Of a DNA stretch of 64,000 nt, positions 1 through 64,000 are shown piece by piece. Position numbers and translations under genes: made by a program. Within the stretch, counting starts at the first letter, position 1; each line of letters starts with the position of its first letter. The stretch is taken from the NCBI GenBank assembly GCA_013205565.1, contig JABMMM010000091.1, positions 1 through 64,000 of the forward strand, in the 5' to 3' direction. The notes beneath the pieces are model-generated. The model was not told the origin of the DNA and searched no databases. It was given only the letters and a program-made list of their open reading frames with translations. Source of the stretch: Alcaligenaceae bacterium (GTDB taxonomy: Bacteria > Pseudomonadota > Gammaproteobacteria > Burkholderiales > Burkholderiaceae_B).

Positions 1-633
1 CAAGCGCAGCAAATCAGCATTACTAACGGCGTCAACCACTGCGATGGCTACGCCCTCGGCGCGTAAGGCTGCAATGCGAGCACGAATCGCGGCCTCGCCC
101 TGCGCGACTACGGTGTAGTCAATTAAACCAACTTGATGACGTGTTTGAGGTGTCAACACGCGCACAAGATTTGGATCCGTCATGGGGGTGAGCGGATGAT
201 CTTGCATACCACTTTCGTGAAGCAGCACCGAGCCCACAAATAAATATCCTTTGAATACGGTACGCCCTGCATCCGGAAACGCAGGCGTTGCAATCGTAAA
301 GTCAGTTTGCAACGCGGCCATTAAGGCATCAGTCACTGGGCCGATATTGCCCTGCGCAGTCGAGTCAAACGTTGAACAGTATTTGAAGTAAATTTGCTGC
401 GCGCCTTGCGCCTTCAGCCATTTCAAAGCCGCCACCGACTGCGCACAAGCCTGCTCGGGCTCAATCGTGCGCGACTTAAGCGATACCACCACGGCATCCA
501 CCTCAGCTTGCAGTGGTTGCGTGGGTACCCCGATAGTCTGGACGACTCGCATCCCTGCTCGCACCAGATTATTGGCCAGATCTGTCGCGCCCGTGAAGTC
601 GTCGGCAATACAGCCAAGTAAGATTTTTTTCAT
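1..633 (-). CDS. Four-carbon acid sugar kinase (OtnK/DUF1537 family), partial
   Basis: The reading frame is open from an ATG at 633 on the minus strand to the left edge of the window, so only the first 211 residues are present. The N-terminus carries the IADDFTGATDLA block typical of the DUF1537 N-terminal sugar-binding domain, and KYCSTFDST near residue 85 is also typical of the family. Full-length members are about 420 residues, so the C-terminal ATP-binding half lies outside the window. The family phosphorylates 3-oxo-tetronates or related four-carbon acid sugars in cytoplasmic catabolic pathways; the substrate cannot be read here. The gene is divergent from the aconitase-family gene at 980 across a repeat-containing spacer. 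No frameshift is visible. Confidence 0.85.
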   Translation of the reverse strand, partial: MKKILLGCIADDFTGATDLANNLVRAGMRVVQTIGVPTQPLQAEVDAVVVSLKSRTIEPEQACAQSVAALKWLKAQGAQQIYFKYCSTFDSTAQGNIGPVTDALMAALQTDFTIATPAFPDAGRTVFKGYLFVGSVLLHESGMQDHPLTPMTDPNLVRVLTPQTRHQVGLIDYTVVAQGEAAIRARIAALRAEGVAIAVVDAVSNADLLRL

Positions 634-979
634 GATGTGCGCAGACAAGATTGAACAAAGCTTTTGATCGGTGAGTATAGCCTTGGCGCCACACAGCCTC
701 TAGCGGGGTGATTCCCTCTTCGTGGCAAAGCCTCAAGCTTAGTGAATCCCCTTTTGGTGACACAGCCTCTAGCTTAGTGAATCCCCCTCGATCACACCAC
801 CTCCAGCTAAGGACATCCCTTGGTTTCAACTTGCTGGAAATTGCTCTTTGCAGCGCGGGTATTCCCCCGTCACAACTGCACGAAAATTTGTCAAAATTAG
901 CTAAACTAAACGCAATAAATAAACACCTCGCTGAGGTTGCTGCATTGCAGAATAACCACATGCACGGAGACAAAACACT
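634..979. other. Divergent intergenic region with degenerate tandem repeats
   Basis: This 346-bp spacer separates the divergent kinase (minus) and aconitase-family (plus) genes. It contains four degenerate repeats (692-819, listed separately) and an AT-rich stretch around 885-930, likely to hold the promoter of the plus-strand gene. A small hairpin, ACCTC-GCT-GAGGT, lies near 927-939. A GGAG ribosome-binding site is at 965-968, 11 bases before the ATG at 980. I see no convincing gene in it; open frames crossing it show no recognisable protein. Confidence 0.6.
692..819. repeat. Four degenerate ~34-bp tandem repeats
   Basis: Four imperfect copies of a CACAGCCTCTAGCTTAGTGA-type unit, each ending in an ATCCC-like run, start at 692, 726, 761 and 795. 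The starts are therefore 34, 35 and 34 bp apart. The two middle copies are the closest match; the first and last have diverged. The period is about three helical turns, so each unit would present the same DNA face. They lie between two divergent promoters, which suggests regulator binding sites, though a decayed tandem duplication is also possible. Confidence 0.6.
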
Positions 980-2956
980 ATGACTGCCCTCACCTTTGCC
1001 CCACGCATTCTGTATCTTAGCCAAAGTCTAGAAGCGGTACGCGTGCAACTCGCTGGCGTTCGCCTGACGCGAGCCGCCGCGAGCCCCTTGCGCGATGACA
1101 TCTCAACCGACGAAATCTCGCCTCTACCGATCATGGTGCACTTCGATGAAACGCTTGGTCGCTATCCCTACACGGGCTACACCGTCGCTGGCCATCAACC
1201 GATTGGCGTTGGGGCAATTCAACGAGCGCAAATTGAGGTGGTGGTGGGCGGCAAACGCTACGGCAAGGGCAGCTCACGCGAACACAGTCCGGTCGCCGAG
1301 CAAGCCGCAGGGGTGCGCTTAATCATCGCCGAAAGTTTTGAACGCATCTATCGACAAAATGCCGACAATCTTGGCTTGTTTACCTCAACCAATTTTGGCT
1401 TACTTGAGCGCATCACACGCGCAGAGGCAATCGAGCTTGAAGAGTTGCTTGAAGGGCGCGATGCCGTTGCCGCAGGGATTTTGCGTGCAGGCGGCCTACT
1501 CAACTATGGGCAGGCGCGCTTAAAAGCAACACCTAAAAAAACGCTGGAGCTGAAGCAATCCCTCACTCTTTTTGAAAAAATCATTACACGGCATTTACTG
1601 TCAACTGAAGACGCGCCGGCTTGGTTGTTGCCTGGTGAAGGCGGCTTTGTACAAGCCGATCTGCGCTTCATACATGAGTATTACACAGGGATGTGTGCCC
1701 ATGCGTTGAATCAAAAATTTGGCCAAACGCTAACGCTGCACGATTCAGCAAGTATTGTCTGTTTTGAAGATCATCTGTCTTATGTCCATCGTAGCCCCGC
1801 GCATCTCAAACAAGGTCTCGTGCCCGCCGTCAATCAGCTTTCAAAAGCACATCGCGCGTTTGTTGCCAGCCATCGTTTGAAAGATCACGGCTATCTGCAA
1901 GCGCTTGAAGCAGGCGACGCCAACAACACGGGCTCTGAAGGCATCTCGCACGCGTTGATGGCCGAAAACTATGCCTGTCCCGGACAGCTGATCGCCGGTA
2001 CCGACTCACACACCCCACACAGCGGCGCGCTTGGCTGCGTAGCGTTTGGGGTCGGCACGACCGATATGGCTAACGCCTTCGTCACCGGTGCCGTGCGCTT
2101 CACCATGCCCGAGAGCTTGCGGATCAACGTGTCAGGCCCTCTACCCGCAGGCGTATCCGCCAAAGACGTCGTCTTACATTTGCTGGCCGAACCAAGCATT
2201 CGGGCCGGCGGGGGCGTAGGCAAAGTTTTTGAATTTGGTGGTGAGGCGGTCAGAGCGATGTCAATCGACGAGCGTGCCACGCTGACCAATATGACGGCCG
2301 AACTCGGTGGCTTTACGGGGATTGTCGAACCTGATGAACAAACCGTCCGTTTTATTAAAGAGCGCCGGGGCGTTGACTTTGTCATCGAGCCGTGGATGAA
2401 GAGCGACTCAGGCGCCGCCTATGCACGCACGATTCATATTGATGGCACACGCCTAGCGCCCATGGTGGCGCGGCCGGGCGACCCGGGTAACGGCGTCGCG
2501 CTTGACACGCTCGCCGAACGACCAAAGATTGACATCGCCTATGGTGGGTCGTGCACCGCCGGTAAACGTGAAGATTTCGATCAATATCACGCGGTCTTAG
2601 CCTGGGCTGCCAGCAAAGGGCTCAAGGCCGCTCCGGGCGTAACGTTATTTTTACAAGCGGGCACGCAGGGCGTGCGCGACTATTGCTCGGCACAAGGCTA
2701 TCTAGCAACTTTCGAGGCGGTGGGCGCCGAGTTTTTGCAGCCCGCCTGCGGGGCCTGCGCAAATTGTGGCCCAGGTTCGTCGTCTGAGGTCGAGCAAATT
2801 ACCGTGAGTGCGATTAATCGTAACTTTCCGGGGCGCTCGGGTCCTGGGCAAGTGTGGCTAGCCAGCCCCGCAACGGTCGCCGCCAGCGCGATCGCGGGTA
2901 AGCTCGTGTCCTTTGCAGAGCTGCAGGCGAGCCATTCAACAGAACTGGTAAGCTGA
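980..2956 (+). CDS. Aconitase/isopropylmalate dehydratase-family hydro-lyase, swivel domain first
   Basis: This 658-residue protein belongs to the [4Fe-4S] hydro-lyase superfamily. Residues about 30-200 resemble the LeuD/aconitase swivel domain (RYGKGSSREHSP, with the conserved GSSRE). Residues about 215-650 are the LeuC-like catalytic half, including GTDSHTPHSGALG and the metal ligands GSCTAG (about residue 524) and CGACANCGPG (about 590-597). This order is the reverse of aconitase A, where the swivel domain is C-terminal, and AcnB's HEAT domain is missing. It probably isomerises or hydrates a tricarboxylate or substituted malate in the cytoplasm. The exact substrate (citrate, methylcitrate, homocitrate or isopropylmalate) cannot be assigned. 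The ATG follows GGAG. The OYE gene lies 68 bp downstream in the same direction. Confidence 0.85.
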   Translation: MTALTFAPRILYLSQSLEAVRVQLAGVRLTRAAASPLRDDISTDEISPLPIMVHFDETLGRYPYTGYTVAGHQPIGVGAIQRAQIEVVVGGKRYGKGSSREHSPVAEQAAGVRLIIAESFERIYRQNADNLGLFTSTNFGLLERITRAEAIELEELLEGRDAVAAGILRAGGLLNYGQARLKATPKKTLELKQSLTLFEKIITRHLLSTEDAPAWLLPGEGGFVQADLRFIHEYYTGMCAHALNQKFGQTLTLHDSASIVCFEDHLSYVHRSPAHLKQGLVPAVNQLSKAHRAFVASHRLKDHGYLQALEAGDANNTGSEGISHALMAENYACPGQLIAGTDSHTPHSGALGCVAFGVGTTDMANAFVTGAVRFTMPESLRINVSGPLPAGVSAKDVVLHLLAEPSIRAGGGVGKVFEFGGEAVRAMSIDERATLTNMTAELGGFTGIVEPDEQTVRFIKERRGVDFVIEPWMKSDSGAAYARTIHIDGTRLAPMVARPGDPGNGVALDTLAERPKIDIAYGGSCTAGKREDFDQYHAVLAWAASKGLKAAPGVTLFLQAGTQGVRDYCSAQGYLATFEAVGAEFLQPACGACANCGPGSSSEVEQITVSAINRNFPGRSGPGQVWLASPATVAASAIAGKLVSFAELQASHSTELVS

Positions 2957-3024
2957 GCAACTTGCGAGTATGCCCGCACCTCGTTAGCATTGAATTTATT
3001 TACCACTCACAGGAACACAATCGC

Positions 3025-4137
3025 ATGAGCCAGCTTTTTACCCCCATTCAACTTGGCCCACTCAAACTCGTCAATCGCATCATTGTTGCCCCGATGTGTC
3101 AATACATGGCTGACGACGGGCTTGCCACTGACTGGCACACCATTCATCTTGGTCAAATGGCGTTATCAGGCGCTGGCCTGTTGATTATCGAAGCAACCGG
3201 GGTCGAAGCCGTGGGTCGAATTACGCATGGCTGTATGGGTTTGTATTCAGATGCGCACGAAACAGCTCTGAAAAAAGTCATTGATTCTGTGCGCAAATAC
3301 TCTGACATGCCAATCATGATTCAGCTCGCTCACGCTGGTCGCAAAGCATCAAGCTATCGCCCCTGGGAGGGCGGTCAGCTGCAAGCACCGGCAGACGGCG
3401 GCTGGGAAGTTGCAGGCCCCTCTGCGATCCCACAGCTCCCCAACGAAGCGGCTCCTAAGGCATTTGAACTCGCCGATCTAAAGCGTATTCGCGAAGCGTA
3501 TGTCGATGCGGCCAAACGCTCAATCCGAATCGGTTTTGATGGCATTGAACTGCAAAGCGCCCACGGCTATCTGTTGCATCAGTTTTTATCTCCCATTTCA
3601 AACCAGCGCACCGATGCGTACGGCGGCTCGCTTGAAAATCGTATGCGGTTTCCGCTTGAGGTCTTTCAGGCTGTGCGTGAAGTCACACCGGCCAATATAT
3701 GCCTGGGTCTGCGAATTTCGGGCACTGACTGGGTTGAGGGCGGCTGGACAGCCGAAGACAGTATCGTCTTTGGTCGTGCAATCAAAGCCCTTGGCTGCGA
3801 CTTTATCGATGTCTCAAGCGGCGGCGTATCACCCAAGCAACAAATCACGCTTGGACCAAAATACCAAGTCCCACTGGCCACGCAAATCAAAAACGGTACG
3901 GGCTTGCTCACGATGGCCGTTGGCTTAATTACTGGGCCTCAAGAGGCTGAAGACATTATTGTGAATGGCGAGGCGGATATGGTGGCACTCGCGCGTGGCA
4001 TGCTGTTTGACCCACGCTGGCCTTGGCATGCAGCTGCGCAACTTGGCGCCCAAGTGCAGGTCGCCAAGCCTTATTGGCGATCACAGCCGCGTGGTTTAAG
4101 CACGCTGTTTGGCGACATCAAGACGGGTGGTCGTTAA
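3025..4137 (+). CDS. Old Yellow Enzyme-family NADH:flavin oxidoreductase (YqjM-like)
   Basis: This 370-residue protein is a TIM-barrel FMN enzyme that reduces activated C=C bonds with NAD(P)H. Visible family signatures are the N-terminal LKLVNRIIVAPMCQY, in which the Cys near residue 25 is typical of the YqjM/thermophilic-like class, then QLAHAGRKAS, and the active-site block SAHGYLLHQFLSP followed by NQRTDAYGGSLENR. The phosphate-binding end (GEADMVALARGML) is complete. The start was set at 3025 because AGGA lies 11 bases upstream; a frame extension to 2962 has no family support. It probably shares a transcript with the preceding hydro-lyase and ends just before a hairpin at 4167. Confidence 0.9.
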   Translation: MSQLFTPIQLGPLKLVNRIIVAPMCQYMADDGLATDWHTIHLGQMALSGAGLLIIEATGVEAVGRITHGCMGLYSDAHETALKKVIDSVRKYSDMPIMIQLAHAGRKASSYRPWEGGQLQAPADGGWEVAGPSAIPQLPNEAAPKAFELADLKRIREAYVDAAKRSIRIGFDGIELQSAHGYLLHQFLSPISNQRTDAYGGSLENRMRFPLEVFQAVREVTPANICLGLRISGTDWVEGGWTAEDSIVFGRAIKALGCDFIDVSSGGVSPKQQITLGPKYQVPLATQIKNGTGLLTMAVGLITGPQEAEDIIVNGEADMVALARGMLFDPRWPWHAAAQLGAQVQVAKPYWRSQPRGLSTLFGDIKTGGR

Positions 4138-4166
4138 CAGCCTGCTGCCAGACGCTTATCCTTGAA

Positions 4167-4198
4167 GATCGTTCGCTGCGCAGGCCGCGCGAACGATC
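4167..4198. terminator. Hairpin between convergent genes, candidate bidirectional terminator
   Basis: A perfect 10-bp inverted repeat, GATCGTTCGC and GCGAACGATC, flanks a 12-base GC-rich loop. It lies between the stop of the plus-strand OYE gene and the stop of the minus-strand yajQ gene. Neither side has a long T-run, so termination is inferred mainly from position and stem stability. Confidence 0.5.
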
Positions 4199-4219
4199 GT
4201 TTGAGCTAGCACTGACGCA

Positions 4220-4702
4220 TTAATCTCGAAAATTATTAAACTGCAAAGGCAACTCGACCTCTGCTTTTTTTAGTAGTGCAATCGCGTCTTGCAAGTCGTC
4301 ACGCTTTTTACCTGTGACGCGCAATTTTTCGCCAGTGATTTGAGTTTCGACTTTAAGTTTGGCTTCTTTAATCGATGCAATCAATTTTTTAGAAATAGGT
4401 TGCTCGATGCCCTGCTTGATCGTCACCTTTTGACGCGCGCCCCCTAAGTTTTCAAGCGGGTCAGCGACATCCAAACACCGAGTATCAATTCCTCGCGCAC
4501 TTAACCGGGCACGCAAGATATCGAGCATTTGCTTGAGCTGAAACGCACTGCCCGCAATTTGGGTGACCACAAAGCCTTCAAGCTCAAACTTGGCATCTGT
4601 GCCCTTGAAGTCAAAGCGTGTGCTGAGTTCACGATTGGCCTGATCCACCGCGTTGGTCAGTTCGTGTTTGTCGACTTCAGAAACAACATCAAAAGAGGGC
4701 AT
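4220..4702 (-). CDS. yajQ: YajQ family cyclic-di-GMP/nucleotide-binding protein
   Basis: This 160-residue protein matches YajQ along its whole length. It starts MPSFDVVSEVD, contains ELSTRFDFKGTDA and VKIKQGI-like segments, and ends with the family's QFNNFRD. YajQ proteins are small cytoplasmic proteins with two similar RNA-recognition-like folds; some bind c-di-GMP or other nucleotides. The ATG at 4702 gives the usual family length, while the 15 codons available upstream are not family-like. It is monocistronic and convergent with the OYE gene. A link to the c-di-GMP enzymes later in the window is possible but not shown. Confidence 0.93.
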   Translation of the reverse strand: MPSFDVVSEVDKHELTNAVDQANRELSTRFDFKGTDAKFELEGFVVTQIAGSAFQLKQMLDILRARLSARGIDTRCLDVADPLENLGGARQKVTIKQGIEQPISKKLIASIKEAKLKVETQITGEKLRVTGKKRDDLQDAIALLKKAEVELPLQFNNFRD

Positions 4703-4791
4703 GGCCGCGTTCCTAGCAAAAGAATTAAGAAGCATTTTAGGATACATTAGCCTTAGAATGTGGTGAAGCTCACTTCTACTGAGAGATCTCT

Positions 4792-5655
4792 ATGGCCGAC
4801 TGCGCCGGCGTCATCGCCCAACTGTTCATTTATCCAATCAAATCGTGCGGGGGTATCGAAGTTACGCAGGCTCAGCTCACAGCAACTGGCCTGAGCATGG
4901 ATCGCGAATGGATGATCGTCGACCAAGACGGCATGTTTTTAACGCAACGCCAGATCCCGCATATGGTGTGGATCACACCGGTACTCACGGGCACCGAACT
5001 GAGGCTTTCGGCGCCTGGGGTGGCTCCAATCAGTGTTGCTCTCGAGCTAGCGGCGACACCCAAAAAAGTCACCGTCTGGCGTGACACGCTACTCGGTGAC
5101 GACCAGGGTGATGCGGTTGCACAGTGGCTGGATCGCTATCTTGCCGTGCCTGGCAAACAATATCGTTTGATACGCTTTTCAAAACAAGCGCGCAGACTCT
5201 CGTCCCTTGACTGGACAAAAGGCGTTGAGGCTGTCAACAAGTTTAGCGACGGCTTCGCTGTTCAAGTCGTGACGCAAAGCGCCCTCGATGAACTCAACAC
5301 GCGCTTAAGCACGCAAGGCCACGCTGCGGTCTCGATGTCGCGCTTCAGGCCCAATATTGTGCTCGAGCAGCTCGAGGCGCACACCGAAGACCACCTTGGC
5401 GATCTCACCATTCACACCAAGCAAGGGCAGGCACAACTGCACTTAGTCAAGCCCTGCCCGCGCTGCGCGATCCCTGATATCAACCCCCACACGGCAATCT
5501 CGTCGCCCGAAGTCAACGATACCCTTCGACCCTATCGCACCTTAGCGCGAGTCGATGGCGCGATCTGTTTTGGCATGAATGGCATTGTGCACACGGGCGT
5601 TGGGCAGACACTCGCAGTCGGTCAACAGGCCGAAGGTAATTTTTCTTTTGATTAA
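4792..5655 (+). CDS. MOSC domain protein (YcbX-like)
   Basis: This 287-residue protein has an N-terminal MOSC beta-barrel (IAQLFIYPIKSCGGIEV, then LSMDREWMIVD) and a C-terminal MOSC domain with the conserved KPCPRCAIPDINP, whose Cys residues are the expected molybdenum-cofactor or sulfur-carrier site. YcbX-type proteins take part in reductive detoxification of N-hydroxylated compounds, receiving electrons through a fused or separate ferredoxin. No ferredoxin domain is present at this C-terminus, so a separate partner would be needed. Length is normal for the ferredoxin-less form. Its TAA at 5653-5655 is followed almost at once by the M23 peptidase gene, implying co-transcription. Confidence 0.9.
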   Translation: MADCAGVIAQLFIYPIKSCGGIEVTQAQLTATGLSMDREWMIVDQDGMFLTQRQIPHMVWITPVLTGTELRLSAPGVAPISVALELAATPKKVTVWRDTLLGDDQGDAVAQWLDRYLAVPGKQYRLIRFSKQARRLSSLDWTKGVEAVNKFSDGFAVQVVTQSALDELNTRLSTQGHAAVSMSRFRPNIVLEQLEAHTEDHLGDLTIHTKQGQAQLHLVKPCPRCAIPDINPHTAISSPEVNDTLRPYRTLARVDGAICFGMNGIVHTGVGQTLAVGQQAEGNFSFD

Positions 5656-5656
5656 T

Positions 5657-6526
5657 GTGCGTTTGTTGCGCTGCGTTGCCACAACACTTACCCAGCTTTG
5701 CCTAGGTATTTTTTTGACGGGCGCACTGTTCGGTGCTCAGGCGGCTCCTCTGACACTCCAAAGCCTGCATCACCCCGTACCCGGAGGCGTTGCAATCGTT
5801 GCTCTGCCCAGCACCAACCGCATTCCACCCAAGGTCACCTTTCAGAACAAACCTGTTTTAGTCGTTGCAGGGCAAGAGCCACGTTGGATTGCAGTGGTGG
5901 GGCTGCCGCTTGACACCAAAATTCAAACGCAAGTGCTCTTGGTCACCGAGCAGCAAACCAACACTGCGATCAAGTTTGAGATCAAAGATAAAAAATATCG
6001 AGAGCAACGAATCACTGTTAGCAACAGTCGCCATGTCAACCCCTTGGCCGACGACATGGTCCGCATCACTCGAGAGCTTGAACTGCAAAATGCTGCATAT
6101 CGGCAGTTCAGCCCAAATATTCCGAGCAATGTTCTACTGGATGCTCCCGTCAAGGGGCCACTGTCAAGCCCCTTTGGCTTGAAACGCTTTTTTAACGACG
6201 AGCCAAGAGCTCCGCACTCAGGCTTAGACTTTGCTGTCCCAACGGGTACGCCAGTCGCCGCGCCCGCAGCCGGTAAAGTGATCTTAACGGGTGATTATTT
6301 TTTTAATGGCAACACCGTCTTTTTAGACCACGGTCAGGGCTTGATCACCATGTACTGCCACCTTTCGGTGATTGATGTCAAAGTGGGGGATATCCTTGCA
6401 CGCGGGCAAGTGCTGGGCAGAGTAGGTGCCACCGGTCGGGTCACCGGGGCACACCTGCACTGGAATGTCAGCTTAAACGATGCCCGAGTCGATCCGGCGA
6501 TCTTTATTGGACAGTTCAAGCCCTGA
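5657..6526 (+). CDS. M23 family metallopeptidase (LytM/peptidoglycan endopeptidase)
   Basis: This is an exported protein of about 289 residues with a LytM/peptidase M23 domain. The zinc ligands are visible as HSGLD (HxxxD, about residue 187) and HLHW (HxH, about 266), so it is predicted to be an active peptidoglycan endopeptidase. The middle region is a beta-rich N-terminal domain of unknown role. A hydrophobic signal segment precedes the GAQA-A cleavage region. The start is uncertain: GTG at 5657 lies one base after the MOSC stop, while TTG at 5648 has better spacing (11 bases) from the AAGG at 5633. Either choice keeps the signal peptide. Confidence 0.88.
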   Translation: MRLLRCVATTLTQLCLGIFLTGALFGAQAAPLTLQSLHHPVPGGVAIVALPSTNRIPPKVTFQNKPVLVVAGQEPRWIAVVGLPLDTKIQTQVLLVTEQQTNTAIKFEIKDKKYREQRITVSNSRHVNPLADDMVRITRELELQNAAYRQFSPNIPSNVLLDAPVKGPLSSPFGLKRFFNDEPRAPHSGLDFAVPTGTPVAAPAAGKVILTGDYFFNGNTVFLDHGQGLITMYCHLSVIDVKVGDILARGQVLGRVGATGRVTGAHLHWNVSLNDARVDPAIFIGQFKP

Positions 6527-6548
6527 GTCAGGTTTGTGCGCCGCTACA

Positions 6549-6586
6549 GTCTGTCGTGCGTGACACGAAGCCGGTGCGACGCAGAC
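6549..6586. terminator. Weak hairpin between convergent genes
   Basis: GTCTG-T-CGT pairs with ACG-CAGAC around a 21-base loop, with a single bulged base. It lies between the convergent M23 and DUF805 genes. There is no clear T-run, so termination is only suggested by position. Confidence 0.3.
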
Positions 6587-6602
6587 ACACTCTGCCATGA
6601 AC

Positions 6603-6959
6603 TCAAGCAGTGGGTGCGACGTATTCGCCGTATTGATTCGCGGCCTTTTCAGAATCGCTTGCGTACCAAACAATCAACACGATGATCCCGATCAGGGTGA
6701 AGGCAATTAATATCCACCAACCGGTGCGACCGATATCGTGCAGGCGGCGTACCGTGGCAGCCAACAAGGGCAAAAACAACACTAAGCTGACAACACCAGC
6801 AATACTCACGCCGACAGCCATTTGCGCGAACCAACTCAGCAGCAAAGTAAACAAATAAAACCACCAGAACTCGCTGCGTGTTGCACGGCCACTGAAGGTC
6901 GCAAATTTTGAAAAACACGTCGTAATGGCTGTCGGAAAATTCACGTTGACCTCGATCAT
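6603..6959 (-). CDS. DUF805 family small membrane protein
   Basis: This 118-residue inner-membrane protein has the DUF805 pattern: an N-terminal FSGRATRSEFWWFYLF block, several hydrophobic helices, then the RRLHDIGRTGWW motif and a final transmembrane helix. The family is widespread and has no defined biochemical function. The start is placed at the ATG at 6959; an in-frame GTG at 6974 would add five residues. Neither start has a strong Shine-Dalgarno sequence. It is a single gene, convergent with the M23 peptidase and divergent from the Bug receptor. Confidence 0.85.
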   Translation of the reverse strand: MIEVNVNFPTAITTCFSKFATFSGRATRSEFWWFYLFTLLLSWFAQMAVGVSIAGVVSLVLFLPLLAATVRRLHDIGRTGWWILIAFTLIGIIVLIVWYASDSEKAANQYGEYVAPTA

Positions 6960-7015
6960 AGAGTTGGTAGGCACTACCAGACACTATATTACGTTTCGCC
7001 CTCTCGTACTAAATA

Positions 7016-7046
7016 TTGCCTGAGTCGACGTAATTTCTTGTATATT
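7016..7046 (+). promoter_or_regulatory. Candidate promoter for the Bug receptor gene
   Basis: TTGCCT (7016-7021) and TATATT (7041-7046) are separated by 19 bases, which is longer than ideal. A GTATAT alternative has 18. It lies about 100 bp upstream of the Bug gene and is the only sigma70-like pair I could see in the divergent spacer. Confidence 0.33.
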
Positions 7047-7114
7047 TAACAACGCTCGGCGGTCGGTGGTGTCGCGACCGCTTACGGTCTCGCCCGCAGT
7101 CATTCAAACAATAT

Positions 7115-7132
7115 GCGCCTGAGATCAGGCGC
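7115..7132. promoter_or_regulatory. Perfect palindrome just upstream of the Bug gene
   Basis: GCGCCTGA and TCAGGCGC form an 8-bp inverted repeat with a two-base centre. It ends one base before the GGAG ribosome-binding site of the gene starting at 7143. It could be an operator or an RNA hairpin that hides the ribosome-binding site. Confidence 0.45.
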
Positions 7133-7142
7133 CGGAGATCAA

Positions 7143-8102
7143 ATGAAAACTCGCATTCTTACCGGCTTGGCTGCCCTGCTGCTTAGCGTAAATTGTCTGG
7201 CTGCTTTTCCTGAGCGGGCAGTGACACTGGTTTCACCGTTTCCGGCGGGTGGTGCGTCGGACGTGATCGCCCGCTTGCTATCCAGACAACTTGAACTGCA
7301 ACTCGGCAAACCAGTGATCGTCGAAAACAAAGCGGGCGCAGGTAGCGTGATTGGTGCTGCTTACGTTGCCAATGCCAAGCCTGATGGCTACACCCTCTTA
7401 CTTGGCTCAAACTCAACCTTTGTCTTGAACCCGGCTTTAATGGCCCAGATTCCTTACGATGCTACGGTTGCTTTTGATGCCATTGGTAAAATCGGCGTGC
7501 TTGGTTTAGCGTTACTTGTCAACCCTCAAGTCCCTGCAAAAAACGTCGCAGAACTGATTGCCTTGATTCGCGCGAACCCCGATAAATATTCGTATGCCAG
7601 TTATGGCAACGGCACCACTTCAAACTTTGCCGGCGCAATGTTTAATTCAGCTACCGGTTTGAATGTGATGCATATCCCTTACAAGGGCAGCACGCCCGCG
7701 ATGAACGATACGATCGGAGGGCAAGTTCCGATGGCCTATGACACGATCTTGGCAACGGCACCGCAACATAACGCGGGTCGCATTCGGGCGCTCGCCGTCA
7801 CCAGCCTCAAGCGTTCACCTTTATTGCCCAATATCCCCACCTTGGCAGAGTCTGGCTTAAAAGACTTCAATATTGTGGCTTGGAATGCCGTTGTCGCGCC
7901 AAAAGGCTTACCCGCTGACGTCAAAGCCGTTTTGCAAAAAGCGTTGAAAGCAGTCATTGATGATCCCGCCGTTGTCGAGAAAATGGCCGCAACAGGGTTT
8001 GATATCAGCTGGAACCCCGCTAACGACTGGGCGCAAATGATTCGGGCTGAAATTGCTGAGTCCAAAGACATCGCAGCAAAAGCAAAAATAAAAATTGAGT
8101 AA
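7143..8102 (+). CDS. Bug/TctC family periplasmic substrate-binding protein
   Basis: This 319-residue secreted receptor has a signal peptide (MKTRILTGLAALLLSVNCLAA) and the family's first block, FPERAVTLVSPFPAGGASD. GKPVIVENKAGAGS and PDGYTLLLGSNST follow, and IPYKGSTPAMNDTIGG lies in the second lobe. These tripartite tricarboxylate transporter receptors bind carboxylates in the periplasm, and betaproteobacteria carry large expanded sets of them, many without linked membrane genes, as here. The ATG at 7143 is preceded by GGAG at a good distance; an upstream GTG/ATG extension would disrupt the signal peptide. The ligand cannot be assigned. Confidence 0.93.
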   Translation: MKTRILTGLAALLLSVNCLAAFPERAVTLVSPFPAGGASDVIARLLSRQLELQLGKPVIVENKAGAGSVIGAAYVANAKPDGYTLLLGSNSTFVLNPALMAQIPYDATVAFDAIGKIGVLGLALLVNPQVPAKNVAELIALIRANPDKYSYASYGNGTTSNFAGAMFNSATGLNVMHIPYKGSTPAMNDTIGGQVPMAYDTILATAPQHNAGRIRALAVTSLKRSPLLPNIPTLAESGLKDFNIVAWNAVVAPKGLPADVKAVLQKALKAVIDDPAVVEKMAATGFDISWNPANDWAQMIRAEIAESKDIAAKAKIKIE

Positions 8103-8148
8103 AAATTTTTTAAGTCCGATCGCGACAAGTTCTTTTGCGTTCTGTCAC

Positions 8149-8184
8149 AATCAGAATCAGAATCAGAATCGGAATCGGAATCCG
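8149..8184. repeat. Hexanucleotide tandem repeat (AATCAG/AATCGG)6
   Basis: Six consecutive 6-bp units occur: three AATCAG, two AATCGG and a final AATCCG. They lie in the 110-bp spacer between the Bug and histidine phosphatase genes, 28 bases before the latter's ATG. Slipped-strand copy-number change here would alter leader or promoter spacing without touching a reading frame. Confidence 0.85.
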
Positions 8185-8212
8185 GCTCACTTAACCTTTC
8201 TTTGGATTGCAT

Positions 8213-8827
8213 ATGTCACTTTTTTTGATTCGCCACGGCGAAACGCTGCTGAATGCAGCACGCACCGTTCAGCCTGCTGCCACACCTCTTGCGCCGCGCG
8301 GACTTGCGCAGGCTGAGCTCGTCGCCGCGCGCGTGGTTGGGCTCAAACCTGCAGCGATCTTATCAAGCGATATGCCGCGTGCCTGGCAAACTGCCGAGGC
8401 AATCGCGCGCCATACGGGGCTCGAACCTCTAAGCACTGAATTATTACGCGAGCGTAACTTTGGTGATCTGCGCGGCCGCCCTTACGACACACTGAGCTTT
8501 AACCCACTTGAGATGATTGAGGCCCCCGCAAACGGTGAGTCGTTAGCCGAGTTTCACGAGCGCGTGGCAGAGGCCTTCGAGTATGCTGCGCGGCTGCGCG
8601 TCTCGCTCGATGGCCCATTGGTGGTGGTTTGCCATGGCTTGGTGATTCATGCCATGCTGGCCAATTGCATTGACGTGGGCAAACATCCTATACCTGCGCG
8701 CATCGGCAACACTTCAATCACTCAGGTAATCGCTCAACACCCCTTCAGCGCTGAACTGGTGAACTGTACGGTTCACTTAAATGGCACTGACTTAGCAGAA
8801 GATACTAAAAGCTTATCGGGCGGCTGA
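8213..8827 (+). CDS. Histidine phosphatase family protein
   Basis: This 204-residue protein of the phosphoglycerate-mutase-like superfamily has the catalytic block LIRHGET at residues 5-11 and the second active-site histidine in VVCHGLVIH. The intervening SSDMPRAWQTAEAIA and ERNFGDLRG are family hallmarks, with the acidic residue of ERNFGDL the likely proton donor. These are cytoplasmic phosphomonoesterases of varied specificity, including cobalamin phosphatase, 2-phosphoglycerate mutase-like and broad types, and the substrate cannot be read. The ATG at 8213 was chosen over an in-frame TTG two codons upstream. It is convergent with the molybdenum hydroxylase cluster. Confidence 0.9.
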   Translation: MSLFLIRHGETLLNAARTVQPAATPLAPRGLAQAELVAARVVGLKPAAILSSDMPRAWQTAEAIARHTGLEPLSTELLRERNFGDLRGRPYDTLSFNPLEMIEAPANGESLAEFHERVAEAFEYAARLRVSLDGPLVVVCHGLVIHAMLANCIDVGKHPIPARIGNTSITQVIAQHPFSAELVNCTVHLNGTDLAEDTKSLSGG

Positions 8828-8851
8828 CGCACGCGACACACGCCGCGACCG

Positions 8852-10081
8852 TCAACGCAAGCCGAATAGATTTTTTATTTTCTGCCACAGGATACTAAAC
8901 AGAACGCTGACCGGGTTGATGGCCTGAGTCTCAAAGGGCTCTGCCGCCTCAGGCTGAGTTAAACGCTGCGTCACATTCCGACCAAAATCTGCCACCATTC
9001 GCCGCACAAATTCTTGCACCAAGCCCGAGCGTGAAAACTGTGCCAAGGGCCCCTGCAAGGTGTAGAGTAATTCCACAGCAACACGCGTACTTGAAGCACT
9101 TAATACTTCGAGTTGATAACGTACATCGCCGGTCGCACGCGACTGACTGACCGAATCCTGACCCGTCCCTTTCAAGACCGCAACCCGTTGCGCCGCATCA
9201 CGCTCAATGGTGGCGCTACCTTTGAAGGTTGCAGACATAGGGCCAAATTTAATTGCAATCTTGCCTGCGACCTGCTCGAGCGTTTCGCTTTCAACCTGTG
9301 CACCAGGCAAACAGCTTGCGACCGCTTTTAAGTCAGACATGAAAGTCCAAACCTCGTCCACGCCAAATGGCAAATCAAACGACGCGCTGACTTTCGTACC
9401 TTTTTGACGACCCTCTTGATGATCTGCTTGGCGAGCTGAATCACTGCCAACGGTGGCAGCGCGAGCAGCGAGTGGATCACCCGAGTCAGGGGCTTGTGCA
9501 ATCTGACGCTTGGCTTCAAAGCTCATGAAATCTTGCGCAGCCTCTGGACGGGCAACAGGCTGCGCCACCCGCTTGGTCATCGCTGTACGCAACGCTTGAA
9601 CCTGAACATCCGGCTCAGCGCGCAAGTCTTGCAAGACCGCCAAGATCGCCGACACAATCCCCATGTAGCCGGTGCAACGGCACAAATTACCTGCGAGTTC
9701 AATGCGCACGCGCTGCTCATCGGCTTGTGGCAAGCGCAAGATGATATCGCGCGCGGTTGCCAGCATGCCTGGCGTGCAGTAGCCACACTGCAAAGCATGA
9801 TGGACGCTGAAGGCCGCACGCAGTCGCGCCATCACGGGATCCGACTCGTAACCTTCAATCGTGGTAATGGCACGCCCTTGACAGGCTACTGCGTAAGTAA
9901 TGCAAGCTCTGACGGGTTCGCCATCAAGCAGCACAGTGCACGCGCCGCAGACGCCATGTTCGCAGCCAAGATGAGTACCCGTGAGTTGCACGACGTCGCG
10001 TAAGAAGTCACCCAAGTGGGTTCGGTCAGAGACCGTCTTTTGAATTGACTGACCGTTGACCGTTAAGGTAAGAGTATTCAT
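8852..10081 (-). CDS. 2Fe-2S subunit of a molybdenum hydroxylase fused to a CoxG/SRPBCC domain
   Basis: This 409-residue protein joins two parts. Residues 1-160 are a standard small subunit of the CO-dehydrogenase/xanthine-dehydrogenase family, with all eight iron-sulfur cysteines visible (C40, C45, C48, C60; C99, C102, C134, C136). Residues about 160-235 are a low-complexity linker. Residues about 235-385 are a CoxG-like SRPBCC domain (SASFDLPFGVDEVWTFM, CLPGA, KIAIKFGPM). CoxG is usually a separate protein implicated in anchoring or maturing CO dehydrogenase. The small subunit passes electrons from the molybdenum site to FAD. The start overlaps the stop of the FAD subunit by 4 bases, and it is the last gene of the cluster. 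Confidence 0.93.
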   Translation of the reverse strand: MNTLTLTVNGQSIQKTVSDRTHLGDFLRDVVQLTGTHLGCEHGVCGACTVLLDGEPVRACITYAVACQGRAITTIEGYESDPVMARLRAAFSVHHALQCGYCTPGMLATARDIILRLPQADEQRVRIELAGNLCRCTGYMGIVSAILAVLQDLRAEPDVQVQALRTAMTKRVAQPVARPEAAQDFMSFEAKRQIAQAPDSGDPLAARAATVGSDSARQADHQEGRQKGTKVSASFDLPFGVDEVWTFMSDLKAVASCLPGAQVESETLEQVAGKIAIKFGPMSATFKGSATIERDAAQRVAVLKGTGQDSVSQSRATGDVRYQLEVLSASSTRVAVELLYTLQGPLAQFSRSGLVQEFVRRMVADFGRNVTQRLTQPEAAEPFETQAINPVSVLFSILWQKIKNLFGLR

Positions 10082-10917
10082 GCGTGCACACCAAAAGCCT
10101 GCGCGAGGCAGCGCGCTATTGCAGCGCCGGCCATGCGGCGCCCTAGCGTATCAAGTTGCTCAATTGCCCCCTTTAACGCGGCCTCAATGGCTGCCTCAGA
10201 CGCCACAGCCAAGCCGCCGCGAGCCACTTCGCTGGCAAGCGTTTCAAGTGCCACTGGGGCACTATCTAACGCACCCACCACAATCTGAGCCGTTGCACTC
10301 GCGGGTTCAAAATAGACCGCACAACTGGCCTCAGCGAATTCGCCTGTCTTTCGACAAAACTTGTAGTAGCCCCAACGGGCTTGCGCGCTCAAGCGTGGCA
10401 GATGCAGCGCGGTAATCACCTCGCCCTCAGCCAAGCTCGTGGTGTAGGCTGCCAACATGAAGTCTTGCATCTTGATGAGTCGCGGCGCTTGCTCAAAGGC
10501 ACGCACTTCCACCAGAGCGTTCAGCGCACGCGCAGCAAGTATCCAGTCGGCTGCGGGATCGGCATGCGCCAAACTACCCCCTACCGTGCCACGGTTGCGC
10601 ACGGAGCGATAAGCAATACGCGCCGCCATCTCTTGCACCGGATGCCCGCGCAAAAGCTCAAAGCAACCATCCTCAATCTCAGCATGCGTCACCGATGCCC
10701 CAACACGCACACGCCCCTCGATTAGCTCGACAGTGCGTAGCTCGTCTAAGCGCGACACATCCACCACTTGCGCCGGGCGAGCCAGCCTTAAGTTCAGCAT
10801 GGGGCCCAAGGATTGACTGCCTGCCATTAATTTCGCTTGACCGTCGGAACGAGCAAGCGCCCGCAAGGTTTCAACAAGCGTGGCGGGCTTAACATAGTCG
10901 AACGATGCCGCCTTCAT
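10078..10917 (-). CDS. FAD-binding medium subunit of a molybdenum hydroxylase (CoxM-like)
   Basis: This 279-residue protein has the FAD-binding layout of the CoxM/XdhB family: MKAASFDYVKPATL at the N-terminus, AKLMAGSQSLGPMLNLRLA (first flavin phosphate-binding loop), then RNRGTVGGSLAHADPAADW (second flavin-binding motif). It carries electrons from the two iron-sulfur clusters to the external acceptor. Both ends overlap neighbours by 4 bases (ATGA type) and the three subunits are translated in the order large, medium, small. Length is typical, with no truncation. Confidence 0.94.
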   Translation of the reverse strand: MKAASFDYVKPATLVETLRALARSDGQAKLMAGSQSLGPMLNLRLARPAQVVDVSRLDELRTVELIEGRVRVGASVTHAEIEDGCFELLRGHPVQEMAARIAYRSVRNRGTVGGSLAHADPAADWILAARALNALVEVRAFEQAPRLIKMQDFMLAAYTTSLAEGEVITALHLPRLSAQARWGYYKFCRKTGEFAEASCAVYFEPASATAQIVVGALDSAPVALETLASEVARGGLAVASEAAIEAALKGAIEQLDTLGRRMAGAAIARCLAQAFGVHA

Positions 10918-13283
10918 TGCACACCACCGGCTTTTTGTTCAAGCGCCTCAAGAACACGCCGCGGCGTCAACGGCGTACGCGCGAGTTCGGATGCGCCGAC
11001 TCTGCGCAAGGCATCATTGACCGCACCAAAAATCGCAGCGGGTGGTGCAATCGCGCCACCCTCGCCCATCCCCTTGGCGCCAAACTCTGTGTGTGGAGAG
11101 GGCGTTTCAAAATGATCGATCCGAATATTAGGAACCTCAGTGGCACCGGGCATCACATAGTCAGCGAGGGTTGAGGCCAGTGGCTGCGCAAAATCGTCGT
11201 AACGCATTTCTTCATACAACGCCGTACCAATTCCCTGCGCGACCCCACCGATCGTTTGTCCTTCAACCACCATGGGGTTCACGAGCACGCCACAGTCTTC
11301 AACCACCACATAATCCAAGATTTCAACACCGCCCATTTGCGGATCAACCGCCACCAGGGCCACGTGTGTGGCATAACTAAAGGCACCCGTATCCACCCGC
11401 GGTTTATAGCCAACGGTCGCCTCTAAACCCGCCGGATCTACATCGGGCGGTAAGAGTTGTGGGCTTAGGTACCAGGCTTTTGCAATTTCACTTAAAGACA
11501 CCCGACGCTCAGCGCAACAGACCGCCCCCCCCTCAAGCACGACCTCAGTCACTTTAGCTTTCAACAAATGCGCACCAATGTTCAACAGTTGCGGCACAAG
11601 CTTCTGGCAGGCTTGCGACACCGCTCCGCCCGACATCACCAGCGAACGCGACGCGTAGGTGCCACTTGAATACGGAGTCTGCCCCGTGTCACCGTGCATC
11701 ACACGCATGTTAGACAGATCAATCCCCAACACTTCGTGCGCGATCTGCGCGAAGGTGGTTTCCATCCCTTGCCCATGCGAGTGCACCCCCACTCTAATTT
11801 CAAGGCCACCATCAGGTGTCATGCGCACCATCGCCTGATCAAAGCCAGGCACAATAGGCATCCCCCAGGCCGCAAACACCGAGGTGCCGTGCGCCGATTG
11901 CTCGGTGTACGTGGCCAAGCCAACACCAATCAAGCGCCCATCGGCCTCGCCTTGTTGTTGCCGCGCGCGCACCGCTTTGACATTGATCATCTCAAGCGCA
12001 CGCCTGACACTGGCCGGATAATCACCGCTATCAAAATGTTTATTTGCCACATTCACATACGGCATCTGCTCGGGCTGCACAAGATTTTCAAGACGAATCT
12101 CCCAGGGCTCGCGACCCACCTCAAGCGCCAGAGCGTTAAGCGTGAGTTCCATGGCAAAGCACACACCGGTGCGAGCCACGCCGCGGTAGGGTACAAAACC
12201 AGGCTTGTTTGTGGCGACACATTGCGTGACGCAGCGGTAACCATCAAAAGCGTAAGGGCCGGGCAGATTACCGATCGCCTGACCAGGCTCAATCCCAATC
12301 GTAAAGGGCCAGACTGAATAAGCGCCACCGTCAATCGTAATCTTCGCATCAAGCGCCAATAAGCGGCCGCGACGATCGGCGTAGGCCGTCATCTCGTAAT
12401 GATGCTCACGCGTATTCGCGCCCGCGATCAGATGTTCGCGACGGTCTTCAAGGTAGCGAAACGGCTTGCGATAGGTCTTGGCAAGCCAGGCGACGCAAAG
12501 TTCTTCTTGCTGCAGCACGCACTTGTAGCCAAAGGCCCCACCCACGTCAGGCGAAATCACTCGCACCTGCCCCTGATCCATCTGCAAATACTGAGCCAGT
12601 GCCGTACGTATTAAATGCGGCACTTGCGTGGCACTCACGACCACTAACTGATTGGCCTGATGATCCCAGTACGCCAGCACGGCTTTACCCTCAAGCGGCA
12701 CCATGCACTGGCGTGCGAGGCTCATCTTTCGATGCACCACGACTTCTGCCTGTGCAGCAAGTGCGTCAAATTTTTTATCTACCGACAAGGTCACGAAAAC
12801 ATTGTCCTTCCATTTCTCATGCACCAAGTTTTCGGTGGCTTGCATGGCGCTTAACACATCCGCATACGCGGGTAGCTCTTGGTACTGCACTTGCACGGTT
12901 TCGAGCAGATCTTCAGCTTCGGCGCGCGTCGGGGCAAAGCCCATCACAACCGGCTCGCCCACAAAGCGTACTTTGCCGCTCGCTAACGGCGGATGCGCCG
13001 ACAGTTGATAGGTTGGCAAGGACGAGTCAGCCGCAATATCGAGTACATCGCTCAAGTGCGCGCGCGTGAACACAGTGGGCTGACTAACAGGGGGAACCTC
13101 AATGGACGTCACCCTTGCGTGCGCTAAAGGGCTGCGCATAAAAGCGACTTCAGACAACCCAGGCATCACCATATCTGCAACAAAATTTGCTTTGCCATGC
13201 AGATGACGATCATCTTCTTTACGCAACACCCTCGCCCCGATCCCCTGAGGCTTGATGCGCGCTGTGCTACCTGGGTGTCCCAT
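10914..13283 (-). CDS. Molybdopterin-binding large subunit of a xanthine dehydrogenase-family hydroxylase
   Basis: This 789-residue catalytic subunit starts with the family's GIGARVLRKEDDRHLHGKANF block and includes GGAFGYK (cofactor loop), PYRGVARTGV and, near the C-terminus, EFGAKGMGEGGAIAPPAAIF, which carries the conserved active-site Glu of molybdenum hydroxylases. The active-site loop is PYRGVAR rather than the AYRCSFR signature with the Cu-binding Cys of true CO dehydrogenase, so it is a form II/aldehyde-oxidase-like enzyme. It should hydroxylate a carbon next to nitrogen in a heteroaromatic ring, or an aldehyde, using water. Context (HyuAB, PreA-like) favours an N-heterocycle. The start is an ATG at 13283. 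Confidence 0.93.
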   Translation of the reverse strand: MGHPGSTARIKPQGIGARVLRKEDDRHLHGKANFVADMVMPGLSEVAFMRSPLAHARVTSIEVPPVSQPTVFTRAHLSDVLDIAADSSLPTYQLSAHPPLASGKVRFVGEPVVMGFAPTRAEAEDLLETVQVQYQELPAYADVLSAMQATENLVHEKWKDNVFVTLSVDKKFDALAAQAEVVVHRKMSLARQCMVPLEGKAVLAYWDHQANQLVVVSATQVPHLIRTALAQYLQMDQGQVRVISPDVGGAFGYKCVLQQEELCVAWLAKTYRKPFRYLEDRREHLIAGANTREHHYEMTAYADRRGRLLALDAKITIDGGAYSVWPFTIGIEPGQAIGNLPGPYAFDGYRCVTQCVATNKPGFVPYRGVARTGVCFAMELTLNALALEVGREPWEIRLENLVQPEQMPYVNVANKHFDSGDYPASVRRALEMINVKAVRARQQQGEADGRLIGVGLATYTEQSAHGTSVFAAWGMPIVPGFDQAMVRMTPDGGLEIRVGVHSHGQGMETTFAQIAHEVLGIDLSNMRVMHGDTGQTPYSSGTYASRSLVMSGGAVSQACQKLVPQLLNIGAHLLKAKVTEVVLEGGAVCCAERRVSLSEIAKAWYLSPQLLPPDVDPAGLEATVGYKPRVDTGAFSYATHVALVAVDPQMGGVEILDYVVVEDCGVLVNPMVVEGQTIGGVAQGIGTALYEEMRYDDFAQPLASTLADYVMPGATEVPNIRIDHFETPSPHTEFGAKGMGEGGAIAPPAAIFGAVNDALRRVGASELARTPLTPRRVLEALEQKAGGVQ

Positions 13284-13319
13284 TCTTCACACTCTTTTCA
13301 GATAAGGTTCAAACGATTC

Positions 13320-14414
13320 CTAGCGACGATTCACCGCGGCGAAGGTGTAGTTATCCAGTGTCGCCTCAGCCAAACGGAACCAACTGGCCTCGCTCTGCTG
13401 AAACTTCTGCCACTCAGGGAAGATTGCCGCAAAGTCAGGATTTTTTTCTGACAGTTCTTTCCAGAGCTCTTGCGAAGCGTTATAAGTTGCATCCATCACA
13501 TCTTTTGAAAACAGATTGACTTTAGCGCCACCGCCGATCAGTTTACGCAACGCCTCGGGATTTTTGGCATCATAGTTGGCCAGCATCTTGAGGGTTTGCT
13601 CGTTACAGGCGACTTCAAAGGCCGCTTGATACGCGGGTGGGAGCTCGGCAAACGCTTTGTCATTGACCATCGTGGTAATCGAGGCGCTGCCCTCAAACCA
13701 GCCTGGGGCGTAGTAGAAAGGCGCCACTTTGTTGAGGCCAAGCTTCTCGTCGTCGTAGGGGCCAATCCACTCTGCTGCGTCAATCGTGCCCTTTTCAAGA
13801 GCTGAATAAATGTCGCTTGGCGGAATTTGCTGAGGCACAGCACCCAGTTTTGAAAGAACCATCCCTCCGATACCACCAATACGCATCTTTAAGCCTTTAA
13901 TATCGGCCAAGGATTTGATCTCTTTGCGATACCAGCCACCCATTTGAACGCCCACATTTCCGCAGGTGAAATTGATGATGTTGTACTTTTTATAAACCTC
14001 GCGCACGAGCGGCAGGCCCCCTCCATACTGCAGCCAGGCATTATGCTGACGCGCATTCAAACCGTAACTTAAGCCAGTATCAAAGGCGAGCGCGGTATTC
14101 TTACCGATAAAGTAAGTGCTGAGGGTGTGATTACACTCAACCGTGCGGTTGCTCACGCCATCCATACTTTGTAGCGCGGGCATGATTTCACCGCCTGCAA
14201 ACACACGAATTTCGAACTTACCGTCAGTCAGTTGCGCGACGCGCTTACCGAGCTCTTCGGCAGAGCCATAAATCGTGTCAAGTGTTTTAGGCCAGCTAGT
14301 AGACATGCGCCATTTGACCGTGGGGCTGGTCTGGGCGAAAGCTGGCGCACCCATTGCGGCTAAACCAGCGCCAGCTACTGTTGCAGTTTGAGTAAGAAAG
14401 CGACGTCGTTGCAT
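13320..14414 (-). CDS. TRAP transporter periplasmic receptor (DctP family), Tat-type signal
   Basis: This 364-residue exported protein starts MQRRRFLTQTA, a twin-arginine-like signal, followed by a hydrophobic stretch ending APAFAQ. The mature part has DctP features, and WIGPYDDEKLG resembles TakP-type 2-oxo-acid receptors, which I recall but could not compare. The receptor should capture an organic acid in the periplasm, but no DctQ or DctM membrane subunit is present in the window, so it must use a transporter encoded elsewhere. The ATG at 14414 is preceded by GGAG; a 15-codon upstream extension would bury the signal. It lies between hyuB and the hydroxylase large subunit. Confidence 0.92.
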   Translation of the reverse strand: MQRRRFLTQTATVAGAGLAAMGAPAFAQTSPTVKWRMSTSWPKTLDTIYGSAEELGKRVAQLTDGKFEIRVFAGGEIMPALQSMDGVSNRTVECNHTLSTYFIGKNTALAFDTGLSYGLNARQHNAWLQYGGGLPLVREVYKKYNIINFTCGNVGVQMGGWYRKEIKSLADIKGLKMRIGGIGGMVLSKLGAVPQQIPPSDIYSALEKGTIDAAEWIGPYDDEKLGLNKVAPFYYAPGWFEGSASITTMVNDKAFAELPPAYQAAFEVACNEQTLKMLANYDAKNPEALRKLIGGGAKVNLFSKDVMDATYNASQELWKELSEKNPDFAAIFPEWQKFQQSEASWFRLAEATLDNYTFAAVNRR

Positions 14415-14501
14415 GCGGATCTCCGAGAGATAGGTTAAATGAGCATACTGATAGGTCAAGCAAAGAGCAACAGCGGTGAAGCGTCTAGCTAGCGTCAGGC
14501 G

Positions 14502-16046
14502 TCAATTTTTAACGCCGTAACCCCCTCCGCCGGGTAAGCCTAGTTCGAGGATATCGCCCTCGACCATATCGACTACACCTTTGGGATGTTCGACTGCCTG
14601 GCCATTAAGCAACACATGACCAGTACGTCCCGCCTGTCCGCCTTCAATACTTTTAGCGGGCACGCGTGTGCGTTCGGTTAGTAAAGAGACGCGCAGACGA
14701 CCCGGCCAGCGCGACTGAAAAGATACTTTTTGTCCCATGCCACCGCGGTGCGCACCTTCGCCCCCCGAGCCTTCAATCAAACTCTTGCAACCAAAGAGCA
14801 CCGGTGAGAGCATCTCTGCGACCTCGATCGGCGTATTTGAAATATTGGCTGGAAACCCTGAGGTAGGTGGCCCATCGCGATCACGCATCGCACCCATTCC
14901 ACCGTTAAAAAAGAGAATGCTCGAAAATGAGGTCCCGAGTGCAGGATTTACGCCGCGCATCAACACGGACCAAAGCGGTGTCCCACTATCGGCCTGCACG
15001 CGTTCGGGCATCACCTTGGCAAGCGCCTCAAACACTGCAGCTTGCAGCTGATGTCCGATCAAATGTCTTGCACCCACTGCGGCGGGCGGCTTCGCATTGA
15101 CGATGGTCCCTTCAGGGGCGATCACTTTAAATAGCCGCGTAAAGCCATCGTTATTTGGGATGCCTGGCGACAACAAACATTTGAAGGGATAGATCGTATA
15201 AGCATAGGTATGATTAAAGGTTTCGTTGATACCAAACCTGACCTGCGCTGTGCTGCCGCTGTAATCGACCGTCACGCCCTCGTGACTCACTGTAATCTTG
15301 GCCTGGATTCTAATGCGCTCATCCCAACCATCAGACTCAACCGAGCCGTGATAGACACCCGGAGGAATCTTTCGCAACTCACGCAAGGCCGCGTCTTCAG
15401 AGGCTTTAAAAATGGCACCTGCAATCTCGTTGATATCGCTTAAGCCGTACTCTTCTAACAACTCTGTCAAGCGACGCTCAGCCACGCGCAATGCCCCCAC
15501 CTGCGCTTCGATATCACCACGCACTTGCTGCGGCAAACGCACGTTGGCTTCAAGCATCTGCATGACCCAGGGGTTAAACACTCCAGCTTCAGCAAGTTTG
15601 ATGACCGGAAACCGGATCCCCTCTTCATACACCTCACCCGCATCGGCGGACCACTGGCGTCCGCCCACATCCGATAAGTGCGCGACCGCCATCGCAAAGG
15701 CGACTAAGCGCTCACCGAAAAAAATGGGTGCGACCATCGTGGCATCCGGCAAATGACCTGTGCCGATCCAAGGGTCGTTAGTAAACAGAATATCGCCTGG
15801 TTTCAAGGTCTCTTGAGGAAACACCTTCAAGATCCCTTTAAGCGACAAAGGGGCTGTGCCGATAAAGCCGGGGATACTCAGGGCAGATTGCGCGACTAGT
15901 CGCGCTTCGGGATCAAGCAGCACGCAGGCAAAATCGTTGGACTCACGCACGACGGTGGAGAACGAGGTACGTTTAAGCGTTGCCCCGGCTTCGTCGGTAA
16001 TCGCGATCAGTCTGTTCCAGTAAATCTCTAGATCAATCGGGCTCAT
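14502..16046 (-). CDS. hyuB: Hydantoinase B/oxoprolinase family protein (HyuB)
   Basis: This 514-residue protein matches HyuB/N-methylhydantoinase B and the acetone carboxylase alpha family. Visible features are the N-terminal SPIDLEIYWNRL, FTNDPWIGTGHLPD, VAHLSDVGG and the glycine-rich C-terminus LGLPGGGGYG. With HyuA it forms an ATP-dependent cyclic-amide hydrolase or a related carboxylase in the cytoplasm. The ATG at 16046 has a strong AGGAG and starts 19 bases after hyuA ends; the 15-codon upstream extension would overlap hyuA. The HyuA-HyuB pairing is complete, and no gamma subunit typical of acetone carboxylase is present, favouring a hydantoinase or oxoprolinase role. Confidence 0.92.
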   Translation of the reverse strand: MSPIDLEIYWNRLIAITDEAGATLKRTSFSTVVRESNDFACVLLDPEARLVAQSALSIPGFIGTAPLSLKGILKVFPQETLKPGDILFTNDPWIGTGHLPDATMVAPIFFGERLVAFAMAVAHLSDVGGRQWSADAGEVYEEGIRFPVIKLAEAGVFNPWVMQMLEANVRLPQQVRGDIEAQVGALRVAERRLTELLEEYGLSDINEIAGAIFKASEDAALRELRKIPPGVYHGSVESDGWDERIRIQAKITVSHEGVTVDYSGSTAQVRFGINETFNHTYAYTIYPFKCLLSPGIPNNDGFTRLFKVIAPEGTIVNAKPPAAVGARHLIGHQLQAAVFEALAKVMPERVQADSGTPLWSVLMRGVNPALGTSFSSILFFNGGMGAMRDRDGPPTSGFPANISNTPIEVAEMLSPVLFGCKSLIEGSGGEGAHRGGMGQKVSFQSRWPGRLRVSLLTERTRVPAKSIEGGQAGRTGHVLLNGQAVEHPKGVVDMVEGDILELGLPGGGGYGVKN

Positions 16047-16065
16047 GCCACGCTCCTTTGCTGCT

Positions 16066-18192
16066 TCATGCCGCACGCCCTTGACGGGCACCGAGGGTGA
16101 TTCTTAGATTGCCGTGCGTGTCTAACGTAAAGGCATCGCCCGGACCAATCACCACAGTCGAGCCGGGTTGTTCAACCAACGCGGGCCCCTCGTAACGCTG
16201 CGCGATGCGCAACTGTTCAAGCGACAGCACCGGTGTTTGAATATAACCCTCTATATCCGGAAAAAAGACTTGGCGCGAACGCTTGGCCTGTGCAAGCTGG
16301 TCGGCGGGCGCCCGTGACGAACGCACTTCAGTACTGAGAGCAGCGTTCGCCGAGGCCTCGACGCGCCAATTCACAGCTTCGACCCGTTGGCCGATCAATT
16401 TTCCGCCAAAGCGGGCTGTATAGGCCTGCGCAAACGACGCCTCGATGGTGTTCTGTTCGGTCTGCACCAATTGCGCAGACAATTCAGTTTCGACTTCAAA
16501 CCCCTGACCAACATAACGCATATCGGCGCTACGACGAAACGTGATCCGGTCTCGTGTGACACCCGCAGACGCTAGTTCTTTGCTCAAGGCATCTTCCATC
16601 CCCTGCAGTAGGGCCTCAATCACTGGCCAGTCCATCTCGCTTAAGCGCGCATAGCGCGTGCGAACCATGTCCATTTTCATTGTAGCAACCAGCAAGCCAA
16701 AGGCCGAAAACACACCGGCATTGGCTGGCACCAATAGATCAGAACCGCCACAGCGACGCGCAACTTCGCGTGCATGAATCGGGCCTGCGCCGCCGAAGGC
16801 GAGCAAGGTATAACGTCGAATGTCGCGGCCATTTTCGACCGCATGAATTTTTGCGGCCACTGCCATATGCTCGCAAACAATCCGATGAATCCCGTTGGCC
16901 GCTTCGACAATACTCAACCCTAAGGGGCGCGCAACATGTTCTTCGATCGCTTGCTCGGCTAGGTCCAGACGCAAACTCACCGCACCGCTTAACGTACCCT
17001 GCGGATCAAGATAACCCAGCACTAAGGCCGCATCGGTCACCGTAGGGCGTGTGCCGCCCAAGCCATAACACGCGGGCCCAGGGCTTGACCCTGCACTCTG
17101 GGGGCCAACTTTTAGCAAACCTGTGGTGTCAACGTGCGCAATGCTGCCACCGCCCGCACCAATCTCGATCAGATCAATAGTCGGTAAACGCACCGGCAGC
17201 CCACTGCCTTTTTTAAACCGTTGCTGACGCGCTGCTTCAAACTCTGTCGTAATCGACGGACGCCCGTTCGAAATTAAACACGCCTTGGCTGTCGTGCCGC
17301 CCATATCAAACGCCATTACGTTCGGTGTATTTGATACACGGGCAGAGTGTGCCGCACCCAAGGCGCCCGCCGCGGGCCCCGATTCGAGCATGCGAATCGG
17401 CATACGCTCACCGAGTTCACGAGATATGACACCACCGTTTGACTGCATGATGTGCAACGTCGCGTTCAGCCCAATTGCCCGTAAGCCGTCTTCAATCGCA
17501 CCTAAGTAACTGCCAACCATCGGCATGACACACGCGTTGAGCACCGTCACGACCGTACGCTCGTATTCACGGATTTCGCCCAACACTTCAGACGACAATG
17601 AAATCGATAGCTCGGGTGCAATCCGCTGCGCGATCGCTTTCACACGCTGTTCGTGAGCGGAGTTGGTAAAGCTATGTAAAAAGCACACGGCAATGGCACG
17701 CACCCCAGCATCGCGTAAGTGACACACGACACGCTCGACCTCTTGGTCTTGCATGGCAATCACGACCTCACCTGCAGCATCGACACGTTCGCGGACTTCG
17801 GCTCGCAACGCGCGCGGCACAATCGCATCAGGCCCTGGCGCAGTCAAGTCATACAGATCGTAGCGCAACTCGCGTGCGATCTCGATCACATCGCGAAACC
17901 CTTCGGTTGTGATCAAGCCGGTGACAGCGCCTTTGCGCTCAATCACAAGATTTGTCACCGCAGTGGTTGCCCCGACCACCACGTCGGTCACTTGAGCAAG
18001 CGTCAGACCGTGCTCTTTAAGCAAGGCCAGTAAGCCCAATCGAATGGGCATCACGACATCGGGCGCACCCGTCAGGACCTTTGAGGTGAAGATACTGCCA
18101 TCGTGACCGAGCAATACCAAATCGGTAAAGGTGCCACCGATATCAAACGCAAAACGATACGGCTGGCTAGAAGCTAACGCCTGAGCACTCAT
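16066..18192 (-). CDS. hyuA: Hydantoinase A/oxoprolinase family protein (HyuA)
   Basis: This 708-residue ATP-binding partner of HyuB begins with FDIGGTFTDLVLL, the sugar-kinase/Hsp70-type phosphate-binding loop. GATTAVTNLVIERKGA, ESGPAAGA, AFDMGGTTAK and FGGAGPIHA follow, all diagnostic for the family. It activates the amide carbonyl of a five-membered or larger lactam or imide by phosphorylation so that it can be hydrolysed. Length is typical. The ATG at 18192 is two bases downstream of the PreA-like gene's stop codon, so translation is likely coupled. Substrates known for the family include N-methylhydantoin and 5-oxoproline; which applies here cannot be read. Confidence 0.93.
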   Translation of the reverse strand: MSAQALASSQPYRFAFDIGGTFTDLVLLGHDGSIFTSKVLTGAPDVVMPIRLGLLALLKEHGLTLAQVTDVVVGATTAVTNLVIERKGAVTGLITTEGFRDVIEIARELRYDLYDLTAPGPDAIVPRALRAEVRERVDAAGEVVIAMQDQEVERVVCHLRDAGVRAIAVCFLHSFTNSAHEQRVKAIAQRIAPELSISLSSEVLGEIREYERTVVTVLNACVMPMVGSYLGAIEDGLRAIGLNATLHIMQSNGGVISRELGERMPIRMLESGPAAGALGAAHSARVSNTPNVMAFDMGGTTAKACLISNGRPSITTEFEAARQQRFKKGSGLPVRLPTIDLIEIGAGGGSIAHVDTTGLLKVGPQSAGSSPGPACYGLGGTRPTVTDAALVLGYLDPQGTLSGAVSLRLDLAEQAIEEHVARPLGLSIVEAANGIHRIVCEHMAVAAKIHAVENGRDIRRYTLLAFGGAGPIHAREVARRCGGSDLLVPANAGVFSAFGLLVATMKMDMVRTRYARLSEMDWPVIEALLQGMEDALSKELASAGVTRDRITFRRSADMRYVGQGFEVETELSAQLVQTEQNTIEASFAQAYTARFGGKLIGQRVEAVNWRVEASANAALSTEVRSSRAPADQLAQAKRSRQVFFPDIEGYIQTPVLSLEQLRIAQRYEGPALVEQPGSTVVIGPGDAFTLDTHGNLRITLGARQGRAA

Positions 18193-18194
18193 AC

Positions 18195-19511
18195 TTAGCC
18201 CTTAACTTTTGAGAGCTTAATGCCACGTTCAAAGCCATTTTCGAATTTCTTAGACTCAAACACGTTGTCTTTAATCGAGAAAAACTCTTGTAACACCCGC
18301 TGCTCGTCGGTGGTCGTGTGCATCGAGGTGGCATCAAACGGGCAAGTTTGCGTGCACATTTCACAACCGATACAGTTAGCATGAATCGACTCGACCGAAC
18401 CGTCACCTTGCGCCAAGGCATCATAAAAACAGGTTTGAATACAAATCGTACAGGTTGGATTTTTACAGGCCTCAGAGGCAATTTCACTGTGCATGCGGGG
18501 CTTACGAAACTGCTCGCCATAATCCTTCACTGCTGCGCGCGAGGCAATCCCTGTCATCGAGGCGATATCTGGATAGCCATGGGTATCCATAAAGTTATCA
18601 AGCCCTGTAATCATGCTGGGCAAGTACTTGATCCCTTTGAGCATCAGCACCGACCCCACCTGCACCAGCGGCGCACCGGTCATGATGAACTCTACGATAT
18701 CTTTATGATCGTAGATGCCGTTCGATCCGGTAATTGGCATGCCCAATTCTGTATAGATACGGTTGACCCAACGCAGCGATAAAGCTTTGGCCCAAACCCC
18801 ACCGATCCCGGCAGGCCCACCCAAGCGAGGCAATCCGGTTTCGATATCAACAGAAAATCCTGTGTAGCGATTGGTGGCGGTCACACCGGCCGCACCTGCT
18901 TCTTTAACCGCCCGCGCCACGTCGAGCACACGCGATTGATCTGGAGTGAGTTTAATAATCACCGGGATCTTGACGGCCTCGCAGACGCGCGCGGTGACCT
19001 CGCGCGCAATCTCAGGTTCTTGCCCAATCATCGAGCCGCCATGCACACCGGGCATCATGGCCGGATGCGGACAACCAAAGTTCAACTCGACCATAGGCAA
19101 GCCGCAATCCTCGATCGTGCGGCAAATATCGATCCAACTTTGTATGGTTTTTCCGCCGGCGCTACCAATCAAATGTGAGCCTTGATCTTGCGCGTACTTG
19201 TTAAGGTCTTTTAAATGCGGAATCCATTCACGCAAGGGCGTACTTGAGTAACCCGAACGGCTGTAGAACACAAAATTCTTGTTGACCTTACCTTTAATCA
19301 GTTCATTTTTTTCATTCAGAATCGCGTACTTTGAATTTTGCGTCAAACGCGCCATATCTTCGATATCAGTGAGGGTCTTGATAATCATCCCACCTGCACC
19401 GGCATCAACACACTCGCGAATCACTTCAGGGCTATTGGTGGTTTCAAGCGACGCTATCACCACGGGATTCTTAAATTTGACGCCACAAAAATCTAAAGAG
19501 AGATCAGCCAC
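18195..19511 (-). CDS. PreA-like dihydropyrimidine dehydrogenase-type flavin/iron-sulfur reductase
   Basis: This 438-residue protein has an FMN TIM barrel of the dihydroorotate/dihydropyrimidine dehydrogenase type (residues about 1-320: FCGVKFKNPVVIAS, LNFGCPHP, IKLTPD, TATNRYTG, TGSNGIYD). A C-terminal two-cluster ferredoxin domain follows, with CKNPTCTICIQTC and CIGCEMCTQTCP. PreA reduces a pyrimidine ring C=C with electrons from its partner PreT; no PreT-like gene is present here. At the loop carrying the catalytic Cys in mammalian enzyme (ACGQDPE), this protein has MIGQEPE. The start is GTG at 19511 with AGGGG upstream; I saw no better start. It is the first structural gene after the marR gene and two bases from hyuA. 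Confidence 0.9.
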   Translation of the reverse strand: MADLSLDFCGVKFKNPVVIASLETTNSPEVIRECVDAGAGGMIIKTLTDIEDMARLTQNSKYAILNEKNELIKGKVNKNFVFYSRSGYSSTPLREWIPHLKDLNKYAQDQGSHLIGSAGGKTIQSWIDICRTIEDCGLPMVELNFGCPHPAMMPGVHGGSMIGQEPEIAREVTARVCEAVKIPVIIKLTPDQSRVLDVARAVKEAGAAGVTATNRYTGFSVDIETGLPRLGGPAGIGGVWAKALSLRWVNRIYTELGMPITGSNGIYDHKDIVEFIMTGAPLVQVGSVLMLKGIKYLPSMITGLDNFMDTHGYPDIASMTGIASRAAVKDYGEQFRKPRMHSEIASEACKNPTCTICIQTCFYDALAQGDGSVESIHANCIGCEMCTQTCPFDATSMHTTTDEQRVLQEFFSIKDNVFESKKFENGFERGIKLSKVKG

Positions 19512-19562
19512 GCGTTGCCCCTAAATTAAGCGAAATTAAATCAATGAAAAAGTTCAGAGACC

Positions 19563-20177
19563 TCAGAGCTCACCCACTCGACGCCCGCGCGCCTTTAAAG
19601 TCTCGCCACCTGGTCGCAGCGAGGTGCGACCACTGTCGTTATTGCCCTCGACCAGCCGCCCGAGAAGCGCCATGAACACCTGGCGATCAGCAGGATTGAG
19701 TGGGCTCAGCAATTGCTGTTGTGATAACTGCATATCTTTTTGATAACGCTGTACGAATTTTTTTCCTTCTGGCGTGGCCAAGCATAATTTGCGTCGACGA
19801 TTCTGCGGATCGACTACCCGAGTGAGCAGACTGCGGTCTTCAAGACGCCTGAGAATTTCTGCAACGTTAGCGGGATCGAGTCCAAGCTCAGCGCCAAGGG
19901 TGGCTTGATCGATGCCTGGCCGGCGGATCAAAATGCTGAGCAAGCCAAACTGCACAGGGGTCACTTGCCCATCGGCCACGCGCGCCGAAAACATGGCCAC
20001 ATGAATTTGATGCAATCTGCGCACTAAATAGCCTGGTCGATCCCAAATCGTGTGGTTAGCCGGGGAGTCGTTGGCGGTGACGTTGGACACCGTTGGCACG
20101 ACCACCAAGGCGGGCTGCGCGCGCGCGGCAGGTTTTGGACCTAACTGGGGTGACACGACAGGCACATTTTTACGCAC
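19563..20177 (-). CDS. MarR family transcriptional regulator
   Basis: This 204-residue protein has a MarR winged helix at about residues 45-165: FGLLSILIRRPGIDQATLGAELG, then the recognition helix region ANVAEILRRLEDRSLLTR and the wing VDPQNRRRKLCLAT. The first 40 residues and the last 30 are extra, polar and of low complexity. MarR proteins are dimeric repressors released by small, often aromatic, ligands. It lies 51 bp upstream of the PreA-like gene in the same orientation, so it probably controls the cluster. A promoter and direct-repeat operator lie directly upstream (20196-20259). The GTG start at 20177 has a GAGG sequence. Confidence 0.9.
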   Translation of the reverse strand: MRKNVPVVSPQLGPKPAARAQPALVVVPTVSNVTANDSPANHTIWDRPGYLVRRLHQIHVAMFSARVADGQVTPVQFGLLSILIRRPGIDQATLGAELGLDPANVAEILRRLEDRSLLTRVVDPQNRRRKLCLATPEGKKFVQRYQKDMQLSQQQLLSPLNPADRQVFMALLGRLVEGNNDSGRTSLRPGGETLKARGRRVGEL

Positions 20178-20195
20178 GACTCGCCTCGTTCAACG

Positions 20196-20223
20196 GTTCG
20201 TATACTGATTGTTCGTATACTGA
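20196..20223. promoter_or_regulatory. Direct-repeat operator upstream of the marR gene
   Basis: Two perfect 13-base copies of GTTCGTATACTGA lie at 20196-20208 and 20211-20223, a 15-base period. Each contains the palindrome GTATAC. They cover the predicted transcription start, ideal for repression by the adjacent MarR protein. Confidence 0.6.
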
Positions 20224-20229
20224 CAGTTG

Positions 20230-20259
20230 ATTATGTAGCGACCCGTCCTTTCTTGTCAA
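20230..20259 (-). promoter_or_regulatory. Sigma70-type promoter of the marR-led cluster
   Basis: On the minus strand, TTGACA (20259-20254) is a perfect -35 element and CATAAT (20235-20230) is a near-perfect -10, with 18 bases between them. Transcription would start near 20223, at the edge of the repeated operator and about 45 bases before the marR start codon. Confidence 0.65.
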
Positions 20260-20361
20260 GCAAAAAACAAGGGGCGGTTAAAGTCGGCCTTCGGCGCAAA
20301 CTCGGCATCTTAGAATGGCAGGCACAAGTGTTTACCAGCAAATACCCAGCGCGAGACGAGG

Positions 20362-22617
20362 TCAGTGCCTATGCAGTCGTGCAAAACTCTCAAAGTCATG
20401 CGCCGGAATTGGGCGGCTGTACAAATACCCTTGAAACGCGAGGCAACCGATATCTTGTAAAAACTCTTGTTGCTTTAAGGTCTCAACGCCCTCTGCAATC
20501 ACCTCAAGCCCCAAAGAGTGTCCGAGCGTCACGATGGTACGCGCGATGGCAGCGCCGTGCGCATCGGTCAGCATATCGCGCACAAACGACTGATCAATTT
20601 TGAGCTGATCAAGCGACAAGCGCTTCAGATAATTGAGCGACGAATAGCCTGTACCAAAGTCATCAAGCGACACCGCGATACCAATGTCTTTAAGCGAAGC
20701 AATCTTGCGATTGACATCACCCAAATCATTGACAAGCATGCTTTCAGTCAGTTCGAGCTTCAGCCGCTCGGGGGGCGCCCCACTGGCTTTTAGCGCACTC
20801 AACACCGTTTCAGTAAAGTCTGGTTGCTGAAACTGCATGGGGCTGATGTTGACAGCTAGCTTAAGCTCACGCATGTGGTCTACCTGAGCCCAGCGGGATA
20901 ATTCAATACAAGATTGCTCAAGCACCCAACCCCCAAGCTGCTTGATAAAGCCGATTTTTTCTGCAAGTGGCACAAACTGGCCAGGCGAAATGTTGCCATA
21001 GATGGGATTGTTCCAACGCAACAAGGCTTCGGCCCCGCTAACTTTAAGATCTGAATCAATTTGAGGCTGAAAGTGCAAGTTCAGTTGTTTGCCTTGAATC
21101 GCTTGACGCAACTCATTTGCCATCAGCAAGCGCTCGTCGAGGCTTGCTTGCATCTGCGCATCAAAGAAACGATAAGTGTCCTTACCATTGGCCTTGGCCT
21201 GATACATCGCCAAATCTGCGTTTTGCAATAACACCTCTGCACTCGCTTGGCGGTCGCCAATTAAAATCACCCCTGCGCTGGCAGAAGAGTCGTGCGCTGT
21301 TCCTTGCAACTCGATCGGGGTAGACAGTAAACTTAGCACACGCTGCACTGCCGCGAGCGCTCTGGCACCAGACAAAGCATGATCGGCTCCCAGATTTCTG
21401 AGTAACACCACAAACTCATCCCCACCGATCCGAGCGACCGTTTCATCGGCGCGCACACAGCTCAACAAACGCTGGCTGACCTCAATTAAAAATTGATCGC
21501 CTTGCTGATGACCAAAGGCGTCATTCACATTTTTGAAGTTGTCCAGATCCAAATAAATCAAAGCGCCATAGTTGCGCTCATCTAAACAAGACTGCAGCGC
21601 TTCGCTTAAGCGTTCAGTCAGCAAACGACGATTCGCCAAACCAGTCAGAGCATCGGTAAACGCCAGCTGCTCAATTTTTTGTGCAGCTTGTTTTTGCATC
21701 GAGATATCACGCTGTACACCCACAAAATTTGTGCAAACGGCTTGCTCGTTAAAGAGCGGTACGACGTCTAAGGCTATCCAACTAGGCTGCTTGGGATTGG
21801 CATACGTCAGCAGCTCAACACTCAGGGGCCTTTTCTCATCAAAGGCAGCCGTGACCAGCGCAAGCTCTGGAAGAGCGAGCTGACCCGGCTTGAGCAACGG
21901 TGGTCGTTGACCAAGAAGTTGCTCGCGCGCGACGCCTGACATCTTTGTCAAGGCGTCGTTGGCGAAAATCACCTTGGGTCCATCGTGCAGATCAACATCG
22001 GTGACCCACACCCCATCATTCACAAAGGTGACCGTCGCTTCAAGTAAACGCAATTGCTCAATGCGCTCACGTAATTCGCGATCGATCTCGCGCAAAGCCC
22101 GCTCAGACAGCGCTTTACTCGTGAGCGAATCCGCAATTTGCTGAACCTCGATATTGTCGAAAGGCTTTTTAAGAATCAAAAACCGATCGCTATTTTCAAG
22201 TTGTTCGCGGATTTCACCCCAAGAAAAATCTGAAAATGCAGTACACAAAACGATGTGCAACTGCGGATCGAGTTGCCACATACGCTGCGTGGTTTCAATG
22301 CCATTCCAACCGTTGGGCATTCGCATGTCGACGAACACCAACGAATAAGCGTCGTTTTGCTCTTGCGCCTGCCGCACACGCTCAAGCCCTTCTTGCCCGC
22401 GCGTCGCGACATCGATGCGATACTCAATATCGTGAAATTTGACAGGCGCTTCACGGCCAAATAGGCCAGCCGCCATATCTTTCACTTGAACACTCTTGAC
22501 AGAACGAACAGACAACACTTTCAAAAAGTCTTCACCAATCGCAATATTGTCGTCCACGACTAAAATCCGTCTGGGCAAATTTTCTTGCGATCTAGGTAGA
22601 TTTTCTTGCAATATCAT
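20362..22617 (-). CDS. Response regulator with REC, PAS, GGDEF and EAL domains
   Basis: This 751-residue cytoplasmic protein has a receiver domain (RRILVVDDN; phospho-acceptor D97 in VFVDMRMP) carrying an insertion between residues about 40 and 65, and a PAS domain (about 190-310). An intact diguanylate cyclase signature, RIGGDEF, and an EAL phosphodiesterase with EALLRW, ELTESM, DDFGTGYSS and KIDQSF follow. Both c-di-GMP synthesis and breakdown are chemically possible, so phosphorylation probably sets the balance. Its ATG overlaps the stop of the histidine kinase gene by 4 bases, making them a cognate pair. Their position at the end of the cellulose block suggests that they tune BcsA. Confidence 0.94.
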   Translation of the reverse strand: MILQENLPRSQENLPRRILVVDDNIAIGEDFLKVLSVRSVKSVQVKDMAAGLFGREAPVKFHDIEYRIDVATRGQEGLERVRQAQEQNDAYSLVFVDMRMPNGWNGIETTQRMWQLDPQLHIVLCTAFSDFSWGEIREQLENSDRFLILKKPFDNIEVQQIADSLTSKALSERALREIDRELRERIEQLRLLEATVTFVNDGVWVTDVDLHDGPKVIFANDALTKMSGVAREQLLGQRPPLLKPGQLALPELALVTAAFDEKRPLSVELLTYANPKQPSWIALDVVPLFNEQAVCTNFVGVQRDISMQKQAAQKIEQLAFTDALTGLANRRLLTERLSEALQSCLDERNYGALIYLDLDNFKNVNDAFGHQQGDQFLIEVSQRLLSCVRADETVARIGGDEFVVLLRNLGADHALSGARALAAVQRVLSLLSTPIELQGTAHDSSASAGVILIGDRQASAEVLLQNADLAMYQAKANGKDTYRFFDAQMQASLDERLLMANELRQAIQGKQLNLHFQPQIDSDLKVSGAEALLRWNNPIYGNISPGQFVPLAEKIGFIKQLGGWVLEQSCIELSRWAQVDHMRELKLAVNISPMQFQQPDFTETVLSALKASGAPPERLKLELTESMLVNDLGDVNRKIASLKDIGIAVSLDDFGTGYSSLNYLKRLSLDQLKIDQSFVRDMLTDAHGAAIARTIVTLGHSLGLEVIAEGVETLKQQEFLQDIGCLAFQGYLYSRPIPAHDFESFARLHRH

Positions 22618-24668
22618 GACACATCAACCTGTTCTGGCTGGACTGCAGTTCGATCAATCGGAAGGGTCAAACTAAAGGTCGAACCCAAATATATACCATC
22701 GCTATGCGCAGTGAGCGTACCGCCCATCTCTTGAGCAGCGACGGCACTTGCGTGCAGACCAAGACCGTGACCGTTCTCTTTGGTCGTGAACCCATAAGAG
22801 AACAGTCCGGTCAGTGTCGCCTCGGCCATACCAATACCGTTATCCGTGAAATCAATGCGTAAGGTGTGGTCATGACTTTGACTGACTTCAATCTGCAACC
22901 TGCGTACATTTCTTTCAACCGAAGCCATAATCGCCTGCTGCCCATTCATCACAATGTTCAAGATAATTTGGGTCAATTTAATACGATCACCCATCCACAA
23001 TACTGCATCGCCAACCTGACACGTCACCTCAATTTCAGATTCTTTTAATTGCACCGCCAAAAGTGAAATCGCGTCATGCAACACGTCCTTCAAATTCATT
23101 TGTACTTTAAGGCCGCCTTGACCACTGAGCGACTGCTGACGCGCAACGATCTCTTTAATGTGTTGCAGACTTAGCATCAGTTGCTCTAGTTCTTTAATTG
23201 CGTTGGCGTATTCGGCCTCCCACACTTCAGCCAACAGCGTCAGATACTCGGGAAGCTGACAGCCCTGAGGATCTTGAAGCAAATATTGCGCCAAGTCGTC
23301 TCGGTGTGCTGTCATTAAACTGATCGCCAACGGAAAGTCTTTCAGCGAAGTTGTTTTATGCTGTTCGTACAAAATAAATGCTGACACATTTGCACTATTT
23401 AATACGTTACCAACGTTGTGCAACACGCTGTTCGCAACTTCAGCCATCCCGGCACGATGTGAGATCGCGTAGGTCAAGGCATTGGCGCTCACCAACTCTC
23501 GCTCGACGCGTCGTCTTTCGGCGACCTCTAAGCGTAGCGCCCTCGTACGTTCTCGCACTCGTGACTCAAGCTCTTCGTGGGCTTTGCGCAACGCTTCTTG
23601 TGCGAACTGACGATCCCTTAACTCAAGCTGTAACTGCGTATCAGAACGTAACAACCACCAGGCGCCCAAGCCAAGTAGCAGGAGCGCTAAACACGAGCGC
23701 CACAGAATCTTACGCACAACGTCATCCCACTCTTTTAAAAACAGATCACGCGCGATGATACTTGTGACAGTCAAAGGAAACTGATCGACGCGACGCACGG
23801 CAACCAGACGCGACTCGGTGCTCTTTGATTCTGTCAACCACTCAGAATCCGTCACCAAAACACCCTGCGCCAGTTTTTGTGCGCCGATGAGGTTTAGGGT
23901 CGCGCTTTTCAAATTTTGCACACCGACCAGCGCATCGACAGCGGGCCAGCGCGCCATCAGCGTGTCATCGCTGCGGTACAAACTCACCGCAGCGCCTTGA
24001 CCCAGGTCTTGGACAACCTTTTCGTAGAGCTCAGAAAACGTCTGTAATGACACTTCGACGCGCAGCCAGGCTAAGATTGAGCCGTCACGGTTCTTCACTT
24101 CGCGCAATAAATCGAATAACCATTTTCTTGTCTTGTCATCAAACCTCGGAGGGCCGAGAAAGATGTCGCTTGAAAACCGCGGGGAGATCTGAACGAATTG
24201 GCTTTTGCGCTGCTCAACTTCGAAGGGCGAGACATCAGCGTCTGACGAACTGATGACGCGACCGTTCGGCAACACCACGCTAATCGCTTCGATCAACCGA
24301 TTGACCCGCACCTTATCCTGCAAGACCTGGCGCACAATCAAGTCACCCTGTGTCTCGGTTTTGCTTTGATCTGTGTTTACCGCTTGTTCGATGATCTTAT
24401 CGGAAAGCGCATCCAACACCACTTCGGCCGAAAACAGCGATTGGGTCGCTTGCTCGGCCAACACCAACGTTTGATGCGATAGTTGCTTTGACCAGAGCTG
24501 AACAGCAGTCGCGTATTGACTCGTCGCGTTAAACAATGCGCTTGAAATGATAAATCCAGCCGCGACTAACACCATGACCCAAATCAATAGCCGCCTTGAA
24601 TCTCTACGCAGTGTGAATTGGTAGAAAAGTGACTGCCCAGTCTTTGCAAACGCGCCAAGATAACTCAA
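22614..24668 (-). CDS. Membrane sensor histidine kinase with periplasmic sensor
   Basis: This 684-residue protein has a transmembrane helix at about residues 28-47 and a periplasmic region to about 335, likely Cache-like. A second transmembrane helix at about 338-357, a coiled-coil linker and a kinase core follow. The presumed phospho-acceptor is in [12 protein letters not shown], a less common H-box in which His is followed by Asn-Val-Gly. The catalytic domain has [10 protein letters not shown] (N box), DNGIGM and GHGLGLH. It should phosphorylate the downstream REC-PAS-GGDEF-EAL protein, whose gene overlaps by 4 bases. The start appears to be TTG at 24668, three bases after the upstream stop; no ATG exists before the first membrane helix, so this is uncertain. 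Confidence 0.88.
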
Positions 24669-24671
24669 GCT

Positions 24672-26708
24672 TTATGATACCGCCAGGACAGGTTCAAGTT
24701 TTAGTACATCAGCCAAGGGCAGCGCCTTTGAATACAGCCAGCCTTGCGCGCGATGGCAGCCCGCCACGATTAATGCCTGTCGCTGTTCAAGATTCTCGAC
24801 GCCCTCAGCCGTCACTTCAAGGTCTAGTGTCTTTGCCAGATTAATAATCGCGATGATTATTTTTTTTTGCGTTGTATCGTGTAGCGCAGAGATGAAACCT
24901 GAATCGATCTTCAAACGATTAATTGGCATATTTGCAAGCCGCGCGAACGACGAGTAGCCTGTACCAAAATCATCAATCGCCACTTCAACACCAAGAGTAC
25001 GAATTGATTTAAGTTGTCCAAAGATTTCTGCTGCAGAGTCTGCGGCGTGACTTTCGGTCACTTCGATTTCAAGGCCCTCTAAAATCTCTGGCCTTTCGTG
25101 CAAATCTTTAGTCAGCAAGCCGAGCAGCGTTCGGTCGCGAAACAAATGCGGTGACGCATTAAATGCCACTTTACAGCCAGGAAATTTTTTAATAATTATC
25201 GGCAGATCGCTGAGCACTTGTGACAGCAATGAACCACTGAGCCGTTCAATCAGCCGCCCCTCTTCTGCAATCAAAATGAACTCTGCGGGCGACACCACGC
25301 CAAAGATATCATCATCCCAACGCGCGAGCGCCTCAAAGCCAATGATTTTTCCTGTCCGCATGTCGACTTCAGGCTGATAAAAAGGTTTAACCAAGTCAGC
25401 TGTAATCGCCAACGAGAGCTTTTCTTCCAGAAACCGCCTGCGCGATACTAGGTCTCCCAGTGCCTCCGTGAACCAAGTCAATCGCGCTCGGCCCTGCTCT
25501 TTTGAAAGCTGAAGTGCTGCGTCGGCTGCGAGCAGCAATTCATTCAGCGTTTTAGCCTGGTCTGGATAGACCGTTCCCCCCGCGCTTAAGCTCAGAGAGT
25601 AGGCTTGACCTTCAACATAAGTCGGCACACTGACGACGATCAGTGACAAAGCCGCTTTGAGTTGATCAAGAAATTGAACTTGTTCGACCGGTACCACTGC
25701 GATGAACTCATCGCCAGAGCGGCGACATAAGATCGATCCCTTGGGCAAGACCATTTCGAGATAGGCCGAGACTTGAGAAATAAGTTTGTCGCCGTTCTCT
25801 GGCCCATGTCTGTCGTTAATCGTTCGCAGCCGGTCGATATTCAAAAAAAGAAATAGAGACTGCTTTTGATTGAGCCCGGGGTTTGCAATTCGCTCTTGTA
25901 AAATTTGACTAAACGTTGCATAGTTTGGCAGCTGTGTCAGTCGATCCGTCGTCGTGAGGTGTCGAAGTTTTTCTTCTACCTCTTTTGTGTGTCGAATATC
26001 TGCAAAAATTGAGACATAGCCCTGTCGCACCCCTTGGCTGTCAAGTATTTTTGAGACGGATAGCAGCACTGGAATGGCGCAATCGCTACAATCGACAAAG
26101 ACGGTTTCTCCGCGCCAATGACCTAAGTCAATCAGTCCGTCTCGGATTTGAATCGAACTGTTTTGCGTCGCATTATTTCGATACAACATGCCGGCTGGTC
26201 GGCCAATCAGTTGGTCTCTGGCATAGCCAGTGATCTTTAACAATTGCGGATTGACATCGACGATTTTTCCGTCAATATCGCTGACTAAAATTGCCTCGCC
26301 CGCCGTGGCAAACACGTGATCCGTGATGCGAAGCTTGCCGATTTTTCCTTGCTGTTCGATCAACAAGGCATGGATCGACTCAGTGACATGCGTAATCATG
26401 TCCTTTGGCGTATCAGTTGGCAACACCACGGACTTTCCGGCAACGATATCGTGACCCAACGAGACGATACCATTTAAGCGCATGTGCATTGCTTTCGAAA
26501 AGTCACGAAGTTGCGAATGGTTTAGGTACATCACAAGGCTTGTGGCGGCGATGATAACAAGCGCACCAATCGCTACCCAGATGACCGAGCCGTCTGCGTA
26601 AATTGCCCAACCCAACGCACCCAAGACAATCACTAAACCAAACAGCAGCGTGTACATGCGTTTGGCCACCCAGACTGAAACTTCAATGCCTACATTTTGT
26701 TCGGCCAT
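24672..26708 (-). CDS. Membrane PAS-GGDEF-EAL protein with a changed GGDEF motif
   Basis: This 678-residue protein has two transmembrane helices (about residues 19-62), a PAS domain (about 125-250), a GGDEF domain and an EAL domain. The cyclase signature reads RRSGDEF, so the first Gly is Ser, which may weaken cyclase activity. The EAL domain keeps FEALARW, EVTES, DDFGTGYSS and KIDSGF, so c-di-GMP hydrolysis is likely. It lies three bases upstream of the histidine kinase gene and downstream of the acetylation genes, probably a link between c-di-GMP signalling and cellulose. The start is an ATG at 26708 and the length is normal. Confidence 0.92.
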   Translation of the reverse strand: MAEQNVGIEVSVWVAKRMYTLLFGLVIVLGALGWAIYADGSVIWVAIGALVIIAATSLVMYLNHSQLRDFSKAMHMRLNGIVSLGHDIVAGKSVVLPTDTPKDMITHVTESIHALLIEQQGKIGKLRITDHVFATAGEAILVSDIDGKIVDVNPQLLKITGYARDQLIGRPAGMLYRNNATQNSSIQIRDGLIDLGHWRGETVFVDCSDCAIPVLLSVSKILDSQGVRQGYVSIFADIRHTKEVEEKLRHLTTTDRLTQLPNYATFSQILQERIANPGLNQKQSLFLFLNIDRLRTINDRHGPENGDKLISQVSAYLEMVLPKGSILCRRSGDEFIAVVPVEQVQFLDQLKAALSLIVVSVPTYVEGQAYSLSLSAGGTVYPDQAKTLNELLLAADAALQLSKEQGRARLTWFTEALGDLVSRRRFLEEKLSLAITADLVKPFYQPEVDMRTGKIIGFEALARWDDDIFGVVSPAEFILIAEEGRLIERLSGSLLSQVLSDLPIIIKKFPGCKVAFNASPHLFRDRTLLGLLTKDLHERPEILEGLEIEVTESHAADSAAEIFGQLKSIRTLGVEVAIDDFGTGYSSFARLANMPINRLKIDSGFISALHDTTQKKIIIAIINLAKTLDLEVTAEGVENLEQRQALIVAGCHRAQGWLYSKALPLADVLKLEPVLAVS

Positions 26709-26820
26709 CTCTTACATCCCAAGTACGCTAGGGGTAAACCTTAACAGCGTTCAGAGTCGATCTGCCCCAGGTGCGGAGCGATAAATGCGTAGTCACTAAA
26801 GCCTTGCACGATTTGGCAGT

Positions 26821-26834
26821 TTTTTGCGCAAAAA
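26821..26834. other. Palindrome in the spacer after the acetylation genes
   Basis: The 223-bp spacer 26709-26931 contains TTTTTGCGCAAAAA, a perfect 14-base palindrome. It could act as a protein site or a weak terminator for the acetylation genes upstream. Nothing else recognisable lies in this spacer. Confidence 0.3.
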
Positions 26835-26931
26835 TGCAAAATTCGGTAAGCCATAAAAATGGAATCGCAACCGAGGCTTCGTGAGCACAAAAACAAAGCT
26901 AAACCTAGGTGCAACTTACCAACGCACTCGC

Positions 26932-28113
26932 TCACTGAATTGAATCTTTTGCAATCTTTTGCTGCAAGACTCTTTCAGGAATTTCCCAGATCACAAGTTT
27001 TGGTGGTGTCTTTTTAAAGGCTACGCTTGACAGATAGGCATTCATCGCACCAGAAAAATCACCACCACTACGTGCAAGATTGGCCACTTTCGCCTTCAAT
27101 TCTTTTTCAATAAATGGCACAAAATTTGACGTTCGCGAAAACGAAGTACCGATCACGACAACATTGGGTAGATCAGCGTCGCCAAACAAATCGTCTGTTT
27201 GTGCACTTGCAGAGGGAGCTAACGCGGAACCCAGCGCGGTGTTGGCACGCTTTTCAACTTTGAAGCTGGTCTCTTGTAAGACATCCGGTTGCGGCTGTAA
27301 GCTGTCCGATAGCCATTCAACGCCGGCCAGACGGATCAAATCACCAGCTCGCGTTCTTTCAGTACGGTGATCAATCACCAGAGCTTGGGTTGGAGCTGCC
27401 ACAATCTTTAGCCGCTGCACTTCGGCGCTGACAGCCACCGCCGCGGCCTCTGCGCCTTGCTCTGTCCAGTGCGAATCAGATTTCAAAAAAGCAGCTGTGT
27501 GTTTTTGCTTAAATGCTGTGAGCGTATCGGTCAGGTCAAACGCCTCAACACCCGCGAGCTTAAGCTCGTCGACCCATTGACTCGCGCGCTGCCTATATCG
27601 GGCTGGTCGGTGCAACATACCAAGCTGTGAGGCTTCAATACGAGATTTATCTGGTACGACGACCACTAACAACTTGATCCCTTTTGCAGACAAGATCTTT
27701 TGAACCTTGAGCACGTCTGCTTTTCGTTGAGCCGCATTGTTCTGCGGCTGATCATGCACCGTCAGTTCGTCCCCAAGAAACAGCCAGCCTGGGGCACCTC
27801 GCCGCACACGCGGGCCTAAATCGCCCGCGACCACCCAACTCAGCCCTCGTTCGATTAGGGCGGCACTTGAGGGCACAGGCGCGTCGGCAAGCGCTAAAGC
27901 AAAAGCTTGGGACACGTCACCTTTTAAAAAAGGCGACCAAAACACCCCATTCGGAAACAAATTCAGTTTTCCAAAACTTGTTGCATAAATAGTCGAGAAC
28001 AACCCAAACACAATAAACAACGCAAAGCATGCGCCGGCGAAAGGACTTGTCTTGCGATCACGCTCGGTGATCGGTTTGAGGCCAGACTCTGGCGGAATAT
28101 AGGGCTTAGTCAT
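26932..28113 (-). CDS. AlgX/AlgJ-like SGNH protein for polysaccharide O-acetylation
   Basis: This 393-residue protein is anchored by one N-terminal transmembrane helix (FAGACFALFIVFGLFSTIYA). The rest is predicted periplasmic and belongs to the AlgX/AlgJ SGNH-hydrolase-like family. SDSHWTEQG (about residue 213) carries the Asp-His pair and GTSFSRTSNF (about 322) the nucleophilic Ser. These proteins transfer acetyl groups delivered by an MBOAT partner to alginate, or to cellulose (WssI in Pseudomonas fluorescens). Its ATG overlaps the MBOAT stop, giving strong support for a functional pair. It is the final gene of the cellulose-modification group. Confidence 0.9.
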   Translation of the reverse strand: MTKPYIPPESGLKPITERDRKTSPFAGACFALFIVFGLFSTIYATSFGKLNLFPNGVFWSPFLKGDVSQAFALALADAPVPSSAALIERGLSWVVAGDLGPRVRRGAPGWLFLGDELTVHDQPQNNAAQRKADVLKVQKILSAKGIKLLVVVVPDKSRIEASQLGMLHRPARYRQRASQWVDELKLAGVEAFDLTDTLTAFKQKHTAAFLKSDSHWTEQGAEAAAVAVSAEVQRLKIVAAPTQALVIDHRTERTRAGDLIRLAGVEWLSDSLQPQPDVLQETSFKVEKRANTALGSALAPSASAQTDDLFGDADLPNVVVIGTSFSRTSNFVPFIEKELKAKVANLARSGGDFSGAMNAYLSSVAFKKTPPKLVIWEIPERVLQQKIAKDSIQ

Positions 28114-29519
28114 CAGAATTGAAAATACAGAAAGGGAACAGCGCCACGACTAGCGATCAGCGCGAAAGAGAAAAGAAAACCAATAATCGGCCACACAGTT
28201 GCCACAAACACAACACCGGGCCCTGACTGGCGATCCGTCCAGTTTTGCAAAAGTGGCACCATCACACACGCGATGCCTAAGACGTAAGACAACCAGTGCG
28301 AGGGCCGCAAAATTACCGACATGGCGTCACTTAAGCCAAACCCATTGAGGCCAAACTGACCTGCATACATTTGCAGGCCGCTATCGAAGGTATGCGCTCT
28401 GAAGATTGTCCAAGCTAAAAATACAAACAACAATGTCAGCACGCGCGATACAAAGGTGGGTACGCGCCCAATTTTTGCCTGATTCCAAAGTCTGTCTACG
28501 CTTAGCGCCACACCGTGTGCAATCCCCCAAAGCAAGAAATTCCAGCTATCACCGCCATGCCAAAGCCCAGCGATCGACATCGTCAGCAAGAGGTTGACGT
28601 AAGTGCGTACAGGGCCGAGCCGATTACCCCCCAAGGGGATATACAGATAATCGCGAATCCAGCTAGAGAGCGACAAGTGCCAACGTCGCCAAAAATCTTG
28701 AATGCTTGTTGCCAGATAAGGATGATTAAAGTTTTCAGGGAAGCGAAAACCAAGCATCATTCCTAGTCCGATTGCCATAACGCTATAGCCCGCAAAATCA
28801 AAAAATAATTGCAAGCCATAACCAATGCAACCCAACCAGGCATCTAAAAACGAGGGATTCTGGATGGCAAACGCAACGTCTACTACCGGCGCCAGCGTGT
28901 CGGCGATCAACACCTTCATCGACATACCAATCATCAAGCGGCGTGCACCCAGTGAGAAATGCTGCCAGTCAAAGGGGCGAGAGACTAGTTCACGCTTGAC
29001 CCAGTCGTAGCGAATGATCGGGCCAGCAATCAAGTGAACAAACATCGATTGATAGGCACCAAAACTCACAAAGCTTTTGTCAGCAGGCACGGTGTGTCGG
29101 TACACATCGATCAGATAAGAAATCGACTGCAGTACGATAAACGACAGACCAATCGGCAAAATGACCAGTTGCCACTCCATTGACAGCGCACTACCCGGAC
29201 CGACAATTCCGTTAAGCGTTTCAACCAGGATATTTGAGTACTTAAACCAGCAAAGTAACAACAGATTGATCGCAATAAAGGCAGTGAGCGTCCAGCCACG
29301 CGCCCGCTGAGTCTTGGTCGCGTCGATCGCCAACCCGCCCACCCAGCCCATCACGGCCAGAAACATAAAGAGCAGCAAAAAAATCGGGCTCCACCAACCG
29401 TAAAACACCCAACTGCAGAGCAACAGGGTCGCGTTACGGCGAGCAGGCCCGACGACGGCATATAAAGCCAAAAATGCCGGCAAGAAAATTGTCAAAAACT
29501 CAAGGGAAGCAAAAACCAT
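28113..29519 (-). CDS. MBOAT family O-acyltransferase (AlgI/WssH-like)
   Basis: This 468-residue polytopic inner-membrane protein of the AlgI/DltB family starts MVFASLEFLTIFLPAFLALY. The catalytic histidine is in GLWHGGDSWNFLLWG (about residue 320), after LSSWIRDYLYIPLGGNR, which is highly typical. It moves acetyl groups from a cytoplasmic donor across the membrane to the periplasmic acetyltransferase. Given its position between bcsC-linked genes and an AlgX/AlgJ-like gene, acetylation of cellulose is the likely purpose, as for WssH. The ATG at 29519 lies 76 bases after the AlgF-like gene; that spacer holds a partial duplication. Confidence 0.93.
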   Translation of the reverse strand: MVFASLEFLTIFLPAFLALYAVVGPARRNATLLLCSWVFYGWWSPIFLLLFMFLAVMGWVGGLAIDATKTQRARGWTLTAFIAINLLLLCWFKYSNILVETLNGIVGPGSALSMEWQLVILPIGLSFIVLQSISYLIDVYRHTVPADKSFVSFGAYQSMFVHLIAGPIIRYDWVKRELVSRPFDWQHFSLGARRLMIGMSMKVLIADTLAPVVDVAFAIQNPSFLDAWLGCIGYGLQLFFDFAGYSVMAIGLGMMLGFRFPENFNHPYLATSIQDFWRRWHLSLSSWIRDYLYIPLGGNRLGPVRTYVNLLLTMSIAGLWHGGDSWNFLLWGIAHGVALSVDRLWNQAKIGRVPTFVSRVLTLLFVFLAWTIFRAHTFDSGLQMYAGQFGLNGFGLSDAMSVILRPSHWLSYVLGIACVMVPLLQNWTDRQSGPGVVFVATVWPIIGFLFSFALIASRGAVPFLYFQF

Positions 29520-29523
29520 GGTC

Positions 29524-29605
29524 GTTTAAAAACTTGTGTAAGCGTTAACGTGCAGCAACAGCGAAGACGCGGTAGTTTAGAGACTCGTGTATCCGTTAAC
29601 GTGCG
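29524..29605. repeat. Imperfect 51-bp tandem duplication at the end of the AlgF-like gene
   Basis: The segment around the stop codon of the AlgF-like gene (29575-29605) recurs, imperfectly, at 29524-29554. Shared elements are GTGTA, CGTTAACGTGC and GTTTA, at a constant 51-bp offset. The outer copy again encodes a frame ending Ala-Arg-stop, so it looks like a partial tandem duplication that left a remnant tail in the spacer. Confidence 0.55.
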
Positions 29606-30276
29606 ACCGCATCAGAGACGATAAAAATACGCGTTGTGCTAGCTGCAGGAACGGCAAACACGCTGTAACGCTCGCCGGCGATCAGTTCACCGAGTTCAAG
29701 GGGTGCGCCAGTTGTTTGTTCACCGCAAAGCAATTGAACAGAAATTTTTACCGGATTGATCATGCGCCGTGTCAAGGCGTTGACACCGAGTTTTTCAAAC
29801 AGCATGACTTCGCGGCCAACGACTTGCAGACCGGCATTCGCGCACTTTGCACTGACGTTATAAAAAGCCAAAGACACCTTCAACGCATTAAAATCATCAG
29901 GCTCTTCGCCAAGCGACACGTGCTTGAGCTTTGCACCATCGGCCAGTGCAATCACGCTGACAAACTCGCCAGCCTTCACAGTTGTTGAGATCTCACTTTT
30001 ACTTTGTGCTTGGGAAAATTGACCTTTAATAGCGGACTTTGCACGCACAGGGTAGTGCGCCGTGGTAGGCGTCTTAGCGTCTAACTGCACCTTGGCTTGA
30101 GATCCTGCCGCAGTGAGTTCTAGCGCAGCATCGGTACCGTTAATAAATCGAACGAAAGACGAGTCAGCACTTGGGCCGGTGGGGTACAAGGGGATGTCAG
30201 CGGCGTGGCTCAAGGCACTGAGCGCTAAGCCAACGGACACCAGAGCGAAACGTGAAAATCTGCCTAAATGCTTCAT
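29596..30276 (-). CDS. AlgF-like periplasmic acetylation protein (WssG-like)
   Basis: This 226-residue secreted protein has a clear signal peptide (KHLGRFSRFALVSVGLALSA, cut near SHA-A). The mature start, DIPLYPTGPSADSSFVRFING, is the AlgF family signature. AlgF and its cellulose-operon relative WssG are periplasmic proteins needed for polysaccharide O-acetylation and are thought to relay or organise the acetyltransferase complex. The ATG at 30276 has GGAG eight bases upstream; an in-frame extension to 30372 overlaps the previous gene and destroys the signal peptide. It sits between the two SGNH genes and the MBOAT gene. Confidence 0.87.
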   Translation of the reverse strand: MKHLGRFSRFALVSVGLALSALSHAADIPLYPTGPSADSSFVRFINGTDAALELTAAGSQAKVQLDAKTPTTAHYPVRAKSAIKGQFSQAQSKSEISTTVKAGEFVSVIALADGAKLKHVSLGEEPDDFNALKVSLAFYNVSAKCANAGLQVVGREVMLFEKLGVNALTRRMINPVKISVQLLCGEQTTGAPLELGELIAGERYSVFAVPAASTTRIFIVSDAVAR

Positions 30277-30343
30277 CCCTTTAACTCCATAAGCGAGCAG
30301 ACTTCGGGTACCACGTAAACCAACGACTGCGTGTGTCATTTCT

Positions 30344-30988
30344 TCAATCCTTGAACCAAGGCAAAGCGGCAAGTGCTTTGGTGATATTTGCGCTCCAGGC
30401 TTGATAGCCTGCTAAATTGAAATGCTGCCCATCAACCGTGGCCCACTGCCCCGGTTTTGAAAATTTCAACGAATCAATAAATACACAAGGCGCGACGTTT
30501 TTTTCTAAAAACCCGGCCATAAATTCAACGCGTTTATCATTCTTAAAATACTTACCGCCAGGCGTTCCCCAGGCAGGCCCCACCCAGACACAAGGCGTCT
30601 GCGTGGCGGCGATTTCTTTGGTCAGCCCAGTAATCCCTTGCCAGGCCCAGGCTCTGGGAAACGTCTCATTGTCATACGATGCCATCGTATCGCCCAAGAT
30701 AATCACCACAAGGCTTGGCTTGTCTTTAGCGATCAACTCTTTGATCGGGCTCGTCGTGGCTGCACGACCTTTAAAAACGGTTTCGCCTTTAAAGCGATCG
30801 GCGCCACACGGGACCTCGACGGTCTTGAGCCAATCACTCGCCGTAGCGCCACAGGCGCCAAGCGCATGGACAGTCGCACCTTGCTTAGTCAAGTCTTCGT
30901 ACAGTGGATTCATGAGATACCCTGGCAATGAGAGGTGGCTCTCACCCAGTACCAGAAGTGCGATTCCAGCAAGTGTTCCTGCGGCCAT
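30344..30988 (-). CDS. SGNH-hydrolase-like protein, first tandem paralogue
   Basis: This 214-residue protein has the SGNH/GDSL layout: LVLGESHLS (block I, Ser 17), ILGDTMASY (block with Gly), WVGPAWGTPGG and VDGQHFNLAGYQAW (block V, with the Asp-Gly-Gln-His pair near residue 185). Such folds are esterases or acetyl-transferring enzymes. Block I lies at residues 13-20, so a normal signal peptide cannot be removed without losing the catalytic Ser. It may therefore be cytoplasmic or exported uncleaved. It is about half identical by eye to the next upstream gene (31000-31659). The position between bcsC and the acetylation genes suggests a role in cellulose modification. The ATG has AGGA upstream. 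Confidence 0.82.
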   Translation of the reverse strand: MAAGTLAGIALLVLGESHLSLPGYLMNPLYEDLTKQGATVHALGACGATASDWLKTVEVPCGADRFKGETVFKGRAATTSPIKELIAKDKPSLVVIILGDTMASYDNETFPRAWAWQGITGLTKEIAATQTPCVWVGPAWGTPGGKYFKNDKRVEFMAGFLEKNVAPCVFIDSLKFSKPGQWATVDGQHFNLAGYQAWSANITKALAALPWFKD

Positions 30989-30999
30989 CGGTGTTTCCT

Positions 31000-31659
31000 T
31001 TATTTGCTAGTCGCTAAGTTTTTAACGACAGTCGACGCGAGAACGTTTTTCACAATTTCACTGCCCCACAAGTCGTAACCGGCTGCAGTGAAATGCTGTC
31101 CGTCTGACGTCGGCCATTGACCTTGTTTAGAAAACTTCAATGAATCGATGTACTCACAAGGGGCAACCGTGCTGGCCAGCATCGTCGACATTTGCTGCAC
31201 ACGTGCAAAGTTTTTACCGAATGAGCCGCCTTCTGTGCCCCAGGCTGGCCCCACCCACATACAAGACGCGCCGGTCTTGGCGATCTCTTTAGTCAACGCG
31301 GTGACCTGCTGCCAAATCCATACCTTTGGAAAATCTTGCTTATAGCCAGCCATGGTGTCCCCCATGACCACAATGACAAGCTTGGCCTTGTCAGCTGCAA
31401 CAAGATCTTTAATCGGTATTGTTTTAGCTTCTTTCCCAACCGTGGTCGGGGCAGCCTTTCCGATCCGCTCTGCGCCGCAGGTCGCAGGCACCGCACGTAC
31501 CCAATCGCCCGCGGGCACCCCGCAAGCAGCCAACGAGTGCACCTGAGCACCCTGTTGCATCAAGCCGTCATGCAAAGATTTAATCAGGTAGGTAGGCATT
31601 GAGAGATGACTGTCGCCAATCACCAATACTGTCAAACCCGCCAACAACGCTGAAGACAT
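31000..31659 (-). CDS. SGNH-hydrolase-like protein, second tandem paralogue
   Basis: This 219-residue protein is the paralogue of the adjacent gene at 30344-30988, with the same arrangement: VLVIGDSHLSMP (Ser 17), VVMGDTMAGY, WVGPAWGTEGG, IDSLKFSKQGQWPTSDGQHF and TAAGYDLW. It has the canonical GDS where its partner has GES. As in its partner, the catalytic block starts about 13 residues from the N-terminus, leaving no room for a cleavable signal. It follows bcsC by 20 bases in the same direction. An esterase or acetyltransferase role linked to cellulose is inferred from the fold and location only. Confidence 0.82.
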   Translation of the reverse strand: MSSALLAGLTVLVIGDSHLSMPTYLIKSLHDGLMQQGAQVHSLAACGVPAGDWVRAVPATCGAERIGKAAPTTVGKEAKTIPIKDLVAADKAKLVIVVMGDTMAGYKQDFPKVWIWQQVTALTKEIAKTGASCMWVGPAWGTEGGSFGKNFARVQQMSTMLASTVAPCEYIDSLKFSKQGQWPTSDGQHFTAAGYDLWGSEIVKNVLASTVVKNLATSK

Positions 31660-31679
31660 AAAAACACTCTGAGATAAAG

Positions 31680-34600
31680 TTATAAACCGTAAGGTGAAAC
31701 GTACGCGCTCATTGGCATCAGTACGGGCCCAGTTCTTGGATAGAAACTAAAGCGTAAATACATGCCCGCACCCCATTGGCGATAGTTGCTTGAGTTATCA
31801 AGCTGGACAAGACCGCCCAAGAACGCGTAACGATTGAGTTGGTACTCGCCAGCAGCTGATAAGTTGTATGCCACGCCTGATTGACTTTGCGCCTCGTAGG
31901 TCGCGGTGCCCGTGCCCCCGCCACCCAGAGCCAAGACTCTTGCCATGGCCGCGTTAGCGGCCGCCTGTAAGTCGCCATTATTTGGGAAGTAATCTGACGC
32001 ACCTTGCGAAAACTTTTGTGCACCCAAGGCACCGGAGATTCTGTATGAAAAATCACCCGACCGCTGTGCCCAGCTAATCGGCAAGGTCACCGCATAATAT
32101 TGCTGAGGACTAAAGTAGCCGCCTTGCCCATAGGTGTAGTTGCTTAAGTTTTTGTTGTAAAACATACTCGCCGCATTGACACCCACGGTCAGATTTTCAT
32201 CGTTCGTTTTAACGAGATTCCAATACATCCCAAGGCTGGCATCCGCACGAGTATTCGCGGCCACATTGTGACCGTTGAGCGAATACAAACCAGCCGTGCC
32301 GGTCACACCGTAGCCACCAAGGTCTTTTGAAAGCTGCACACGCGCGCCGGTTGCCATCACGGCGCCCCACGTCTGGCCTGTCACGCTATCTCGTGTTCCG
32401 GCAAACGACAATACGCTATCAACCACTGGACGACTTGACGCGCTGATACTGTAGTACCAAGTGTTTTCTTGATCCAACATTCCGTCAAACTTCACGCCAC
32501 CTGTCACGTTGCTATATTGAAAGCCAACGGGTGTCACACCTATATCTGCGGTGAAGCCAAGCGTCTTGTAACCGAGTGCCCAACCCACCCCTCGGCCCGT
32601 TTGCTCGTTTGGATAGCCAGTGAGTCCCGCGAGCTGATCGAAGGCGGCGTTCGGGCCACCGCCAAAGGTGCTGCGTGAATAAAAATCGGTCCCGATTGCC
32701 CCTGCGTTTAAAGACACCGAGGTTGCACTCAAACTCAATTTGCCATCGCCTACTGGCAGGCGCATTTCAACCGGTATTTCAACATCACTGAGCTTGCCGC
32801 CACCCGACGTCCCATTACGATTTCGAACTTGTAGTCCGATAAACAATTCAGGTGCGCGCTCTTGTTTGATCAGATCCAATTCGGTCGCCATCGTCATTGG
32901 GGTACCGCTCATGTTGTCTGCTAATAACTCCGGATCCCCAGTCGGCCCACTGCCACGCACACTAAACACGTTGGGTGATTGCCCGCCTGGCGTATTGGGC
33001 CGTCCCGACAGCAAGGCGCCCGCTGCCACACGGCTGGGCGAACCGGTTGAAACGTCTGAAGGGCTTGCCGGTGCAGGCAAACCCTGCAAGGCAATCGCGC
33101 GTTCAAACAATTCTTCAGCCTTTGCGATTCGACCTTGTGCGCGATACATTCGGGCAGCCGCTGCCGTCACCTCGACATCGTCTGGTGCCAACTCAAGCGC
33201 TTTGGCCAGCGAGGCTGCTGCCAAACCGTTTTCTTTTACCTGCGTCGCAATTTGCGCGGCGCTTAACTGCAACTCAACGCTATCAGGCGTTTTAGCCACG
33301 AGGTCTTTAAAGACATCGAGTGCCTTGCCTTTTTCACCAGCCGCTGCAAACAGACGCGCTTGCGCCGAATTCACTTGAATATCGCTCGGGCGTTGTGCTA
33401 ATAAAGGCACGAGTCTGCTACTGGCTTCAGTCAGATCGCCACGTTCACGCAACAAGTCTGCCTGACGAATCGAGTAGGTAAACAACAGGTCATCGAAGCT
33501 ACGCTTTTCGTCGCCTGATAACTTACGGGTGCTGATCGCTGTCAGGATCTTGGCGCACTCGGCGTCTTGATTGGTACGCAATAACAGTGACGCGTATTGC
33601 AACTGCAGTTCGGCATTGGGCTGCTTTGAACCCGACATCGCCAGTTTCAAAAGATCCAAGCCTTTGGCCGACTCTCCAATATCAACATAGGCAGAGGCTA
33701 GCGCCCCTGTCAATTCGACTGTCTTCGTCAGGCTCGCTTGATTGTTCGTCAAGACAGCCAGAGCTTCAACTTGCCTGTCTTGCTGCGCCAAATTCGTCGC
33801 GCGATTCAACTCGCTGTAAGCCTGCACGCGCGTCTGTAAGGCAGTCATGTCAGGCGAACGCTCTTTGGCCGGAATCCGATCGAGCAAGGCAGCGGCGCCC
33901 GCCCAATCACGTCGCTGCGTGGCAAGCAATGCACCGGCAAACAGCACGCTTACGTCGGTTTGCTTGCCCACTGACAAGCTATCAAACATGGCACGCGCTT
34001 TGGCCGTTTGACCTTGTTTCAAATACGTTTGTGCCAACTCAAGCCGAATCCAAGGGTTCTCTCGATCGTTTTGCATTGCCGACTCGAGCTCTGCCACAGC
34101 TTGGGCAGAATCGCCGCGCCGCAAAGCCGCGCGTGATAAACCCGTTGAGTACGAAGCCTTTAAGCGATTCATCTGTGCAGCGCCACCGACTTGCTCGGGC
34201 GTCACGCCTTGCAGCAGTTGTTGCGCAGCGGCGAGCTTATTGTTCAGTGCCAGCACACTAATCAAACCACTTAAGGCAAGAGCGTCTTTTTTGTTCTGCG
34301 CCAAAATCGCACGATAGGTTTTTTCAGCAGCATCATATTCTGCGGCTTCAACCTGCAACCCAGCCAACGCTAATTGCGCACCACTTTGCTTAGGGTCTAG
34401 TCTGGCAGCTTGCTGATACAGAGTCCGTGCACGAGTTGTGTCGCCATCGCGCTGCGCTGAACTCGCCTGTTCGACTAACTGAAGGTAGCGCACGTTACCC
34501 AGCGCCGAGCCCCAGGTTTGGCCACCCGGTTGCGCAACCGCGCGTCCAAGTAGCTGTTGGGCCTCATCAAGCTTGTTCTGCTGCAGACGAACAATACCAA

Positions 34601-35534
34601 GCCCACCCAAGGCATCAGCATCGTTCGGGCTCTCTCTTAAGCGCTTCGAAAACTCAGCCTCGGCCACAGCGCGGTCACCACGCTCAAGCGCGGTAAAGCC
34701 AGCTGTGACTACAGGGCTTGCGGCCGCGCCGGTTGCGACTTCAACACGCGTAGTCGCCTCATCACGCATTTTTCGAATTTCGGCATCATCGGGATATTTC
34801 TTTAGGTACGCATCATAAAGAGGCACATCCACCGAGCGTGGCTGCTCAAGCCATACAAGTGACTTACGCCAAAATTCATTTGCCTCGCTTTGTACACTTG
34901 GTATGGTCGACAAACGCGCCAGCTGCTCAATTGCCGTGATGCGCGTTTCGCCAGTGCGAGCCAATAACTTGGCCATCGCTAAAGCAATTTGAGGATCTTC
35001 AGGCGACTCTTTTACCAGCCGTTCTAGACCGCGTCTTGAGGGCTCAAAGCCGTCAGTCGAATACCCTAAAAAGTTGTAATACTCGAGCGCGATATCACCA
35101 ACGGGCTCTTTGCCTGCGAATATCTTTTTATAAATGGCTACGGCCTGATCAGCCTTGCCGCTCTCTTGCAGTAATCTGGCTTCGTAAAGCAATTTTTCAT
35201 TGGCGGGCGCGCGCAGACTTAAGTCTTGCTGCAACATCGTGACATAGCGTCCCGAAGTATCCACTTGTTTGATTTTTTCTACATAGGCCTGCGCAGCTTC
35301 AAGTCGGTTCGAATCGAGCTCAACCATTGCCAAGCCATAAAGCGCACGTGCATCGGAGGGGTTGATAATCAACAGCTTCTTCCAAGCCTCGGCGGCACGC
35401 TCGCCATTGCCTTTCGACTTCCAGTACAACGCCTGTTCAAGCAACACCTTTTGCGCAGCATTCTGCGCAAAACCTGCCTGCGGGGCAAAGGCAAGTAAAA
35501 GACCTAAAGTTAACGTGCTGCGGCGTAAGAACAT
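31680..35534 (-). CDS. bcsC: Cellulose synthase outer-membrane export protein BcsC
   Basis: This protein of about 1284 residues has a signal peptide (MFLRRSTLTLGLLLAFAPQA, cut after FAQ) and a long TPR solenoid to about residue 870. A Ser/Pro/Gly-rich linker follows, then a C-terminal beta-barrel of about 380 residues (from PELFIGLQVRNRNG). BcsC carries the glucan chain through the periplasm and out through the outer membrane. The ATG at 35534 has GGGA six bases upstream; the ATG at 35546 adds four residues but has poorer spacing. Either start overlaps the end of bcsZ. The protein is full length with the barrel intact. Confidence 0.94.
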   Translation of the reverse strand: MFLRRSTLTLGLLLAFAPQAGFAQNAAQKVLLEQALYWKSKGNGERAAEAWKKLLIINPSDARALYGLAMVELDSNRLEAAQAYVEKIKQVDTSGRYVTMLQQDLSLRAPANEKLLYEARLLQESGKADQAVAIYKKIFAGKEPVGDIALEYYNFLGYSTDGFEPSRRGLERLVKESPEDPQIALAMAKLLARTGETRITAIEQLARLSTIPSVQSEANEFWRKSLVWLEQPRSVDVPLYDAYLKKYPDDAEIRKMRDEATTRVEVATGAAASPVVTAGFTALERGDRAVAEAEFSKRLRESPNDADALGGLGIVRLQQNKLDEAQQLLGRAVAQPGGQTWGSALGNVRYLQLVEQASSAQRDGDTTRARTLYQQAARLDPKQSGAQLALAGLQVEAAEYDAAEKTYRAILAQNKKDALALSGLISVLALNNKLAAAQQLLQGVTPEQVGGAAQMNRLKASYSTGLSRAALRRGDSAQAVAELESAMQNDRENPWIRLELAQTYLKQGQTAKARAMFDSLSVGKQTDVSVLFAGALLATQRRDWAGAAALLDRIPAKERSPDMTALQTRVQAYSELNRATNLAQQDRQVEALAVLTNNQASLTKTVELTGALASAYVDIGESAKGLDLLKLAMSGSKQPNAELQLQYASLLLRTNQDAECAKILTAISTRKLSGDEKRSFDDLLFTYSIRQADLLRERGDLTEASSRLVPLLAQRPSDIQVNSAQARLFAAAGEKGKALDVFKDLVAKTPDSVELQLSAAQIATQVKENGLAAASLAKALELAPDDVEVTAAAARMYRAQGRIAKAEELFERAIALQGLPAPASPSDVSTGSPSRVAAGALLSGRPNTPGGQSPNVFSVRGSGPTGDPELLADNMSGTPMTMATELDLIKQERAPELFIGLQVRNRNGTSGGGKLSDVEIPVEMRLPVGDGKLSLSATSVSLNAGAIGTDFYSRSTFGGGPNAAFDQLAGLTGYPNEQTGRGVGWALGYKTLGFTADIGVTPVGFQYSNVTGGVKFDGMLDQENTWYYSISASSRPVVDSVLSFAGTRDSVTGQTWGAVMATGARVQLSKDLGGYGVTGTAGLYSLNGHNVAANTRADASLGMYWNLVKTNDENLTVGVNAASMFYNKNLSNYTYGQGGYFSPQQYYAVTLPISWAQRSGDFSYRISGALGAQKFSQGASDYFPNNGDLQAAANAAMARVLALGGGGTGTATYEAQSQSGVAYNLSAAGEYQLNRYAFLGGLVQLDNSSNYRQWGAGMYLRFSFYPRTGPVLMPMSAYVSPYGL

Positions 35535-36799
35535 GATTTTTCCCATTTAAATTTTGCTTGTCCGTTCTTTAAGAACTGGTACCGGCCCTCTGTCCACCCA
35601 AAGGCAAACAGGCTCAATGCGTAATCGTAATAAGGTGGCCGCACCGGAAACATCATTCGGTCGCTTGCGCTGGCGACTTGCAGTCGGCGCGCGCGTTGCG
35701 CTTGTTCTTCAAAAAGCTGGGTGGCGCCCAAAGCTTTCAAATAGGGCAGCACCGCCGCTGAAAACCCAAAAGGCGCTTGCCCCGAAACCACCCCCGTTGT
35801 CACCAACACATACTCGGGAGGTTGTCTGTTGGCGCGGATGTAAGCCAACATGCCTGGTATTGTTTTGAGCACCTCAGCCGCTAACGGATCATCTTTGGCA
35901 GTCATCCCTGCCCAAAGGTACACGCGGATCGCATCGTAGCTACCTTTGTCAGCGCCCAGCTCATCGATTGCAAAGCGCGCACGCCCCTCTGGGGGACGCT
36001 GATAACTCACCCAGTCCGCGGCAAAGCCTTTAGGACTTGTCGCACTCAATAACCGTGGCGTGTTCTGCGCAATAGCTGTCCAGGGCCCGCCAGGCCTGTG
36101 TTCTGCTAGGCGTCGCAACAGAGGGATAGGCAAATAGCTTGGATTCAAACGCCAGATATCATCCGGTTCGACAAAACTCACTCGGCCAGAGGACAGCATT
36201 TTGCCAAACTCCGGCAAATCAAGAATCAAATACTTTTCAATCGTCGCCAACACCTTGTTACCTTCAGCGGTGTAATCGGGCCGCTGCCAAAGCCGTCCCG
36301 CCTCGAGCAACAGGTAAGCAATCCAGACATCCGAGTCTGACGCCGAGTGCCCATCTAACACCTTCCAGCTGCCGTCTTCGGCCTGACCCCAAAGCCAAGC
36401 GGGCAACCGCGTGTCCAAATCGTTTGCGAACATATTGCGCACAGTCCAACGCCAAATTTTTTCAAAATTAGCCTGGTCGTTGGCAATCAGCGCAAAAAAC
36501 ATGGCATACGACTGCCCTTCAGAGACACTATCGGCCTTTGGCGGGAACGAGTAAATCACGCGGCCATCTGTCGTCACGAAAAACTTCAAGAACTCGGCCC
36601 ACAACGCCCAGTCCTGCGTCGTGCAACGCATACGTGCGGCCTCAGTTTGTGTCTTAGGCGTGGTCGCAGAGGCGGGCGTCGGCACGTCGACGGCACCCGC
36701 TAACGTACACCCGGTTAACCATAAGCTCAAGCCGAGCGCTCGCCACTGACGTGCCAGACTAACAACACCTGCAACCAGCACTTTAGGTTCGACTGCCAC
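35510..36799 (-). CDS. bcsZ: Periplasmic cellulase BcsZ (glycoside hydrolase family 8), probable lipoprotein
   Basis: This 429-residue protein is a family 8 endo-beta-1,4-glucanase of the cellulose operon. The catalytic Glu lies in SEGQSYAMFFALIAND and the conserved Asp in SYDAIRVYLW. It trims glucan during export, affecting fibre assembly. Unlike the usual secreted form, the N-terminus ends in LWLTGC, a good lipobox after a short hydrophobic segment, so it may be anchored as a lipoprotein. The GTG start at 36799 overlaps bcsB by 17 bases, and its 3' end overlaps bcsC. Confidence 0.93.
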   Translation of the reverse strand: MAVEPKVLVAGVVSLARQWRALGLSLWLTGCTLAGAVDVPTPASATTPKTQTEAARMRCTTQDWALWAEFLKFFVTTDGRVIYSFPPKADSVSEGQSYAMFFALIANDQANFEKIWRWTVRNMFANDLDTRLPAWLWGQAEDGSWKVLDGHSASDSDVWIAYLLLEAGRLWQRPDYTAEGNKVLATIEKYLILDLPEFGKMLSSGRVSFVEPDDIWRLNPSYLPIPLLRRLAEHRPGGPWTAIAQNTPRLLSATSPKGFAADWVSYQRPPEGRARFAIDELGADKGSYDAIRVYLWAGMTAKDDPLAAEVLKTIPGMLAYIRANRQPPEYVLVTTGVVSGQAPFGFSAAVLPYLKALGATQLFEEQAQRARRLQVASASDRMMFPVRPPYYDYALSLFAFGWTEGRYQFLKNGQAKFKWEKSCSYAAAR

Positions 36800-39287
36800 G
36801 TTTCACACCATCGGCAACAGCTAAACGACGTTTGGCCAATGAACGCAAAAACACGAAGGCTACGATCGCCAACAACAGTGCAGCGATTAAGGCTGTCAAC
36901 GAAAACAGGCTCAGACTTCTTGACAGCGTCCACTGCGTTTGCTCAAACCAACCAAGACGGCCGATGTGATACGACTGCTCGGCAACAAGCGACTCAATTT
37001 TTTGGGCACGCACCAAAGCAAGACTGCCTTCAAGCTGTTTGTCGTAACCCTCACCACCGATCAAGGCACTGATACCATCGCGTAGCCCTTGCGCCTCGAC
37101 ACCCCAAACCAAGACGGCGCTTCGACCGCCTTTAAGCGGCGACTCGAAGCCGGCGAACAAAGCGCCATCAGCGACGCTACTAAAAGTCAGCTCTGAGCGC
37201 GCTTGGCGCAGGTTGGCAGCGGAATCCGGACTGACGAACTGACGTGCCTCGTACATCAGATCCGAGAGGCTCAGGCGCTTGGCGCCCCCTAAACTGCCAG
37301 GCAATGCACTCGCCCACTGCTTGAGCAGGGGTTGATTCGACCCCGAGGCAATCAACAGTAAGTCTTTATCGGCGACGGTCGCGATCCGCTCGGCCTGGGT
37401 CACAGTGATCGCCGTGCCGGGATAACCCGTCGATTCACCCAACCGACCCAGCAATTCGAGGTAGGTCGAATACTCTTGCAAGCTTGGACTGTCGGGTAAC
37501 ACCACCGCGGTTTGCGACAGATCCGCTAGACGCGTAAATGGAAACCCGAGCGTGTGAAACGCGCGCAAATCCGGCATCGCCATAAAATGCGAAAAACCCG
37601 AAATATCAAGTGTCGAACTTGGCTCGATCGCACCGCGCATGTTGTCAACAATGATGTCACCACACTCGCCCGTCTTGATAAAATCGTACTGATAGCGTAA
37701 CTGCAACTGCGATCTTGGATACAAGGCCGTCAGCGGAACGGTTAGTTTTCCGGCCATCGATTGTGTCTCGTCGGCTTGCAGTTTTTCAAGCGCCGTGCCC
37801 TCGCCCCAAACACGTGAGCGCACTTTACCGTACAGGCTATCATCAAGCGTCAAGCGCTCGAGCGGAAACAAAATAAATGACTTCAGTAACTGATCATTCA
37901 AACTGATCGTCAGTGAAGAGTTTTTGGATGTTGGCTGAGGTGTGTAGCGATATTTCAAATCAATCGGCACGCCTGCAGTCTTTGCGCTGTACAAATCGGG
38001 TGGAACGCGAACGTTCAGTCTTATCGCGCCTGGGTCGTAACCCGTCACGTTGAGAGTCTGGGCCGAACTCAATTCACCAAATTTCACCGCACGATCCGAA
38101 GGCAACCAGTTGGGGGCGTCATAAGGCCTGCGAGCCGCAAGATCGGTTAGGCCTGTGATGGCAGCAGTTTGCCCAGACAACACCGAGCCCCCTAGGGCCA
38201 AGGCGCTTGCCGCCTTTTTGAGCTCAGTACTATCGCGTCCCATCACCAGCAACAGCTTACCAAAGGGATCCGTTGGGTTGGTCACAACAGAAATCGTGGG
38301 ACCCGAGATTGCAGCGATCTGAACACCGGACAGCGCAGGCCTGGCGTTTGCCACTAAAACAACAGCATTACCTTTTGCTGGCAACGTGTTTAAGGTCACC
38401 GGGAATCTCGCTCCGCGACCACTGGCTAACGCACCAAACCAAGACGATAGTGTGCCGCTTGCCTCAAGCATCGCGTTATCCAGCGCACCCACAAAGACAA
38501 ATGGCAAACTCAACGAACGCGCATCGCGCTGGTCCATAAAAGGCAGTGGCAACAACGACAAGTCGTTAGGCAACGCGATGGCCTGCGTCACAAGTTCAAG
38601 CGTGCTTTTATTGCTGACAGTTGCCCATAAGCCGTTATTGGTGGGATCTTCGCACTGCAACGTCGTGCGACCGATCAGCTGTAGCGTCAATTGGTTGTAG
38701 TCTGAAATCAGACGCACCGGCAGTTCAAGCGTACGCTCGAGGTTTTTTCCGCTGTCTGCCCGATCGATCGGCAGGCTTGCCGCGACATCGCCATTGATCA
38801 AGACGTTTAATTGCGAGCCGTCGTTTAACAACGCAGGGGAGAAGCCATAGCTCAAGGTCAGCGTGGCTTTTGAAATCACTTCATCGGCCCGTACATTAAA
38901 CCGAACACCATCGCGCCCATCTGCACCCCGGAGTGCTAACGCACTATTTGCACCCAATTGCCTCAAAGTCTGCTTAATCGTTCGGGTCCCCTCATCCGAA
39001 TTGACCGCTGCCGAAGATTCACGCGGTGTCACTGCCGCTGGTATCAATGGCGCCGAAACGGCTGGCGCAGGCACGACCGGACGTGACGTCACAGGCGCAG
39101 GAATCGACACAGACGGGCTAGCCGTCTGCGCAACGGCTTGCGCTCCCAGGCCACAGGCGACAGACACCCCGAGCAGCGACACACACAGTCGCAAAAGCTT
39201 AAGGGTGTTCAACTCAAACCCTTTGACAGAACAAATCTCTTTCATTACCGACTCTTGTGAAGGGTGCTTAAGTGCAATAGGATTCAT
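36783..39287 (-). CDS. bcsB: Cellulose synthase periplasmic subunit BcsB
   Basis: This 834-residue protein has an N-terminal signal region (LKLLRLCVSLLGVSVACGLG) and a Pro/Ala-rich linker. The large periplasmic body follows (SFVFVGALD-like and SALPGSLGG segments), with a C-terminal transmembrane helix (LTALIAALLLAIVAFVFL) that docks onto BcsA. BcsB guides the nascent glucan across the periplasm and is needed for BcsA activity. Its ATG at 39287 overlaps the bcsA stop (TAATG). A second in-frame ATG 14 codons later is also possible. The bcsZ gene starts inside its last codons. Confidence 0.93.
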   Translation of the reverse strand: MNPIALKHPSQESVMKEICSVKGFELNTLKLLRLCVSLLGVSVACGLGAQAVAQTASPSVSIPAPVTSRPVVPAPAVSAPLIPAAVTPRESSAAVNSDEGTRTIKQTLRQLGANSALALRGADGRDGVRFNVRADEVISKATLTLSYGFSPALLNDGSQLNVLINGDVAASLPIDRADSGKNLERTLELPVRLISDYNQLTLQLIGRTTLQCEDPTNNGLWATVSNKSTLELVTQAIALPNDLSLLPLPFMDQRDARSLSLPFVFVGALDNAMLEASGTLSSWFGALASGRGARFPVTLNTLPAKGNAVVLVANARPALSGVQIAAISGPTISVVTNPTDPFGKLLLVMGRDSTELKKAASALALGGSVLSGQTAAITGLTDLAARRPYDAPNWLPSDRAVKFGELSSAQTLNVTGYDPGAIRLNVRVPPDLYSAKTAGVPIDLKYRYTPQPTSKNSSLTISLNDQLLKSFILFPLERLTLDDSLYGKVRSRVWGEGTALEKLQADETQSMAGKLTVPLTALYPRSQLQLRYQYDFIKTGECGDIIVDNMRGAIEPSSTLDISGFSHFMAMPDLRAFHTLGFPFTRLADLSQTAVVLPDSPSLQEYSTYLELLGRLGESTGYPGTAITVTQAERIATVADKDLLLIASGSNQPLLKQWASALPGSLGGAKRLSLSDLMYEARQFVSPDSAANLRQARSELTFSSVADGALFAGFESPLKGGRSAVLVWGVEAQGLRDGISALIGGEGYDKQLEGSLALVRAQKIESLVAEQSYHIGRLGWFEQTQWTLSRSLSLFSLTALIAALLLAIVAFVFLRSLAKRRLAVADGVKRGSRT

Positions 39288-41455
39288 TACGCTCGCCGCT
39301 TAGAGAACGCGCTGCGCAGGCCGCTATGCATCAAGCCAGACAAATTAACCAAGCCATGACGTAACACATTCCTTATCGAGTGCATGGGCTTGTCGTCAGT
39401 GTGCTTGTCCCACTCGGTGGCCCACATGTCAGCGCGGCCGAAGGTCATTTTGGCCAACTCTTTTGTTTGCTTGAGTGTTAACGAATCGTCAAATTGGATC
39501 CCGACAAACTGACCGCCGGTCTGCACTGTTCCTGGAAACACCGATTCTTTGTCGCCTCGAAAGATTGAAACGTGGACGCGTTCACCGATCTCCCACTTGA
39601 TGCCAGCATTGGCGGGCAGCTTCAACCCAAGACCCGTACTCGAAAAATTTGCAGTGTCACAAATCACTGTACGTCCGTTTTGACGCGACACCGTAGCCGG
39701 AAAAGACGCTTTAATGCGTGGCGTGTGGCGAATTTGACGCGCTTCGTTTGCAACATACGCGCTCGCTGCCAGAATCACCGTGTTGTAGATCACCCAGACA
39801 CCATTGATCAGTGCGGTGAGGGGTTGGTCCGATCCGCGTATCAACTCGGTGACACAAAAAATTGCACAAATCCCGTTGATCGCTAACAACAACACATAGG
39901 GCACAGCCATCTTCCAGTCGTAATACTCTTCGTCGATTTTTCCGCCTTTCGCGGTCACGTTGAATTTTCCCCACTTTGGATTCAGCAAGGCCATCAGTAC
40001 CGGCATCGAGATGTACCACGCCAAAACGGTCTCATAGACCTCGTTCCAAAACGAATGTCGATGGTTGCCTTGGATTTTTGAATTTGTCATACTTGCCAGC
40101 ACAATCGCAGGTAAGGCGTAGGCTAAGACCATCGAGGTCGTTGCGGTAAAAACCTGCGCTCCAAATACCAGATACGCCACCGGCGCGCTCAAGAAAATCA
40201 AACGAGGCAGTCCATAAAAAAAGTGCAACATCGCGTTGACGTAGCAAAGTCTTTGACCTAAGGTCAAGCCTGGACCAAACAGCGGATTATCAATCCTGAA
40301 AATCTGAGCCATCCCACGCGCCCAGCGAATTCTTTGACCCACATGGCTTGACAAGTTTTCAGTTGCGAGGCCCGCCGCCTGTGGCACGGCCAGATATGCC
40401 ATGTTGTAGCCCTTGCGACTCATCTTCAAGGCCGTGTGAGCATCTTCTGTCACCGTTTCGATGGCGACACCACCAATCTCTTCTAACGGTGCGCGTCGTA
40501 GGACCGCGCACGACCCGCAAAAAAATGAAGCGTTCCAGATATCATTACCATCCTGCACTAAGCCATAGAACAGTTGACCCTCATTAGGCACTTTTCCGTG
40601 CGTTTCAAGATTTCTTTCAAAAGGGTCTGGAGAAAAGAAAAAATGGGGCGTCTGCACCATCGCTAATTTAGGATCGCGTAAAAACGAGCCCATCGACAAT
40701 TGCAAAAATGAACGTGTCGGGATGTGATCGCAGTCAAAGATCGCGACAAAATCGCCGGTCGTGCGCTTGAGCGCTTCGTTCAAATTTCCGGCTTTTGCGT
40801 TCCGGTTGTTATCACGCGTCAAATAAATGGCACCGCAGGTTTCGGCAAACTCTTTGAATTCCTGGCGTCGGCCATCATCGAGCAGATAGACTCGTAGCTT
40901 ATCTGCTGGCCAATCCATCGTCAGGGCCGCCAAAACAGACAGCCGAACAACCTGTAACGATTCGTTATAAGTTGGAATAAACACATCTACGCTTGGCCAC
41001 TCAGTTGTGGGCTGATCGATCATCACGGGTTGGCGCTCAAGTGGCCAGGCCGTTTGAACGTATCCAAGAATTAAACAGGTGATCCCATATAGTTCTGCAA
41101 AGAGCAGAAGATAACCAAAAATAAAATCAGCCGTGGTGTCGAACTCAAGCGTAGTCGTCAAACGCCAATACAAGTATCTCAAGGTCATCAATAACGAGAT
41201 ACCAATCATAATGAGAATGCCACCTCGCCCCCATGCGAACTTACGAATCTTCGAGGACACCACAAACGCTAGCACAGCGATCGTCGTTTGCTGCAAGAGG
41301 TCTAGAGGCACAGCAACCACGATCGCCATCAGGACAACCGTCAAGGCCGCAGCGCCCGCGCGCAGCAGACCACTGTTCCAGTACGGGGCATCAACGAGTC
41401 TTTTAGCTGCACGGACCAGCTTCTCAGACATCTCAGTCATCGCAAACAGGCTCAT
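39287..41455 (-). CDS. bcsA: Cellulose synthase catalytic subunit BcsA, c-di-GMP-activated
   Basis: This 722-residue inner-membrane family 2 glycosyltransferase shows LLDDGRR (about residue 190), DCDHIPT (about 240), TEDAHT (about 336) and QRIRWARG (about 372), the D, DxD, TED and QxxRW motifs. Transmembrane helices flank this domain. The C-terminal PilZ domain keeps both c-di-GMP contact motifs, RHTPR (RxxxR) and NFSSTG (near residue 575 onward). It should polymerise UDP-glucose into beta-1,4-glucan when c-di-GMP is bound. Its ATG overlaps the bcsQ stop by 4 bases, and bcsB follows with TAATG coupling. Confidence 0.96.
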   Translation of the reverse strand: MSLFAMTEMSEKLVRAAKRLVDAPYWNSGLLRAGAAALTVVLMAIVVAVPLDLLQQTTIAVLAFVVSSKIRKFAWGRGGILIMIGISLLMTLRYLYWRLTTTLEFDTTADFIFGYLLLFAELYGITCLILGYVQTAWPLERQPVMIDQPTTEWPSVDVFIPTYNESLQVVRLSVLAALTMDWPADKLRVYLLDDGRRQEFKEFAETCGAIYLTRDNNRNAKAGNLNEALKRTTGDFVAIFDCDHIPTRSFLQLSMGSFLRDPKLAMVQTPHFFFSPDPFERNLETHGKVPNEGQLFYGLVQDGNDIWNASFFCGSCAVLRRAPLEEIGGVAIETVTEDAHTALKMSRKGYNMAYLAVPQAAGLATENLSSHVGQRIRWARGMAQIFRIDNPLFGPGLTLGQRLCYVNAMLHFFYGLPRLIFLSAPVAYLVFGAQVFTATTSMVLAYALPAIVLASMTNSKIQGNHRHSFWNEVYETVLAWYISMPVLMALLNPKWGKFNVTAKGGKIDEEYYDWKMAVPYVLLLAINGICAIFCVTELIRGSDQPLTALINGVWVIYNTVILAASAYVANEARQIRHTPRIKASFPATVSRQNGRTVICDTANFSSTGLGLKLPANAGIKWEIGERVHVSIFRGDKESVFPGTVQTGGQFVGIQFDDSLTLKQTKELAKMTFGRADMWATEWDKHTDDKPMHSIRNVLRHGLVNLSGLMHSGLRSAFSKRRA

Positions 41456-42234
41456 CAGGCAGCGACTCCGGCAAGGGCAGGATTCAGCAAGCGCTCGACG
41501 GCTTCGACGCAGTTTTTCATGTCATGCGCACCACGACTCAGTGGATCATAATCCTGCAGGTCTTTGCTGTAGGCTAAAGCCTCGGGGATGGCCTGATCTT
41601 GATGAATCAGAGCAATTGATTTTTTACCAAACTTTGCGATCATCATATCTGTCACGTCGTCTGCCAGTTGTTTGACACGATCCACTTGATTAATCAGAAG
41701 CAAGTAGCCAAGAAAGTTTTTACGGCGCGAACAATACTGCTTCATCAAACTCATGATTTGGGGTAAGGTGGCGTAAGACGCAGCATCGGGTAAGGCTACG
41801 ACAATCGCCGCGTTGGCAGCCGACAAAGCTTGGGTTAAATACACCGAGGCTCCTGGCGGCGTGTCGAGCACCACGATGCAATCTTCCGCCAAGCCTAATA
41901 ATCCGAGTTGGGTGCGAAGCAGGTTCGGATCTTCGCGAAGATCCTGCTCAAAATCGAGCCGATCGCTTTCATCAATCGATCCATAGGGCAAAACGTAGTC
42001 CCCCGTATTGCCTTGAACAACGCTGGCACGCCAATCATCGCCAGCCAGTACTGCGCGCGCGAGCCCGCCAACGTGCCTTGGAGACACGCCAAAGTGTAAG
42101 CGCAACGCGTTTTGCGGATCGAGATCGACGGCAAGGACGCTTTTTCCCAGACGACGCAAACCGGCACACAGATTCGCGCTGACGGTAGTTTTCCCGACTC
42201 CACCTTTACCGGAAACAATTGCAATAATTTTCAC
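41455..42234 (-). CDS. bcsQ: Cellulose biosynthesis ParA/MinD-like ATPase BcsQ
   Basis: This 259-residue protein has the deviant Walker A of the MinD/ParA class (SGKGGVGKTT at residues 8-17), VDLDPQNAL, and VLDTPPGAS for the Walker B region. BcsQ is a cytoplasmic ATPase that helps localise the cellulose synthase, usually to a cell pole. The GTG start at 42234 overlaps the bcsP stop (GTGA), and the stop overlaps the bcsA ATG, so translation through the operon is tightly coupled. Confidence 0.94.
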   Translation of the reverse strand: MKIIAIVSGKGGVGKTTVSANLCAGLRRLGKSVLAVDLDPQNALRLHFGVSPRHVGGLARAVLAGDDWRASVVQGNTGDYVLPYGSIDESDRLDFEQDLREDPNLLRTQLGLLGLAEDCIVVLDTPPGASVYLTQALSAANAAIVVALPDAASYATLPQIMSLMKQYCSRRKNFLGYLLLINQVDRVKQLADDVTDMMIAKFGKKSIALIHQDQAIPEALAYSKDLQDYDPLSRGAHDMKNCVEAVERLLNPALAGVAA

Positions 42235-43406
42235 GTGCGCTTCATCCGTTCAAACAACAAAGATTTTTTACCACCGGCAAGCGCAGTGGGTGCCTCGCTG
42301 CCGCCTGATAACCGACTAAATAATGCTGCAAGAGGCTGAGGCTCTCCGGTCGCCCTCATACGCATGTGCGTAAGAGACACCACCGAAACTGACTCTGAAA
42401 AAAGCATTGGCGTGGCTTTTACAAGCGAACGAGGTGCCGTGGGTGTCGTCACGGCTTGTGGCTTGGCTTGAATTGGTTCGACAGCCGTCACGGCCGGTGC
42501 TCGCCGACGGCTAGACACAATTACCGGAATCGGCTCCTCGTCAGCAAACGCGTCTAAACCTGTACTTTCTTGCTCGTAGTCGGCTGCAGCCTCGTCCATC
42601 AGAGACTCGGCTAAAGTCGCCTCTGTAAAAATCGAAGCGGGTACTCCTACAAACGCGACTTTGGTGTCGTCCTGAAAGATCGAACTAGTCACTTTGCTCA
42701 CCACCTTGTTGTTGCCGTCAGCGCTCGAGGACTGCTGCTGTACCACCGCTTTCACAGGTGCTACCTGTAACGGTCTAGCCGCGAGAACAGGCGCAGCTTG
42801 CTTGGTTGGTTCAGCTTGCTTGGTTGGTTCAGCTTGCTTGGTCAGTTCAGCTTGCTCACTTAGTTCAGCTTGTTCCTCTCTGGCCGCGTCTTGGTCGCGC
42901 AAGGCTTGTGCGACTTGGGCGGCTTGAGCTTCTTTGACCATTTGTGCTTCGTGGGCCGCCTGCGAGGCTAACGCTGCCTGTGCGGCGATTTCGATTTGGG
43001 CGGGCGTGCGCTCGGGCGCCACCCAGCCGGTATCGACGGTGTTCGTTGCGGGTTCTACTGGCACAACCTCGTGCGTGTCGTGCGTTGCCAACGGCCAGAC
43101 TGGCTTAAAGCCTGGATCGGCTAACGCTGCCACCGCCTCTGCAGCCTGGGCATGTGCCAAGGGATCATGTGCCGCGATGTCTACTTCGATCTCTTCTTCG
43201 AAGACCACCACTGGTGGGCGCGCACGAGGAGGTCGTTTCTTTTGATCCACCGGGGGCGGCACAAAATCCGCATCGTGCATGGCAGCGATAAGTGGCCAAC
43301 GGTCATTGGCCTGAGCGAGTTCTTCGTCACGCACCACTTCACGATACTGGTTAGGGTTTTGTCCTAACGTTTTATAGAGATTCGCAATGTCGTTTGAATC
43401 TTTCAT
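42231..43406 (-). CDS. bcsP: Cellulose operon accessory protein BcsP (BcsR-like N-terminus)
   Basis: This 391-residue, mostly low-complexity protein starts with a BcsR/BcsP-like segment: DIANLYKTLGQ, YREVVRDEEL and RWPLIAAM. A long Ala/Pro/Glu-rich region with the 18-bp repeats QAEPTK (about residues 170-205) follows. A short conserved tail near residues 345-390 includes PLAALFSRLSGG. BcsP-type proteins are cytoplasmic accessory factors of type I cellulose operons, probably helping BcsQ and the synthase. The ATG at 43406 has AAGGG upstream and was preferred over a start 16 codons earlier that is not family-like. Confidence 0.8.
   Translation of the reverse strand: MKDSNDIANLYKTLGQNPNQYREVVRDEELAQANDRWPLIAAMHDADFVPPPVDQKKRPPRARPPVVVFEEEIEVDIAAHDPLAHAQAAEAVAALADPGFKPVWPLATHDTHEVVPVEPATNTVDTGWVAPERTPAQIEIAAQAALASQAAHEAQMVKEAQAAQVAQALRDQDAAREEQAELSEQAELTKQAEPTKQAEPTKQAAPVLAARPLQVAPVKAVVQQQSSSADGNNKVVSKVTSSIFQDDTKVAFVGVPASIFTEATLAESLMDEAAADYEQESTGLDAFADEEPIPVIVSSRRRAPAVTAVEPIQAKPQAVTTPTAPRSLVKATPMLFSESVSVVSLTHMRMRATGEPQPLAALFSRLSGGSEAPTALAGGKKSLLFERMKRT
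42796..42885. repeat. 18-bp coding tandem repeats inside bcsP
   Basis: About five 18-bp units encode Gln-Ala-Glu-(Pro/Leu)-(Thr/Ser)-(Lys/Glu). The first two (42796-42813 and 42814-42831) are identical on the plus strand and the later ones diverge. Copy number could vary without shifting the frame. Confidence 0.75.
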
Positions 43407-43483
43407 CAGCACTACCCTTTCGAAAATCGGCCTTTGCTTGATTTGACTCAGCAAACAAAGAGGGCCGACGTGGCTTTGTGTGG

Positions 43484-43951
43484 TTAGAGACTCAGTTGAT
43501 ATTCGATACTTCCAAATTCATCTGGCTCGCCCACTTGCACAACGCGTAGAGCCTCGCCCGCGCCCAAAGTCGCCAACCATTTCTGGTACACGCCCTCAAG
43601 GCAGGCTGGCGCCCAAGTTGTGGTCGCATCGCCAAACGCGCCAGACATCAGGCTACCGTGGTTCGAGTCATGGTGAACAATGCGCAGCACACGGTCGTGC
43701 TCTTCGAGATCGACCCGACCCCAATCCATGTCTTTCCAGACTTCGCGCATCGCTTGCTGCAACTGTTCGAGGTTCTCGCAGGCAGCCAACGGGGTTTGTG
43801 TGGCAAAGCGCATACCGATGCGTCGCATCAGTTCGCGCGGCTCAATCGGCTCAGTTTGTGTCGTGCACTCTTGAGCCAGAGCGGCCAACAAACTACGCCA
43901 TTGGCGTGAGCATTGACGCTGAATTCGGTAATCGACTTTTTCAGGCTTCAC
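43484..43951 (-). CDS. bcsD: Cellulose synthase subunit D (BcsD)
   Basis: This 155-residue protein matches BcsD in size and pattern: CSRQWRSLLAALAQE near the N-terminus, MDWGRVDLEE in the middle, WAPACLEGVYQKWL and a C-terminal FGSIEYQLSL. BcsD forms a periplasmic octamer of cylinder type that aligns glucan chains, and its presence marks a type I (Komagataeibacter-like) cellulose operon. The GTG at 43951 with an upstream GGAG gives the expected length; the 15 codons before it are not family-like. It is the first gene of the bcs operon. Confidence 0.85.
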   Translation of the reverse strand: MKPEKVDYRIQRQCSRQWRSLLAALAQECTTQTEPIEPRELMRRIGMRFATQTPLAACENLEQLQQAMREVWKDMDWGRVDLEEHDRVLRIVHHDSNHGSLMSGAFGDATTTWAPACLEGVYQKWLATLGAGEALRVVQVGEPDEFGSIEYQLSL

Positions 43952-44082
43952 GGTCTTAGATCTCCAATTAATAATGAACAGCAAATTTAGAAGCAACTAC
44001 ACCGTCGCGACTCGCTTGCCTAAGGGACTTCGCTATTTTGCTTGGTTGTTGCACCCTAAGCGACCCTAAAGTTGCAAGTCCC

Positions 44083-44134
44083 AACCAAAAAGTGCAAAAC
44101 CGAAAATATCGTTACCGACCAATAAATGCAAAAC
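44083..44134. promoter_or_regulatory. Paired 18-bp operator-like motifs upstream of bcsD
   Basis: Two copies of an ACCAA-N5-TGCAAAAC motif occur at 44083-44100 and 44117-44134, in direct orientation and 34 bp apart. An AAATATCG block lies between them. The same motif is found upstream of both AraC-family genes (45234 and 46413), so these are probably AraC-type binding sites in the cellulose promoter region. Confidence 0.5.
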
Positions 44135-44142
44135 TGTTAACT

Positions 44143-45159
44143 TTATCGATTGACTGCACGCGCCAGTGTCACCGAAGGTAATTCACCAAACTGCTGTTGG
44201 TAGTAACTTGCAAAGCGTGCTGGCTTTGTGAAGCCGCACGCCAACGCAAGAGCAGTAATTGAAGTTCCGCGAGTTGCAATCGCAAGTTGACTGCGAGCAA
44301 GCGTCAGTCGTTCTTGACGCACCCATTGCATCGGCGTGACGCCAAAACGGTCTTGGAAGGCATAATGCAAACTGCGTTTGGACATTCTTCCGACTTGCTC
44401 AAGCGAGGTCAACGAAAGAGGCTGATTGAGGCGTGAAAGAATGTGCTGACAAACATGATCGAGTTTTCGTCGAGCAAAGCCTCTGTCTGGTTTGACATCA
44501 AACTGTTCCAAAAATAACTTAGGCTGCATCATGACCGCGATTTGCCGATAAAAGCAATCATCGAGGCCTGAAAACTCGAGCAAGTCGGGTTCAAATAAAA
44601 ACTGATCAAGAACGGTCGTTAACTGACGCATCACTATTTCAAACGAGACTCTTCCAACCTGAAGCTTAATTTCTCGACAGTTGTCCAAGTCCAACAGCGC
44701 TGCACTTTGCTCCTCAAGGCCAAGCATCGCGTGCGCAACCGCCTCTAGCCTCAGGGGATCGATATTGATCAACATGAACGAGCGAACAGTCGCCTCTTCG
44801 CTGTGATCGCAGGCAGCCAGATAGACCGCGCTGGTACCGGCCTCAGCACGCAGTGACGACCCTCGTGCAAAAATGGTGGCTTGCCCAACGTAAGGGATGA
44901 TCAAGGTGTGCTCAGTCGTTTCTTGCGAGCGCGCGCGAATGGCAGTGCCCGCACACGCAGCAAGTCTCATACCATTTAGCGTCAACATTGACGAGCGGTG
45001 AGCAAACTCATCCTCTGGTACCAAAGACTCGCATTCTTGCAGTCCAGGCAGGATGAAGCGCAGGCGCTGACTCATGTCCTGCACGTTATTATCGAGGTGC
45101 GCGATCCGGCTACCGAAGGGTAGACCAGGCAAAACGTCTGACGCGGGTTGAAGAGCCAT
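44143..45159 (-). CDS. AraC family transcriptional regulator, paralogue 1
   Basis: This 338-residue protein has an N-terminal sensing domain (cupin-like, AraC_binding type) and a C-terminal AraC double helix-turn-helix. The latter shows PLSLTSLEQVGRMSKRSLHYAF, then FGVTPMQWVRQERL and ITALALACGFTKPARFASYY. It resembles the next gene over its whole length with the same size. It lies directly upstream of bcsD, in the same orientation, and just downstream of the motif-bearing spacer before it. It probably activates the cellulose operon; the ligand is unknown. The ATG at 45159 has AGG nine bases upstream. Confidence 0.93.
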   Translation of the reverse strand: MALQPASDVLPGLPFGSRIAHLDNNVQDMSQRLRFILPGLQECESLVPEDEFAHRSSMLTLNGMRLAACAGTAIRARSQETTEHTLIIPYVGQATIFARGSSLRAEAGTSAVYLAACDHSEEATVRSFMLINIDPLRLEAVAHAMLGLEEQSAALLDLDNCREIKLQVGRVSFEIVMRQLTTVLDQFLFEPDLLEFSGLDDCFYRQIAVMMQPKLFLEQFDVKPDRGFARRKLDHVCQHILSRLNQPLSLTSLEQVGRMSKRSLHYAFQDRFGVTPMQWVRQERLTLARSQLAIATRGTSITALALACGFTKPARFASYYQQQFGELPSVTLARAVNR

Positions 45160-45233
45160 GAGTGTGCCTAAAAGTCAGCTTACTCATTCTGAGGTTTCAT
45201 CCCTGCCAATGCGACCCAAATATCGCAAGTAAC

Positions 45234-45251
45234 GACCAAACCGTGCAAACC
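45234..45251. promoter_or_regulatory. 18-bp motif upstream of AraC paralogue 1
   Basis: This copy (GACCAAACCGTGCAAACC) is about 75 bp upstream of the paralogue 1 start. A preceding AAATATCG block at 45218-45225 also occurs in the bcsD upstream region. The similarity between the two upstream regions extends over about 40 bp. Confidence 0.5.
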
Positions 45252-45280
45252 GTAAAAACCAACAGCCTCACACAAGCAAA

Positions 45281-46297
45281 TTAACGCGCGAGCGCTCGGG
45301 CCAACGTTGCCGAGGGCAATTCGCCGTACTGCTTATTGTAGTATTCAGAGAAAGTGGTGGTTTTGCTAAACCCGCAATTCAGGGCAATATCAGTCACGGT
45401 CGTACCGACACGCGCCATAACTAAATGACTGTGCGCCAGGGTCAGCCGCTCTTGACGCACCCACTGCATCGGCGTGCAATCGTAACGCGCTTGAAAAGCG
45501 TAATGTAAATTGCGCCTAGACATAAATCCCACGCGCTCTAAATCTGTCAGGTTAAGTGGCTGCCCTAAGTTGGCAAGAATGTATTGACAGACACGATCGA
45601 GGCGTCGGCGAGCGTAGGCGACGCCTGGACTCGCCTCATCCATGTCTAAAAACAGAGCCGGGTGCAACATCATTGCGACATTGCGGTAGAAATTATCGTC
45701 CATGGCGCTATAGCGTAACAGCTCAGGCTGCAACACAAACTGATCGACAACGCTCGCGAACTGGCGAAAAATCGTTTCGAAAGTCACGCGACCCACCTGC
45801 ATCAGCACTTCGCGCGGCGCCTGCAATTCTTGTTCTAGCGGGGCATCGGGCATTAAGCCCAGCATGGTTCTTGCGACGCGTTCGATGCGATTCGTGTCGA
45901 TATTCAGGATGAGCATCGAACGCAAGCCACCTTCGTCGACAAAGGCACAGCGAGGTAACCACACAGCAGTCGAACCTGCCTTCCAGCGAAAGGTCTGGTT
46001 CTTTACCCGAACACTCCCGCTTCCGACTAAAGGAATCAGCAACAAATTGTCAGCTTTTGTCGTGGCTTGCAGACGCACCGGACTACAGGACAGCGCTGTG
46101 AGCTTGAGCCCATTTAGTTCTACAAACGCGCTGCAATGCGAAACTGCGGCATGAACGCCAGGCAACGCACACTCTTCAATGCCAGGGGCGGTTAATCTGA
46201 GTTGCTCGCCTAAGTAGTCCAAGCGGTCGCTGATTTGGGCTGCGCGGCCGCCAAATAACAAAGGGGGTAGCGCAGTTGGAGCTTTGCGAGTAACCAT
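45281..46297 (-). CDS. AraC family transcriptional regulator, paralogue 2
   Basis: This 338-residue protein is the paralogue of the next gene, with matching N-terminal text (MVTRKAPTALPPLLFG against MALQPASDVLPGLPFG). The C-terminal HTH region has PLNLTDLERVGFMSRRNLHYAF, CTPMQWVRQERLTL and VTDIALNCGFSKTTTFSEYY. The start was set at the ATG at 46297 because it gives exactly the same length as paralogue 1; a TTG-led extension to 46381 has no counterpart in paralogue 1. The sensing domains differ more than the DNA-binding ends. It sits between the type I secretion genes and the bcs operon, so it may control either. Confidence 0.9.
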   Translation of the reverse strand: MVTRKAPTALPPLLFGGRAAQISDRLDYLGEQLRLTAPGIEECALPGVHAAVSHCSAFVELNGLKLTALSCSPVRLQATTKADNLLLIPLVGSGSVRVKNQTFRWKAGSTAVWLPRCAFVDEGGLRSMLILNIDTNRIERVARTMLGLMPDAPLEQELQAPREVLMQVGRVTFETIFRQFASVVDQFVLQPELLRYSAMDDNFYRNVAMMLHPALFLDMDEASPGVAYARRRLDRVCQYILANLGQPLNLTDLERVGFMSRRNLHYAFQARYDCTPMQWVRQERLTLAHSHLVMARVGTTVTDIALNCGFSKTTTFSEYYNKQYGELPSATLARALAR

Positions 46298-46412
46298 GCG
46301 CGCTTGTCTAGATGTGTTGAGTTTAGATGGACCAAGACTAAGAATGGCTTGTAGCCTTGATCTGCGAGAAAAACGAGTCAACGAATATAACGCAAAGGTA
46401 TCACGAAAATCG

Positions 46413-46430
46413 CACCAAAAGGCGTACGGC
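46413..46430. promoter_or_regulatory. Degenerate 18-bp motif upstream of AraC paralogue 2
   Basis: CACCAAAAGGCGTACGGC at this site matches the bcsD/AraC motif in its ACCAAA half and only loosely in the TGCAAAC half. It lies 116 bp before the assigned start of paralogue 2. It is the weakest of the four copies. Confidence 0.35.
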
Positions 46431-46468
46431 TTCTCGGTCTGAATAAATAAAAAAATTCGTTCCTCAGG

Positions 46469-47674
46469 TCAACGCTCTCGCATTCCTTGTGACAGGGCAT
46501 AGTAGATCGGACGCATCAGATAGCGCAAAACAGACTGTCGAGCAGTCATAATATCCGCCTCGACGGTCATACCAGGTTCGATCATCATCGCGCCGTCAGA
46601 TTGACCGAGCTGTTTTTTTGAAATGTCGATCAGAACCTTAAAATAGGGGGCGCGACGCTCATCCATCGTACTAAACGAGGAAATCATTGTCACTTGGCCG
46701 GGCAAGGTTCCGTAACGCATAAAATCAAACGCGCCGAACTTCAAGCGCGCCGTCTGACCGACTTTGACAAAACCAATGTCATTCGCGGCGATTTGTACTT
46801 CGGCGTGCACCTTTCCATCGGATGGCACCAAGTTCATTACCGTTGCCGCAGGCGGCACGACACCGCCCACCGTACGAAACTTCAAGTCTTGCACCGTGCC
46901 GGCCACAGGCGCAACAATATCAACGCGTTCGAGACGGTCAAGCAGCTTGAGCATCTGGCTTTCAACCTGCGCGAGTTCACTCGCGGTACTGTTCAAATCA
47001 TCCAGATTTTTTCTTTCGAACCGTAAAAGTTCTGACTCAGAGAGATTCAAATTTTTGTTTGCCTCAAGCACTTGCACTCTGGAAACTAATTTTTCTTTTT
47101 CAAGATCGCTGCGTATTGCCCGTAACTCTTTAAATATTCGAATATCTTCTTCAAGCACATCGCGTTGTTCGCGAGCCATGGTAAGCGTCAGCAATTGCTC
47201 TTTAATCAAAATCGCATAGCTTGACGGAATCTTTGTAAAGTCGGGAGCCTGATCGCTGAGCAGCGCGCGCAAGCGCTGCGCACTTGCCCACAGCGCCCAA
47301 TAGCGTGCCTCAAGTGTCTTGTATTCTGAACTTGCCTCGGTGGGGTTGAGCCGCATTAAGATCTGACCTTGCTGCACAACTTGACCGTCTAAAACATCAA
47401 TGCTTGCGATACGACCACCGTCGAAGTGTTGAATCACTTTGACCGCTTGCACCGGCACCACCACGCCCTTGGCCGTGCTCACCACGTCGAGTTGCGCAAA
47501 GCCGGCCCAGACCACACAGGCCACAAGCGCGACGACCACCAGCCAAATAATGTGCCGCAGCAATCTAGCGGGTGCGGCATCTTCAAGCAACAAAGACTTT
47601 GACAAAATCTGATCGGTGGGCCGCCCGATTGCGAGCCCAACAGACACAGCTTGCTTTGAACGCTGCATATTCAT
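46469..47674 (-). CDS. HlyD family type I secretion membrane fusion protein
   Basis: This 401-residue protein has one transmembrane helix near residues 41-60 (IIWLVVVALVACVVWAGFA) and then the HlyD beginning of the barrel-sandwich domain, STAKGVVVPVQAVKVIQHFDGGRI. Coiled-coil arms follow, and the second half VDIVAPVAGTVQDLKFRTVGGVV is a lipoyl-like hybrid motif. It links the inner-membrane exporter to the outer-membrane channel. Its ATG overlaps the ABC gene's stop by 4 bases. Length is near the family norm. The cargo is not encoded in the window. Confidence 0.93.
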   Translation of the reverse strand: MNMQRSKQAVSVGLAIGRPTDQILSKSLLLEDAAPARLLRHIIWLVVVALVACVVWAGFAQLDVVSTAKGVVVPVQAVKVIQHFDGGRIASIDVLDGQVVQQGQILMRLNPTEASSEYKTLEARYWALWASAQRLRALLSDQAPDFTKIPSSYAILIKEQLLTLTMAREQRDVLEEDIRIFKELRAIRSDLEKEKLVSRVQVLEANKNLNLSESELLRFERKNLDDLNSTASELAQVESQMLKLLDRLERVDIVAPVAGTVQDLKFRTVGGVVPPAATVMNLVPSDGKVHAEVQIAANDIGFVKVGQTARLKFGAFDFMRYGTLPGQVTMISSFSTMDERRAPYFKVLIDISKKQLGQSDGAMMIEPGMTVEADIMTARQSVLRYLMRPIYYALSQGMRER

Positions 47675-50600
47675 GCCCTCAATCCGTTTTCTATTACGGC
47701 TGGTTTCAGTAAGTCGTTAGGCGACCCAGTTGCCCGCAAATAGCCGTTTTCAAACACCATCAGCGTGTCTGCCAAACGAATGTGCACAGGGTAATGACTC
47801 ACGAAGATAATGGTGATTTTTCCTTTGGCAGCCGCTAAGAACTCAGAGAACTTTTGGTCGGCCAAAGGATCGAGCCCGGAGGTTGGTTCGTCGAGTAACA
47901 AAATCGAAGCACCGGCCAGATAGGCGCGCGCCAATGCAAATTTACGGCGTGTACTGATCGACAAATCTTGCTTGTTATCGCCACTGCGGTAAGCCAACTG
48001 ATTGGGCAAGCGTAAGACTTGTTCAAGTCCGCCGGCCAACTCTAGCGCGGCAAGAATATCGTCATCGGTCGCCTCAGGGCGTACCAACCGCATATTTTGA
48101 GCGATGGTTGCCCTGAACAAATGAGAACGGTCTTCTGGCATGTAGCCAATTCTGCGCCGAATTTCAAACGGCGTCAGTTGGCGAATGTCAATGCCATCGA
48201 TCAGGATCGCCCCGCCTTGAGCGGGATACAGTCCCAGCAATAGTTTGAAGAGCGTTGACTTGCCCCCTCCGTCGGGGCCCGTTAAAGCCACTGTCTGGCC
48301 ATGACGGATTGAAAAATCAACACCCACCAACGCAGGATCGGCGCTTTGAGCGTAGCGAAAAGACACTTTCGAAAACTCAACTTTACCTGCCATCAGGCGT
48401 GAAACCGCGTTGGTGGTCTCAAACCGCTCGCCCTGAATACTCATTAACCCGTCGATTTGCTGAACCGCGCCTCTGATGTTGTTAAAGCGGCGCAGATTTG
48501 AGAAGAACATTTGTATCGGCGTCAGGACTCGCCACATCAGCATCGTTGAGGCAACCAACGCCCCCGCACCGATCTCCTGCGACAGGACCAGTGGAACAGA
48601 AATGGCAATAATCATTAGCGCAGCCAACATCATCAACAAGTGAGAGAGCGCAGCGATACGTGCAGTGGTTTTTTCGGCCTGAAACAGCAACGTACTTGCT
48701 TCAGCCGAAATACTTTTAAAGCGCTTAAACCAAATCTGCTCGATACCACACTCTTTAATCAGTCGCATTTTGTAAGCAGACTCAGTCAGGAACTCGCTTC
48801 TTGCGTTCAGCGCAGCACCGACCTTTTCACTTTGCCGCGACACCATCGGCTCGTAGATCATATACAAAAAGACATAGGCCACAATAACAGCAACAAACAC
48901 CAGTAAAGCCATCGGATTAATTAAAGCCAATACTATTAAAAATACCACCGTCACGGGCAGGTCTAACAGCGTCGCAGCCAGAGGCCCGCTAAACATATCG
49001 CGTATCGACTCAAAGCCGTGAAGTCTGGTGGTTTGCGCGCCCACCGAGGCGCCCTCTGTGTAGCCGACTGGCATTTTTAACAACTGCCCAGCGACCATCG
49101 TCCCAAAGAGAAAGTCGATGCGCCCGGTCACCTCACTTAAAAGCGTGATTCGATACCGACTAAACAAAAACGAGAGCGCGACTGCGAGCACTGTCCCTGT
49201 ACCAAGATACAACAGCGTGTCGGTCGCCCCCGAAGGAATCACCGCGCTATAAATTGCCATCGAAAACAGCGGACTCGTGACTAACAGCAATCCTGCAAAA
49301 AACTCAGCCACGCCGGACTGCAAAAACTGCGGAATAAACCGCTGCAAAACGCGGCGAACCGGCTGTCTCTCATTGGCAGCGATATCGACAGGATGAATAA
49401 AATAGGCCTGCCCCACAAGCAGCGAATCTGCATGCAATTCGGGTTCTTGGTCGATCGAAGCCGTCACACGCACTTGCGCGCCAACACGCCCGATCACCAC
49501 AAAACATGGCGCTGCGTCTGGCACAAAGAGGCAGGGTAGCGCGCTCTCGGGAATATCTGCCAACGCACAAGACACTAGCGTTGTTTTAAACCCTAAACGT
49601 GCCAGACTATTTAAAAACTCAGGCCGCGTCATATGGTCTTCGTAGTAGGGCAATACCTCTGCGATTTCACGCGCTGAATGTCTGGCGTTGAGTAGCTTGA
49701 GCAAAAGGCTAAAGCAACCTGAGAAGTCGTTTGCACCCTTCAGAAACTGACGCGATACGGTTGTCTCAATACGCTGCCAATGGGTGAGCCCCTTGTCGCT
49801 CAGGGCCATCGAGGCTTGCAGTTTTCCAAGGTAGCCATCAAAACGCTTTGCCGAACTTGCCACAGCCGCATTCACGTTCGCCGCCAGCGTTTGCTGCGAC
49901 TGCCAGTCTTGCAAGGTCAACTCAACCGCCTTGCCATGTTGCAAAGCAATTAAGCGCTCTGCGAGCGCCTGGAATTCGTTGCGTTGTGTCACAAGCACCA
50001 GCGTGACACGCCCCTGAATCGATTTCAAAAACTCGAGTAACAGTCGATCGCCTGGCAAATCGACTTCTGCATTCGCATCATCAAATAGAACTAAGTTCGG
50101 CTGGCTTGAAAAAGCGCGCACAATTGCCAGGCGCTGGCGATACCCCGGTGGCAAAATTTCGTTTGCCGTGTTGCCTACGATGGTATCCCAGCCACGCGGC
50201 AGGTTCGAGACAAACTCTGTCAGCCCCAACGATTCAGCGATCTGCAATGCCGCGGTGACCCGGGCGGGATTAAACGCGGTGATGTTTTCGAGTAAGGTTC
50301 CATCAAACATCTTCGCCGCTGTAGACAGGTACACAACGCGTCCACCTGCCCCATTACGCTCAACCTCTTGCGCCTCTTGCCCATCGATCTTAACGCTTCC
50401 CGCCTCTGGCTGGAGCAAGCCTGCCAGGCACTGCATTAAAGTCGTTCTGCCACTCGCGCCGGGCCCGACTAACGCCACACATTGCCCCGGTGCAATGTCA
50501 AGTGACAAATCGTTGAAGATCATGAAGGGATCCGACGAGCGCGCGAACCGATAGCGTAAGCCCGACACTGAAACTGCTGCGCCGACATGCGTCTCAGCAA

Positions 50601-51609
50601 ACAGGGCACCGGTGTCCGAGTCGCTCGCTTGCGCGAGCTCGTCAATCACGAGTGCGGGCTTTAGTAAAAGCGTATTGAGTTCAAGCGCAAGCAGTCGATC
50701 TTGTCGCAGTTTGGCGAACAAACCGGTTAGTTTTTGTAAAGGTGCTAAAGAACGCATTGCCAAAAAGGTGCAGGCCGCTAATTCGCCTACCGACATCGAC
50801 TCATGAATCACCATGTAGGCGCCCAGTCCAATCACAAAGACGGTCAACAAGGGATTTAGCGTCGACCCCAACGCCGTTGAGATATCAGAGCGGTAAATAA
50901 GTTGATATAAAGCCTTGGCACACGTGTGTTGCAGCCGCTCATAACGCCTGAGCATGGGCAGCTCCATGGTCATGGACTTAATCGTATGAATATTATTGAG
51001 CGTCTCGTGCGTGAAATTGCCGCGCCTCTGGTCTGCAGCCGTTTTGTTTTGCATCAGCGTCACAGTCAACTGACTGAACCACCAACTAAAGCCGCCAAAG
51101 CATAGCTGAGCGACCAACAAGACCTGACCTAGCAGCGGGTTGATTAGCATGATGATCAAGACGTAAATCAGGCTAAATGGCAAATCAGATAGTTGTTGAT
51201 AGCTACTGCCGGCGTAAAGACTTTTTAAGCCACTAATCGACCTCACAATATGGGTGATTTCGCCTGCGCCTTTTTGCTCAAAGTCTTGAATTGGTTCTCC
51301 TAAAAAACGACTGACCGCCTGAGTCATCGCGGCATGTTCAAATTTTGCGGCGATCCAGGCCGTCATCGAGCTGCGTGCCATCATGGTCAGCGCCTCGAGG
51401 CAAAGTGCGACCGCGATGCCTGCCACAAACAAGGTCAGGGTACTCATAGACTGGCTGGGCAAAATGCGGTCATACAGTTGCAGCATCAGCAACGGAAACG
51501 ACAACCCCAGCACATTAATCACCACCCCTGCGGCAATCACTGTTGCTCGCGACTGCGTGAAGGTGCTTAGGCGGGCGACCTGATGGTCTGAGTCAGGGTT
51601 GCTAGCCAC
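47671..51609 (-). CDS. Fused double ABC exporter of a type I secretion system
   Basis: This 1312-residue protein contains two full exporter halves in one chain. Half 1 has membrane helices (about 20-300) and an ATPase with altered motifs: Walker A GPGASGRTT (Arg for Lys, about residue 385), PPGYRQ for the signature and LFDDA for the Walker B Glu. A C39-peptidase-like, apparently inactive domain follows (about 620-740). Half 2 has helices (about 770-1050) and an ATPase with intact GGGKST (about 1116), LLLDEPTSGLD (about 1240) and FVSH, but LSISTR in the signature. It should pump a protein out in one step with HlyD and TolC. The GTG start overlaps the TolC gene by 8 bases. Confidence 0.93.
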   Translation of the reverse strand: MASNPDSDHQVARLSTFTQSRATVIAAGVVINVLGLSFPLLMLQLYDRILPSQSMSTLTLFVAGIAVALCLEALTMMARSSMTAWIAAKFEHAAMTQAVSRFLGEPIQDFEQKGAGEITHIVRSISGLKSLYAGSSYQQLSDLPFSLIYVLIIMLINPLLGQVLLVAQLCFGGFSWWFSQLTVTLMQNKTAADQRRGNFTHETLNNIHTIKSMTMELPMLRRYERLQHTCAKALYQLIYRSDISTALGSTLNPLLTVFVIGLGAYMVIHESMSVGELAACTFLAMRSLAPLQKLTGLFAKLRQDRLLALELNTLLLKPALVIDELAQASDSDTGALFAETHVGAAVSVSGLRYRFARSSDPFMIFNDLSLDIAPGQCVALVGPGASGRTTLMQCLAGLLQPEAGSVKIDGQEAQEVERNGAGGRVVYLSTAAKMFDGTLLENITAFNPARVTAALQIAESLGLTEFVSNLPRGWDTIVGNTANEILPPGYRQRLAIVRAFSSQPNLVLFDDANAEVDLPGDRLLLEFLKSIQGRVTLVLVTQRNEFQALAERLIALQHGKAVELTLQDWQSQQTLAANVNAAVASSAKRFDGYLGKLQASMALSDKGLTHWQRIETTVSRQFLKGANDFSGCFSLLLKLLNARHSAREIAEVLPYYEDHMTRPEFLNSLARLGFKTTLVSCALADIPESALPCLFVPDAAPCFVVIGRVGAQVRVTASIDQEPELHADSLLVGQAYFIHPVDIAANERQPVRRVLQRFIPQFLQSGVAEFFAGLLLVTSPLFSMAIYSAVIPSGATDTLLYLGTGTVLAVALSFLFSRYRITLLSEVTGRIDFLFGTMVAGQLLKMPVGYTEGASVGAQTTRLHGFESIRDMFSGPLAATLLDLPVTVVFLIVLALINPMALLVFVAVIVAYVFLYMIYEPMVSRQSEKVGAALNARSEFLTESAYKMRLIKECGIEQIWFKRFKSISAEASTLLFQAEKTTARIAALSHLLMMLAALMIIAISVPLVLSQEIGAGALVASTMLMWRVLTPIQMFFSNLRRFNNIRGAVQQIDGLMSIQGERFETTNAVSRLMAGKVEFSKVSFRYAQSADPALVGVDFSIRHGQTVALTGPDGGGKSTLFKLLLGLYPAQGGAILIDGIDIRQLTPFEIRRRIGYMPEDRSHLFRATIAQNMRLVRPEATDDDILAALELAGGLEQVLRLPNQLAYRSGDNKQDLSISTRRKFALARAYLAGASILLLDEPTSGLDPLADQKFSEFLAAAKGKITIIFVSHYPVHIRLADTLMVFENGYLRATGSPNDLLKPAVIENGLRA

Positions 51610-53074
51610 GGCTATTCTCTTTTAAACAGCTGTCATTTTTATCGGCGACACCACCGCCGAGTGACTTGTATAAATCGACGGCCGCCTTTAATTGATCGCG
51701 GCGTGCGGTAATGACCGCGTCCTCTGAGGACAAGACCGTTTGTTCGATGGTCAGTAGCTGCACAAAGTCAATCGCACCACGCTCAAGCAACTTGCGGGTG
51801 TTGCTTGCTAACTGCTGCGCCTGATCACGCCCAACCGCCAAGGCCTGATAACGCAACTTTGTGGTTTCTAACCCATTCAGTGCGTCTTCAACATCACGCA
51901 AAGCGGCCTGCACGGTGCTGGCGTAGGCCTCTAATAGTTCAAAGTTTCGGGCGCGTGTGGCTCGAATGTCGGCATCACGTCTGCCCCCATCAAAGATACT
52001 TTGCAAAAGGTTGCTTGTAATATTAAAAAAGAAACTCTGCGGACTAAGCAGACTTGACAGATAGTAACTACCCATGCCCGTCTGACCCGCAAGCGAAAAC
52101 GCTGGCAACAAACTGGCTCGCGCGGCGTACAAATCAGCCTGCGCAGATAACAGGGCAGCCTCGGCCGCTTTAATATCGGGCCGGCGACATAGCAGCTCAG
52201 AGGGTAGGCCCGCGCTCAATTGAACCCGCTTAAATGCCTCAATCGACGTTGCCTGCACGTTGAGCGTTCCGGGCACCAACCCTTGCAATTGTGCGAGCCG
52301 ATTCAACTCGCGCACCCGTTGCCCGTTCAAAACGGCTACGTTTGCCTGTGTATTTTTTTCGAGAATCAATTGCTGCGACAGGTCAATCACTGTCGAATCT
52401 CCTCTGCTAACTCTTTGTGCAATCCCTTGCCTTACCTTTTTAATAGAAGCTAAATTTTTATTACCAACGGCAACTCGTTCTGTGAGCGACACCACTGAAA
52501 AATACGTTGTCACGACATCCGCGGCCAATAACAAGGCAACGCTGTCGCGCGCATACTGGCTGATGATTGATTTTTGGTAGGCCGATTCGGTGTTAAAGCC
52601 AAGTTTCCCCCATAGATCGACTTCGTAGTTAACTCGCAAACCTCCCTGGTAGATTGCTTGGGTACGCCAAGCCTCAGTGGTCGGCGCTGTGGCGACCCCG
52701 TTCCAGGGTCCTTGGTTTTGATAGCCGGCCAAGCCATCAATGGTCGGGCTTTGCAGGGCGCGTACGGCGTCGGCCTGCGCTCCAGACTGAGCTACCCGCG
52801 CAATTGCCGCTTTCAAATCGTAATTACTTTTGAACGCGGTTTCGACAAAGCCATTCAGTTCTGCGCTGCCAAAGCTTACCCACCATTTCTCAGGCACCGC
52901 AGGCAGTTCGAGCGACGCAGGCGCCTCGGCATAAGACGTTGGCACCCACTTGATGTAACTTGTCCCTGAGGGTGCATCACCCTCTTTGATGATTGGCTGA
53001 CTGCAGCCAAAAAGCGCGCCGAGCAAGCTCGCTGCTAGTACACACTTTAGCCACTGTTTGCTTCGGTTGCACAT
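51602..53074 (-). CDS. TolC/NodT-type outer membrane lipoprotein channel
   Basis: This protein of about 490 residues belongs to the outer-membrane efflux family of the NodT subgroup. The signal ends LGALFGC, a lipobox. Two outer-membrane factor repeats follow, with typical WWVSFGSAELN, NYEVDLWGKL, SAGLPSELLCRRPDI, AARASLLPAF and SIFDGGRR segments. It forms the outer-membrane tunnel of the type I secretion system encoded just downstream. The ATG at 53074 starts a clean lipoprotein signal; longer frames to 53125 or 53158 lack this. It is divergent from the GGDEF-EAL gene at 53415. Confidence 0.93.
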   Translation of the reverse strand: MCNRSKQWLKCVLAASLLGALFGCSQPIIKEGDAPSGTSYIKWVPTSYAEAPASLELPAVPEKWWVSFGSAELNGFVETAFKSNYDLKAAIARVAQSGAQADAVRALQSPTIDGLAGYQNQGPWNGVATAPTTEAWRTQAIYQGGLRVNYEVDLWGKLGFNTESAYQKSIISQYARDSVALLLAADVVTTYFSVVSLTERVAVGNKNLASIKKVRQGIAQRVSRGDSTVIDLSQQLILEKNTQANVAVLNGQRVRELNRLAQLQGLVPGTLNVQATSIEAFKRVQLSAGLPSELLCRRPDIKAAEAALLSAQADLYAARASLLPAFSLAGQTGMGSYYLSSLLSPQSFFFNITSNLLQSIFDGGRRDADIRATRARNFELLEAYASTVQAALRDVEDALNGLETTKLRYQALAVGRDQAQQLASNTRKLLERGAIDFVQLLTIEQTVLSSEDAVITARRDQLKAAVDLYKSLGGGVADKNDSCLKENSRG

Positions 53075-53414
53075 AACAAAAGCTTTTCCGTTTCGCGCCG
53101 TGAAAAATGTAAAGACAAGAGACATTGAATCCAGGTTGACGGAATAAACTCGGCTCACTTCCTATGTTCGCCTTTCAAGTTAGCCTTTGTCTAGTTGAAC
53201 AACAGGTTTCGCAGCACAATTGCCCAACTTACCCGCTGATTGCGTTATTAGGTGTCGATGAAGCGCTAAGACCCCAATCGGCTAAGTTATTTTTTAATTC
53301 TAAAGACTCACTTCTAAATCTTCACTTCTAATGACGTTAATGCTGTCGTCACTAGCAGGCCACTTGGCTTACTATTCAAGCTCTTTGCAAAAAACACAGG
53401 AGCGATTGCAGTCG
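53075..53414. other. Divergent spacer between TolC and the GGDEF-EAL gene
   Basis: This 340-bp region lies between divergent genes and should hold promoters for both. It includes an exact 10-base direct repeat (TCACTTCTAA at 53308-53317 and 53322-53331) in an AT-rich stretch. The 53331-53414 part could be coding if the GGDEF-EAL gene starts upstream. I see no RNA gene or other recognisable feature. Confidence 0.45.
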
Positions 53415-56018
53415 ATGGCACGCACAAGTAAATATTCTTTGAATGGGTTTGCGATCGCACTTTTTTGGGCCTGTGCTGCGCTTTTCGTACAAATGGCCAT
53501 CGCAGCGGGGTGGAGCGCAAAAATACCTCAGCCCGTTCCTTACGCATTTTTACTCGCAATTCTTTTTTTTGCAGGACGTCAGTACTGGCCCGTATGTGTC
53601 GCTGTCTGTATGCTTCGGCAATTGTTCATCCTAGAGCAGCCTGTCATCACAGCCGCGATTTTAAGCCTTGCCTTCACTTCGCTTGCGCTCGCCGTCGCCT
53701 TTGCTGACAAGCGGATCTTCAACACGCCGGTGGCTTTAAACGCGCCCAAAGATATTGCTCGCCTCTTAGTCAACGCTTTGCTTCTCGCGCTGCTGGCTGT
53801 TGCACTTGAGGAGCTAATCCTCGCGCTAGACTTGGGCCAACCCGCGGTGCCCCACTCAGTCCAGTTCACGATTTTTGAGAACGGGGTTCGTCTTTTTTCA
53901 CACTTTAGTTTTTTATTATTTTTAACCACAGTCTTAAGTACCTCACTCAACAAACAGAATTTACAAAAACAGTTTCTGGAATTCTTTGGCGTTGTCCTTT
54001 TAGGCGCTGCCTTTGGCAATAGCTTGTTTTATAACCAGTCCTCAACTCTGCTTTATTTCAATAGTTATGTACTGTTCGTAATCACCCCGTTAATTGGATT
54101 GCGCCTAGGCACACTAGGTGTCGCACTTTTTGCGCTCACGCTTTTTCTGTCGGCACTACTAAGCTTCGGGGGCGCGGTCGAGACCAGTGCGAACACTTCG
54201 TCTCTCTCAATTGACGAGATTCGAAGTCTGACGATCTTTCTGACCCTTTCTGGCCTTTTAACTTCGGTCATATTTAGAAGGTTTGAACGACAAAAAGAGC
54301 TGATCCAAGAGCAAACAAATTCCCTCAAAATTGCAGCAAACGTCTTTGCGTCGATCGGAGAGGCCATTGCAGTCACCGACTTGCAAAACAAGATTCTTTC
54401 AGTCAACCCTTCGTTTGAAAAACTCATTGGCCAGACAGGTGACAGCTTGCTGGGTAACGGAATCACCAGCTACATCTTTGACCAGCCCGCGCAACCCGCG
54501 ATGCTGTCTATGTGGCAACAACTTGACGCTACCGAGCACTGGGAAGGCACAATTCAAGTCGGAAGCCTCAGTCAGGCACACACCACGCACCACTTGGTGA
54601 TTTACAGCCATGGGCAAAATCGCGCGTCGTCAACGCGCACCTGGCTTTTCTCGCCAACGACCTCTACCAAGTTGGCGCGTGCAACGATTTATCGGCAGGC
54701 AAACTTTGATACCCTGACGGGTCTTGCCAACAGAACTTTACTGTTTGCCTCGCTGAATCGCCTGCTCGAAGCCGGTCCTGCAAAGAGCGCTGGTTTTACG
54801 GTGATTTTCATTGACATGGACAACTTAAAAAATATCAATGACTCACTGGGACACGCGGCTGGAGATTTAGTGTTGACCGAGGTCGCATCTCGGCTCAAAC
54901 GAGGGTTGCGCGATGGCCTCGTGGCCCGCCTAGGAGGCGATGAGTTTGCACTTTTATCTCACGGCGGCACGACAGACGAACAAATCGCTGCACAAGTCAA
55001 CGCGATATATAAAAGCTTTGGGCCAGCTCTGCGGGTTCAGGACTTCGATCTTCAAATCTCGTTGAGCGCAGGCGTGGCCCGATACCCCGACGATGGCCTC
55101 AACGCAAAAGACCTCGTCATGCATGCCGATCTCGCCATGTATGCAGCCAAAAAATCTGGTAAAAATTGTTATCGCCTTTTTGAACCTTGGATGCAACAAC
55201 AGGCGAATCAGACCTTGCGCCTTCAAGAAGAAATTAAAGAAGGGTTAGCGCAAGACAGCTTTGAGCTTTATTTTCAGCCCATTGTCGAATTGCAAAGTGG
55301 CGCCGTCATTATGGCCGAAGCCTTGTTACGTTGGAACCTGCCCGACGGCACGCAGCGTTTGCCCGGTGACTTCATCGCAGAAGCTGAAGATAACGGTGCG
55401 ATTATTGCGCTGGGCGAGTTCGTATTTAAATCCGCCAGCAAGTTCGCTGCGCAGCTTAGGCTTAAACACCCTGATTTTTTAATTGCGCTTAATATTTCTG
55501 CCCGGCAATTTGACGGACACGAGAACCACACCTATCACTGGCCCGCCTACCTCGCAAGTCAAGGGATTACAGCTCAGGCGCTTTGCTTAGAGGTCACCGA
55601 GCGTCTACTCTTGAATTCAACTCAGCAAGTCAGCATCAGAATCAATCACCTAAAAGAGGCTGGCTTTAAATTTAGTATTGATGATTTTGGCACTGGATAC
55701 AGCTCTTTCGCGGCGCTACAGACCACCCGCTTTAGCTACCTCAAAATTGACAAAAGCTTTACTTCCACAATCACCACAAAAGCTGAAAGCCAAATTTTAA
55801 TCAAAAGTATTATCGATCTGGCCAAGAACTTGGGGCTACATTGCATCGCAGAAGGCATCGAAACAGCTGCACAACTCAAGCTATTGCAAGACTTAGGCTG
55901 CCGCTCAGGCCAAGGGTATTACTTGCATCGACCCGTCAACCGTCAGCAACTCGAGCACTTAATCGACTTGCCACCATCACAGACTGTTCTTTTGACTCAA
56001 CAAGCAACACCCACCTAA
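53415..56018 (+). CDS. Membrane sensor PAS-GGDEF-EAL protein (MASE1-like)
   Basis: This protein of about 867 residues has a large N-terminal membrane domain (about 8 helices, residues 10-300; MASE1-like), a PAS domain (about 310-430) and a GGDEF domain with an intact LGGDEF. The EAL domain has EALLRW, EVTERL, DDFGTGYSS and KIDKSF. Both synthesis and breakdown of c-di-GMP are possible. The start was set at the ATG at 53415, downstream of AGGAG (12 bases); ATGs at 53331 and 53340 have no Shine-Dalgarno. It is divergent from the type I secretion operon and may help coordinate it with cellulose production. Confidence 0.92.
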   Translation: MARTSKYSLNGFAIALFWACAALFVQMAIAAGWSAKIPQPVPYAFLLAILFFAGRQYWPVCVAVCMLRQLFILEQPVITAAILSLAFTSLALAVAFADKRIFNTPVALNAPKDIARLLVNALLLALLAVALEELILALDLGQPAVPHSVQFTIFENGVRLFSHFSFLLFLTTVLSTSLNKQNLQKQFLEFFGVVLLGAAFGNSLFYNQSSTLLYFNSYVLFVITPLIGLRLGTLGVALFALTLFLSALLSFGGAVETSANTSSLSIDEIRSLTIFLTLSGLLTSVIFRRFERQKELIQEQTNSLKIAANVFASIGEAIAVTDLQNKILSVNPSFEKLIGQTGDSLLGNGITSYIFDQPAQPAMLSMWQQLDATEHWEGTIQVGSLSQAHTTHHLVIYSHGQNRASSTRTWLFSPTTSTKLARATIYRQANFDTLTGLANRTLLFASLNRLLEAGPAKSAGFTVIFIDMDNLKNINDSLGHAAGDLVLTEVASRLKRGLRDGLVARLGGDEFALLSHGGTTDEQIAAQVNAIYKSFGPALRVQDFDLQISLSAGVARYPDDGLNAKDLVMHADLAMYAAKKSGKNCYRLFEPWMQQQANQTLRLQEEIKEGLAQDSFELYFQPIVELQSGAVIMAEALLRWNLPDGTQRLPGDFIAEAEDNGAIIALGEFVFKSASKFAAQLRLKHPDFLIALNISARQFDGHENHTYHWPAYLASQGITAQALCLEVTERLLLNSTQQVSIRINHLKEAGFKFSIDDFGTGYSSFAALQTTRFSYLKIDKSFTSTITTKAESQILIKSIIDLAKNLGLHCIAEGIETAAQLKLLQDLGCRSGQGYYLHRPVNRQQLEHLIDLPPSQTVLLTQQATPT

Positions 56019-56063
56019 AACAGATAAACCGCTTTTGAATCACTGCTAACGAAGATCAAAAAA

Positions 56064-57056
56064 ATGAAAAATCAACACGTTATTCTGGTTAGCCGTCCCT
56101 CTGGCTGGGTAACCGCTGAAAACTTCGCGCTCGTCGACGCAGACATGCCTGTGCCAGCCAACAATCAAGTCCTCATTCGCAACCAATGGTTGTCGCTTGA
56201 TCCTTATATGCGAGGTCGCATCTCTGACGCCAAGTCATACGCACAAGGGGTCAACCCGGGCGAAGTCATGGTGGGTGGCGCAGTCGGTCAGATCGTCGAG
56301 TCCAATTCGCCCGACTTTCAAGTGGGTGAAACAGTCTTAGCCGCGACTGGTTGGCGTTTATATGGCACGTTGAACGCCAAAGCCGTCACCAAGATCGACA
56401 CCAGCAAAGTGAGTCCGACCGCTTACTTAGGTATTCTCGGGATGCCAGGCATCACCGCCTGGACCGGCCTGATCGATATCTGCCAACCCAAAGCTGGCGA
56501 AACCGTTGTCGTTGATGCAGCCTCGGGCGCAGTCGGCAGCGTCGTCGGGCAACTCGCCAAACAGGTTGGCTGTCGCGTAGTTGGAATTGCCGGTGGCCCG
56601 CAAAAGTGTCAGTATGTCATCAGTGATTTAGGGTTTGATGCGTGTGTGGATCATCGTTCGCCAAATTTTGCCACCGAACTGGCCGCCGCCTTGCCCCAAG
56701 GGATCGACTGCCTGTTCGAAAACGTCGGCGGCGAAATCTTTGAACGCCTGCTGACGCACATGAACACCTTTGGTCGGATCGCGCTTTGCGGCATGGTGTC
56801 TGAATTTAATCGCGACGCCCATGCTTACCGCACGCTGCGTGCGATTTTGGTCAGCCGCTTACGCGTACAAGGGTTTATCGTGTCAGACAAACTCGACACC
56901 TGGCCCGCCATCCGTCAACAACTTTACGATTTAGTGGTCGCCGACAAGCTCAAGTTTCGCGAGTCTGTTGCGCTTGGCTTAGCCAGCGCACCACAAGCCT
57001 TAGTGGGTATGTTGAAGGGAGAAAATTTTGGTAAACAATTGGTGAAATTAGACTGA
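56064..57056 (+). CDS. MDR family NADP-dependent oxidoreductase (prostaglandin reductase/CurA-like)
   Basis: This 330-residue zinc-independent medium-chain reductase has LSLDPYMRGRISDA near the N-terminus, GMPGITAWTGL, VVDAASGAVGSVVGQLAK (the NADP-binding glycine motif) and FENVGGEIFERLL. This layout matches leukotriene B4 dehydrogenase/curcumin reductase-like enzymes that reduce the C=C of alpha,beta-unsaturated carbonyls. It is cytoplasmic. It lies 45 bp after the GGDEF-EAL gene in the same direction, but no functional link is apparent. The start is the ATG at 56064. Confidence 0.92.
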   Translation: MKNQHVILVSRPSGWVTAENFALVDADMPVPANNQVLIRNQWLSLDPYMRGRISDAKSYAQGVNPGEVMVGGAVGQIVESNSPDFQVGETVLAATGWRLYGTLNAKAVTKIDTSKVSPTAYLGILGMPGITAWTGLIDICQPKAGETVVVDAASGAVGSVVGQLAKQVGCRVVGIAGGPQKCQYVISDLGFDACVDHRSPNFATELAAALPQGIDCLFENVGGEIFERLLTHMNTFGRIALCGMVSEFNRDAHAYRTLRAILVSRLRVQGFIVSDKLDTWPAIRQQLYDLVVADKLKFRESVALGLASAPQALVGMLKGENFGKQLVKLD

Positions 57057-57080
57057 GCAACCCAACGGTATGCCTGAATA

Positions 57081-57100
57081 TGAGGCGCGTGACGCGCTCA
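57081..57100. terminator. Hairpin between convergent genes
   Basis: An imperfect palindrome (TGAG-CGCGT pairing with ACGCG-CTCA, with one bulged G) lies between the convergent MDR and DUF1854 genes. There is no strong T-run. A transcription terminator is plausible from position. Confidence 0.35.
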
Positions 57101-57120
57101 TCTCGCCAGACGTTCATGGC

Positions 57121-57585
57121 TCATAAAAAGCGGTCTAAGATGCGGCGACTTTGTTTGTCAAGCGCCTGCATGTCGGGCAACATAAATCTTAAACCATGAC
57201 TATCCGTAATCATCAGCGTCCAAGTGCTGAGGCGTCGGATATCTTCTTCGCCCTTAAGAATCAGCTTGGTTGCCCCACGATCCGTGATGACCTCCCAGAT
57301 GCTGGGCGTTGAAAGCGTTGATACACTCACGATGCGCTGAATCGTCGGCATGACTTCGCGCGACGCAACCTCTTGGGCGATTAAGTCGCGCGTCGCCTCA
57401 GACAAACCGGACAAATCATCGACCCAGGCAAGCTCTTTGCCCTCGACACTCACAAAGGCTAAAAATTGGTCAGGCGCGTGCAGCGGAAACGCCCGCACCG
57501 GAGTCACCCCAACATGTATCTGTCCGTCGGACAAGGTCAGCACCAAGCGTCCAGCCTGATTACGCTCGAGTAAAAAATCAGACAT
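57121..57585 (-). CDS. DUF1854 family protein of the cyanophycin locus
   Basis: This 154-residue soluble protein has the DUF1854 pattern, with DGQIHVGVTPVRAFPLHAPD, GKELAWVDDL and ITDSHGLRFMLPDMQALD. The family is regularly found beside an ABC exporter and cyanophycin synthetase genes; its function is unknown. The ATG at 57585 overlaps the ABC gene's TGA by 8 bases, so the pair is coupled. A much longer frame extending to 57810 is only an overlap artefact of the ABC coding region. Confidence 0.85.
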   Translation of the reverse strand: MSDFLLERNQAGRLVLTLSDGQIHVGVTPVRAFPLHAPDQFLAFVSVEGKELAWVDDLSGLSEATRDLIAQEVASREVMPTIQRIVSVSTLSTPSIWEVITDRGATKLILKGEEDIRRLSTWTLMITDSHGLRFMLPDMQALDKQSRRILDRFL

Positions 57586-59944
57586 CCGCTGCACCTTGCC
57601 GATTTTGATCAGACGCGGCAACCTGCGACGCGACTTTTGCCTCAGTAGGCATTTTTTCAGCTGGGTTGTCTGTGGCAAGCGCTGCGTCAGCATCAACCTC
57701 AGGCTGAACCTGACGCGATTGCGCTTGATACAAGTCGTGGTACGCCCCACCACGCGCAAGTAAATCATCGTGATTACCGATTTCGACGATTTCACCACGA
57801 TCCAACACAACCAAGCGATCGGCCTTACGCAAGGTGCTCAGACGATGCGCGATCGCGATTGTTGTACGACCTTGAATCAGGTTATCAAGGGCTTCCTGAA
57901 TTTCCATTTCGGTTGTGGTGTCAACCGAAGATGTCGCCTCATCCAGAATCAAAATGCGTGGATCGATCAATAATGCGCGCGCGATTGAAATTCGCTGACG
58001 CTCTCCGCCCGACAAAGCCTGACCCCGTTCGCCCACCAAAGAATCATAACCTTGGGGCAGGCGCAAAATGAACTCGTGCGCACGCGCCGCGCGAGCAGCC
58101 GCCACAATCTCTGCGCGCGTGGCCTCGGGCTTTCCGTAGGCAATGTTTTCAGCAATCGTGCCAAAAAACAAAAAGGGCTCTTGCAGAACCAGACCAATAT
58201 TGCGCCTAAAAGAGGCGAGTGAATACGAGCGAATATCGACACCATCGACTCGAATTCCGCCTTCAGTGACATCATAGAAACGACAAATCATATTGACAAG
58301 CGAACTTTTTCCCGAGCCGCTGTGACCGACCAGGCCGATCATTTCACCCGCGCCGATACTTAAATTGACATTGCGCAAGACCGTGCGACTGCCGTAACGA
58401 AAGCCCACGTTGCGCAGTTCGATCCGCCCTTGCACACGGTCAAGTGGCACTGGGCGCTGCGCATCGGGCACGCTCGAGACATGGTCCAGAATGTCGAAGA
58501 TGCGTTTCGCACCGGCCGCCGCTTGCTGCGTGTGCGACACAATCCGACTCATCGAGTCAAGTCGAGTGTAAAAGCGGCCAATATAGGCCAGAAAGGCGGC
58601 CAGCACACCAACGGTGATGGTACTGCTTGCCACCTGCAAAATCCCAAAGATCCAAACCACCAACAGACCGATCTCAGTCAAAAACGTCACGGTCGGAGCA
58701 AACAACGCCCACACCTTATTGATGCGATCATTGACCGCTAGGTAACGATCGTTGGCTTCACGAAACCGCGCGACTTCGCGATGCTCTTGGGCAAAAGCTT
58801 TGACCACACGAATGCCCGGGATCGTATCGGCCAAAACATTGGTGAGTTCGCTCCAGGAGCGATCAACTTTTTCAAAGCCAAAACGCAAACGATGACGCAC
58901 TAGATGAATCATCCAGATGATCGCAGGCAAGGGAATTAGCGTTGTGAGCGCCAGCCAAGGGTCAATCGAGATCAAAATACACGCAGTCATCGCGATCATT
59001 AACACATCGTTGGCAAAATCGAGCAGATGCAACGACAAAAACAGATTAATTCGATCGGTTTCGCTACCGATACGCGCCATCAGATCGCCCGTACGCTTGC
59101 CACCAAAATATTGCAAGGACAGGGTTTGTAAATGCGTGAAGGTTGCTGTGCGCAAATCGGCGCCAATACGCTCGCTGACCCAAGCCAGTAAATAGGTACG
59201 TGCCCAACCGAGCAGCCACGCCAGCAAACCTGCGACAACCAAAGCCGTGAGGTACAAGCTGACTAAGTCGTAATTGATGGGCTTGCCGTTTTGAAACGGA
59301 ATCAAAATATTATCCATCAACGGCATCGTCAGGTACGGCGGTACCAGCGTTGCTGCCGTTGACATCAGTGTCAGAACAAACCCCACGATCAGCGGTAATT
59401 TGTAAGGCTGCGCAAAGCGTGCCAGTCGCAATAACGCCCACGTATCGCTTGGCCCGACCGGATCGTGATCACAAACGGCGCAATCATCTTGATCGGGTGC
59501 ATAGGGCGTGCCACAACTTGGGCAGGACGCCGCATTTGTCTCGAGCGCGCGCAAGGGATCAGCAAGCTTTTGTTGCAGACTGGCAAACAGCTCGGTGAGC
59601 CGGCTGACTGCAGGTGCCATGCCAAGGGTATGACGCCAAACGCCCAAACGGGTTTCGCCCTCAAAGAGCTCGATGGTACCCACTCCAGCGTGATCGCGGT
59701 GCTGCAAAGACTGCGTTGCACTTAGGGGCCAGCTCACCCACTGGTGGGCAAGAGACTCACGCGAGACCAGTCGCTCGGGCGTCAGCAGCATGATCCCTGA
59801 GACAAAAAACAGACTGGCATCCAAGTCGGGCTCAAGCCAAGCCAGCAGCTTTTCGTCGGGCCCGAGGACAGCTTGAACCTCATGCGCCCAAGCCGGCGGC
59901 AGCATCGGACTCAACGCGGTGTCAGCGGCGCCAAGAGGTGTCAT
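57578..59944 (-). CDS. Cyanophycin-associated ABC exporter with N-terminal extension
   Basis: This 788-residue half-ABC exporter is unusual at its N-terminus: about 140 residues of a beta-rich PH-like region, then a zinc ribbon (CPSCGTPYAPDQDDCAVC, about residues 140-158). The membrane domain (about 175-470) and ATPase follow, with GHSGSGKSS (about 542), LSGGERQR (about 644), LILDEATSSVD (about 664) and AHRLST. All catalytic motifs are intact. It probably works as a homodimer. Its gene is divergent from the cyanophycin synthetase genes, so a role in moving or sensing a cyanophycin-related compound is likely. The start is the ATG at 59944. Confidence 0.9.
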   Translation of the reverse strand: MTPLGAADTALSPMLPPAWAHEVQAVLGPDEKLLAWLEPDLDASLFFVSGIMLLTPERLVSRESLAHQWVSWPLSATQSLQHRDHAGVGTIELFEGETRLGVWRHTLGMAPAVSRLTELFASLQQKLADPLRALETNAASCPSCGTPYAPDQDDCAVCDHDPVGPSDTWALLRLARFAQPYKLPLIVGFVLTLMSTAATLVPPYLTMPLMDNILIPFQNGKPINYDLVSLYLTALVVAGLLAWLLGWARTYLLAWVSERIGADLRTATFTHLQTLSLQYFGGKRTGDLMARIGSETDRINLFLSLHLLDFANDVLMIAMTACILISIDPWLALTTLIPLPAIIWMIHLVRHRLRFGFEKVDRSWSELTNVLADTIPGIRVVKAFAQEHREVARFREANDRYLAVNDRINKVWALFAPTVTFLTEIGLLVVWIFGILQVASSTITVGVLAAFLAYIGRFYTRLDSMSRIVSHTQQAAAGAKRIFDILDHVSSVPDAQRPVPLDRVQGRIELRNVGFRYGSRTVLRNVNLSIGAGEMIGLVGHSGSGKSSLVNMICRFYDVTEGGIRVDGVDIRSYSLASFRRNIGLVLQEPFLFFGTIAENIAYGKPEATRAEIVAAARAARAHEFILRLPQGYDSLVGERGQALSGGERQRISIARALLIDPRILILDEATSSVDTTTEMEIQEALDNLIQGRTTIAIAHRLSTLRKADRLVVLDRGEIVEIGNHDDLLARGGAYHDLYQAQSRQVQPEVDADAALATDNPAEKMPTEAKVASQVAASDQNRQGAADV

Positions 59945-60032
59945 GTCAGAGGCACGCTGTGCCCATCAGTCGAGACCAACAACTGCATCGGGTAGCGCTT
60001 CATTAGGGGCCAACAAGTTCGAGTGAAAATTT

Positions 60033-60061
60033 TTGCTCTAGGCGAATATGGCAAGTATAAC
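60033..60061 (+). promoter_or_regulatory. Candidate promoter of the cyanophycin synthetase genes
   Basis: TTGCTC (60033-60038) and TATAAC (60056-60061) are separated by exactly 17 bases. Transcription would start near 60068, giving a leader of about 100 bases before the ATG at 60171. It is the best sigma70-like pair in the divergent spacer 59945-60170. Confidence 0.5.
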
Positions 60062-60124
60062 GAGCATCGGACAGCGCAACAGGCGTTTAGGGACTTGGGT
60101 GATCGGGTTTAGCGATTTTGCTGC

Positions 60125-60141
60125 GATAATAACGAATTATC
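60125..60141. promoter_or_regulatory. Inverted repeat in the cyanophycin gene leader
   Basis: GATAAT and ATTATC flank AACGA, a 17-base inverted repeat about 30 bases before the cphA-like start. It could be an operator for a dimeric regulator. Confidence 0.35.
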
Positions 60142-60170
60142 AGTATTGTTGCGATGCAATATATAGTGTT

Positions 60171-62345
60171 ATGACAAGCGAACGCAAGATCAGGGTCGAG
60201 CAAATGGTCAGTCTGCTTGGGCCTAACAGTTGGACATACCGCCCTGTTCTCGAGGCTTGGCTTGATTTTGCAGCGCTCGAGTCCCTTTCGCCCAAGCAAC
60301 AAGCTCAGGGCGTCGCCCGCTTATTACGCGCCCTACCCGCACTTTCACAGGCGCACCTAAACCTAGAAGCCTCACAAGGCTTGCAAGCCCTTCTTGCCGC
60401 AGGGCAGTGGTCGCCTCGTTTGGTCGAGCACTGCGCACTCACGCTGCAGGCGCTGGCTGCCCTGCCGGGTGGCTTTGGCGACACACAAAAAACCTCGCGA
60501 CCCACTCTTTATAAGATCGTGCTGCGTGCCTGGCATCCCGTCGTCACCACCTATGCTTTGCAGGCTGCCTGCGAATGTGTTGAGGCTGCGTTAAACGATA
60601 CGCATTTTGAAGTTGCTACGGCAGTTGCTCACTTGCAAGACCTGCGCCACAGGCACTGTCTGGGCCCGAGCACCGCCTGTATTGTCGATGCTGCCGATGA
60701 CCGTGATATTCCGGCAATCAGACTCAATGCGGGCAATCTGCTGCAGTTGGGCTACGGTATCAATCAGCGGCGCATTTGGACCGCCGAAACCGATCGCACG
60801 GGTGCAATCGCCGAAACCATTTCGCGCGATAAAGACCTGACTAAGTCTTTGCTGCAAGCCTGCGGCGTACCCGTGCCTCAAGGCGAGTTGGTTGACTCTT
60901 CCTCAGCGGCCTGGCAAGCGGCTCAAGCCCTTGGGCTACCCGTGGTGGTCAAGCCCAGTGATGGTAACCATGGGCGCGGCGTCTTTACCAACCTAAGTTT
61001 GCAACACGAGGTCGAACAAGCCTACAACGTCGCTCGCCAAGAAGGCTCGGGCGTCATCGTCGAGCGCTTTATCTTTGGACAAGAACATCGCTTACTAGTA
61101 GTGGGCGACAAGCTGATCGCCGCGGCAAGAGGTGACTCGGCTCAAGTCAACGGCGATGGTTTAAGCACAATCGAAGTCCTAATTCAGACGCAACTGAATG
61201 CCGACCCTCTGCGGGGGCACGAAGAAGATCAACCGCTCAATTATGTCCGACTCGACCCCGCTGCACGACTTGAGCTCGCGCGCCAAGGCTTTGAGCCGCA
61301 CACTGTTTTAGCGACTGGTCAACCCGCGGTCATTCAACGTAACGGCAACGTCGCTATCGACTGCACCGAACTCGTTCACCCAGAGGTCGCGGCACTCGCT
61401 TGCACCGCAGCGCGCGTCGTGGGCCTGGACATCGCAGGAATCGACTTAGTCGCCCTAGACATTTCTAAACCTTTGTCTGCGCAAGGCGGTGCGATTGTTG
61501 AAGTCAACGCCGGCCCTGGCTTACTGATGCATCTGAAGCCGGCCATCGGGCAACCTCGTCAAGTCGGACGCGCCATCGTCGCGCACAGCTTTGGCCTAGG
61601 CGATATGGCCCGTATCCCGGTCATCGGCATTGCGGGCTCGCAGGGCAGCACCATGACCGGAAAACTGTTGTTCCACCTCTTGACACTAAACGGCTGGCGC
61701 TGTGGGTTGGCAGGCAGCGAAGGCTTATTTGTTGAGCAGCGGCGCTTGCGTCACGGCGATTGTGCAAACTTCGAAAATGCCCGACGTGTCCTGATGAATC
61801 GCGAGGTTCAAGCAGCGATCCTTGAAAACGACGCGCACCAGTTGCTGACAGAAGGACTGGCCTACGAACGCTGCGAAGTGGGAATCGTCACCCAGATCGA
61901 CTGGACGCAAGATCTGAGCCGCTACGCGCTCGCGAGCCAAGCCGAACACTCAAGAGTCTATCGCACCCAGATCGACGTGATCCTGCCAAACGGCATGGCA
62001 ATTCTCAATGCCGACGACGGACGTATCGCCGAACTCGCTCAATATTGCGATGGACAAATCACCTGGCTCAGTCTGACTGACCACTCAGAGCAACGCCAAA
62101 CAGCGCTTGCGCAAGCTCATCGCCTGGTCTGCCTGACGGACGGGCGAATTACCTTGACACAAAACACGCAGACCCACCTTCTTTGCTCGCTTGAAGCGGT
62201 TAGCACGGCACAAAACGGCTTCGATTCCAGCCAGTCGTACAACGTGCTTGCAGCAACAGCCGCCGCTTGGGCACTTGGAATGACGCCAGATTTAATTCAA
62301 GCCGGCTTGCTGAGTTTTGCCCTCGCCACTGCAGTGCCTCAATAA
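60171..62345 (+). CDS. Cyanophycin synthetase homologue with degraded Mur-ligase site (CphA-prime)
   Basis: This 724-residue protein is homologous to cyanophycin synthetase over its whole length. The ATP-grasp half looks usable (VVVKPSDGNHGRGVF, IVERFIFGQEHRLLVVG, EVNAGPGLLMHL). The Mur-ligase half is altered: at the nucleotide loop the next gene has GTNGKTTT, but this protein has GSQGSTMT (about residue 490), losing the key Lys. It should therefore be unable to add arginine on its own. It may be a regulatory or specialised partner, as proposed for CphA-prime in Cupriavidus. The start is uncertain: the ATG at 60171 has no Shine-Dalgarno, while the ATG at 60204 has GGG eight bases upstream. 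Confidence 0.9.
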   Translation: MTSERKIRVEQMVSLLGPNSWTYRPVLEAWLDFAALESLSPKQQAQGVARLLRALPALSQAHLNLEASQGLQALLAAGQWSPRLVEHCALTLQALAALPGGFGDTQKTSRPTLYKIVLRAWHPVVTTYALQAACECVEAALNDTHFEVATAVAHLQDLRHRHCLGPSTACIVDAADDRDIPAIRLNAGNLLQLGYGINQRRIWTAETDRTGAIAETISRDKDLTKSLLQACGVPVPQGELVDSSSAAWQAAQALGLPVVVKPSDGNHGRGVFTNLSLQHEVEQAYNVARQEGSGVIVERFIFGQEHRLLVVGDKLIAAARGDSAQVNGDGLSTIEVLIQTQLNADPLRGHEEDQPLNYVRLDPAARLELARQGFEPHTVLATGQPAVIQRNGNVAIDCTELVHPEVAALACTAARVVGLDIAGIDLVALDISKPLSAQGGAIVEVNAGPGLLMHLKPAIGQPRQVGRAIVAHSFGLGDMARIPVIGIAGSQGSTMTGKLLFHLLTLNGWRCGLAGSEGLFVEQRRLRHGDCANFENARRVLMNREVQAAILENDAHQLLTEGLAYERCEVGIVTQIDWTQDLSRYALASQAEHSRVYRTQIDVILPNGMAILNADDGRIAELAQYCDGQITWLSLTDHSEQRQTALAQAHRLVCLTDGRITLTQNTQTHLLCSLEAVSTAQNGFDSSQSYNVLAATAAAWALGMTPDLIQAGLLSFALATAVPQ

Positions 62346-62360
62346 CCACAGGAACTCATC

Positions 62361-64000
62361 ATGGAAGTCTCTCGTATTCGTGCTCTACGCGGTCCAAACT
62401 TCTGGACACGTTTAACGGCGCTCGAGGCCGTCGTGACCTGCACTGAGTGCGAAGCCGATCTCGACCAGCTTCCCAATTTTTTAATCCACTTGCGAGCGCT
62501 TTTTTCGGACGTCAAACCACTGCGCCCTTTTGGCCATAAAGATCCGATCACGCTCGCGCATGCGCTCGAGGCGGTTAGTCTCGGATTACAAGCTGCCGCG
62601 GGTTGCCCGGTCGCCTTTGGGCAAACAATGTCGACCCCCGAGCGAGGCGTGTATCAAGTGGTGTTTCAGTACACCGAAGAGCCCGTCGGCCGGCTTGCCC
62701 TTGAACTCGCAGAGGCGCTTTGTCTGGCAGCACTAAACGCCGGATCTTTTGACACCACGCGAGCACTGGCCCGCCTGCGTGAACTTGACGAAGACGTACG
62801 TCTGGGGCCCAGCACAGGCTCGATCGTACACGCGGCGACCGCGCGTGGGATTCCCTACCGTCGGCTCACTGAAGGCAGCTTGGTGCAGTTTGGTTGGGGT
62901 AGCAAACAGCTGCGCATTCAAGCCGCAGAAACCGGCAACACCAGCGCAATCGCCGAGGCAATCGCGCAAGATAAAGACTTAACCAAAATGCTGCTTGAGG
63001 CCGCCGGCGTACCGGTGCCGCGCGGCTTCATCGCTGACACCGACACCCAGGGCTGGGAAATCGCCAATAAAATTGGCTTGCCGGTCGTTGTGAAGCCTCG
63101 CGATGGCAATCAGGGCAAAGGCGTCGCGGTCAATATCGAAACCCGCGAGCAATTAAGCGCCGCTTTCAAGATCGCCTCAGAGATCAGTCGTGACGTGATC
63201 GTCGAGCAATACATTCCAGGTCATGATTTTAGAATGTTAGTCATCGGCAACCAGCTCGTGGCCGCCGCGCGTCGTGATCCGCCCGCAGTCATCGGTGATG
63301 GCAAGCACACCGTGGCGCAACTCGTCGACGAAGTCAACACCGATCCGCTGCGAGGGGATGGTCACGCCACTGCCCTGACTAAGATTCGTTTTGACGAAAT
63401 CGCACTGGCAACGCTGACCATGCAAGGATTCACTGCGCACTCTGTGCCCGAAAAAGGTAAGCGCGTTTTATTGCGCAACAATGCAAACTTAAGCACCGGC
63501 GGCAGCGCGACCGATGTCACCGACGAGGTCCATCCCGAACTGGCCGCGCGTATGGTAACAGCCGCACAAATGGTGGGTCTAGACATCGCAGGCGTCGACC
63601 TTGTCGCCGAGACGATTTTAAAACCCATGGAGGCTCAACGCGCAGGCATTGTCGAGATTAATGCAGCACCAGGTTTACGGATGCATTTAAGCCCTTCGTT
63701 TGGCAAACCACGCCCGGTCGGTGAAGCGATTATTGCCAGCATGTTTGCCCAAGGCGACAACGCACGAATCCCGGTGATCGCGGTGGCCGGTACCAACGGC
63801 AAAACGACCACGGTCAGACTGACCGCGCATCTTTTGAGCGTAAGCGGCAAACGCGTCGGCATGACCAACTCAGATGGCGTTTATATCGAACAACGCTGTA
63901 TCGATACGGGCGACTGTAGTGGCCCGCGCAGCGCGCGTAACGTCTTACTGCACCCAGATGTCGACGCGGCGGTCTTTGAAACAGCGCGAGGAGGTATCTT
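62361..64000 (+). CDS. cphA: Cyanophycin synthetase CphA, partial at the window edge
   Basis: The gene starts at the ATG at 62361 (AGGA upstream), 15 bases after the CphA-like gene, and runs off the right edge after 546 codons. Complete CphA has about 860-900 residues. The N-terminal domain begins MEVSRIRALRGPNFW. The ATP-grasp domain has VVVKPRDGNQGKGV and VEINAAPGLRMHL. The Mur-ligase nucleotide loop is intact (AVAGTNGKTTT, about residue 478). It should build cyanophycin by adding Asp to the backbone (ATP-grasp) and Arg to the side chain (Mur ligase). No cyanophycinase gene is visible in the window. Confidence 0.95.
   Translation, partial: MEVSRIRALRGPNFWTRLTALEAVVTCTECEADLDQLPNFLIHLRALFSDVKPLRPFGHKDPITLAHALEAVSLGLQAAAGCPVAFGQTMSTPERGVYQVVFQYTEEPVGRLALELAEALCLAALNAGSFDTTRALARLRELDEDVRLGPSTGSIVHAATARGIPYRRLTEGSLVQFGWGSKQLRIQAAETGNTSAIAEAIAQDKDLTKMLLEAAGVPVPRGFIADTDTQGWEIANKIGLPVVVKPRDGNQGKGVAVNIETREQLSAAFKIASEISRDVIVEQYIPGHDFRMLVIGNQLVAAARRDPPAVIGDGKHTVAQLVDEVNTDPLRGDGHATALTKIRFDEIALATLTMQGFTAHSVPEKGKRVLLRNNANLSTGGSATDVTDEVHPELAARMVTAAQMVGLDIAGVDLVAETILKPMEAQRAGIVEINAAPGLRMHLSPSFGKPRPVGEAIIASMFAQGDNARIPVIAVAGTNGKTTTVRLTAHLLSVSGKRVGMTNSDGVYIEQRCIDTGDCSGPRSARNVLLHPDVDAAVFETARGGI

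Follow-up and report, generated by a model that had tools for sequence, protein, structure and literature searches.

Picolinate, a metal chelator, is a product of tryptophan and 2-aminophenol breakdown, and the bacterial pic gene route described for it employs a monooxygenase and a dioxygenase. In reductive nicotinate catabolism the ring is opened hydrolytically, and the reductase and ring-opening enzyme are assigned to families other than those of the PreA-like and HyuAB proteins considered here. In the indoleacetate pathway a molybdenum hydroxylase step comes before the lactamase; the lactamases act on a bicyclic CoA substrate, and no PreA-like step is known. The gene composition of pic clusters is used here as given in part of PMC10142695, and the HydA/HydB pair organisation of the ATP-dependent hydantoinase/oxoprolinase superfamily as given in part of PMC5214803.

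The locus described here is found in a freshwater bacterium, within a stretch of 64,000 nucleotides that was analysed as a whole and is termed the window. Eight adjoining minus-strand open reading frames lie within positions 8852-20177, in the order marR, preA-like, hyuA, hyuB, TRAP receptor, coxL, coxM and coxS (Table 1). Both the reading frames and their domain matches bear out the first-pass annotation, which had described eight co-directional genes in this order. Overlaps are found in the pairs coxS/coxM, coxM/coxL and hyuB/hyuA, and the gap between hyuA and preA is two bases. Because hyuB overlaps hyuA, its true start is probably further in. The receptor probably starts at 14414, at a Met 15 residues in, since its alignment to PDB 4yic/4yzz begins there. 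This start was missing from the earlier annotation, as was the C-terminal CoxG domain of the S subunit (residues 241-374).

Table 1. Genes and putative control elements of the locus (positions in the window)
Feature	Position	Strand	Basis or remark
MarR-family regulator, PicR-like	19563..20177	-	39% over 149 aa to MarR of Variovorax pic cluster
PreA-like FMN/4Fe-4S reductase, proposed 6-hydroxypicolinate reductase	18195..19511	-	NCBIfam PreA (PRK08318) and active-site residues
HyuA, ATP-binding subunit of hydantoinase/oxoprolinase-type lactamase	16066..18192	-	Pfam Hydantoinase_A, Hydant_A_N, Hydant_A_C
HyuB subunit	14502..16091	-	Pfam Hydantoinase_B, 494 bits
DctP-type TRAP solute receptor, proposed picolinate receptor	13320..14459	-	668 bits to PDB 4yic/4yzz
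CoxL, molybdenum subunit of proposed picolinate 6-hydroxylase (PicA)	10914..13283	-	sequence comparison
CoxM, FAD subunit of proposed PicA	10078..10917	-	sequence comparison
CoxS, 2Fe-2S subunit of proposed PicA, with C-terminal CoxG domain	8852..10081	-	sequence comparison
Promoter-like TTGACA-18 nt-CATAAT, sigma-70-like, 11/12	20259-20230	-	first base is the end coordinate (20259) of the first-pass annotation
Two putative operators centred on GTATAC, after the promoter-like match	20220 and 20205	-	part of 20205..20259

Judged from sequence, the cluster is likely to be an operon for picolinate catabolism whose lower branch is reductive, with no oxygenases. The TRAP receptor would, on fairly strong grounds, capture picolinate (pyridine-2-carboxylate), and the case is strong that CoxLMS would hydroxylate it at C6 with oxygen derived from water, giving 6-hydroxypicolinate, a 2-pyridone. 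The PreA-like enzyme, fed by ferredoxin and Fpr, could then reduce C4=C5, the bond next to the carbonyl of the ring, to form 1,4,5,6-tetrahydro-6-oxopicolinate; we infer this substrate and product. HyuAB would hydrolyse the lactam with ATP, and the released enamine would yield 2-oxoadipate and ammonia. As a variant, full ring reduction might come first, with 2-aminoadipate formed after HyuAB. Genes linked in some relatives suggest that 2-oxoadipate would be converted to glutaryl-CoA and crotonyl-CoA. No step would need O2, unlike the known PicB/PicD route.

The closest relatives of the hydroxylase are found in pic clusters. In the same-family genome G036, genes for the receptor, CoxL, CoxM and CoxS stand in the window's order beside homologues of picB1-4, picF, picD, picE, picC and picR, with identities of 74% for CoxL and 55% for CoxS. 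Variovorax plasmids encode a CoxL of 69% identity, with CoxM and CoxS, beside a pic-type gene set, one member of which is annotated as a 2,5-dihydroxypyridine dioxygenase. All seven examined CoxL of at least 66% identity from loci without the PreA-like gene (one from G036, the others from six of the 10 plasmid records at 60-80% identity) sit in pic clusters, and in the CoxL tree they branch from within the PreA-like loci. The three CoxLMS-type subunits, the close sequence relation and the gene order shared with the G036 pic cluster argue strongly for orthology of CoxLMS to PicA, the picolinate hydroxylase. The nearest solved structure of CoxL is quinoline 2-oxidoreductase (490 bits); carbon monoxide dehydrogenase was rejected (542 vs 950). 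In the CoxL tree, the HyuAB loci L075-L077 and L080 group with Rhodobacterales, apart from the window, which indicates that modules have been reshuffled.

The ligand in PDB 4yic/4yzz is, we take it, picolinate. The six cation/carboxylate residues of TakP (Tyr100, Gln156, Arg177, Glu214, Trp215 and Glu240), given as pyruvate/cation residues in part of PMC1839085, are all kept in the receptor in an alignment read by hand, so that a 2-oxo acid ligand is compatible with its sequence. The receptor is 74% identical to one inside the G036 pic cluster, the single oxidative pic locus of seven that has this receptor. Stretches around the loci held no receptor homologue in any Rhodobacterales row compared. 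The AF2 model of the receptor has a pLDDT of 34.

The PreA-like protein scores 228 bits with the NCBIfam PreA profile, below the cutoff of 335. The catalytic Cys of dihydropyrimidine dehydrogenase, in the CPH motif, is kept as Cys147, which is the same in all 39 sequences compared (the window and 38 of 66 related loci). Two Asn of dihydropyrimidine dehydrogenase are likewise kept. Asn-x-Glu and Asn-Thr, which we take to be pyrimidine-binding residues, are present in all 20 PreA compared and absent from the nine PreA-like rows shown. Arg85 and Arg215 are invariant throughout the 39 sequences. A true dihydropyrimidine dehydrogenase was rejected on the replaced recognition residues and the score. 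The mean pLDDT of its AF2 model is 71, and values under 50 are found at residues 51-90 and 215-217. A plasmid search with the PreA-like protein gave no match at 1e-60. At L121 and L123 the PreA-like gene stands without CoxL among CoA-ligase and acyl-CoA dehydrogenase genes, and the reductase family may therefore have more than one substrate.

The solved structures nearest to HyuA are those of N-methylhydantoinase, at 378 bits, and of 5-oxoprolinase, at 346 bits, and the presence of a HydA and HydB pair with the family domains places the proteins in the ATP-dependent hydantoinase/oxoprolinase superfamily. The NCBIfam equivalog cutoffs for caprolactamase CapAB are missed (497 and 193 vs 1000). 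HyuAB, part of the gene set as first annotated, is present in the window but is not essential to such loci: at the thresholds used, preA is followed by HyuAB in 30 of the 66, by an amidase in 22 and by both in none. Neither ring opener is within the scanned distance at nine loci, some of them on short contigs. L103 and L124 have a distant HyuAB (31-37%) upstream of preA, under the scan threshold, and L103 has an amidase as well.

A PreA-like gene is found in 24 of 32 same-genus genomes, the window's own included, and in a public-genome scan its linkage with CoxLMS, MarR and an enzyme that opens the ring recurs across Beta- and Alphaproteobacteria; the gene set is therefore no chance arrangement. 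The amidase form is found in Rhodobacterales, including some with marine names; their CoxL is 56-60% identical to that of the window. In the stretches examined, Fpr is present at an identity of at least 45% in 17 of 66 loci (in only four of the 30 HyuAB loci) and FdxA in 16; the window has no linked ferredoxin or Fpr. Some relatives add a ferredoxin, Fpr, a 2-oxoacid dehydrogenase E1, glutaryl-CoA dehydrogenase (GcdH) or ETF. GcdH and E1 are found together in four loci, a further GcdH is cut by a contig end, and ETF is present in three; linked E1 and GcdH are confined to some Alphaproteobacteria. The best scores of E1 are with pyruvate and 2-oxoisovalerate dehydrogenases, none with a named 2-oxoadipate enzyme. 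The GcdH proteins score 237 and 212 against the NCBIfam glutaryl-CoA dehydrogenase cutoff of 470, and are near PDB chains of that name. Another contig of the window's genome encodes a homologue of GcdH (69%), GcdH being widespread.

Sigma-70-like promoter matches are not rare, since shuffles average 6.8 where positions 8000-21000 hold two. The tandem repeat CAGTATACGAAC comes after the promoter-like match, and GTATAC has two sites in the whole 64 kb, both at this promoter. Of 65 related loci, 25 have an exact operator site in the 200 bases that precede preA, compared with a mean of 1.35 and a maximum of 7 for random 200-base windows in 2000 draws. This count is the independent test, as the operator matrix was partly trained on the sites scored; with the matrix, 9 of the 33 regions scored gave no operator at p 0.05. 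An operator match also precedes fdxA in all three loci tested. Both promoters have matches in L080, L101, L108, L110 and L116, one promoter of two passes the operator test in L082 and L083, and neither passes in L076 and L084. The G036 pic cluster has two copies of the 12-mer TCAGCATACTGA, which is also found in the reductive loci L082, L083 and L116. A PicR-like MarR would control the gene set from these operators, its release by picolinate or 6-hydroxypicolinate being assumed.

Other readings of the locus differ in substrate or in the unity of the gene set. With a close relative of picolinate, such as N-methylpicolinate or another substituted pyridine-2-carboxylate, the order of steps would be unchanged. 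The divergent CoxL of the Rhodobacterales amidase form, together with the missing receptor homologue in the stretches examined there, would suit such a substrate, as would a methyltransferase-domain gene in the L121 neighbourhood. In the window's lineage, however, CoxL is 66-74% identical to those of oxidative pic clusters and the receptor is close to that of one, and family profile matches reveal no methyltransferase or demethylase likeness among the eight genes, so that this substrate seems unlikely. No homarine operon was found among the literature matches (titles and abstract starts). It is more doubtful still that CoxLMS hydroxylates picolinate while the PreA-like protein and HyuAB are mere neighbours acting on another compound. 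CoxLMS and the receptor can indeed stand apart as a module of their own, which in Sheuella (L082) is transcribed divergently from marR-preA-hyuAB, and reshuffling is visible in the CoxL tree; but operator matches stand at both promoters in the five loci named above, the linkage spans Beta- and Alphaproteobacteria, and the PicB Rieske protein, needed to complete the known route, was found in none of 32 same-genus genomes, though it was found in the control, G036.

A reductive pathway of the nicotinate type, with 6-hydroxynicotinate reduced and then opened to 2-formylglutarate, has the same step logic, known from Eubacterium barkeri and aerobic Azorhizobium and ending via glutarate (PMC3511419, in part). 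We regard it as very improbable here: related hydroxylases adjoin homologues of PicB1-4 and PicC, an E1 beside GcdH suits 2-oxoadipate better than formylglutarate, and neither a hydroxynicotinate reductase nor an enamidase is named among the best 25 of the 57 NCBIfam families matched by the PreA-like protein. PreA and hydantoinase/oxoprolinase are the nearest named families, as would be expected of a pyrimidine or hydantoin cluster with a dihydropyrimidine dehydrogenase and a hydantoinase. Such a cluster is scarcely credible given the missing Asn-x-Glu and Asn-Thr, the PreA score under the cutoff and the lack of PreT among the eight genes, ferredoxin and Fpr being the partners in some relatives.

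For a picolinate operon with a reductive lower branch, the hydroxylation beside the ring nitrogen, C=C reduction and lactam hydrolysis proposed in the first-pass annotation agree with the comparative evidence, and genome comparison narrows the substrate, then left open, to picolinate or some closely related compound. The gene set recurs in other genomes, where a check of gene order had been suggested. That annotation had also raised a possible new pathway and knew of none with this set; a literature search by title gave none among the matches listed. The novelty now concerns one half only. The upper half (receptor, hydroxylase and MarR-type control) matches the known pic system and is not new. 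In the literature searched, no description of the lower half was apparent; it parallels reductive nicotinate catabolism.

On balance, we lean towards a broader proposal, by which freshwater Burkholderiales and Rhodobacterales would share an oxygenase-free picolinate route to 2-oxoadipate and glutaryl-CoA. Its central enzyme would be the founding member of a new family of ferredoxin-dependent 6-hydroxypicolinate reductases descended from the PreA fold, with PicA/PicR joined to either an oxidative or a reductive lower module and, in the reductive one, the amidase exchanged for ATP-dependent HyuAB. If so, bacteria without pic oxygenases could use picolinate without O2 as a reactant, among them Defluviimonas denitrificans, to judge by name a denitrifier. 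A function would be provided for a conserved PreA-like subfamily that scores under the PreA cutoff, the recurrent amidase-DUF2848-FdxA-Fpr gene set of Rhodobacterales would be accounted for, and a single upper pathway would plug into two different lower pathways.

The reductase has the DHOD-like barrel, ferredoxin-type cluster domain and catalytic Cys of PreA and dihydropyrimidine dehydrogenase, but differs in its replaced pyrimidine-recognising residues, active-site insertions and two invariant Arg, and in having no PreT encoded among the eight genes. Caprolactamase CapAB, 5-oxoprolinase and N-methylhydantoinase are, like HyuAB, ATP-dependent lactam hydrolases built of two subunits, and all fall in a single superfamily, although the window's pair scores below the caprolactamase cutoffs. 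A Hyd-family enzyme also opens a lactam in the indoleacetate pathway, with its predicted 2-oxoindoleacetyl-CoA lactamases (PMC5214803, in part). Reductive nicotinate catabolism in Eubacterium barkeri and Azorhizobium caulinodans has the same 6-hydroxylation, followed by reduction to 1,4,5,6-tetrahydro-6-oxonicotinate, and in Azorhizobium carbon likewise exits via glutarate (PMC3511419, in part); the carboxylate position is different. With the pic systems of Alcaligenes faecalis JQ135 and Bordetella bronchiseptica RB50 the locus shares a three-subunit PicA-type hydroxylase and a MarR-type regulator. An operator sequence is common to loci of the window's kind and the G036 pic cluster, where the receptor gene adjoins picA and is divergent from picB, like picT/picB in RB50. 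The stretches examined around the 66 loci gave no picB-F match at 40% over half length: a PreA-like reductase and HyuAB or an amidase are found where the pic system has the PicB monooxygenase, PicC decarboxylase, PicD dioxygenase, PicE and PicF.

The eight genes proposed by the first-pass annotation, which encode MarR, a PreA-like reductase, HyuA, HyuB, a TRAP receptor and the subunits CoxL, CoxM and CoxS, are indeed all found on one strand (see the table). By domain content, CoxS and CoxG are fused in the window's S subunit; in an Azospirillum locus (L165) the CoxS and SRPBCC parts are separate genes, with an amidase and an HpxZ-like gene after them. Downstream, the cluster is flanked by genes for a histidine phosphatase (convergent) and a TctC receptor. 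Many Zwartia-type loci (L060, L066, L095 and others) have genes for SoxX, a SoxY-like protein, SoxZ and SoxA immediately upstream of marR, accompanied by a second molybdenum hydroxylase of a different type and, often, by a flavocytochrome c sulfide dehydrogenase; the window carries GGDEF/EAL genes upstream of the cluster in their place. The source genome assembly comprises 3.4 Mb in 337 contigs.

Location of features in the window and in related loci
Feature	Location	Strand	Content
Eight-gene cluster	window 20177 to 8852	minus	marR to coxS
Promoter-like site	window, begins at 20259		
Cellulose synthesis and acetylation genes, upstream of the cluster	window 26932-43454		BcsB, BcsC, GH8, AlgX-like, MBOAT, sub-threshold AlgF match
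Separate CoxS and SRPBCC genes	L165:15140-16280		
Fused E1 gene paired with malonyl-transacylase-like gene	L111:4457-7677, also L105, L108, L113		
DUF2848 protein linked to amidase in amidase-type clusters	L110:3935-4633 and relatives		
Oxidative pic loci	L164, L166, L170, L171, L172, L174, L175		CoxL at least 66%

Picolinate is very probably the substrate of CoxLMS. The best solved relative of CoxL is quinoline 2-oxidoreductase (490 bits), which hydroxylates the position beside the ring nitrogen. A search of plasmids gave 41 records with CoxL, and 8 of the 20 listed were examined, including six of the ten in the 60-80% band. One Variovorax CoxL, at 69% to that of the window, has neighbors annotated as ferredoxin, FAD-dependent oxidoreductase, Rieske protein, NTF2-like protein, amidohydrolase, 2,5-dihydroxypyridine 5,6-dioxygenase, isochorismatase, alpha/beta hydrolase and MarR. 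This neighborhood would represent a cluster of the known picolinate (pic) pathway; pic names are absent from the records and are assigned here because the composition matches that given in PMC10142695, i.e., picA1A2A3, picB1-4, PicC (amidohydrolase family), PicD-F and picR. A genome of the same family (G036) has the receptor-coxL-coxM-coxS order identical to that of the window, with 74% identity in both receptor and CoxL, alongside homologues of picB, F, D, E, C and R. All seven examined loci that lack the PreA-like gene and have CoxL of at least 66%, G036 counted, are oxidative pic clusters, and two at 57-59% (L165, L173) are not. Among the seven, the receptor is present only in G036; Variovorax pic clusters carry ABC transporter genes in its place. 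In a tree with two CoxL sequences at about 30-33% as outgroup (L091 and L093, the latter entered twice), pic CoxL nest among those of PreA-like loci, with supports of 0.85-0.999 on the nodes read. The CoxL of four HyuAB loci (L075, L076, L077, L080) group with Rhodobacterales, and the modules have therefore been reshuffled.

The TRAP receptor matches PDB 4yic and 4yzz at 668 bits, which we take to be Bordetella bronchiseptica BB0280 with picolinate bound. This identity and the G036 layout agree with the range of the RB50 pic genes, bb0268-bb0283, and with the divergent picT and picB (PMC10142695). In an alignment read by eye, the receptor keeps all six TakP residues for cation and carboxylate (PMC1839085), and thus a carboxylate with a neighboring chelating atom fits the site. 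Candidate ligands that the site would suit are a 2-oxo acid or picolinate.

The PreA-like enzyme probably reduces 6-hydroxypicolinate. Comparison of the PreA-like set with dihydropyrimidine dehydrogenase and 20 PreA proteins reveals that two ring-binding Asn (144, 214) and Cys147 are retained. In place of the pyrimidine-recognizing Asn-x-Glu motif (Asn609/Glu611 of the dehydrogenase) the set has FVFYSRSG, with an insertion, and Arg215 takes the position of Thr737. Both Arg85 and Arg215 are invariant in all 39 sequences compared, which come from the window and from 38 of the 66 loci. These replacements and the invariant arginines make a pyrimidine ring an unlikely substrate, and a carboxylate may be the partner of Arg85 and Arg215. 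Ferredoxin-NADP reductase (Fpr) is encoded in 17/66 loci and an FdxA-type ferredoxin in 16/66, anywhere in the examined stretch; in Sheuella (L082) Fpr directly follows hyuB, and neither is found beside the window's cluster.

The PreA-like protein is present in 24 of 32 genomes of the genus, own genome counted, and matches occur in two of 69 relatives outside it, at 85% (G062) and only 33% (G082). Draws from the class (369 genomes) and phylum (398) gave 3 and 16 other matches, all at 31-35% identity, which are ordinary PreA by their active-site motifs. Two peptide patterns run against 84,980 species genomes yielded 67 loci, a scan in which relatives without these patterns can be missed. L125 (26%) was dropped; the other 66, all at 58% or above, are mostly from Burkholderiales (many lake MAGs) and Rhodobacterales/Rhodospirillales. 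One Rhodospirillales MAG, JASLQF01, has two paralogues, L103 (66%) and L122 (58%). In metagenome bins titled Bordetella parapertussis (L059, L062, L067, L084, L092), the PreA-like gene shares 83-99% identity with the one in the window's Zwartia-type genome, and these titles look wrong. In L121 and L123 the gene lies amid AMP-ligase, acyl-CoA dehydrogenase, nitroreductase and class III aminotransferase genes; CoxL was not found in the examined stretch of either, and the substrate there is perhaps different.

Opening of the lactam by HyuAB appears quite likely. After preA, 30 of the 66 loci have HyuAB (at least 55%), 22 an amidase-signature amidase (at least 45%), none both and nine neither, and five are too short. 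Below these thresholds, L103 and L124 carry distant HyuAB (31-37%) upstream of preA, that of L103 beside its amidase. In a midpoint-rooted PreA-like tree, read without branch supports, loci of the HyuAB form make up a single clade among the Betaproteobacteria and amidase forms fall outside it, which suggests a single exchange of amidase for HyuAB.

The two GTATAC sites of the 64 kb window both lie in the marR promoter, where two copies of CAGTATACGAAC come after the promoter-like site. Of 65 loci, 25 have exact sites in the 200 bases before preA (L092 was omitted, as its preA begins at a contig end); 2000 random draws averaged 1.35 and never exceeded 7. Many Zwartia-type loci resemble the window in having a pair ahead of marR instead. 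A weight matrix, in a partly circular test, places a site at shuffle p ≤ 0.05 in 24/33 promoter regions; the nine failures include both regions of L076 and both of L084. TCAGCATACTGA is found twice in G036, between receptor and picB, and between receptor and marR in L082, L083 and L116. The published PicR motif is reportedly TCAG-N4-CTNN; its first ten positions give one site in the Variovorax locus, between picB and picA. The refuting condition of the first-pass annotation, a lack of co-regulation among the genes, finds no support in this sequence evidence, on which co-regulation is predicted.

The ring-opening product is considered somewhat likely to be 2-oxoadipate rather than 2-aminoadipate. 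Rhodobacterales-type loci (L105, L108, L111, L113) have a divergent set encoding an acyl-CoA dehydrogenase, a fused 2-oxoacid dehydrogenase E1 and a transacylase-like protein, compared here from L108 (the first) and L111 (the other two). The acyl-CoA dehydrogenase scores 687 bits to 4w9u, so named, and 649-650 bits to three chains named glutaryl-CoA dehydrogenase; GcdH proteins, scoring 237 and 212, fall short of the cutoff of 470 set by the one NCBIfam model for glutaryl-CoA dehydrogenase. GcdH is cut in L110, and ETF is found in L105, L111 and L114. E1 most resembles pyruvate and 2-oxoisovalerate dehydrogenases, and no E2 gene was recognized beside the E1 and malonyl-transacylase-like pair in the four loci. 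The set would convert 2-oxoadipate via glutaryl-CoA to crotonyl-CoA, which is where opening the lactam of tetrahydro-6-oxopicolinate would be expected to lead. On a different contig, the window's genome encodes a GcdH homologue (69%).

No reductive picolinate route was found among the titles listed in the literature searched, which covered subscription papers thinly and in which several listings were capped (one at 15 of 9,645 matches). The proposed pathway shares the logic of reductive nicotinate catabolism, which PMC3511419 reports from an anaerobe as well as from aerobic Azorhizobium.
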